Origin: a virus
Virus record (IMG/VR): IMGVR_UViG_3300020032_000004
Span: 1-25,425 of that record
Reading direction: 5' to 3' (one strand)
DNA: 25,425 nt
A program made the position numbers and the translations under genes. The first letter of the stretch is position 1. Each line of letters opens with the position of its first letter. The notes beneath the pieces were generated by a model, which did no database searches, had not been told where the DNA came from, and was given only the letters and a program-made list of their open reading frames with translations. Shown piece by piece: positions 1 to 25,425 of this stretch.

Positions 1-1
1 A

Positions 2-112
2 GTTGGTGGAGCAATTGTATTAAATGAAGGTCAAAATATATTGCTAAGTTTAACAAATAAGAGTGCATCATCTGAAAATTTAAGTATTAGGTTTTTATGG
101 CATGAAAGTTAA
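2..112 (+). CDS. C-terminal end of a small virion-type protein (partial)
   Basis: An open frame enters from the left edge and ends at TAA 110-112, giving 36 residues (begins VGGAIVLNEG, ends IRFLWHES). The alternating hydrophobic and polar residues suggest beta-strands, as in small viral structural or decoration proteins. The next gene follows 43 bases downstream on the same strand and is also a small beta-rich protein, so both may belong to one virion block. The family cannot be named from this fragment. Confidence 0.6.
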   Translation, partial: VGGAIVLNEGQNILLSLTNKSASSENLSIRFLWHES

Positions 113-155
113 ATATTAGTATATAAAGAGTAATAGTTATGGATGGTGATATATT

Positions 156-563
156 ATGAAAGGTATGCCAACTACAAGAGAAGCATTAAATAAATTAGTT
201 TTTGCGTTTGCAAGTAAAGATGTTATTGATGTGACTAATTTGGCTGCTACTATTAATAATGGTGCAAGTATTGATGATACATTAGAAGTTCCAGATTATA
301 AAAATAGTGTAGCGATTGAAGTAAATGTTACTTATGATGCATCTGCTACAGCTGGTGGAAGGTTATTAATATATTATTCAACAGATGGTGCTAATTTTGA
401 TACAGATACTAATAATTTTGTAACATTACCATTTGCATCTGGTACAACAAAACAACAAACATTTACATTTCCTGCACCATCAAAATATATAAAAATAGAA
501 GTAATTAATGATGATGATACTTATGCGCTTACAATAAATCATGTTAAAGTAACATTTTTCTAA
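156..563 (+). CDS. Small beta-rich protein, probable virion component
   Basis: This 135-residue protein starts at ATG 156 with GGTGAT at 145-150. After a short helical N-terminus (about residues 1-22) it is almost all predicted beta-strand with many Thr, Asn, Asp and Ala and no Cys. It has a stretch like those of carbohydrate-binding or beta-sandwich modules (GGRLLIYYSTDGANF, about residues 68-82). There is no signal peptide or membrane segment. Its place next to another small beta-rich fragment and upstream of the portal gene suggests a head decoration, fibre or tail-associated protein. That role is inferred from position and composition; no named family is recognised. Confidence 0.65.
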   Translation: MKGMPTTREALNKLVFAFASKDVIDVTNLAATINNGASIDDTLEVPDYKNSVAIEVNVTYDASATAGGRLLIYYSTDGANFDTDTNNFVTLPFASGTTKQQTFTFPAPSKYIKIEVINDDDTYALTINHVKVTFF

Positions 564-600
564 ATATTTTTATTTTTTAAAAATATAAATTTTTCACTTT
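564..600 (+). terminator. T-rich transcription terminator
   Basis: Directly after the TAA at 561-563 lie several T runs broken by A runs (ttttattttttaaaaatata and then aattttt). Archaeal RNA polymerase terminates at such T-rich stretches. The position after a gene and before a long non-coding region supports this. Confidence 0.4.
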
Positions 601-671
601 ATTTTAGATAATATAAGAATTATTAGATTTTATTTTATAGTAAATAAAAGTAGATTATTTTTATTTATAAG

Positions 672-690
672 TAGTATCTATACATAATAT
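672..690 (+). repeat. Direct repeat copy 1 (19 bases)
   Basis: The sequence tagtatctatacataatat occurs here and again at 1019-1037, 347 bases apart, both copies in the non-coding region before the portal gene and both followed by T-rich DNA. It could be a protein-binding site (operator, origin iteron or packaging signal). Confidence 0.75.
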
Positions 691-959
691 TTTTTGTTTT
701 TTATATTATAGATATTATAATTTTGTATATATGATTCAGTATGTTGTAAATATATTTAGAGTTATATTTTTACTTGCTTTAATTTAAAATAATTTATAAT
801 ATGAAGTGTTTTATTTATTTTTTAAAAAATATAGTAATTTAACTTTGAAAGGTATATATGTTTAATAATCATTTTACTAAAGCAAATACTAATTGAATAA
901 TAATTGTGTCAGTATATTGATTAATAAAAATAAACATTTTTCCTTCTTTTTATAATAAA

Positions 960-975
960 ATATAAGTAATAATAT
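960..975. repeat. Inverted repeat, left arm (16 bases)
   Basis: The sequence atataagtaataatat is the exact reverse complement of 1065-1080. Beyond the outer ends the match continues through tttatta after a two-base offset. The arms are 89 bases apart, and the space between holds a 9-bp hairpin and one copy of the direct repeat. Confidence 0.75.
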
Positions 976-997
976 CTTATTTCATAATAAATAAGAT
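974..997. repeat. Perfect 9-bp hairpin with 6-base loop
   Basis: Bases atcttattt at 974-982 pair with aaataagat at 989-997 around the loop cataat. The hairpin lies just inside the left arm of the larger inverted repeat. Confidence 0.6.
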
Positions 998-1018
998 TAA
1001 ATTGTTTATATTTTAAAA

Positions 1019-1037
1019 TAGTATCTATACATAATAT
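1019..1037 (+). repeat. Direct repeat copy 2 (19 bases)
   Basis: Second exact copy of tagtatctatacataatat (first at 672-690). It lies 77 bases before the portal start codon, a distance at which a regulator or promoter element could act. Confidence 0.75.
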
Positions 1038-1064
1038 ATTTTTTTAATAAAATGTTACATTTAA

Positions 1065-1080
1065 ATATTATTACTTATAT
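1065..1080. repeat. Inverted repeat, right arm (16 bases)
   Basis: atattattacttatat is the exact reverse complement of 960-975. It ends 33 bases before the portal start codon, so it overlaps the expected promoter or leader of the head operon. Confidence 0.75.
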
Positions 1081-1113
1081 ATTTTATTAAATATAATATT
1101 TATTGGTGATAAT

Positions 1114-3126
1114 ATGGAATTGTGGAAAAATATAAAAGAATTTTTTAGAAAAAATGATAATGATGAAACAACTAATATATATTTTAATATGAATTCTGAT
1201 AGTAAGGTTAAGGAGTTTATGAAATATTTAAATAGTAGTGGTGAAAATGATTCTGATTTTAGGCCTGTTGATTTTGGATATTCGCCATTGATGTTTAATA
1301 CAGCGTTAAATAAAGGGCCTTATTTACCATATATGTTTTATTTTTCTGAAATGTTAGTATATAATTGTGATGTGTTGAGGACAATAATAAAGGCAATTGT
1401 GTGGGAAACATTTAGGAATGGTGTTTATTTGAAGGAAAGATTTATTGTGAAATGTCCTAAATGTGGTGCTGAATATAATGAGCCACAAAGTGTTTGTGAA
1501 ATTTGTGGTAATAAAAAATTAAAATCTCCAAATAAATATGAAAGTGTTAAAATTAATAAGTGGATGAAGCGTGTAAATTATAATAATCAAACATTAGTAG
1601 ATGTGCTTGAGGATATTGATTGGAATTTAAATATTTTTGATAACGCATATGTTGTAATAAGAAAAAGGTATATGTATAATAAAGAAGGTAGATTAATTGG
1701 TGCTAAACCAATTGAATTATTAAGTGGTGATGTTAAATCCATTTCTTTATTAATGAGTCAGGATGGTAGATTGGGATATGATGAAAATGGAAATATGTTA
1801 TTTGTTTGTCCTAAACATAGGGATGAATTAATTCAAGTAAGTGAAAGTGAGTTTAAGAAAAAAGGTTATATTAAATGTCCTGTTTGTGGTAGAGAGGCTC
1901 TTCAAGCATTTGCTCAATATGGTAAAGTTGCTGGTGGTTTAACTGGTGTTTCATCATCAACATCTGATAGTAAATATTATTTGTGTAGAGGAGAAGTGTT
2001 ACATGTTAAGAAATTTACACCTGGTGTTGGATATGGTTTTCCAATGCCTTCAACAATTGCTATGAAGGTTTTAGTTTTAATGAAGATGGATTCATATATA
2101 TTGGCTGGATATAGTTTGGGAAGACCACCAAAGGGATTATTAATTTTAAAAGGAAATAGAGATAGTATTGCAAAATCTTGGGAATATATTGAGGAAATGA
2201 GTAGAAGAAATCCTTGGACAATTGCTCCATTGGTTATTGAAGGTTATGAAAAGTATAGTGGTAAGATTGCAGAGTGGATTGATTTAAGTTTGAAAATGGA
2301 TGAACCAACTCTTATTCAATATAGAGATGAATTAAGGAGAAGTATTGGTGTTTGTTATGGTGTTATGCCAGTGTTTCAAGGAGATATGTCTGTTGGTGGT
2401 GGTTTAGCGAATGAAGGATTACAAATTACAATAACAAATAGAACTATTGAAAATGAGCATAAGATTATGAATGAAATTCTTGAATGGATTTGTAAGCAGT
2501 ATGGATATAATAATTATTCGTTATTAATGAAACCACATGAAGAAAAGGATATGATGGCACAATTACAGAGAATTGATGCTAGGTTAAAGATTGCTAAGGA
2601 GTTAATTGCTCTTGGATATAATGTTCAAATTACAGAAGGTGTTGATGGTATTGAATTTAAATTACTTGATGGTGATTTGGATAGTGAAGTGATTAGGAAA
2701 ATTAAAGAATTGGCACAAACAAAAGGTATTACATTATCTATGAGTGATGATGAGTTGTCAGATGTTATATTAAAAGTTTTAGAGAATCCACAACTTGTTG
2801 AGAATGAATTTGGCGCTCAAGGACAAATGATGCCTAATGAAGGACAAATATCTGGTAATGTTGGACAAGGTATTGAAAATAAAGAGACACAAAGTATATC
2901 TGAACAAGTTGAAGAAGAAGAGAAAGAGGAAGAACAGAGGGAAAAAGCAAATAAGAAAAAAAGATGGGCAAGGATTTTAGAAGCGGTATTTGGTGGTGAT
3001 TATATGAAAAGGCCTAAAGCAACAAGGTATGAAGGTGATATGTTAGGTAGTTATCCTACTGATGGTAGAGCAACAGAATCAAGGAATTTAAAGGGACATC
3101 CAAGTGTTGGTGATGAAAAAGAATAA
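1114..3126 (+). CDS. Portal protein with two zinc-binding clusters
   Basis: At 670 residues this fits a phage portal protein, the dodecameric ring at the capsid vertex through which DNA is packaged and ejected. Portal-like features are the order of genes (portal, protease, scaffold, capsid) and the C-terminal core around residues 405-460, with YRDELRRSIGVCYGVMP followed by a region ending in a helix with EHKIMNEILEWICKQYG. Two Cys clusters look like zinc ribbons: C114-x2-C117-x10-C128-x2-C131 and C232-x2-H235-x19-C255-x2-C258. The C-terminus (about 580-640) is very rich in Glu then Lys. ATG 1114 is set by GGTGAT at 1105-1110. The portal call is strong; the zinc role is read from the motifs. 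Confidence 0.85.
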   Translation: MELWKNIKEFFRKNDNDETTNIYFNMNSDSKVKEFMKYLNSSGENDSDFRPVDFGYSPLMFNTALNKGPYLPYMFYFSEMLVYNCDVLRTIIKAIVWETFRNGVYLKERFIVKCPKCGAEYNEPQSVCEICGNKKLKSPNKYESVKINKWMKRVNYNNQTLVDVLEDIDWNLNIFDNAYVVIRKRYMYNKEGRLIGAKPIELLSGDVKSISLLMSQDGRLGYDENGNMLFVCPKHRDELIQVSESEFKKKGYIKCPVCGREALQAFAQYGKVAGGLTGVSSSTSDSKYYLCRGEVLHVKKFTPGVGYGFPMPSTIAMKVLVLMKMDSYILAGYSLGRPPKGLLILKGNRDSIAKSWEYIEEMSRRNPWTIAPLVIEGYEKYSGKIAEWIDLSLKMDEPTLIQYRDELRRSIGVCYGVMPVFQGDMSVGGGLANEGLQITITNRTIENEHKIMNEILEWICKQYGYNNYSLLMKPHEEKDMMAQLQRIDARLKIAKELIALGYNVQITEGVDGIEFKLLDGDLDSEVIRKIKELAQTKGITLSMSDDELSDVILKVLENPQLVENEFGAQGQMMPNEGQISGNVGQGIENKETQSISEQVEEEEKEEEQREKANKKKRWARILEAVFGGDYMKRPKATRYEGDMLGSYPTDGRATESRNLKGHPSVGDEKE

Positions 3127-3184
3127 ATATTATACTTTATAATATTTTATTTTGTTTAAAAGTATTGAGTAATAAGGTGGTAAT

Positions 3185-5485
3185 ATGGATAATTTTAATA
3201 AATATTATAGATTAATTAAACCAGAAGAAATCCCAAAGTATCGTGATGCTGGTGTTCAAATTTATCAATCACGAGGCGGAAAATTTTATGCGATTATTGA
3301 ACCTGGAACAAATCCATTGAGGTCTTTAAGTATAAATGATGAAAAGTTAGAAACAGGTAATGATCTTGGTGATGCATTTGTTGAAATGATTTTTGATGTA
3401 TTTGATGATAGCGCCAATGAATTTTTTAGTGCTATTGAAAAGATAGATAATAAAAAAATTCAATATGATTATGAATTGGAAAAATATTCATTTGATATTT
3501 TAGGTAAATTGACTATACTTAGGAATATTGGTGAAATTAATGATGATATATTGTCAAAATTAGTAAATAATTATTTTGATTATATAGCTGATAAATATGG
3601 AGTGGAATCTGTTATAAAACTTAAAGTTGAATTACTTGATAAATATTTTGACAGTATTAAAGTTGATGTACAAAATATAAATGAAGTTGTAGATAATGAA
3701 AATGATGAAATGTATAATTATGATGAAATAGTTATTGATTTATATAGTAAAGATATGTATAATAAAATATTTAAAAGTAAAAATTATAAAGTGGATGATA
3801 ATGTTATAGATAAATTTATAAATAACTTGAAGAAAATAAAGGATGATAATATTGATGAATATAATAATTTAAATGAAATAATTAATGATATATTATCTGA
3901 TATATTGGATAATAATAATAGTGTAGAAGATATGTATAAAATAGTTAATTTTATTGGAAATGTAGATATTGTTGATGATGATGAATATGCTATTGAACAT
4001 AAAAAGAGTGATTCATTAAATTATGTTTTAAGTAAAAATATTGGGCAATATATTGGTAAGAGTATCGAATTTAATAATAATGATAGAAAATATGTTGTTA
4101 ATGTAAATGATATATTACCAAGATTATTTGGAGAGTGTAAAGTATATGATATAAAAATTAATAAAATAAAAGCAAGTGATGTATCTGAATATATATTTGA
4201 TTTAATTGAACCAAATATAGATACAAGTGAATTATTAAAACTTGAGGGTAAAAGTGCTAATGTTAGAAGTGAAGAAATATCTAGTAAATTGTATGATGGA
4301 AGTACATTAAGTCCAAAGTATTTAGAAAGATATATTATTAATAAATATGGTGAAAAAGTATTTGATGAAGAATTTCAAAAAACACTTTATAAAAGGACAA
4401 ATATTGATATGAATGATTTTATTGAGTTAAATAAATCTATTGGGTGTTATGATGAAAATGATATAGATAATCATTTTAGTATTGAATATGAATATGTTTT
4501 TGCTGATGTTTTTAAAAATAAGATATTTAATTATAATATTAATGAAAAATATTATCCAATTGTTTATGATGATAGTTTGATTGATGATGAATTATCTACT
4601 GATTATGCGATGGAAGTTAATATGGGCTTTTTAAAAGGTAAAGATGCTATTAAAAATGTTGCAAAAATTCTTGGTATAGGTAAAGAATATGGTTTAATAC
4701 AAAATGAGTTATGTGGAATGCATATTCATGTTGAATCTAATGATATTATTAATAAATTTTATGATAGTATGAATGATGTTGATAAAGTTAAAACTGTATT
4801 AATAATATCTGGTATTATTGATCAAATTTATAATAGTGAATATATATCAGAAATTAGAAAGGAAAGTACATTTGCTCAATATATTGATAATTATGTTGAT
4901 GTTATGGATGTTGTTAGTGAATTTGAAAAAAGTGGTGAGAATGATATTATATCTTTTATGTATGGTAATTTTGATTATGATGTTGTAAGTAATATTGAAG
5001 AGTGGATTAATGGTGGAAAATTTTATGCTGTTAAATTTGATGATGATAAAGGAACTCTTGAATATAGAGTATTTGAAAATTTGGATAATTCACCAATTAA
5101 AGCACAATTAAATGTTGAACTTGCGCTTCAATTAACAAAATATATAAATCATATTATTAATGGAAATCTTGATGAAGAGTATAATAAATTGTATAGTGGT
5201 AAATTTAATTTAAAAGATGCTATTGGTGATGAATTATATGAAAAGTTGGTATCATATTCAAGAGAAAATAAATTGAGAAAAGAGTATTTATCTGATATTG
5301 CTACAAGTATGACAACATTTAAAGCGAAGGAAATTGAAGATATAAATTTGAGTAATGTTGAAGGTAAAGTAATATCATTTGAAAGAGATGATGATACAGG
5401 TGAATTATATAGAATTGAAATTGATGAAAATGGTAATAAAAGGATATATAATGAATTTGGAAATATTATAAATAGAGGTGAGTAA
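3185..5485 (+). CDS. Large protein with a probable amidoligase domain
   Basis: This is a 766-residue acidic protein, rich in Asp, Asn and Ile. A region from about 430 to 650 resembles the glutamine-synthetase-fold amidoligase family (Amidoligase_2): an E-x-E pair in FSIEYEYVF (E434, E436), a DDS then a strand (about 462-480), the signature GMHIHVE (H513, H515) and a later LEYRVFEN strand. Such enzymes use ATP to form amide bonds, and some occur in phages. Residues 1-60 form a separate small beta-containing domain and 60-430 are mostly helical, with no recognised family. It lies between portal and protease, so it could modify a virion protein or the host envelope, or be a virion-borne protein. 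The amidoligase call rests on motifs only. Confidence 0.6.
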   Translation: MDNFNKYYRLIKPEEIPKYRDAGVQIYQSRGGKFYAIIEPGTNPLRSLSINDEKLETGNDLGDAFVEMIFDVFDDSANEFFSAIEKIDNKKIQYDYELEKYSFDILGKLTILRNIGEINDDILSKLVNNYFDYIADKYGVESVIKLKVELLDKYFDSIKVDVQNINEVVDNENDEMYNYDEIVIDLYSKDMYNKIFKSKNYKVDDNVIDKFINNLKKIKDDNIDEYNNLNEIINDILSDILDNNNSVEDMYKIVNFIGNVDIVDDDEYAIEHKKSDSLNYVLSKNIGQYIGKSIEFNNNDRKYVVNVNDILPRLFGECKVYDIKINKIKASDVSEYIFDLIEPNIDTSELLKLEGKSANVRSEEISSKLYDGSTLSPKYLERYIINKYGEKVFDEEFQKTLYKRTNIDMNDFIELNKSIGCYDENDIDNHFSIEYEYVFADVFKNKIFNYNINEKYYPIVYDDSLIDDELSTDYAMEVNMGFLKGKDAIKNVAKILGIGKEYGLIQNELCGMHIHVESNDIINKFYDSMNDVDKVKTVLIISGIIDQIYNSEYISEIRKESTFAQYIDNYVDVMDVVSEFEKSGENDIISFMYGNFDYDVVSNIEEWINGGKFYAVKFDDDKGTLEYRVFENLDNSPIKAQLNVELALQLTKYINHIINGNLDEEYNKLYSGKFNLKDAIGDELYEKLVSYSRENKLRKEYLSDIATSMTTFKAKEIEDINLSNVEGKVISFERDDDTGELYRIEIDENGNKRIYNEFGNIINRGE

Positions 5486-5487
5486 TT

Positions 5488-6141
5488 ATGAGTATAAAAT
5501 TAAAAGAAATGTTTAAGAATAAATATGTAAAATCTATAATTGATGGTAAAAATATTAATATATATAATGATGAACCATCAAAGTATATTTATATTGATAA
5601 TTTATTGATGAATGAATTATTATGTTATATTGTTAGTGAGGGTTATTATTATAATATTTTAAAAGAATATAGTGGTAATTATATTGATTGTTTAGAAGAA
5701 TTTATTAATGATAATGGTATTGATAGTAAAAGTTGTATAGGGGATGTTGTTAATATATTTTTTGATGAATATGTTAATGAAGATATGATAAAGTGTATGT
5801 GGGTTGTTATACCAAAGGATGTTTATGATAATATGATAAATAAATATGATTGTGTTAAAACCAAAAATAGTTGTATGATTATAACCAAAAGTTTTAAAAT
5901 TGTTGTTTTCTATACTACAAAGTATATGAATAAAGATGTTTATGTTGGATATGTTTTATGTAAAGGTTATTATAGGTTGTATAAAGATTATTTAAATCTT
6001 GGTGGTCGTGTGTTATGTGATGATGATTGGTTTAGTGGTAGATTATTTTATGGTATTAAATCTGATAGTTATTATTTAAAAAGTAAATTTAAAAGATTGA
6101 ATAATAAAATAAATAAAATTAAAAATAAAATTAAGAGGTGA
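5488..6141 (+). CDS. Unrecognised protein with a basic C-terminal tail
   Basis: The protein has 217 residues and no family I recognise. It is rich in Tyr, Asn, Ile and Asp, has about nine Cys with no paired motif, and ends in a strongly basic tail (about the last 22 residues: mostly Lys, Asn, Ile and Arg), which may bind nucleic acid or acidic partners. ATG 5488 is two bases after the upstream stop, and GAGGTGAG at 5475-5482 lies inside the end of the upstream gene, so translation is probably coupled. Its own TGA stop sits within the ribosome binding site of the next gene. The three genes 3185-6875 appear to form one cassette between portal and protease. Confidence 0.7.
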   Translation: MSIKLKEMFKNKYVKSIIDGKNINIYNDEPSKYIYIDNLLMNELLCYIVSEGYYYNILKEYSGNYIDCLEEFINDNGIDSKSCIGDVVNIFFDEYVNEDMIKCMWVVIPKDVYDNMINKYDCVKTKNSCMIITKSFKIVVFYTTKYMNKDVYVGYVLCKGYYRLYKDYLNLGGRVLCDDDWFSGRLFYGIKSDSYYLKSKFKRLNNKINKIKNKIKR

Positions 6142-6146
6142 TTACT

Positions 6147-6875
6147 TTGAAATTTATTATTTTTCCTGATTGTCATTATGGATATAAGAATAGAGCAGAT
6201 GTATCAATTGAAAGGGCAATAAATTTATATGAGAGTGAATATGGTAAAGTTGATAAAATAATAATTCTTGGTGATTTTATAGATTTGTGGAGGAGGAGTA
6301 TAGATGATGTTTTAATTGAATGTAAAGATGTGATTGATTTTTTAGAAAGTAGACATCAAGATGTTATATATTGTAAAGGAAATCATGATTTTATTATTGA
6401 TGATTTATTAAAGGATAGGAAAATAAATATTGTTGATAGATATAAGTTTGGTAATTATGTATTTGAGCATGGTCATTATATAGATTATTTGAGTATGAGT
6501 AAATTGTTTGTTAGTATTGATAATTTTAATAAATTTGCGGAAGAAATGTGTTATAGTGATACAAATTCTGGTAATTTTTTAAGTAGGATGTGGAATATGT
6601 ATAAATTAATATATAGGGGATTTGGAAGTGCATTATTTAAGTATAAAAATAAAGTTGATTATAAATTTAATAAGATGGATAAATTATCAAGTGTTATATA
6701 TGGTAAATATAAAAAAGTTATAATTGGGCACTTTCATAATTCATGGATTAGTGAAAATTTAATTTCACTTCCAGCATTTAGTGAGGGGTATTTTACAATA
6801 TTTAATAATGGTGAATTTGAGTATTATTATTGTATGTCATCAACTGATGATATTATCAAATGTGATTCTATTTAA
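6147..6875 (+). CDS. Calcineurin-like metallophosphoesterase
   Basis: This 242-residue protein has the full metallophosphoesterase motif set: D8-x-H10 (FPDCHYG), GD (L41-G-D43), GNHD (78-81), a GH after FEHG (108-110) and a C-terminal IGHFH. These residues bind two metal ions and cleave phosphomono- or diesters; the substrate cannot be told. The start is TTG 6147, placed four bases after GAGGTGAT (6135-6142); a GTG at 6138 lies inside that binding site and is less likely. The gene overlaps the site containing the upstream stop, so it is coupled to the unknown protein before it. It could act on nucleic acid, nucleotides or an envelope intermediate. Confidence 0.85.
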   Translation: MKFIIFPDCHYGYKNRADVSIERAINLYESEYGKVDKIIILGDFIDLWRRSIDDVLIECKDVIDFLESRHQDVIYCKGNHDFIIDDLLKDRKINIVDRYKFGNYVFEHGHYIDYLSMSKLFVSIDNFNKFAEEMCYSDTNSGNFLSRMWNMYKLIYRGFGSALFKYKNKVDYKFNKMDKLSSVIYGKYKKVIIGHFHNSWISENLISLPAFSEGYFTIFNNGEFEYYYCMSSTDDIIKCDSI

Positions 6876-6941
6876 TTTTTTATAGTATTTATATATTTAA
6901 ATAAAATATAATTTTAATATTAATATTTAAAGGTGATTAAT

Positions 6942-8045
6942 ATGGAGTTTGGTTTAGAGATTTTGGGCAAATCTGACATGAGGTTAATTGGTGGATGGGC
7001 AAGTGTTGAAATTGTTGATTTTGAGAAAGATTATGTTCCAGTAAATGAACTTGCAAATGCAATGGTTGCTTATATGAAAAATAAAGGTGGTCAAATATTT
7101 TATGAGCATCAAAATAAATCTGTTGGTAGAGTAATTTATTGGGATATTAGGAAACATCCAACAACTGAAAAAATGGGTATATATATAATTGCATGTGTTG
7201 ATAAAGGATATGAATTTGATGATGCTGTTTGGAATAATGTTAAAGAAGGAGAATTGAAAGGTTTTAGTATTTCTGGATTTGCAAAATCTGAGGAACAGAT
7301 TATTAAATCAGAGGATGGTAAGGAAGAAAGAGTTAGAGTTTTGAAGAATATTGAAATGATGGAAATTAGTTTGGTACATAAACCAGCAAATCAATATGCT
7401 TTAATTGATGAATATAATATGTTTGCTAAGGGAGTAAGAACAAATGATATTCCAGATATGATTAAAGACCTTATTGCTGAAGTAAGTGAGAAAGTTGATG
7501 CTGTAACTTTACAAAAAATTGTTGATATAATTGCAACATATAATAAAAATAATAATGGTGTTGGAACACAAGATGTTGAAGTTGAAGAAGTTATAATGCC
7601 AGTATCAAAATCTGTTAAAGATACGGATGATTTAAAGAGAATATTAGTTGGTGTATTAGATGAAGCGAAAAAAGTAAAGGGCTTTGTTGAACATCATACT
7701 GAATCTGGTGAATATAAAGGTATGGCGGATGATATTGTTAAAACAATTCAAGCATTAATTGATGAAGTTAGTGAAGGAATTATTACTGTAAATAGTGAGA
7801 AAGATAAATCTGAATGTATGGAGGAATTTGAAACATCTGATGAGGAAGAAAGTGAGACATTTAATGATGAAGAAAATGAAAGTGTTAATAAAGAAGAAGG
7901 AACTATTACAAGTGAAACAGAAGGGTATGTTAATAGAGTATCTAGCGAACTGAATGAAAGGAAGAGAAAAAAGAGATCATGTATAGTTAAACATTATGTT
8001 AGGATAGGTGGATTGATGTCAAAAGTTGAAAAAATGCTAAAATAA
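6942..8045 (+). CDS. Prohead protease, XkdF-like
   Basis: The N-terminal 150 residues resemble viral capsid maturation proteases of the HK97/XkdF group: an opening GWASVEIVD strand, FYEHQ with the likely catalytic His56, a VGRV strand, GFSISG with the likely catalytic Ser (109 or 111), and EISLVHKPANQ. This enzyme would cleave scaffold and capsid proteins inside the procapsid. The C-terminal half (about 200-367) is acidic and helical, with a Glu/Asp/Ser stretch near 290-330 and a basic end, and may act as an extra scaffold-like or binding region. ATG 6942 follows AGGTGAT at 6931-6937. It stands before scaffold and major capsid genes, as expected. The GTG at 6933 overlaps the binding site and was not chosen. 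Confidence 0.8.
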   Translation: MEFGLEILGKSDMRLIGGWASVEIVDFEKDYVPVNELANAMVAYMKNKGGQIFYEHQNKSVGRVIYWDIRKHPTTEKMGIYIIACVDKGYEFDDAVWNNVKEGELKGFSISGFAKSEEQIIKSEDGKEERVRVLKNIEMMEISLVHKPANQYALIDEYNMFAKGVRTNDIPDMIKDLIAEVSEKVDAVTLQKIVDIIATYNKNNNGVGTQDVEVEEVIMPVSKSVKDTDDLKRILVGVLDEAKKVKGFVEHHTESGEYKGMADDIVKTIQALIDEVSEGIITVNSEKDKSECMEEFETSDEEESETFNDEENESVNKEEGTITSETEGYVNRVSSELNERKRKKRSCIVKHYVRIGGLMSKVEKMLK

Positions 8046-8106
8046 TAAATAAGGTATTTAAATATGTTTTTATGTATTTTTATATATTAATGTATGTGGT
8101 GATAAT

Positions 8107-8685
8107 ATGACTGTTAAAGACAAGTTGAAGGAAATAGTTAAGACTGATGAGGAAGAAAAAATGCCAGAAGAAGAATATGTTGGTAATGAAGAAACTGGTT
8201 TTGAAGATGAGGAAGAGCCAGTTGATAAAATTGATGCTGTTGTAGAAAGTATTGAAGGAGTTGTAGATAAATTGGCTGATGTTGTTTCAAACTTATCTGA
8301 AATTATAGATAAATTAGATACTAATGTTAGTGGTTTGAAGGAAGAAAATGAAGAGATGAAGGAAGAGTTAAAAGCATTAAAGGATACAATTGAAAAAACA
8401 TTGATTAGTGAAACCGAGGATGAATCTGAAAATGTTGAGGAAGATGAAGAGGAAGATGAAGAGGAAGAGGAAATGGAGAAACCTGATGATGTAGAGAGTG
8501 TAAATAAAGGGTATGATAAAGAGGATTTAACTAAGGGTGTTGAAGATATTGATGTTGTTGATACACCATCAGTACCAAACGCACAATTGGGTGGTGAAAT
8601 TAATAAAGGTGATGAATTATTAACAAAGATTTTAGATTTAGGTGCTGATGTTAATGTTGCTGAAATTATTAAATCTAAACAATAA
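8107..8685 (+). CDS. Capsid scaffold protein
   Basis: A 192-residue, very acidic and helix-rich protein. Residues about 38-100 contain heptad-like hydrophobic spacing, consistent with a coiled coil, followed by a run of almost pure Glu and Asp (about 108-128). No Cys is present. A short acidic coiled-coil protein between the protease and the major capsid gene is the usual form and position of a scaffold, which guides procapsid assembly and is then removed by the protease. ATG 8107 has TGGTGAT just upstream. The call rests on composition and gene order rather than on a family motif. Confidence 0.7.
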   Translation: MTVKDKLKEIVKTDEEEKMPEEEYVGNEETGFEDEEEPVDKIDAVVESIEGVVDKLADVVSNLSEIIDKLDTNVSGLKEENEEMKEELKALKDTIEKTLISETEDESENVEEDEEEDEEEEEMEKPDDVESVNKGYDKEDLTKGVEDIDVVDTPSVPNAQLGGEINKGDELLTKILDLGADVNVAEIIKSKQ

Positions 8686-8706
8686 ATATAATGAGGGTGA
8701 ATAAAT

Positions 8707-9990
8707 ATGTCAGATCTTACTGGAGTATGGAAGAGATTAGAAATGCCAGAATTATTAGCGTTTTATAATATGGGTAAGAGTGGGGGATATGAAGAATTAG
8801 CAAAATCTATAGGTACAATGAGTTCTGATATGGTACCTGAATTTAGAAATCCTGTTTATGGGCCTTATGTTTGGAGACAATTGAACATGGAGCAAAACAT
8901 TTTTGCTGTATTACCAAAATTAACATGGCCTAGATCAGGATGGAGAGCACAAACCGCATTTTCAACTGATAAGGAACATATTGCAATTGGTGAGTCTGAT
9001 AACATTCCAGATGCTGTATTCCCAGCATTAAAAGCAGTATATGCTAATGCAAAATTGGGTGCATTAACATTTGAAGTAAGTGAAGTATTAGCATCCATGT
9101 CTAAAACAGGAGACGATGTTACTGATTTAGAATATTTGAAATTATCATTAGGACAAGAATTTACAAAAATGATAAACAGAGGTTTGGGTAGAAAGGTTAT
9201 AGGTAGAGATGATGCATCTATTTTGACACACGATGATGTAATTTATACAAGGACAATTAATGGTACAACATATGATATATCTGAAAGAGTTGAGTTTGAA
9301 GCATTGGATAGAATTGTTTCAAGTTATGATGAGGTTAATGCATTTACAATTGCAGATGATACAAAGAATGTTGCAGCAAACATTTATAATATACAAAGAG
9401 CAAATGCTGATGGAACACCAGGTCCTGATACATGGGCTAATGCAGTTGTTAAATATGATGTTGATGGTCAAGAATTGACCGACGATTTAATAAGGCAATC
9501 ATTAATGGAAGGTAGAAAGAAAGGTGGATTGCCAAATGTAATGATTACTGGTTATTCAACATATGCTAAATTAGTTGGTTTATATACAACATTAGTAAGA
9601 TATATGGGAGATGTTGGAACTAAACAAACAATTGCAGGATTTACAAATGTTAAATTTGGATTAAGTGGTGTTGAAAGAGCACCAGGTATTGATGCTGGTA
9701 TAGAAGTTGCATCAGTTTATGGAATACCAGTTGTTCCAGCAGTTGATACTCCTAGTGATGGAGATGGATTCTTGGAAAGAATATATATATTAGATACAAC
9801 TGATTATGAAAAATCAGGTGAAGCAAGATTAGGATTGAGTGTATTGAGACCAACAGAATACTTCGAAACAAACAAACAAGACTTTGCATTATTAGAGAAG
9901 TTTGCAATTAGAGGTCTTTACAGAATGATTGGTGAAACAACTGCTAAGTTTTTGCCAGGACAAATCAAGATAAGGGATATCGTCGTTTAA
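8707..9990 (+). CDS. Major capsid protein (HK97-type fold expected)
   Basis: This 427-residue protein lies directly after protease and scaffold. It has the profile of HK97-fold capsid proteins: an N-terminal helical arm, an early region rich in Pro and Trp (about 45-80), a long helix around residues 140-165, and a C-terminal region ending KFLPGQIKIRDIVV. Codon choice differs from its neighbours: C-ending codons such as AAC, TTC, TAC and GAC are frequent, as expected for the most highly expressed virion gene. GAGGGTGA precedes ATG 8707. A T-rich terminator follows the stop. Confidence comes from position, length and expression-type codon use; there is no short diagnostic motif. Confidence 0.8.
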   Translation: MSDLTGVWKRLEMPELLAFYNMGKSGGYEELAKSIGTMSSDMVPEFRNPVYGPYVWRQLNMEQNIFAVLPKLTWPRSGWRAQTAFSTDKEHIAIGESDNIPDAVFPALKAVYANAKLGALTFEVSEVLASMSKTGDDVTDLEYLKLSLGQEFTKMINRGLGRKVIGRDDASILTHDDVIYTRTINGTTYDISERVEFEALDRIVSSYDEVNAFTIADDTKNVAANIYNIQRANADGTPGPDTWANAVVKYDVDGQELTDDLIRQSLMEGRKKGGLPNVMITGYSTYAKLVGLYTTLVRYMGDVGTKQTIAGFTNVKFGLSGVERAPGIDAGIEVASVYGIPVVPAVDTPSDGDGFLERIYILDTTDYEKSGEARLGLSVLRPTEYFETNKQDFALLEKFAIRGLYRMIGETTAKFLPGQIKIRDIVV

Positions 9991-10072
9991 TTCGTTTATT
10001 TTATTTTTATTTTTTAAAGATTTTTAAATTGTATTTTGTGAAAATAACATTTTATTATTGTTTTTTTTTATT
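9991..10072 (+). terminator. T-rich terminator after the capsid gene
   Basis: After the TAA at 9988-9990 come T runs of four to eight bases (around 10000-10025 and 10060-10070) separated by A-containing stretches. Such T tracts terminate archaeal transcription. A new promoter begins right after, which supports an end of the head transcript here. Confidence 0.5.
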
Positions 10073-10083
10073 TTAATTTACAA

Positions 10084-10101
10084 TCGAAAATTTTTATATA
10101 C
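10084..10101 (+). promoter_or_regulatory. Archaeal promoter (BRE and TATA box) for the endonuclease gene
   Basis: tcgaaaatttttatatac resembles the BRE/TATA sequence found at 13790 and 19813, with a purine-rich BRE followed by an AT-only box. Transcription would begin about 25 bases downstream, leaving a short leader before the ATGs at 10146 and 10162. Confidence 0.6.
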
Positions 10102-10145
10102 TTAATTAACATAATTATATATTATAAAATAAAAGGTGTTGTTAT

Positions 10146-10181
10146 ATGAAATGTTTAGAGTATGAGGGCAAATATAAGTAA
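10146..10181 (+). CDS. Possible 11-residue leader peptide overlapping the endonuclease start
   Basis: AGGTGTTG at 10133-10140 is well placed for ATG 10146, which opens an 11-codon frame (MKCLEYEGKYK) ending at TAA 10179-10181. It overlaps, in another frame, the first codons of the endonuclease at 10162, which lacks its own GGTGAT. This may be a leader peptide that feeds reinitiation, the remnant of an earlier start lost by frameshift, or chance. Confidence 0.3.
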   Translation: MKCLEYEGKYK

Positions 10182-10932
10182 TAAAAAGAAATATTATAGA
10201 AATGGTTATAGAGATATTTATATAAGTAAAGAGTGGCTAAAGGAACAAATATTGTCTGGAAGGACAAAGCAAGATATAGCAAAAGAAATTAGATGTTGTG
10301 TAAAAATTGTATCTAATTTTATTAAGAAGTATAATCTTATTGATGAAATTAAATTGGAATGTAGGTCTTTTTGTAGAATATGTGATAAGTGGTATATTGA
10401 TAAAGATTGGTTATATCAAAAATATATTATTGAAAAATTAAGTTATGACGATATTGTAAAAATTATTGGTAGTAAATCTAATAGGCCTATAAGAAATTAT
10501 CTTAAAAAGTATGGTATTAAATCAAGAGATATGAGTGAATGTGGTAGAAGTAGGGTTGAAAAAATAAAGTTAAATATTACTGATAAATTTTTATCTATTT
10601 TTGATGGTTTAGTAATTAGTGATGGTTGTATATTTAATCATAAAATGGGACACAATACAAATTTTAAATTTGAACAAACAATATCTAAAAAAGAATTAGT
10701 TTATAAAGTTAAAGATGTATTTGAAAATACGGGAATTTGGTGTAGAATTGAAGTTAGAAAGGGTGGAGAACATATAATTTGTGGAAAAGATTGTGTTGTA
10801 AAGGATAGTATATATTTGCGAACAATGAAGCATCCATTTTTCACTGAACAGCGCAAAAGATGGTATAATGATGAAGGTAAAAAGATTATTCCAAGAGATA
10901 TTAAATTTAATGAATTGATGTTAGCACATTAG
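10162..10932 (+). CDS. LAGLIDADG homing endonuclease, N-terminal part up to an in-frame TAG
   Basis: The 256 residues read here begin with two helix-turn-helix-like segments (about 34-58, with TKQDIAKEI, and 93-119, with SYDDIVKII), then a first LAGLIDADG motif, IFDGLVISDGC (146-156, D154). The frame stops at TAG 10930-10932 within a second motif reading LMLAH-TAG-MRGDGC. The same frame continues for 88 codons at 10933, so the two parts form one double-motif homing endonuclease. The codon aligns with the Trp of the common LAxWxMxDG form of the motif; one G-to-A change from TGG would make it. Either the gene is dead or TAG is read through. It sits as a free-standing insertion between capsid genes with its own promoter. 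ATG 10162 is the first usable in-frame start. Confidence 0.75.
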   Translation: MRANISNKKKYYRNGYRDIYISKEWLKEQILSGRTKQDIAKEIRCCVKIVSNFIKKYNLIDEIKLECRSFCRICDKWYIDKDWLYQKYIIEKLSYDDIVKIIGSKSNRPIRNYLKKYGIKSRDMSECGRSRVEKIKLNITDKFLSIFDGLVISDGCIFNHKMGHNTNFKFEQTISKKELVYKVKDVFENTGIWCRIEVRKGGEHIICGKDCVVKDSIYLRTMKHPFFTEQRKRWYNDEGKKIIPRDIKFNELMLAH

Positions 10933-11199
10933 ATGAGGGGTGATGGATGTTTATCTAAAGTATATAATAGATATAGTATAACTTTATGTACAAATTCTTT
11001 TAATTATAATGATATTGAATATTTGGTTGATATGTTTAATAATAAATATAATATTAAATTTAGAATTAATGGGTATAAGGATGAATATGTTATGGTGTTG
11101 AATAACCAATATGATATTTATGGGTTTTGCAAAATGATTGAGCCATATATTGTTGATTGTTTTAAATATAAAGTTAGATGTTTATATGATGATGAATAG
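10933..11199 (+). CDS. LAGLIDADG homing endonuclease, C-terminal part after the in-frame TAG
   Basis: These 88 residues continue the upstream frame without shift, beginning MRGDGC, the acidic half of the second LAGLIDADG motif, and then a typical second-half fold with a SITLCTNSFNYNDIEYL segment. No in-frame start has a ribosome binding site; the GGGGTGAT at 10937-10944 serves only out-of-frame ATGs. Separate translation is therefore unlikely. The stop is also TAG (11197-11199); seven codons further on the frame meets TAA at 11218-11220, so if TAG is sense the full protein would be about 352 residues. Confidence 0.65.
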   Translation: MRGDGCLSKVYNRYSITLCTNSFNYNDIEYLVDMFNNKYNIKFRINGYKDEYVMVLNNQYDIYGFCKMIEPYIVDCFKYKVRCLYDDE

Positions 11200-11287
11200 A
11201 TTAGTAAATTTGTTAAGTAATTTATATATACTATTTAAATAGTTTGTTATATAAATATTTTATATAATTAATATTGGAGGTGTAGGT

Positions 11288-11569
11288 ATGTTTAAGAGTC
11301 CTGATATTGTTGGATTGAAAAAAATAAATAAAACTGTTGCATTACCTGATGTTGCTGCTGATTCAACAATTACAATTGATGTAGTTTTAGATGGCAATGT
11401 TTTGTTATTAGGAGTACCAGAAGTATCTGTTGATAATACTCTTTTAGTAACTCAAATTGTAAATGGTGGGGAAAATAAAATAACTGTTGCAATTACAAAT
11501 ACAGATGGTGCTAATACTGTATCGGGTGCTAATTTATCTGTTATTGCTTATGTTGTTAAAGGATTATAA
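11288..11569 (+). CDS. Small beta-rich protein, probable virion component
   Basis: The 93-residue product is almost entirely short beta-strands with Val, Thr, Asn and Asp, no Cys, and no signal peptide. The composition (for example TIDVVLDGNVLLLGVPEVSV) fits a capsid decoration or fibre-like protein, as does its place soon after the major capsid gene. GGAGGTG precedes ATG 11288. No named family is recognised, and the role is inferred from position. Confidence 0.65.
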   Translation: MFKSPDIVGLKKINKTVALPDVAADSTITIDVVLDGNVLLLGVPEVSVDNTLLVTQIVNGGENKITVAITNTDGANTVSGANLSVIAYVVKGL

Positions 11570-11580
11570 GGTGATTTTAT

Positions 11581-11943
11581 ATGAAAGGTATAAAAGTTGT
11601 TAAAATAAAAAAGGATGGTAGTGTTAAAGCTAAAGTTAATGTTGATGATATTGTTTCTGATGGGACTTTTTTCTATAAAATTTTTGAAGATGGAAGTATT
11701 AAGAAAGCAGTGGCAATTGATTTAACTCTTGGTGAGTTGGGTAAATATCTTGATATTGAAATTCCAGATGATATATCTGATGTAGAGGTTAAAGTTGGTA
11801 AAGAGTTTAAATCTAATAATAAACTCTATAAGGTTGAATCAGTGAAAAATAAAATTGTTATTAATATAGATGATGATGATGGTAATTTTGATTTTATTGT
11901 AAGAAAAATTGATAATAATCATATTGTTAAATTTAAAGTGTGA
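11581..11943 (+). CDS. Unrecognised small protein of the head module
   Basis: A 120-residue protein, rich in Lys, Asp, Val and Ile, with alternating short strands throughout and two Asp/Asn-rich turns (about residues 98-104). There is no Cys, signal peptide or membrane segment. The ribosome binding site AAGGTGAT overlaps the stop of the preceding gene, so the two are probably translated together. A virion or assembly role is suggested only by position. Confidence 0.65.
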   Translation: MKGIKVVKIKKDGSVKAKVNVDDIVSDGTFFYKIFEDGSIKKAVAIDLTLGELGKYLDIEIPDDISDVEVKVGKEFKSNNKLYKVESVKNKIVINIDDDDGNFDFIVRKIDNNHIVKFKV

Positions 11944-11948
11944 TTTAA

Positions 11949-12320
11949 ATGAGTGGTGATAGTAAATGTTTGAAAGATGAAGATTTTAAGAAATTGGAAG
12001 GTAAAATTAATGATCTTGAAAGGGAATATAATAAATTAACATATATGATTGATTCAATGGATATGAAAATAGATGAGTTGAGAGAAATGGTTAAAGGTTT
12101 GATGGATGAATTATCCAAAGTTTATGATTATAAATATAAAGTGGATAATCTTTGCGATACATTTGTTTCTAAGGAAGATTTTTATTTTTTAAAATCTGAT
12201 GTTGATAAATTGAAAGAAAGGTTTGCAGAGAATGATAGAAGTGTTCAGAGGTATCAATGGTGGATTACAATAATTATGGGAATAATTACATCTATAAGTT
12301 TAATAAGATCATTTATTTAA
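11949..12320 (+). CDS. Coiled-coil protein with C-terminal membrane anchor, XhlA-like
   Basis: In this 123-residue protein, residues about 8-58 and 78-100 form helices with coiled-coil spacing (DLEREYNKL, IDELREMVKGL, VDKLKERF), and residues 104-121 form one hydrophobic membrane segment opening with WWITIIMG and ending with a short tail. The layout, soluble coiled coil followed by a single C-terminal transmembrane helix, is that of XhlA-type lysis accessory proteins. A lysis or membrane-tethering role is possible; the sequence alone cannot decide. The binding site is weak (GTGAT at 11940-11944, overlapping the upstream TGA), implying coupling to the previous gene. Confidence 0.65.
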   Translation: MSGDSKCLKDEDFKKLEGKINDLEREYNKLTYMIDSMDMKIDELREMVKGLMDELSKVYDYKYKVDNLCDTFVSKEDFYFLKSDVDKLKERFAENDRSVQRYQWWITIIMGIITSISLIRSFI

Positions 12321-12402
12321 TTATTCTATTTTTTAAAGTGAATTTAAATTAATTTATACTTGTTAAAATATATTTATTTTTATAATATTTTAAGGTGATA
12401 AT
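12321..12402 (+). promoter_or_regulatory. Short intergenic region with T-rich terminator and AT-rich promoter region
   Basis: T runs at about 12325-12337 could end the upstream transcript. The rest is almost only A and T up to AAGGTGAT before ATG 12403 and could carry a TATA box, but no BRE as clear as those at 13790 or 19813 is seen. Confidence 0.3.
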
Positions 12403-13068
12403 ATGCCTAATTATTACTGTACTGTTGATGATGTTGCAAATTGGTTAAATATTGATGTTGCAGAATTAAATGTTAGTAAAGTCAATTCATTGATAGAAAT
12501 GAAGATGGATTATATTGATCAAATTACAAGGACAACATGGAATGGAAATAGGCGTGTTGCAAAAGAATGGCATACAGGCTCAATAACATATTGGCGTGGT
12601 TCATTTTTCTTTGGAATTGGTATTCCAGTATATTTATCATATATGGATATTCAAGATGTATTAAAAGTATCTATTTTTAGTTTATCTAATTCAGAGGCTG
12701 ATATAACAAGTAATTATGGTAGGCATAGTGGTGGATGGTGGATTGATAAAATAAATGGTGTTATATATTTAAGAGAATGGATATTTCCTTTGGGTGGAAG
12801 AGAAGTTTATGTTGAATATACATATGGTATTGATTATTTACCAGGAACAATAAAAGAGTTATGTATTTTACTTGTTGCTAAGGATATAATTCTAAATGAT
12901 AAATATTATTGGACAATTGGTAGTAATGAAAGTGTTGTTGGATTAAAGGATATGATTAATCAAATGAATGATAGAATACAGGAAATTGAAAGAGAATATA
13001 GACAATTGTTGCCAGCAAGAACAGCATCAAGAGTTTTAAGTCATTATGTTGATACAACAACTCCATAA
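12403..13068 (+). CDS. Head-tail connector (adaptor) protein
   Basis: The 221-residue protein opens with YYCTVDDVANWLNIDVAEL and an N-terminal helical pattern like phage gp6/gp15-type head completion proteins, which bind under the portal and join the tail. A central strand-rich part (about 50-150) has several Trp and Gly, and the C-terminus is a long helix (about 185-205). Its position at the end of the head module supports this. GGTGAT precedes ATG 12403. The call is moderate, as adaptors are poorly conserved in sequence. Confidence 0.6.
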   Translation: MPNYYCTVDDVANWLNIDVAELNVSKVNSLIEMKMDYIDQITRTTWNGNRRVAKEWHTGSITYWRGSFFFGIGIPVYLSYMDIQDVLKVSIFSLSNSEADITSNYGRHSGGWWIDKINGVIYLREWIFPLGGREVYVEYTYGIDYLPGTIKELCILLVAKDIILNDKYYWTIGSNESVVGLKDMINQMNDRIQEIEREYRQLLPARTASRVLSHYVDTTTP

Positions 13069-13085
13069 ATAAATGAGGTGAAAAT

Positions 13086-13787
13086 ATGTTTATTATTGAT
13101 AAAAGTGAAATTATACCATTAGAAAATGGATTAAGTAGGTTAAAAGGTAAAAGGTATGATGATAGAAAAAAATTAATTGATGAATTAAAAAGTATATCTG
13201 ATAGTATTGATGATATTGGTGTTGATTATCTTATTTATGATGATGAGGTAATGTATTGTATTGAAAGGAAAACTGTTGGTGATTTAATTAATAGTATTAC
13301 AAGTGGTAGATTATGGATACAATTACAAAGATTAAAGGAGATGGAAAATGATTTTAATGGAAAATTTGTACCAATTTTGATAATTGAAGGTAGTGAGTTT
13401 GTTATGAAGAAGATAATGAAAGGCAAATATGGAAGAGATTGGTTACTTGGTGTTATTATTGGTGTGATAAATTTAGGTGTTTATGTAATAAAAACTAATT
13501 CATTTGGTGAAACAATTAAAATATTAAATAAATATAAGAATAATGTAGATGGTAATAAGGTAAATAAAGTTGTATTTAAGAGGGCAAAAATTTTAAATAG
13601 TGATGATAATGAAGTATATGCAATTTTATGTGGGATTAATGGTATTGGTGCTGTAAAAGCAAAAAAATTGCTTGATAAATTTGGAACAGTCAGGAATATA
13701 TTTAATGCTGATAAAGATGAATTAATTGATATTTTGGGTAAAAAGGTTGGAGAACATTTTTATGATGTTATTAATAAGAAAATGTAA
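13086..13787 (+). CDS. XPF/Mus81-type structure-specific endonuclease with HhH domain
   Basis: The 233-residue protein has the ERCC4 nuclease signature: E60-R61-K62-x3-D66 (CIERKTVGDLI), preceded by an acidic strand (YLIYDDE) and followed by the RL..QL..LK helix. The C-terminal 50 residues carry a helix-hairpin-helix (GINGIGAVKAKKLLDKFG) that binds DNA. Such enzymes cut branched DNA at forks and flaps, and archaea have them widely. There is no helicase domain, so it is the short form. Likely roles are viral replication fork or recombination-intermediate processing. GAGGTGAA precedes ATG 13086. A promoter for the next gene begins three bases after the stop. Confidence 0.85.
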   Translation: MFIIDKSEIIPLENGLSRLKGKRYDDRKKLIDELKSISDSIDDIGVDYLIYDDEVMYCIERKTVGDLINSITSGRLWIQLQRLKEMENDFNGKFVPILIIEGSEFVMKKIMKGKYGRDWLLGVIIGVINLGVYVIKTNSFGETIKILNKYKNNVDGNKVNKVVFKRAKILNSDDNEVYAILCGINGIGAVKAKKLLDKFGTVRNIFNADKDELIDILGKKVGEHFYDVINKKM

Positions 13788-13789
13788 AA

Positions 13790-13808
13790 CCGAAAAATTT
13801 ATATATAA
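13790..13808 (+). promoter_or_regulatory. Strong archaeal promoter (BRE and TATA box) for the dCTP deaminase-type gene
   Basis: ccgaaaaatttatatataa has a BRE (ccgaaaa) and a TATA box (tttatatata). The first 18 bases are identical to those at 19813-19830. Transcription is expected near 13826-13832, giving a leader of about 25 bases before ATG 13857. Confidence 0.8.
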
Positions 13809-13856
13809 GTATTGATAATATTATAATTGTTGAAAAAGAATAAAAGGGTGAATGAT

Positions 13857-14456
13857 ATGATTTTAAGTGATAAGTCAATTAAAAATTTGGTTAATGGTAA
13901 AAAGATGATTATAAAACCATTTAATGAAGAATTTGTTGGACCTAGCAGTTATGATGTTACTTTAAGTGGAGAATTTGGTTATTATCTTGCTGATTATTAT
14001 GATGTTGATTTTAATTGTGAAGAATATTTAAAAAGGTATAAATTTGAAGATGGTGATAAAATTTTAATTCTTCCAGGTTGGTGGGAATATGATAAGGAGT
14101 GTTATGAAGGTTGTGATATAAAACATGTATTTCATGGTGGTGTATTAGGTCTAACAAATGAATGGATTGAACTCCCAAACAATATTTGCGCTCAATATCA
14201 AGGTAGAAGTAGTTTAGGTAGATTATTTTTAACATCTCATCAGACTGCTGGATGGATTGATGCTGGATTTAAGGGTAGAATTGTTCTTGAAATAATTGCC
14301 CATGATATACCAGTAATATTAACAGTTGGTAAAAGAATTGGGCAATTAATATTTTTTATGATGGATAATAACTGTGATGTTGGATATTGTGATTTGGATA
14401 AGAGTAAATATAAGTATCAATCTGATGTTGTTGGTTTTAGAAAAGATAAATTGTAA
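13857..14456 (+). CDS. dcd: dCTP deaminase / dUTPase family protein
   Basis: The 199-residue protein starts MILSDKSI, the usual start of Dcd proteins, and carries the trimeric dUTPase-fold signature: SSYDVTL (30-36), GRSSLGRL (116-123), GWIDAGFKG (132-140), followed by RIVLEI with the likely catalytic Glu145, and a G-Q-L-I strand (162-165). Such enzymes convert dCTP to dUTP, some going on to dUMP. That would feed the thymidylate synthase at 21078. ATG 13857 follows GGGTG (13846-13850); an upstream in-frame TTG at 13827 lies at the expected transcription start and was not used. It is the first gene of a new transcript. Confidence 0.85.
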   Translation: MILSDKSIKNLVNGKKMIIKPFNEEFVGPSSYDVTLSGEFGYYLADYYDVDFNCEEYLKRYKFEDGDKILILPGWWEYDKECYEGCDIKHVFHGGVLGLTNEWIELPNNICAQYQGRSSLGRLFLTSHQTAGWIDAGFKGRIVLEIIAHDIPVILTVGKRIGQLIFFMMDNNCDVGYCDLDKSKYKYQSDVVGFRKDKL

Positions 14457-14469
14457 AAGGTGAAAAGTA

Positions 14470-14562
14470 ATGGTGTTTGTTAAAATTTGTGATGGTTTAT
14501 ATTGTAATCCAAATATTGAATTAAGGTGTGAGATAGGAAAGTATAATCATTTTTCCATCTAA
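14470..14562 (+). CDS. Short Cys-rich ORF, possibly the N-terminus of an interrupted gene
   Basis: AAGGTGA at 14457-14463 is well placed for ATG 14470, opening a 30-codon frame with Cys at residues 7, 12 and 20 (KICDGLYCNPNIELRC). It ends at TAA 14560-14562, and the very next codon, GTG 14563, begins another open frame in the same phase that contains two more Cys (FCRYMFSGDC). Read together they would form one Cys-rich, zinc-binding-like domain, so the TAA may be a nonsense mutation. A free-standing 30-residue protein is the alternative. Confidence 0.45.
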   Translation: MVFVKICDGLYCNPNIELRCEIGKYNHFSI

Positions 14563-14886
14563 GTGGTGGTGAATGGTAAAGAGAAGGAGGTATTTTGTAG
14601 ATATATGTTTAGTGGAGATTGTGATGTTCATGAAAAAATAAAATTATATTTCCATGAATTTAAAATAAAATTCCTGTGTTATTATTATAAAAATTTAAAT
14701 AAAGATAAGGTTGATTTGAATGAATATTTAATGTGTTTGTTGAAGGAATTTAATAAAAAATTTGTTGATTTTTTGGATGAATATACTAACGGTATATATT
14801 CAATGTATTATAATTCTGAACGATATGAAAAGGAGATTTTTGAGATGTTTGATGAAGAATTGGAAAAAAATATCGGTGTATGTTGA
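14563..14886 (+). CDS. Unrecognised small helical protein
   Basis: The frame has 107 codons from GTG 14563 and is in phase with the Cys-rich ORF that ends one codon earlier. A start at ATG 14605, which follows AAGGAGGT at 14584-14591, would give 93 residues. After FCRYMFSGDC the protein is helical and rich in Lys, Glu, Tyr and Phe. It overlaps the next frame by a few dozen bases. No family is recognised. The true start, and whether it once joined the ORF before it, are unclear. Confidence 0.5.
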   Translation: MVVNGKEKEVFCRYMFSGDCDVHEKIKLYFHEFKIKFLCYYYKNLNKDKVDLNEYLMCLLKEFNKKFVDFLDEYTNGIYSMYYNSERYEKEIFEMFDEELEKNIGVC

Positions 14887-15103
14887 TTTGATTTATAATA
14901 GGATATTAGTTTGGATTACATTTTGTACATGTAAGGGCTCTATATTTTATAGGTTGTGGCTTAAAAAGTATATGGATGAATGTGAAGATGTTAGAAGAGA
15001 TGGAAATAAGGTATTTATGATATTCGATATTGAGAAGTTCAAAAAATTTTTAAGAGATTTATGTATTGAGGTAATGGTGAAGGATTACGATTCTGGAAAT
15101 TAA
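14852..15103 (+). CDS. Unrecognised small protein overlapping its upstream neighbour
   Basis: From ATG 14852 the frame gives 83 residues (begins MKNWKKISVYVDLIYN), with two Cys close together (FCTCKGS) and a Lys/Glu-rich C-terminal half. Possible earlier starts in the same frame run back to 14762, but that would overlap the upstream gene over more than 100 bases. No clear GGTGAT lies before any of them; GGAG at 14832-14835 is the best. Because the upstream frame ends by TGA inside this one, the pair could be one gene split by a frameshift. Confidence 0.45.
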   Translation: MKNWKKISVYVDLIYNRILVWITFCTCKGSIFYRLWLKKYMDECEDVRRDGNKVFMIFDIEKFKKFLRDLCIEVMVKDYDSGN

Positions 15104-15123
15104 ATTATTGTAAGGTGAAAAAT

Positions 15124-16005
15124 ATGGATAAGGAAATTATATTACAAAGATCTATTGATTATTTAGCTGATACAATATTAATGTTTAGGATGAATAATAT
15201 TGAAAAAGAGGAGTTACATAGATGCATAAATAATGTTATATATTTGTTTATATCAATGGGAAGGGAAAAAGAAATAAAATCATTTTTAGTTAATAGTTTT
15301 GGATGTGGTATATTAGATAAAAAATTTTTAACAGATGCACAATTATATTGGCTTGGAAAGTTTAAAGGCTCAATTGATGAAATAGAATTATCAAAATCTG
15401 ATTTATTTAGGGTTGCAGATTTATGTTTATTATCAAGAAGTAATGTTGATTATGATTATATTGATAAGTTGGATTTTATATTTAAATTAATTATGATTGA
15501 TGATGAATATAATATTTATGATTTGTGTAATATTGCAAAATGGTTATCAATTTTTAATTTCAAGTGTGAGTTGATACCAATTATTATTAATTATGTTTAT
15601 GCTAAATATAAATTATCAAATAATGAGGATAGAATTATTGAATATTGGTTTGGATATAGAAAAAGTGTGGATGATTTAGTTGAAAATTATAATAATAAAA
15701 TTCAATTACCTGAAATTATTTCAAGAATTGTAGTTGATTATAAAGAGGAATATTATATATGGAGGATGATTTATGGTGATAAAAAATTTATATTCTTTGT
15801 AGTTCCAAGTAAAATATTCTCATTTAGAGAGAGTGATGGTATAAATTCAAGAATTGTTGTTTATGATTTAATTAAGTGTAAAGAAATTGGTGGAATTAAT
15901 AATTGGGGAGAATTAGTTGAATATTTAAATGAAAATGATATTAATATTAATATAAAAGTAATGGATAGAGTTTGGATGGGGATTAATGATTTTTTCAAAA
16001 GGTGA
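15124..16005 (+). CDS. Unrecognised 293-residue protein
   Basis: No family is recognised. The N-terminal 200 residues are predicted mostly helical (for example EKEELHRCINNVIYLF), and the C-terminal 90 contain strands with the segment YYIWRMIYGDKKFIFFVVPS and then a Lys-poor loop. There is no signal peptide, and no paired Cys motif. ATG 15124 follows AGGTGA at 15113-15118; an in-frame GTG at 15115 lies within that site. The TGA stop is part of the ribosome binding site of the next gene, so translation is likely coupled. It sits in a block of unknown genes between nucleotide-metabolism genes. Confidence 0.7.
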   Translation: MDKEIILQRSIDYLADTILMFRMNNIEKEELHRCINNVIYLFISMGREKEIKSFLVNSFGCGILDKKFLTDAQLYWLGKFKGSIDEIELSKSDLFRVADLCLLSRSNVDYDYIDKLDFIFKLIMIDDEYNIYDLCNIAKWLSIFNFKCELIPIIINYVYAKYKLSNNEDRIIEYWFGYRKSVDDLVENYNNKIQLPEIISRIVVDYKEEYYIWRMIYGDKKFIFFVVPSKIFSFRESDGINSRIVVYDLIKCKEIGGINNWGELVEYLNENDININIKVMDRVWMGINDFFKR

Positions 16006-16011
16006 TGATTT

Positions 16012-16434
16012 ATGATAAAATCTGGAAAGGTGAGATTTAGGGGATTTTATGATAAGAAAACAGAGAATGCAATGATGATGAATATTAAAAAAGCATATTT
16101 AAGAAAAGATGGTGTTAATAAGTGGTATTGTTATCTTGAATTAACACCATTTAGAGAACTTGAAAATAAAATTTTATTTATGAGATTATCTAAAAGAGTT
16201 CAATTAATTTTTAGAAAGGGATATTATATAACGATTGATGTTGATACATTTATGGTTGAAAATTCAACTATTATAATTGAAGGATATATTAATAAGAAAT
16301 TTACAACATGGAAACATGTATTGTTTGATAGAGTTCGTAAAAATAAAAGTGTGGGGGATGATTGTGATGATGAAGGTGATTTAAATGAGTGTTGTGAAGA
16401 AGAGGACGACAAATATGATGGAATTCATTTATAA
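16012..16434 (+). CDS. Unrecognised 140-residue protein with acidic Cys-containing tail
   Basis: The first 105 residues are predicted mostly beta-strand with many Lys, Arg and aromatic residues (KVRFRGFYDKK, KKAYLRKDGVNKWYCYLEL), like a small nucleic-acid-binding or beta-barrel domain. The last 30 are very acidic and contain three Cys (DDCDDEG, ECCEEEDD). The tail is encoded across the 50 bases shared with the next gene, so its composition may partly reflect the overlap. GGTGATGAT before ATG 16012 carries the upstream stop. No family is recognised. Confidence 0.65.
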   Translation: MIKSGKVRFRGFYDKKTENAMMMNIKKAYLRKDGVNKWYCYLELTPFRELENKILFMRLSKRVQLIFRKGYYITIDVDTFMVENSTIIIEGYINKKFTTWKHVLFDRVRKNKSVGDDCDDEGDLNECCEEEDDKYDGIHL

Positions 16435-16897
16435 TTTGGTTAAAGAATTTAAATGTGTAAGTGAAAATGTTATAATTAGAAGTGTATTGAATGAATATGA
16501 ATGGTATGGATATTCAAGATGGCAAATGAGAAGAACAGTTATTGATAAATTAAAATTTTTATGTGATGTAGGCCTTTTGAATGTTGATGTTGTTCGTAAA
16601 AAAATTGAAAGTAAAGATGAATATAAATTTGTAAAATATTATAGTATTAGTGAATATAATGTTGATAAATTTCCAAAGATTAGATTAAGATGTAAACTTG
16701 GAGCGATGTTTTATGGTGGTAGGCGAGGAGTAGGAATTTTATATCCATTATTTAGATTTGAAAAATTATTTTTTGATGTAGATGACGATAGTGAATATGT
16801 TATAGATGTTCATTATGATGGTTTTGAAGCAAGAGAGTGTCATAAATATTTGACTGAAATAGTAAAAGAAGAATTATCTAAATTATATAAAAGGTGA
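16385..16897 (+). CDS. Possible winged-helix DNA-binding protein
   Basis: The 170-residue protein has an N-terminal region (about 10-75) with the order helix, helix, helix, beta-wing: EFIYNLVKEF, then ENVIIRSVLNEY, then SRWQMRRTVIDKLKFLCDVGLL followed by a strand-turn-strand. This suits a winged helix, as in small transcription factors. The C-terminal half is mixed and unrecognised. ATG 16385 is supported by AAGGTGAT (16373-16380), inside the upstream gene, giving a 50-base overlap. Its TGA stop overlaps the ribosome binding site of nrdG, so it may be translated with it. A regulator of viral genes is an attractive but unproven role. Confidence 0.55.
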   Translation: MSVVKKRTTNMMEFIYNLVKEFKCVSENVIIRSVLNEYEWYGYSRWQMRRTVIDKLKFLCDVGLLNVDVVRKKIESKDEYKFVKYYSISEYNVDKFPKIRLRCKLGAMFYGGRRGVGILYPLFRFEKLFFDVDDDSEYVIDVHYDGFEARECHKYLTEIVKEELSKLYKR

Positions 16898-16904
16898 TAT
16901 TGTA

Positions 16905-17441
16905 ATGCTTGTTGCTGTGGAATGTCCAGATTTTTTAATGTCTGATGGTGTTGGTGTTGTTATATATTTTAATATGTGTAATTTAAAGTGTAAATATTGT
17001 GATTATAGAAATATGATAAAAAGTAAGGATTTGAAATTTGTTAAATTTGATGAATTGTTTAAAGTTATAGAAAAATATTTAAATTATGTTGATAATATTA
17101 TTATTACAGGTGGTGAGCCATTATTGTTTAAGAATGAGGTTGTGAAGATTATAGATTTTACAAAAAAGAGTGGAAAAGGTATTTGGTTATATACAAATTT
17201 ATTTGATGATATTGATGATATTCTAAATGATATTGATAAAGTTGTTGTTGATGTAAAAGGTACAAATGTGATTGAAATTATGTGTAATTGTGAATGTGAT
17301 AGTAATATGGCGTTAAATATTCTTGAAAATTATGTTAAATATTGTAATAATGATAAGTTTATATTTAGAGTATCTGATTGTGTTGATGATAATAATATCA
17401 AATTTAAGAATATTGAAAAATATGAGGTAAAAGGTTTATAA
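16905..17441 (+). CDS. nrdG: Anaerobic ribonucleotide reductase activase
   Basis: A 178-residue radical SAM protein: C25-x3-C29-x2-C32 (MCNLKCKYC) ligates the 4Fe-4S cluster, and ITGGEP (67-72) binds SAM. NrdG uses the SAM radical to form the glycyl radical on NrdD. The size, and the nrdD gene 80 bases downstream, identify it. It might otherwise be another short radical SAM activase, but the pairing is convincing. AAGGTGAT precedes ATG 16905. Confidence 0.85.
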   Translation: MLVAVECPDFLMSDGVGVVIYFNMCNLKCKYCDYRNMIKSKDLKFVKFDELFKVIEKYLNYVDNIIITGGEPLLFKNEVVKIIDFTKKSGKGIWLYTNLFDDIDDILNDIDKVVVDVKGTNVIEIMCNCECDSNMALNILENYVKYCNNDKFIFRVSDCVDDNNIKFKNIEKYEVKGL

Positions 17442-17520
17442 TATTGAGTTAGTTTTATTATATTTTTATTAAGTTGAAAAGTATAATATAAAAAATACAA
17501 CTAAACAGGGGGTAGTTTAT

Positions 17521-19347
17521 ATGGAGAAAAAGGAAATGGTCGAAATTGTTGAGGAATTAATTAATAAGAATGTCAAAGAAAATGCCAATGTTTTATTCAG
17601 TAATAATTTTGTTGAATTACAAGCACAAGCAATTTTTCAAAAGGAAATTGCAAGAAAAGATATATCTGATGAATTAATTAAAGTGTATGAAAATGGAGAT
17701 ATTCACATACATGATTTGAATTTTTGGTTAAGACCAAATTGCTTACAACATCCAATATATAAGATATTCAAAAATGGTTTATATGCACTTGGTTGTATTT
17801 CAAAACCAGCAAAGCATTTGGATACTGCATTAAGTCATGTTTTAAATGCGTTAAGTTTAGGACAGGCACATATGGCTGGTGGTCAATCAATACCTATGTT
17901 TAATGTTTGGATGGCGCCTTTTGTTAGAGGAGTGAGTGATGAAGAATTAAGGCAATGTATTCAACAATTTATTTTCCAATTAAATCAAATTAGTCCATCA
18001 AGGGGACTTCAAACAATTTTTGCAAGTATAGTGTTGTGTGAAGAAATACCAGAATTTATGAAAAATAAGGAAGTTGGATATAAGGAAGGTGTATTTGGTG
18101 ATTATGAAGAAGAGTTTTATAGGTTTACAGAAGTATTTATAGATGTTTTAAATGAAGGTGATGGATCGGGGCAACCATTTATGTTTCCAAATACAATTTT
18201 ATATATGACTAATGGTGATAGATTTAGTAATGAATTGAAAAAGAAAATAATTAAGAATAAGATGAATAATAGTAATGTGTATTTTTTGAATGGATTTAAA
18301 TATGGAAAAGTATTAGCAACAAGTATGGGTTGTAGGACTTATTTAGATGATACATTAACTGGTGATATATTTAAAGATGTTATGGGAACAGGTAATATGA
18401 GTTATATTACATTAAATATTCCAAGAATTATATTGAAGGCAATTAGGGAATATGGATTTGATATAAGTGAAGATAAATTAAAAGAATTTGTTGAATCTGA
18501 AACTGATAGATTAATTGATATTGGTGTTAGAATTTTATTAGCAAGAAGAAATAGGTTATGGAAATGTTGGGAAGAAGGTTGGTATCCATTCTTTAAAAAT
18601 GAGATATATAAGGATGAAAATGGTTGGTATTATAATCTTGGTTTTACGACAATGACATTTGGTATAATAGGTATAAGTGATTGTGAAAAAATATCTGGTG
18701 GTAAATTTGATGGTTTATGGTTTGTGAAAATGATTAAAGAAAAGGTAGATGAGTTGAATAAATTTACATATAGTGAATTGGCAGATAAATATGGTGTAGA
18801 ATATAATAATTATGGAAATGAAGAAATATCAAGATGGTCGTTAATTGGTTCGCCAGCAGAAGGTTGTACTTATAAATTTAAAAAATTAGATAATATGGAA
18901 TTTGGTGATATTCTTAAAAAAGTTGGTATTTATGATAGAAAATATTATGTTAATAGTATCTTTGTTGATGATTCTGAAAATTTAAATGCTATGGAAAAAA
19001 TATTATATGAGGAAAAATACCATAAATATTTAAATGGTGGTATAATTTGCCACATTTGGAATGCAGTTGATGGTGATAGTGTTGATGAATTAAAAATATG
19101 GGATTGGTTTATGAATATTATGAAGAATACAGAGTTAAGATATGTTACAATATCAAATGTAATTTGTTATTGTAGTGATTGTTCTCATAAATGGGTTGGA
19201 AGTAAATTTGATAATAAATGTGTAAAGTGTAATGGTGATAACATAAGGAAGTATGCTAAAATCACTGGTTATTTGTCAGAAATAGATAGATGGAATTCTG
19301 GTAAAATGGATGAATTTTATAATAGAAATAATTTTAAGATAAATTAA
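17521..19347 (+). CDS. nrdD: Class III anaerobic ribonucleoside-triphosphate reductase
   Basis: The 608-residue enzyme reduces ribonucleoside triphosphates to deoxyribonucleotides without oxygen. It has an active-site Cys in SMGCRTYLD (C271), a C-terminal zinc site C551-x2-C554-x12-C567-x2-C570, and the glycyl-radical segment KITGYLSEIDRWNSGK with Gly583. The N-terminal ATP-cone present in many cellular enzymes is absent: the protein starts close to the catalytic domain, as in shorter viral forms. The ribosome binding site (AGGGGGT at 17507-17513) differs from the GGTGAT used nearby. Together with NrdG, 80 bases upstream, it would make dNTPs for viral replication, and points to an anaerobic host. 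Confidence 0.9.
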   Translation: MEKKEMVEIVEELINKNVKENANVLFSNNFVELQAQAIFQKEIARKDISDELIKVYENGDIHIHDLNFWLRPNCLQHPIYKIFKNGLYALGCISKPAKHLDTALSHVLNALSLGQAHMAGGQSIPMFNVWMAPFVRGVSDEELRQCIQQFIFQLNQISPSRGLQTIFASIVLCEEIPEFMKNKEVGYKEGVFGDYEEEFYRFTEVFIDVLNEGDGSGQPFMFPNTILYMTNGDRFSNELKKKIIKNKMNNSNVYFLNGFKYGKVLATSMGCRTYLDDTLTGDIFKDVMGTGNMSYITLNIPRIILKAIREYGFDISEDKLKEFVESETDRLIDIGVRILLARRNRLWKCWEEGWYPFFKNEIYKDENGWYYNLGFTTMTFGIIGISDCEKISGGKFDGLWFVKMIKEKVDELNKFTYSELADKYGVEYNNYGNEEISRWSLIGSPAEGCTYKFKKLDNMEFGDILKKVGIYDRKYYVNSIFVDDSENLNAMEKILYEEKYHKYLNGGIICHIWNAVDGDSVDELKIWDWFMNIMKNTELRYVTISNVICYCSDCSHKWVGSKFDNKCVKCNGDNIRKYAKITGYLSEIDRWNSGKMDEFYNRNNFKIN

Positions 19348-19428
19348 TAATTTATTTAAGTATTTAAGTATTAATATTTTGTTATTGAATTAATATAATA
19401 TTTAAAAGATATGTTTGAGGTGATAGAT

Positions 19429-19806
19429 ATGAAAATTATATTAGTATCAAGTTTATTAAAATATAATATACAGATGCCATTAAAAAAGACATTTGGAGAT
19501 GAACCATATTATATATGTCAAATTCCAGTAAAAACTGGTTTATGTTATAGTAATAAAAATGATATTGAAGAATTAAAAAAGGTTATTAGAGAATCTGTTG
19601 ATAGTTTAAGTAATGTATTTAAAACTGGCGAGGTTTATATTATTGCATCTGGTGGTGTATTACATAATTGTTATTTGATTGAAATATTAAAAGAATATGG
19701 TTTGAGGTTTAATTATTTAATTTATAATAAGGTTGATGATAAATATTATATTGATGATGGATATAATAGTGTTGTTGATAGTGATATGGTTAAATTCATG
19801 AAATAA
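19429..19806 (+). CDS. Unrecognised 125-residue protein
   Basis: Starting at ATG 19429, with GAGGTGAT at 19417-19424, the protein begins MKIILVSSLLKYN and appears alpha/beta, with a glycine-containing strand-turn (VYIIASGGVLHNC, about 73-85) followed by a helix and a strand. This looks like a small Rossmann-like domain, but no catalytic motif is recognised. An upstream in-frame ATG at 19411 lies before the binding site and was not chosen. It lies between nrdD and the RadA-like gene, with a promoter for the latter just after its stop. Confidence 0.65.
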   Translation: MKIILVSSLLKYNIQMPLKKTFGDEPYYICQIPVKTGLCYSNKNDIEELKKVIRESVDSLSNVFKTGEVYIIASGGVLHNCYLIEILKEYGLRFNYLIYNKVDDKYYIDDGYNSVVDSDMVKFMK

Positions 19807-19812
19807 TTTTTA

Positions 19813-19830
19813 CCGAAAAATTTATATATA
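19813..19830 (+). promoter_or_regulatory. Strong archaeal promoter (BRE and TATA box) for the RadA-like gene
   Basis: ccgaaaaatttatatata is identical over all 18 bases to the promoter at 13790. It begins seven bases after the upstream stop. Transcription would begin about 25 bases after the TATA box, near 19850, shortly before the start codon at 19881 or 19884. Confidence 0.8.
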
Positions 19831-19880
19831 TCTTTTTATAATTATTATATTGTATGATTTAAAAAATATATGGTGAAAAG

Positions 19881-21047
19881 GTGATGAAAAGTGATAAAGT
19901 AGATTTTTTTATTTTAGATATGAATATTTATAAAGATTTTGTTGTATTTAATATTAGTAGTTGTAGTGGTAAAGAATATATTTTGTGTGTAGATAAAAAT
20001 GGTAATGGATATTGTACATGTCCATCGTTTTATTTTAGAAAAAAGTGCAAACATTTTGAAAAAATTAAAAAGGTGGGAAAAATGGTTTTAAGTTGGGATA
20101 ATGTTGAAGAAAGTAAAGTTGTTAGAGAATTTAAAAGTTCATTAAATGTTATTAATGATATGTTTGGTGGTTCAGCATATACAAGTGATAATATTTTTGG
20201 TTTATTTGGATTGGCTGGTGAAGGTAAATCATTATTGTGTATTCAAGAAGCATTTTATTTAATAAGTCAAGGATATAGAGTATTATATATAGATACAGAA
20301 GGTTCATTAGTAAGTCAATTGAGAAAATGTTGGGCTGATGTATTTATGGCAAGATTCAATTTAAGTAAAAATGATTTAAATGAAAGATTTTTTATTCAGA
20401 ATTTTAGAGAAAAAGAGTTTGCTGATAAGGAAGAAAAAATTGAAAAAATATTATATTATTTTGGTGATAATATAGAAATTGAGAAGAAAGGTAATAAAAT
20501 TGAATTAAAGTGGATAGAGAAGAAAGGTAGAAAACCAAAAGATAATAGATCGTTAATTGAGAAGGATATTGATAAATATAATATTGATTTTATTATATTG
20601 GATTCAATAACCAATCCAATTCGTATAGCAATATCTTCAAGTTCACAGAATTATCCAGCAAAATCTGATATTGAAGCAAGGATTTTGGGTCATTTATTAG
20701 AATTACAAGTTGAGTATAATATTGGAATGTTGGTTACTCTTCAAGCATCATATAATCCAACAAATCCATATGATAATGAAGTATCTATGCGTGGTGGTTT
20801 ATCCGCAGCATATAATATAAAAAGAAGGATATCATTAATTAGAAGAAATAAAAATGGATTAGAAAATTATAGGATATTTTTCTTTGAAAGAGGAGAAACT
20901 GGTCCATCAAAATCAACAGTTGGATTTGCGAAAATAGATGATTTTGGATATGCTGATTTGGATCTTGAAAAGGAAGGATTAACAATTAGTGATTTATTAA
21001 CAGGCTCACAATTGAAAAAGGTATATGGTGAAGAAGATACTGAATAA
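19881..21047 (+). CDS. RadA/RadB-like recombinase ATPase with SWIM zinc finger
   Basis: The 388-residue protein has an N-terminal SWIM-type zinc finger (C45-x-C47-x8-C56-x-H58) and a RecA-family ATPase core with Walker A GLAGEGKS (110-117) and Walker B FIILDS (237-242). It lacks the usual N-terminal helix-hairpin-helix of RadA, so it is closer to a viral RadB-like form. It would bind DNA and act in recombination or repair. Two starts compete: GTG 19881 and ATG 19884 just after it, both with GGTGA at 19872-19876; residue numbers above count from the GTG. It has its own strong promoter and may head the operon that continues with thymidylate synthase. Confidence 0.75.
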   Translation: MMKSDKVDFFILDMNIYKDFVVFNISSCSGKEYILCVDKNGNGYCTCPSFYFRKKCKHFEKIKKVGKMVLSWDNVEESKVVREFKSSLNVINDMFGGSAYTSDNIFGLFGLAGEGKSLLCIQEAFYLISQGYRVLYIDTEGSLVSQLRKCWADVFMARFNLSKNDLNERFFIQNFREKEFADKEEKIEKILYYFGDNIEIEKKGNKIELKWIEKKGRKPKDNRSLIEKDIDKYNIDFIILDSITNPIRIAISSSSQNYPAKSDIEARILGHLLELQVEYNIGMLVTLQASYNPTNPYDNEVSMRGGLSAAYNIKRRISLIRRNKNGLENYRIFFFERGETGPSKSTVGFAKIDDFGYADLDLEKEGLTISDLLTGSQLKKVYGEEDTE

Positions 21048-21070
21048 TATTTTTATTTTATTTTTTAAGG
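21048..21070 (+). terminator. T-rich stretch, possible weak terminator
   Basis: Runs of T (tatttttattttattttttaag) fill the 30 bases before the next gene. Partial termination is possible, but the thymidylate synthase ribosome binding site follows at once, so read-through is likely. Confidence 0.25.
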
Positions 21071-21077
21071 TGATATT

Positions 21078-21743
21078 ATGGCATTATTTATGAGGAAAAG
21101 GGATGTATGTACAAGTTATGAAGAGTTAGTAAAAAAGATATTACTTGACGGTGATGATGTTATAACAGAAATGGGCGATAAAACAAAAGAATTAAGAAAT
21201 ATTTTAATTGAAATAACAAATCCAAGTGATAAATCAATATCTAAAAAATATCCATTTGGTGAAAATTTTATTAAGGCATATAGAAATCAATTGTTGTATG
21301 GAACAGAAAATGAATTTAGTTATGATTATCATTCTAGGTTATTTGAATGGGATTGTTGTAGGGAATATGATTTAGTTAATCAAATTGATTATATTATTGA
21401 GAAATTAAAATTTAATAATAATAGTAGAAGAGCGTTAGCAAATACTTGGATACCATATTTTGATTGTGATGTTGAAAGAGATGATAAATCAGTACCTTGC
21501 CTTCAAAATATTCAGTGTTTGGTTAGAGATAATAAATTAGAAATGAGTGTGGTATTTAGGAGTAATGATATATTGCTTGCTTATCATGCTAATACATTGG
21601 GATTAATTGCTCTTGGTGAAATGATAGCAGAAAAGATTGGTGTTGAATTTGGTAAATACATTCATTATATAGTATCTGCACATATTTATACTGATCGTGA
21701 TAGGGATTATTTAGATAAATATTTTTCAGAAATTGGAATTTAA
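21078..21743 (+). CDS. thyA: Thymidylate synthase, short archaeal type
   Basis: The 221-residue protein is close in length to the archaeal short thymidylate synthases. It has the catalytic Cys in VPCLQNIQC (C141), a following RSND (R161 to D164), the conserved Asn in HANTLGL (N172) and HIY (H202 to Y204). It would convert dUMP to dTMP, with dUMP supplied through the dCTP deaminase-type gene at 13857. Asn172 suits dUMP; dCMP-using hydroxymethylases carry Asp there. A dUMP hydroxymethylase would keep the Asn, so a base-modifying relative is not excluded. GGTGAT precedes ATG 21078, 30 bases after the RadA-like gene. Confidence 0.8.
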   Translation: MALFMRKRDVCTSYEELVKKILLDGDDVITEMGDKTKELRNILIEITNPSDKSISKKYPFGENFIKAYRNQLLYGTENEFSYDYHSRLFEWDCCREYDLVNQIDYIIEKLKFNNNSRRALANTWIPYFDCDVERDDKSVPCLQNIQCLVRDNKLEMSVVFRSNDILLAYHANTLGLIALGEMIAEKIGVEFGKYIHYIVSAHIYTDRDRDYLDKYFSEIGI

Positions 21744-21770
21744 TTTTATATATTTAATTTTTTGGATTAT

Positions 21771-21787
21771 AGAAATCTTTATATATG
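21771..21787 (+). promoter_or_regulatory. Probable archaeal promoter for the queD operon
   Basis: agaaatctttatatatg offers a weaker BRE and a good TATA box (tttatatat). Transcription would begin about 21805-21812, in line with the queD start at 21831 rather than any earlier start. Confidence 0.55.
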
Positions 21788-21830
21788 TTTAATGTATATT
21801 ATTATATGGAAAAAGAAATATGGTGAGATT

Positions 21831-22340
21831 ATGGATTGTATAAATGAATATATTCCAGCAAAAATAAATTGTGATTATGTGTTAGAAGTAAAAGAAAAGT
21901 TTAATTTTGATTATGCACATTTTTTATCAAATTATGATGGCAAATGTTATAATATTCATGGGCATACAGCAAAAGTATCTGTTGAAATTCATGGTAGTCC
22001 AGGTAAAGATGGTTTTGTTATAGATTTTGGTATAATAAAGAGTGAAATTAAAAATATTATAGATGAATATGATCATAAAATATTAGTATCTGCTAATTGT
22101 GTAGAATCATATGATGATGAGTTTGTTAATATAAAATATGGTAAGAATTATATGAAATTAGAGCGTGATATGGTTGTTATTACAGGTAGTGAACCAACCG
22201 TTGAATATATTTCGAGAAGAATATTATATTTACTTATAAATGTGTTAAAAAAGAAAGAATATAAAAATATTGAAGGTATAAGTGTAATAATTAGCGAAGG
22301 AGAGCATAATTATTGCAAAGTTTATGATACATTATGGTAA
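21831..22340 (+). CDS. queD: 6-carboxytetrahydropterin synthase
   Basis: The 169-residue enzyme has the QueD/PTPS motifs: FDYAHFL with a zinc His, CYNIHGH with the catalytic Cys and two more zinc His residues, GFVIDFGIIK, YDHKIL and PTVEYI, and a C-terminal ISEGE with the substrate-binding Glu. It turns 7,8-dihydroneopterin triphosphate into 6-carboxy-5,6,7,8-tetrahydropterin, the first dedicated step to preQ0. ATG 21831 follows GGTGAG at 21822-21827; an in-frame TTG at 21762 lies upstream of the promoter and is rejected. queE follows 12 bases after its stop, and the two encode consecutive steps. Confidence 0.9.
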   Translation: MDCINEYIPAKINCDYVLEVKEKFNFDYAHFLSNYDGKCYNIHGHTAKVSVEIHGSPGKDGFVIDFGIIKSEIKNIIDEYDHKILVSANCVESYDDEFVNIKYGKNYMKLERDMVVITGSEPTVEYISRRILYLLINVLKKKEYKNIEGISVIISEGEHNYCKVYDTLW

Positions 22341-22352
22341 AAAGGTGAAATT

Positions 22353-23075
22353 ATGGTAAAAGTATCAGAAGTTTTTGTTTCAAGGCAAGGAGAAGGTTTT
22401 TTAATGGGTCAAAGATGTTTATTTATTAGGGTATCTGAATGTAATTTAATTGACCATTGTTCTGGGTTTTGTGATACTGGTAAATTAGTTGGTGTTGATG
22501 TTGAAATTGATGATTTATGTAAAAGTGTAAGAGAAATTATTGATGAAAGTGATATAAGAAATGTTGTTATTACTGGTGGTGAGCCAACAATATATCTTGA
22601 TGAATTTCTTGAATTAATCAGTAAGATTGATAGGGATGTTTTATGGCAATTTGAGACAAATGGTGTACTACCAATTGATTTAGAAAAAGTAATGAAAAGT
22701 ATTAAAATTGATAAAAATAGAATAATGTTTGTAGTATCCCCAAAAAATGGTACATTTATTAATGAAACATATTATGGACTATATAAAACATCATTAATGT
22801 CTGGTAATCCGTGTGTGGTTTTTAAATTAGTTGTCATGCCAGTATTAGATAAGATTGATAATTCAAATTCGTGTCCATTTTTTAGTGCAACAGATATATC
22901 TGATATAATTAATTTTTTACTTGATAATGAAGTAAATAGAAATGATATTTGGTTAATGCCATTTGCAAAAAGTGTTGATGAGTTAGATAATACTGCAAAA
23001 ATTGTATATGAGATTGCAAAATTATTTGATGTAAATTATAGTGATAGATTACATATTAGATTCAATTTTAAATAA
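22353..23075 (+). CDS. queE: 7-carboxy-7-deazaguanine synthase with atypical radical-SAM motif
   Basis: The 240-residue enzyme turns 6-carboxytetrahydropterin into 7-carboxy-7-deazaguanine. It has the QueE pattern: VSRQGEGFLMGQRCLFIRVSE at the start, VITGGEPT, FETNG, and the SPKNGTF segment. The 4Fe-4S cluster motif is unusual: the cysteines of ECNLIDHCSGFCDTG are spaced C-x5-C-x3-C instead of C-x3-C-x2-C. The DNA reads tgt, five codons, tgt, three codons, tgt. It follows queD by 12 bases, with AAGGTGA at its start. The identity is strong despite the odd spacing. Confidence 0.85.
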   Translation: MVKVSEVFVSRQGEGFLMGQRCLFIRVSECNLIDHCSGFCDTGKLVGVDVEIDDLCKSVREIIDESDIRNVVITGGEPTIYLDEFLELISKIDRDVLWQFETNGVLPIDLEKVMKSIKIDKNRIMFVVSPKNGTFINETYYGLYKTSLMSGNPCVVFKLVVMPVLDKIDNSNSCPFFSATDISDIINFLLDNEVNRNDIWLMPFAKSVDELDNTAKIVYEIAKLFDVNYSDRLHIRFNFK

Positions 23076-23101
23076 TATTTCTATTTTTGGGGTGATAAAA
23101 G

Positions 23102-24097
23102 ATGTTATATTTTTTAAAATTAGAACCAATACTTAATAGATATAATGTTGATTGGAATGTGTGGTTTCCAGAAATGTTTATGAAAAAAGGTATAGAATAT
23201 TGTTTAGTAGAAGGTGATAATAATATTTTTAAATGTGATGGTAGAATGTATTTTGATTTTAAAAGTGTAATGTCTTGGAAGTATGAACAATTAAGTGATT
23301 TAATGAAAGTGTTGGGTTCATCATCTTGTGTTGATGATGTGGTATTTATACCAGATTTATATTTTCCAGGTATAGAAAGTTTGTATTTTTTAAAGAAGTT
23401 AAATAATATGAATATAAAAATTGTATCTGTGATACATGCTGGTTCATATATACCTTATGATTATACTTATCTTAATGGTATGGAGCGAATATGTAAGGAT
23501 TTAGAAGAAGTATGGTTAAATATGTGTGATTTAATATTTGTTGCGACTAATTATCATAAAGAAAAAATATTAGAGTGTAGAAATGTTGATGAGGATAAGA
23601 TTAAAGTTATTGGATTACCTTGTGATGTTGAAGGTTTAAGTAGAATGTATAGAGTTAATGAATATGATAGAGTTAGAGATTTTGTTTATGCTGGTAGATT
23701 GGGAATTGATAAAGGGTATGATATGATAAAATTTATTGAATCACATTGTAATATTGATATATATAAGACATTTGAGCATAAATTAGATAAATCTGATTAT
23801 TATATGGAGTTGGCAAATTCTAAAAGTATTATACAACCAAGTAGGTTAGAAACATTTTCATATGCTGTTGTTGAAGCAATGAGTTTAGATTTAATTCCTA
23901 TTGTTCCAGATGGTATAGCATTTGATGATTATGTTCCAAGGAAGTTTAGATATGATCCATATGATATTTTTGATTTTATATATAAAGTTGAAAAAGTTAA
24001 TGATTATAAAGGCGAAATAAATATGAAAAAATATGTTAAGAAATATCAATATCAAGGTATAATTGGTGAGATGATTAAAGAAATTGATAAATTATAA
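23102..24097 (+). CDS. GT4-type (GT-B fold) glycosyltransferase
   Basis: The 331-residue protein has the GT4 hallmarks in its C-terminal half: a nucleotide-sugar binding strand AGRLGIDKGYD (197-207) and PSRLETFSYAVVEAM (246-260) with the E250-x7-E258 pair. The N-terminal half has the acceptor domain, with HAGS near 112. It transfers a sugar from an activated nucleotide; the acceptor is unknown. GGGGTGAT at 23089-23096 is a strong binding site. It lies between queE and the dpdA-like gene, so DNA or nucleotide glycosylation is a reasonable guess, and a surface or virion glycan the alternative. Confidence 0.8.
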   Translation: MLYFLKLEPILNRYNVDWNVWFPEMFMKKGIEYCLVEGDNNIFKCDGRMYFDFKSVMSWKYEQLSDLMKVLGSSSCVDDVVFIPDLYFPGIESLYFLKKLNNMNIKIVSVIHAGSYIPYDYTYLNGMERICKDLEEVWLNMCDLIFVATNYHKEKILECRNVDEDKIKVIGLPCDVEGLSRMYRVNEYDRVRDFVYAGRLGIDKGYDMIKFIESHCNIDIYKTFEHKLDKSDYYMELANSKSIIQPSRLETFSYAVVEAMSLDLIPIVPDGIAFDDYVPRKFRYDPYDIFDFIYKVEKVNDYKGEINMKKYVKKYQYQGIIGEMIKEIDKL

Positions 24098-24109
24098 GTG
24101 GTGTATAAT

Positions 24110-25177
24110 ATGTGTAGGAATAAAAATTTTATAATGTATTTTAGTGGATTTTCAAATGCTCGCCTTGAAAAGATGTTAAATTTTGTGAGGAATGGAGTTA
24201 GAATTGATGGTATATGTTTCAATTATTTGGATGTTTATATAATGACTGAAAAAACAAGGAATAATTTTATGAAAACAATTGAAGAGTTAAAAGAGTATGG
24301 TGTTGGATTTTTTTGTGATTCTGGGTGTTTTCCAATATTGTATGTATATGATAGGTTATCTGGAAGTGATGTTAGAACGCCTAGAAGTTTAAATAAACAT
24401 GCATTAGATATAGTACAAAATAATAAATATGATATACTAATAGAATCTTATATTAGTTTTTTGAAGGAATATGGTGATTTATTTGATTTTAAAGTTGAAT
24501 TTGATTTACAGAAAATAGTTGGTGAAGATAAAGTATGGAAATGGCGTGATATGTTTAATAAGAATGATATTCCTATAAATCTTGTAATTCATGCTGAACA
24601 TAGTAAAGATGATATTGAAAAAATGGTTGAATTTGTTAATTATAATTGTGGTGGTATGTCACTTGCAGGTCCACGAAGTACGCATCCATCAGTATTTTCA
24701 TCAAAAGAGCGTCAAGCATCAATTGTTAAGAAAATAAATAAAGATATATGGATACATTTTCTTGGTTTTGGTGAAATGAAATATATTGGTGAATTTATTG
24801 GTAAAGGTTTAATACAAAGTGCTGATAATACAAGTTGGGTTAATAGTACAATGTTTGGACATCAATATATATTTGATTGTGAAAGTGGTATTATGAGAAA
24901 ATTATCGGTTGGTAGAATATTTAAAGATAAAGGATGGGTTAAAAGAATGAATTTGGTTAAAAATAGGTTTTATGAAAGATATGATAAATTAGTTGAATGG
25001 GGATTTGATGTTAAAACAATGGAGGAATTATTTACAAAGGAGCGTATTAGTGATTCTTGGAATTGGTTTACTCTATTAGAGTATCAGGAATTTTATAATT
25101 TTATAAATACAGAAAAAGGATTTAATAAGATATGTGGAAGTGCAAAAAATACACAAACATTGGATAAATGGTTTTAA
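24110..25177 (+). CDS. dpdA: TGT-like base exchange enzyme, probable viral DpdA
   Basis: The 355-residue protein resembles tRNA-guanine transglycosylases of the DpdA group, which insert 7-deazaguanine bases into DNA. It has FFCDSGCF (67-74), like the DSGGF of TGT with Asp70 in the base-binding site, a KVEFDLQ strand (128-134), a GGMSLAGPRS segment and SADNTSW (237-243) with a likely nucleophile Asp239. The zinc-ligand Cys cluster of tRNA-specific TGT is not seen. It follows GT4 and queD-queE, whose product it would use, directly or after QueC. ATG 24110 has GTGGTG at 24098-24103. The family call rests on motifs and context; an archaeosine-type tRNA enzyme is the alternative. Confidence 0.65.
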   Translation: MCRNKNFIMYFSGFSNARLEKMLNFVRNGVRIDGICFNYLDVYIMTEKTRNNFMKTIEELKEYGVGFFCDSGCFPILYVYDRLSGSDVRTPRSLNKHALDIVQNNKYDILIESYISFLKEYGDLFDFKVEFDLQKIVGEDKVWKWRDMFNKNDIPINLVIHAEHSKDDIEKMVEFVNYNCGGMSLAGPRSTHPSVFSSKERQASIVKKINKDIWIHFLGFGEMKYIGEFIGKGLIQSADNTSWVNSTMFGHQYIFDCESGIMRKLSVGRIFKDKGWVKRMNLVKNRFYERYDKLVEWGFDVKTMEELFTKERISDSWNWFTLLEYQEFYNFINTEKGFNKICGSAKNTQTLDKWF

Positions 25178-25186
25178 TTTTAGAGT

Positions 25187-25206
25187 ACCAAAAAATTTAT
25201 ATATTA
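25187..25206 (+). promoter_or_regulatory. Archaeal promoter (BRE and TATA box)
   Basis: accaaaaaatttatatatta is a near copy of the promoters at 13790 and 19813, starting ten bases after the dpdA-like stop. It would drive the short ORF at 25249 and perhaps the gene at 25395. Confidence 0.7.
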
Positions 25207-25248
25207 AGGTATATAATATTATATTATAAAATAAAAATGTGATAAATT

Positions 25249-25323
25249 ATGATGATAGAAAAGAATATAGTATATAAAATATATTGTGATGAGTGTGATT
25301 TATACCTGATATACTATCTATAA
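25249..25323 (+). CDS. Possible 24-residue Cys-containing peptide
   Basis: A frame from ATG 25249 to TAA 25321-25323 reads MMIEKNIVYKIYCDECDLYLIYYL. It has a C-x2-C pair, lies after a strong promoter, and GTGAT at 25239-25243 is a weak binding site. The Cys pair resembles one half of a zinc ribbon, so it could be a decayed fragment. A genuine tiny protein is possible but not proven. Confidence 0.35.
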   Translation: MMIEKNIVYKIYCDECDLYLIYYL

Positions 25324-25394
25324 TCAATATTTATCCACTCACTAATTTAAATTTAATAATTTATATAATTAAATATACTTTATATGGTGATATT

Positions 25395-25425
25395 ATGCAT
25401 TCTATGGCGAAATCAATAATAAACA
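25395..25425 (+). CDS. Start of a gene cut by the window edge
   Basis: GGTGAT at 25386-25391 is followed after three bases by ATG 25395. Ten residues are visible (MHSMAKSIIN). There is too little to name it. Its place after the queD-queE-dpdA run means a further 7-deazaguanine gene such as QueC cannot be excluded. Confidence 0.55.
   Translation, partial: MHSMAKSIIN

Follow-up and report, generated by a model that had tools for sequence, protein, structure and literature searches.

The LAGLIDADG_2 family (PF03161) includes the double-motif endonucleases I-SceI, which is intron-encoded, and I-WcaI, and free-standing LAGLIDADG endonuclease genes are encountered in several viruses, including gp166 of Halogranum virus HGTV-1 and orf197b of Bacillus phage phiNIT1. 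The homing-cycle model, in which homing genes decay after fixation, is established (PMC1654191; PMC13405050). In-frame TAG codons in otherwise open genes are known from the pyrrolysine (Pyl)-containing genes of Methanosarcinaceae and Methanomassiliicoccales. For example, Ca. M. alvus has stray in-frame TAGs in 16 genes while only 1.6% of its genes end in TAG, and Pyl-users can avoid TAG as a terminator (PMC4153887).

This paper describes a TAG-interrupted endonuclease gene in the 25,425-base IMG/VR record IMGVR_UViG_3300020032_000004, the whole of which is referred to as the window. The gene resembles those of I-SceI and I-WcaI in the double-motif fold of its product, but it is free-standing, and its product has helical repeats in a long N-terminal region. 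With Pyl-containing genes it shares an in-frame TAG in an otherwise open frame and, as far as the window goes, a scarcity of TAG-ending genes, and it differs from these in that no pyl genes were found, that the TAG occupies a Trp column, and that TAG terminates genes of related viruses. The locus very probably represents an ordinary selfish gene, namely a free-standing gene for a homing endonuclease that has entered the decay phase of the homing cycle, and as such would provide a clear case of decay in archaeal tailed viruses of a little-known group. It also calls for caution, in that a frame left open past an in-frame TAG that takes the place of a conserved Trp has the look of a young nonsense mutation.

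The interrupted endonuclease gene

The coordinates and frame given in the original prediction (ATG 10162, TAG 10930-10932, TAG 11197-11199, and TAA 11218-11220) were exact, and under translation table 11 the frame that holds both motifs in one chain is broken by the first of these TAG codons (Table 1). That the two parts make up one double-motif endonuclease was borne out by the PF03161 profile, which scored 48.6 and 33.0 bits for the first and second part, respectively, and 97.5 bits for the joined protein (cut-off 25), covering profile positions 2-161 of 168 with both motifs included. Moreover, the match to PHROG 11023 also crosses the TAG junction, and D154 and D261, the acidic residues that end each LAGLIDADG helix, are invariant in the alignment of relatives. 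The AlphaFold model of the endonuclease (pLDDT 74.5) places residue 257 within helix 251-261, which is the second LAGLIDADG helix, and, among PDB entries, the model matches I-SceI and I-WcaI most closely (Foldseek E 1.5e-12 to 5e-11), with I-SceI as the best (TMt 0.73-0.76). An I-SceI-like LAGLIDADG_2 fold is predicted from this model, and DNA cleavage and homing by the gene product are putative functions suggested by family membership. The TAG at 11197 as the true terminator of the gene counts for little as evidence, because a TAA follows only six codons later.

Table 1. Positions of the endonuclease gene, its parts, its neighbors, and a second gene with lesions in the window
Feature	Position	Strand	Details
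Major capsid protein gene	8707..9990	+	PHROG 24667; relatives in kin; upstream neighbor of the insertion
AGGTG Shine-Dalgarno and ATG 10146	10134..10181	+	Spacing 7; 11 codons to TAA 10179-10181; out of frame with endonuclease
Endonuclease, N-terminal part	10162..10932	+	Translation from ATG 10162 to TAG
N-terminal region, helical, with DNA-binding-like repeats	about residues 17-125	+	N-terminal matches to PHROG 8446/7545; model helices 23-116
LAGLIDADG motif 1 with conserved Asp154	within 10162..10932	+	PF03161, 48.6 bits (N-terminal part)
In-frame TAG, residue 257	10930..10932	+	Inside second LAGLIDADG helix; Trp column in relatives
Endonuclease, C-terminal part	10933..11199	+	Rest of motif 2 with Asp261, second LAGLIDADG domain; PF03161, 33.0 bits
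TAG closing the C-terminal part	11197..11199	+	Near the C-terminus of relatives
TAA	11218..11220	+	Six codons past the natural-looking end at 11197-11199
Small gene downstream of the insertion	11288..11569	+	In kin, no endonuclease separates the capsid gene from the gene after it
Second broken-looking gene	14470-15103		Shine-Dalgarno and ATG 14470; in-frame TAA 14560-14562; other frame near A7 run 14864-14870

Insertion site and viral kin

The window virus is distantly related to the haloarchaeal Druskaviridae (24% for the capsid protein and 23% for the portal protein). No relatives were retrieved from IMG/VR when the endonuclease, capsid, or NrdD protein was used singly as the query; queries made from alignments did retrieve them. 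These alignment-guided scans revealed a wide kin group, in most members of which the portal and capsid proteins matched at 28-40% and 25-40%, respectively. One kin locus (L036) sits in an archaeal metagenome-assembled genome, and one further genome of the same phylum has a related capsid gene. No match to the endonuclease was found by tblastn in 39 kin contigs. In L052, the closest kin, the end of the capsid gene is overlapped by the gene that follows it, and it is at this place that the window has a 1.3-kb stretch containing the endonuclease gene. By these sequence comparisons, the endonuclease gene is a lineage-specific guest at the capsid-gene junction.

The TAG column in related endonucleases

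The TAG was compared with the corresponding residue of 12 relatives, which come from phages, from an archaeal virus, and from IMG/VR contigs. Trp occupies this column in 11 of them (L002, L003, L005, L025-L029, L032, L034, and L035), the exception being a Leu in a Pseudomonas phage protein (L004). L033 likewise reads HW at this column, L030 repeats L026 there, and I-SceI, which matches in sequence over the second domain, has its own Trp (LAYWFMDDG). The proposed alignment of the TAG with the Trp of the second motif was thereby upheld, and the agreement on Trp is far beyond chance in these alignments. The suggested search for relatives that keep the TAG turned up none among the aligned sequences, nearly all of which carry Trp instead; a TGG becomes TAG by a single G-to-A transition. 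The viral free-standing LAGLIDADG endonucleases, including L025-L029 and those of HGTV-1 and phiNIT1, are 26-34% identical to the window protein, and three of them (L025, L026, and L029) have the layout of N-terminal repeats followed by LAGLIDADG domains in common with it, but all are uninterrupted, with Trp, at the codon where the window gene has TAG.

The events at this locus may be reconstructed as follows. An I-SceI-like (LAGLIDADG_2) free-standing gene would have inserted downstream of the capsid gene of an archaeal tailed virus, ahead of the gene that comes next, after which a nonsense change at the conserved Trp codon in the second LAGLIDADG helix would make translation stop after 256 residues. 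As this stop precedes the second active-site Asp, no active enzyme would be produced, and a frame lesion at the 5' end was possibly a second hit. The decay reading draws on what could be observed directly: the structure of the reading frame, the homology across the TAG, the Trp in relatives, the lack of the gene at kin loci (0/39 contigs), and the broken alleles in relatives (L029 and L030). It implies that TAG acts as a terminator in the host of this virus and that the endonuclease product is probably inactive. The intact frame past the TAG and the preservation of both catalytic Asp residues count against it.

Start sites of the gene and of its C-terminal half

The endonuclease ATG at 10162 has no Shine-Dalgarno match, unlike most other window genes, and the sole well-served ATG before the gene is the out-of-frame ATG 10146. 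A frame lesion at the 5' end as a second lesion is only suggestive, because a Shine-Dalgarno match of this kind occurs by chance at about 6% of other ATGs. The claim that no further decay is visible became doubtful, in that the 5' end of the reading frame lacks a served in-frame start.

The C-terminal half had been proposed to lack a usable start, but an ATG exists directly after the TAG, at 10933-10935, although it is not preceded by a Shine-Dalgarno sequence. This ATG occupies a column that is Tyr or Phe in relatives, and its position immediately 3' of the TAG would suit a split enzyme, for which ribosomes stop at the TAG and restart on the adjacent ATG, after which the two halves assemble. 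None of the relatives is split at this site, however, and the break lies within the LAGLIDADG helix (251-261) that packs both domains. We consider a split enzyme extremely improbable, because the restart would cut the protein inside its interface helix, and because the ATG is without a Shine-Dalgarno.

TAG usage and the capacity to decode TAG

The other possibility raised in the original prediction is that the host of the virus translates the TAG, through pyrrolysine or a suppressor tRNA, and that full-length enzyme is made. The intact frame and catalytic residues past the TAG are in line with such decoding, as is the precedent of Ca. M. alvus, and the host of vir335, a kin virus at a very great distance (portal 22.7%), belongs to the Pyl-using Methanomassiliicoccales. 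However, the site is a conserved Trp, to which the Lys-like Pyl is unsuited, and no other window gene is lengthened if TAG is read as sense.

The other 28 window genes end in TAA (23) or TGA (5) and none in TAG, as would also be seen with a TAG-decoding host, whereas the share of TAG among stop triplets is 11% in intergenic DNA and 17% off-frame. With about 11-17% expected from local sequence, the absence of TAG ends counts against the decay reading; the probability that it arises by chance is ~0.6-4%. It may be an effect of composition, because an AT-rich kin contig (L037) also has no TAG among the ends of its 17 genes. In kin, TAG is a common terminator: in the first eight kin contigs 16 of 95 genes end in it, as do two genes of the closest kin, and in 7 of 25 kin the capsid gene itself ends in a TAG that directly follows the conserved C-terminus and lies 2-226 codons ahead of the next stop.

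Machinery for TAG decoding was looked for in the window, in kin, and in the phylum to which L036 is linked. This is the only archaeal phylum tied to kin, and PylS was above the cut-off in none of 87 genomes from it, although it may not be the host phylum of the window virus. Matches to the PylS family in this phylum reached at most 37 bits against a cut-off of 178, and 12 of the 13 matching controls also remained far below it; these matches presumably represent other aminoacyl-tRNA synthetases. No tRNA genes were found in the window, and the kin contigs held no tRNA with a CUA anticodon, the only tRNA genes there being tRNA-Trp (CCA) in L038 (2872-2943) and tRNA-Met in L011 (6972-7051). Moreover, RNA structure downstream of the TAG was no more stable than that of shuffled sequences (z +0.95), and no Rfam element matched after the TAG. 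The suggested search for pylS or a CUA tRNA thus gave nothing in favor of decoding.

Efficient decoding by an archaeal host, with pyrrolysine or a Trp-like suppressor placing an unusual residue in the domain-interface helix of a full-length endonuclease, would explain the zero TAG ends among the other window genes, and is very unlikely on the whole of this evidence. The slight probability that we leave to TAG decoding is retained because of those 28 gene ends. If it were true, a viral selfish enzyme would depend on the expanded code of its host, which would be notable. Most likely, the endonuclease TAG does not point to an altered genetic code. Between the two options originally put forward, a dead gene and a decoded TAG, the first is supported by the Trp that is never TAG in relatives, the TAG stops of kin, the searches for PylS and CUA tRNAs, and the lesions found elsewhere, and the second is unsupported.

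Lesions in other genes and contig quality

Lesions in the window are not specific to TAG, because the gene at 14470-15103 contains an in-frame TAA as well as an apparent frameshift, for which TAG decoding offers no explanation. Two related endonuclease genes, of the same family, carry one visible inactivating lesion each, of kinds that differ from the TAG: L029 has a frameshift in the final third of the gene, and L030, over 1,413 bases, differs from L026 only by an in-frame deletion of 18 nt, by which motif 1 is lost. In the latter pair of virus records (from 2983), the 18 nt were lost between AGATGGG repeats. The clean frame after the TAG in the window gene fits a recent change. Once a first nonsense change has occurred, a gene with this composition is expected to acquire the next after a mean of ~0.010-0.018 substitutions per site, and zero further stops are compatible (95%) with up to 0.03-0.055 substitutions per site after gene death; the clean frame is therefore no argument for function.

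The lesions of gene 14470-15103 are either real decay or contig errors. Such errors are possible in view of this frame-changed gene, with its shift beside the A7 run, and of the portal gene of kin contig L011, which is split by a frame change. The TAG could by the same token be an artifact of sequencing or of metagenome assembly, with a sense codon in the real virus, and an exact scan of IMG/VR for the junction stretch, in which the middle base of the TAG was allowed to be G or A, hit no further record, although near-identical records may be hidden. In assembled contigs, single-substitution errors are rarer than indel errors, which argues against an error at the Trp codon, and most of the remaining 28 genes of the window have uninterrupted reading frames; an erroneous TAG is accordingly improbable.

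Other features of the viral genome

The window has an extreme strand bias, with 19.5% G and 6.0% C on the coding strand (GC skew +0.53; +0.43 in L052). A 550-base non-coding stretch (563-1113), containing two 145-nt direct copies that are 72% identical, precedes the portal gene, and in L011 and L036 the terminase gene lies at this place, directly upstream of portal. At 16905-19347, the gene for the anaerobic ribonucleotide reductase NrdD adjoins that for a radical-SAM protein, maybe its activase, which suggests an anaerobic host. Finally, the region 21762-25177 encodes QueD/PTPS-like, radical-SAM (QueE-like), and queuine tRNA-ribosyltransferase-like proteins together with a glycosyltransferase, a set that is partly common to L038, L062, and L080 and possibly functions in 7-deazaguanine DNA modification.

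Follow-up and report, generated by a model that had tools for sequence, protein, structure and literature searches.

The window, by which we mean the whole stretch of DNA analyzed here, is a virus fragment of exactly 25,425 bases, and calls of gene presence or absence made on it concern this fragment only. It contains a same-strand run of four genes encoding QueD, QueE, a GT4 glycosyltransferase and a TGT/DpdA-like transglycosylase (Table 1), all of which were recovered by profile searches as the first-pass annotation of the sequence had described them. The ATG start codons at 21831 and 24110 were upheld, as each is preceded by a GGTG(A) sequence resembling a ribosome-binding site (GGTGA in the case of queD), and the longer open reading frames from 21762 and 24098, which have no such sequence upstream, were rejected. 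The relatives of the portal protein among 50,697 phage records are exclusively haloarchaeal tailed viruses and one Methanomassiliicoccales virus, and the window encodes a methanogen-type thymidylate synthase (219.8 bits to TIGR03283 against a cut-off of 174.6); together these results support the earlier assignment to an archaeal virus and identify the window as part of an archaeal tailed virus. This thymidylate synthase is a nucleotide-metabolism neighbor, which in other viruses lies outside the cassette, and the nrdG-like and nrdD genes also belong to the nucleotide-metabolism context. Direct pattern searches of IMG/VR, which reach near relatives only, recovered no close relatives of the DpdA, capsid, GT4 and NrdD proteins of the window, and PADLOC models gave no match to the four cassette proteins.

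Table 1. Genes of the putative DNA modification cassette and its upstream neighbors in the window
Feature	Coordinates	Strand	Basis
nrdG-like activase and nrdD anaerobic ribonucleotide reductase	16905..19347	+	PF13597 6e-111; TIGR02487 above cut-off
methanogen-type thymidylate synthase	21078..21743	+	TIGR03283; directly upstream of cassette
queD, 6-carboxytetrahydropterin synthase, 169 aa	21831..22340	+	PF01242 1.2e-25; TIGR03367 2.7e-22 (score under the NCBIfam trusted cut-off)
queE	22353..23075	+	phrog_2076 4.7e-26; CNLIDHCSGFC cysteine cluster
GT4 glycosyltransferase, 331 aa, DpdA-linked subfamily	23102..24097	+	PF13439 E=1e-6; relatives; model
dpdA-like DNA guanine transglycosylase, 355 aa	24110..25177	+	phrog_887 3.5e-8; hhalign; fold; tree

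QueD retains all three zinc histidines (H30, H43 and H45) and the catalytic-type Cys39. The QueE protein, which scores only weakly against the Pfam radical-SAM models, matches a QueE profile and has a three-cysteine cluster with C-x5-C-x3-C spacing; this is unusual, yet it is one of many spacings recovered in a motif survey of related cassettes. The QueE search matched 130 phage records among the 50,697.

The product of the last gene of the run had no match in Pfam or NCBIfam, a PDB sequence search with it found nothing, and the PHROG profile that it matches is labeled 'queuine tRNA-ribosyltransferase'. Using hhalign it aligned, with a probability of 99.8% (E 6.6e-28), to a separately assembled DpdA1 alignment including the DpdA of Escherichia phage CAjan, an enzyme essential for dPreQ0 (PMC6884629). 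The catalytic aspartates D70 (in DSG) and D239 (in DNTSW) are invariant in two alignments, H216 is conserved, with the corresponding histidine missing from DpdA2, the CxCxxC zinc motif of tRNA TGT is absent, and the protein is too short to accommodate a further domain. Structure prediction, which had been suggested earlier as a check, yielded a low-confidence model (pLDDT 55.7) of a TGT-type TIM barrel closest to the archaeosine TGT 1iq8 (Z 11.7) and to 7ui4 (Z 11.6), a DpdA that inserts preQ0 into DNA, with other TIM barrels close behind at Z 10-11. In a tree with long branches and a single archaeal tRNA TGT as outgroup, the protein falls into a 6-row clade (SH-aLRT 96) with enzymes of Bacteroides and Faecalibacterium phages and of the IMG/VR loci L077, L078 and L085, nested within a 15-row DpdA1-side clade (SH-aLRT 95). 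By profile, fold and tree the protein belongs with the DNA-modifying DpdA1-like enzymes and not with the tRNA-specific TGTs, the grouping that would have spoken against a role in DNA. This placement gives good support to the proposal of a virus-encoded 7-deazaguanine DNA modification, and we consider it very probable that 7-deazaguanine is present in the viral DNA.

The protein encoded between queE and the dpdA-like gene is predicted to assume a GT4 fold with the R-x4-K (R199, K204) and E-x7-E (E250, E258) motifs, along with the subfamily motifs LEPxxxRY (LEPI..RY at its N-terminus) and HAGSY; in 17 sequences of the subfamily the columns E8, R13, Y14, D85, R199, K204, E250 and E258 are invariant. 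It forms a long branch, its best identity being 28% and the SH-aLRT for its subfamily placement only 88-93. The closest solved folds to its model (pLDDT 82.8) found by Foldseek are the UDP-GlcNAc enzymes MshA and BshA (Z 23-25), and it also matches the tetrahydrobiopterin glucosyltransferase 9v0l (Z 21.7). The sugar donor is left unfixed by the GT-B fold, as sucrose-phosphate synthase scores the highest Z. MshA and BshA, the GlcNAc transferases of mycothiol and bacillithiol, share about 12% identity with the window GT4 and differ in acceptor; they also work with a deacetylase, and no deacetylase gene was seen in the window.

The phage relatives of this GT4 comprise 19 records from 5 lineages, all within deazaguanine gene clusters, and Phosso carries a further relative in such a cluster. 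An initial alignment of the GT4 lacked a segment sufficiently conserved for searching; given the short reach of direct pattern searches, we re-searched IMG/VR with an alignment of the phage relatives, using the GT4 only as query, and obtained 77 loci that were dereplicated to 66 contigs. DpdA, FolE/QueD/QueE or a small QueD-like companion occurs within 6 kb of the GT4 in 64 of these, and DpdA in 49, invariably on the same strand (49/49). Contigs with at least 4.5 kb on both sides of the GT4 show deazaguanine genes or the companion in 40/41 cases, DpdA in 34/41 and QueC in 0/41; the background rate was judged from the number of matches that each query gave in the 50,697 phages (70-152 records for DpdA, 130 for QueE) rather than from a matched control gene. 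The subfamily pairs with three DpdA subfamilies, and at five loci with window-type DpdA (L078, L079, L085, L088 and L089) the gene order is QueD-QueE-...-GT4-DpdA as in the window. DpdA3, DpdA4, dCDG, dDG and DpdL are reportedly named in Cui et al. 2023 (NAR 51:9214), on which no claim here rests. The companion protein (phrog_17812-like), which is weakly akin to QueD (hhalign probability 27%, three histidines aligned), is present at 58/66 loci and was not seen in the window fragment. A contig of a Ca. Iainarchaeum MAG (L097) combines the GT4 with FolE, QueD, QueE, a phosphoribosyltransferase and Ham1, without DpdA; among 93 archaeal DPANN genomes around this MAG the GT4 was found only in the MAG itself. 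Next to the GT4, PhiXhv-12 has a gene carrying the annotation PIG-L-type deacetylase. An N-terminal deacetylase at L085 and L088-L090 was not counted as support because it is indicated solely by an APHLDDE motif, with no confirmation from Pfam, NCBIfam, PDB or hhalign, and a PIGL count from the GT4 loci was discarded since the iterated profile had drifted. What the sequences themselves show is which genes these are, that the catalytic residues are in place and that GT4 and DpdA are repeatedly linked. The GT4, previously treated as a bystander among the cassette genes, is instead a conserved DpdA partner across unrelated viruses and the most informative part of the cassette, and for this reason the cassette probably produces a base carrying a sugar and not plain dPreQ0, dCDG or archaeosine.

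The absence of QueC from the window, as reported in the first-pass annotation, was upheld for the 25.4-kb fragment, where FolE was not found either; as the record is a fragment, these absences say nothing on the whole genome. However, QueC was found near the GT4 in 0/66 dereplicated IMG/VR contigs, and no match to QueC was obtained genome-wide in four (ACP17, PAC2, BUCT-ZZ01 and Phosso) of the six complete phage genomes that carry this GT4, which implies that the missing QueC is a pattern of the cassette and not a gap of the fragment. DpdA phages of the preQ0/G+ type have QueC near DpdA, and in PhiXhv-12 a Gat-QueC fusion adjoins the GT4. Since GT4-linked cassettes are generally without QueC, the earlier suggestion that the DNA base might be the carboxy form gains support. 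There is an even chance that the acceptor is 7-carboxy-7-deazaguanine (CDG) rather than preQ0, which a host QueC could supply.

We propose that the genes of the run belong to a pathway of viral DNA hypermodification, of which the fragment shows a part; in this pathway the virus would make CDG and the DpdA-like enzyme would swap guanine in viral DNA for CDG or a derivative by a TGT-type base exchange, with D239 as the predicted nucleophile and D70 as the general acid/base. The GT4, which quite probably acts in the deazaguanine pathway, would transfer a sugar from an NDP-sugar to the deazaguanine, either once the base is in DNA or while it is still free. The structural resemblance to MshA and BshA suggests that this sugar is probably of the GlcNAc type and, by analogy, that the donor is probably UDP-GlcNAc. 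We infer that the sugar comes to sit on a DNA base with somewhat better than even odds; the Ca. Iainarchaeum cluster, with its GT4 and no DpdA, indicates that the GT4 might have a free base or nucleotide as its substrate. The outcome would be a bulky sugar-bearing 7-deazaguanine blocking host nucleases, and protection from restriction would be in keeping with the role of modified bases in related phages (PMC6884629). Taken as a whole, synthesis of CDG, insertion of CDG or a derivative by the DpdA-like enzyme and glycosylation by the GT4 appear to be the best explanation of the locus, with a probability of about 0.6.

Known deazaguanine viruses, including the archaeal HVTV-1 with its dPreQ1, have unglycosylated bases (PMC6884629), and phage GT4 enzymes often serve surface polysaccharides (PMC7824862). 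Accordingly, a plain 7-deazaguanine might be inserted (dCDG, or dPreQ0/dG+ via host QueC) next to an unrelated GT4 involved, for example, in virion or host surface glycosylation. This is unlikely, as deazaguanine genes recur in 64/66 dereplicated loci retrieved by the GT4 only, with DpdA always on its strand, one GT4 subfamily is combined with three DpdA subfamilies, and the window GT4 does not lie within a surface-glycan cluster. The GT4 could also act on a small molecule of the pathway (either a pterin or a deazaguanine nucleotide in free form), the sugar being lost on insertion or otherwise used, for which the match to 9v0l and the DpdA-less Ca. Iainarchaeum contig might be cited; but DpdA at 34/41 full-flank loci and the usual presence of QueE point beyond a pterin to a base in nucleic acid, and we consider such a role improbable.

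It is most improbable that the cassette boosts archaeosine or another modification in host tRNA, with the TGT-like enzyme working on tRNA. Archaea do use preQ0 in tRNA, and 48 phages with preQ0-pathway genes and without DpdA have been proposed to boost tRNA queuosine (PMC6884629), but the window enzyme groups with the DpdA1 type and not with archaeal TGT, its 355 residues have neither the zinc motif nor room for another domain, and its gene sits among genes of DNA and nucleotide metabolism. A T4-like glycosylation of hydroxymethyl-pyrimidines by the GT4 was set aside, as no pyrimidine hydroxymethylase was seen in the fragment and the only related gene there is the neighboring one, for a thymidylate synthase of ordinary type that scores above the TIGR03283 equivalog cut-off.

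The preferred reading, a glycosylated deazaguanine in DNA, is reminiscent of several known systems. The DpdA1-type phages CAjan and 9g (PMC6884629) share with the window QueD, QueE, a DpdA1-side transglycosylase and the catalytic residues, whereas the window fragment has no QueC or FolE, an extra GT4, an archaeal host and only ~20-25% identity to them. The Druskaviridae (HVTV-1 and others), archaeal tailed viruses with dPreQ1 DNA, have a portal related to that of the window and possess FolE, QueE, QueD and QueC, and their DNA modification has been demonstrated (PMC6884629). Unlike the window, HVTV-1 encodes QueC and a QueF-type protein with no annotated glycosyltransferase beside them, and its transglycosylase candidate HVTV1_69 forms a separate long branch in the DpdA tree. 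ACP17, PAC2/PA5oct, X1, BUCT-ZZ01 and Phosso have the GT4 subfamily of the window beside FolE/QueD/QueE, with DpdA in 4/5 and QueC mostly absent, but differ in their DpdA2- or PAC2-type DpdA and phrog_17812-like companion. The deazaguanine system of PA5oct has already been noted, with the GT4 unmentioned (PMC7824862). A further parallel is the huimycin cluster, where FolE, QueD, QueE and QueC are accompanied by a glycosyltransferase (HuiG) proposed to add GlcNAc to a preQ0-derived base (PMC7439116). This likeness is drawn from gene content rather than from HuiG-GT4 homology, and huimycin, unlike the predicted product of the viral cassette, is a secreted small molecule and not DNA.

The known cases of sugar-decorated DNA involve hydroxymethylated pyrimidines and base J. 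In the part of the literature covered we found no description of glycosylated 7-deazaguanine DNA, and a sugar-decorated base of this kind seems not to have been described before. The GT4 family and the cultured phages ACP17 (Acidovorax), X1 (Xanthomonas), PA5oct-type (Pseudomonas) and Phosso are where the proposed reading can be tested. The chances are evenly poised that these cassettes represent a class of DNA hypermodification that is widespread but as yet undescribed, based on CDG without QueC, several DpdA subfamilies and a dedicated GT4, and shared by bacterial jumbo phages and at least one archaeal tailed virus. If true, a glycosylated purine analog made via the queuosine/archaeosine route would add a new chemical class to those known among viral DNAs and would account for the occurrence of FolE, QueD and QueE without QueC in many phages.

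All four genes proposed by the first-pass annotation, namely queD, queE, a GT4 glycosyltransferase gene and a TGT/DpdA-like gene (DpdA being the DNA 7-deazaguanine transglycosylase and TGT its tRNA counterpart), were recovered in the window with the proposed start positions, on a single strand and at spacings of 12-26 bases. QueD, QueE and the GT4 showed clear identities in profile searches; the TGT-like protein, too diverged to match Pfam or NCBIfam, was detected by phrog_887 'queuine tRNA-ribosyltransferase' (3.5e-8). The proposed archaeal origin is also borne out: since the portal protein has relatives among phage records only in haloarchaeal tailed viruses and one Methanomassiliicoccales virus, and a methanogen-type thymidylate synthase is encoded, the window belongs to an archaeal tailed virus. 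The source record is a virus fragment with the same extent as the window. It additionally encodes an archaeal-type repair nuclease, and a homing endonuclease gene that looks split, as its two ORFs cover consecutive parts of one profile. The + strand is extremely asymmetric (C 6.0% versus G 19.5%; 1.6% versus 12.5% at third codon positions), with an overall GC skew of 0.53 against a median of 0.10 across 77 GT4 loci, which could reflect deamination of cytosines on one strand or some connection to the modification.

Coordinates of features in the window and in compared loci
Sequence	Position	Strand	Feature
Window	10162-11199		two neighbouring ORFs matching positions 2-96 and 110-161 of a LAGLIDADG endonuclease profile
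Window	13086-13787		ERCC4 nuclease + helix-hairpin-helix protein (XPF/Mus81-like)
Window	21831-22340	+	queD
Window	22353-23075	+	queE
Window	23102-24097	+	GT4
Window	24110-25177	+	dpdA-like
PhiXhv-12 (L008)	5606-7129		glutamine-amidotransferase/QueC fusion
L083	7004-9015		dpdA broken by transposase-like ORF
L083	7605-8444	opposite to dpdA	transposase-like ORF
L085	5378-5980		second QueE-like protein
L088	5468-5995		second QueE-like protein
L088	7017-8699		DpdA open frame (561 aa)
L090	5441-5995		second QueE-like protein
L097 (Ca. Iainarchaeum MAG contig)	5159-11753		phosphoribosyltransferase, companion protein, radical SAM, GT4, Ham1-like NTPase, QueD, QueE, FolE

The two catalytic aspartates typical of TGT are retained in the transglycosylase, as D70 (DSG) and D239 (DNTSW), and its sequence lacks the CxCxxC zinc motif. 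Its low-confidence model (pLDDT 55.7) retrieved as best folds archaeosine TGT 1iq8 (Z 11.7), followed by 7ui4 (Z 11.6), the DNA preQ0 insertase DpdA. A profile of the protein and its IMG/VR relatives matched an independent DpdA1 profile that includes Escherichia phage CAjan (99.8% probability, E 6.6e-28); deletion showed dpdA to be essential for dPreQ0 in CAjan DNA (PMC6884629). H216 aligns with a histidine conserved throughout DpdA1 proteins, which is probably the one reported missing from DpdA2 (PMC6884629). In a 36-protein tree the protein groups with the enzymes of phages BS162P1 and Roos and of loci L077, L078 and L085 (SH-aLRT 96), within a DpdA1-side clade (SH-aLRT 95) and separately from the one archaeal tRNA TGT included. 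Profile match, fold ranking, tree and residues thus point to a DpdA, and not to the tRNA-specific TGT that the first-pass annotation had named as the refuting outcome. Next after dpdA in Roos comes a YhhQ-like gene that, judged by inspection, encodes a preQ0 transporter.

The key gene of the window cassette is the GT4, which matched just 19 phage records, in five lineages; as background, one DpdA or QueE query matches 70-152 of 50,697 phage records. In ACP17, PAC2/PA5oct-type phages, X1 and BUCT-ZZ01 the GT4 has as neighbours a DpdA together with genes for FolE, QueD or QueE; in PhiXhv-12 it adjoins a Gat-QueC fusion. Phosso, with FolE and QueE, was reached via the ACP17 GT4. The PhiXhv-12 fusion is annotated as glutamine-fructose-6-phosphate aminotransferase (QueC E=2.7e-51). 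Searching IMG/VR with an alignment of four phage GT4s, without consulting neighbours, yielded 77 loci, whose neighbouring genes were called with purpose-built profiles. DpdA, FolE/QueD/QueE or a small companion protein (phrog_17812-like) occur in the flanks of 75 of these, or 64/66 after dereplication. Among dereplicated loci whose flanks reach 4.5 kb or more in each direction, 40/41 carry deazaguanine or companion genes, 34 DpdA and 38 FolE/QueD/QueE. DpdA shares the GT4 strand in all 49 dereplicated loci that have it, lying within 100 bases of the GT4 in 12. The one GT4 subfamily is partnered by three DpdA subfamilies (DpdA2/nt-1, PAC2 and window types), which argues that the pairing reflects function rather than shared descent of a single cassette. 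Both halves of the interrupted L083 dpdA remain recognisable.

The GT4 tree groups the window with L085, L088, L089, L090 and X1 relatives (SH-aLRT 88, then 93), a placement that is tentative because the window branch is long; those four loci carry window-type DpdA. L078, L079, L085, L088 and L089 share the order QueD-QueE-FolE-companion-GT4-DpdA, which the window fragment follows but without FolE and companion. The L088 DpdA frame extends into prohead protease-like sequence, possibly a fusion of DNA-modifying and capsid-maturation proteins or a missed stop.

The lack of QueC, the enzyme for the preQ0 step, already remarked for the window, extends to GT4-linked loci generally: it is near the GT4 in none of the 41 full-flank loci, and among six whole GT4 phage genomes four gave no match and X1 gave one below threshold, leaving PhiXhv-12 as the sole genome with a true QueC (Gat-QueC). 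In DpdA phages of the preQ0/G+ type, QueC lies close to DpdA. The simplest reading is that GT4-linked systems require 7-carboxy-7-deazaguanine (CDG), not preQ0; alternatively, hosts could supply their own QueC. One phage without queC has been suggested as a possible CDG user (PMC6884629).

The window GT4 has intact R199-x4-K204 and E250-x7-E258 motifs. Its good model (pLDDT 82.8) has among its best solved-fold matches MshA and BshA, which transfer GlcNAc from UDP-GlcNAc and partner with PIG-L-type deacetylases. A gene annotated as PIG-L-type deacetylase adjoins the PhiXhv-12 GT4; in L085 and L088-L090 an APHLDDE motif is the sole hint of one. In huimycin, GlcNAc is proposed to be added to a preQ0-derived base (PMC7439116). 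The FolE of L079 and L090 has, by inspection, an N-terminal phosphoribosyltransferase-like part, and PAC2, BUCT-ZZ01 and L097 have standalone genes for a phosphoribosyltransferase; we infer that these might recycle DpdA-released guanine to GTP, which would explain their presence. Second QueE-like proteins without radical-SAM cysteines lie beside the GT4 of L085, L088 and L090, the latter two loci also encoding a PAPS-reductase-like ATP pyrophosphatase; these likely perform further steps of the same pathway. The L097 cluster has no DpdA, and no other of 93 genomes searched around this MAG has the GT4; it is possibly a cellular or mobile version working at the nucleotide level.

Deazaguanine systems are already known in phages, archaeal viruses and PA5oct (PMC6884629, PMC8651126, PMC7824862); a glycosyltransferase tied to them was not found within a literature search that reached only a minority of subscription papers and preprints. 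The window system belongs among the DpdA DNA-modification systems and probably works like the sugar modifications of T4 and base J, differing from these in its predicted action on a purine analogue.
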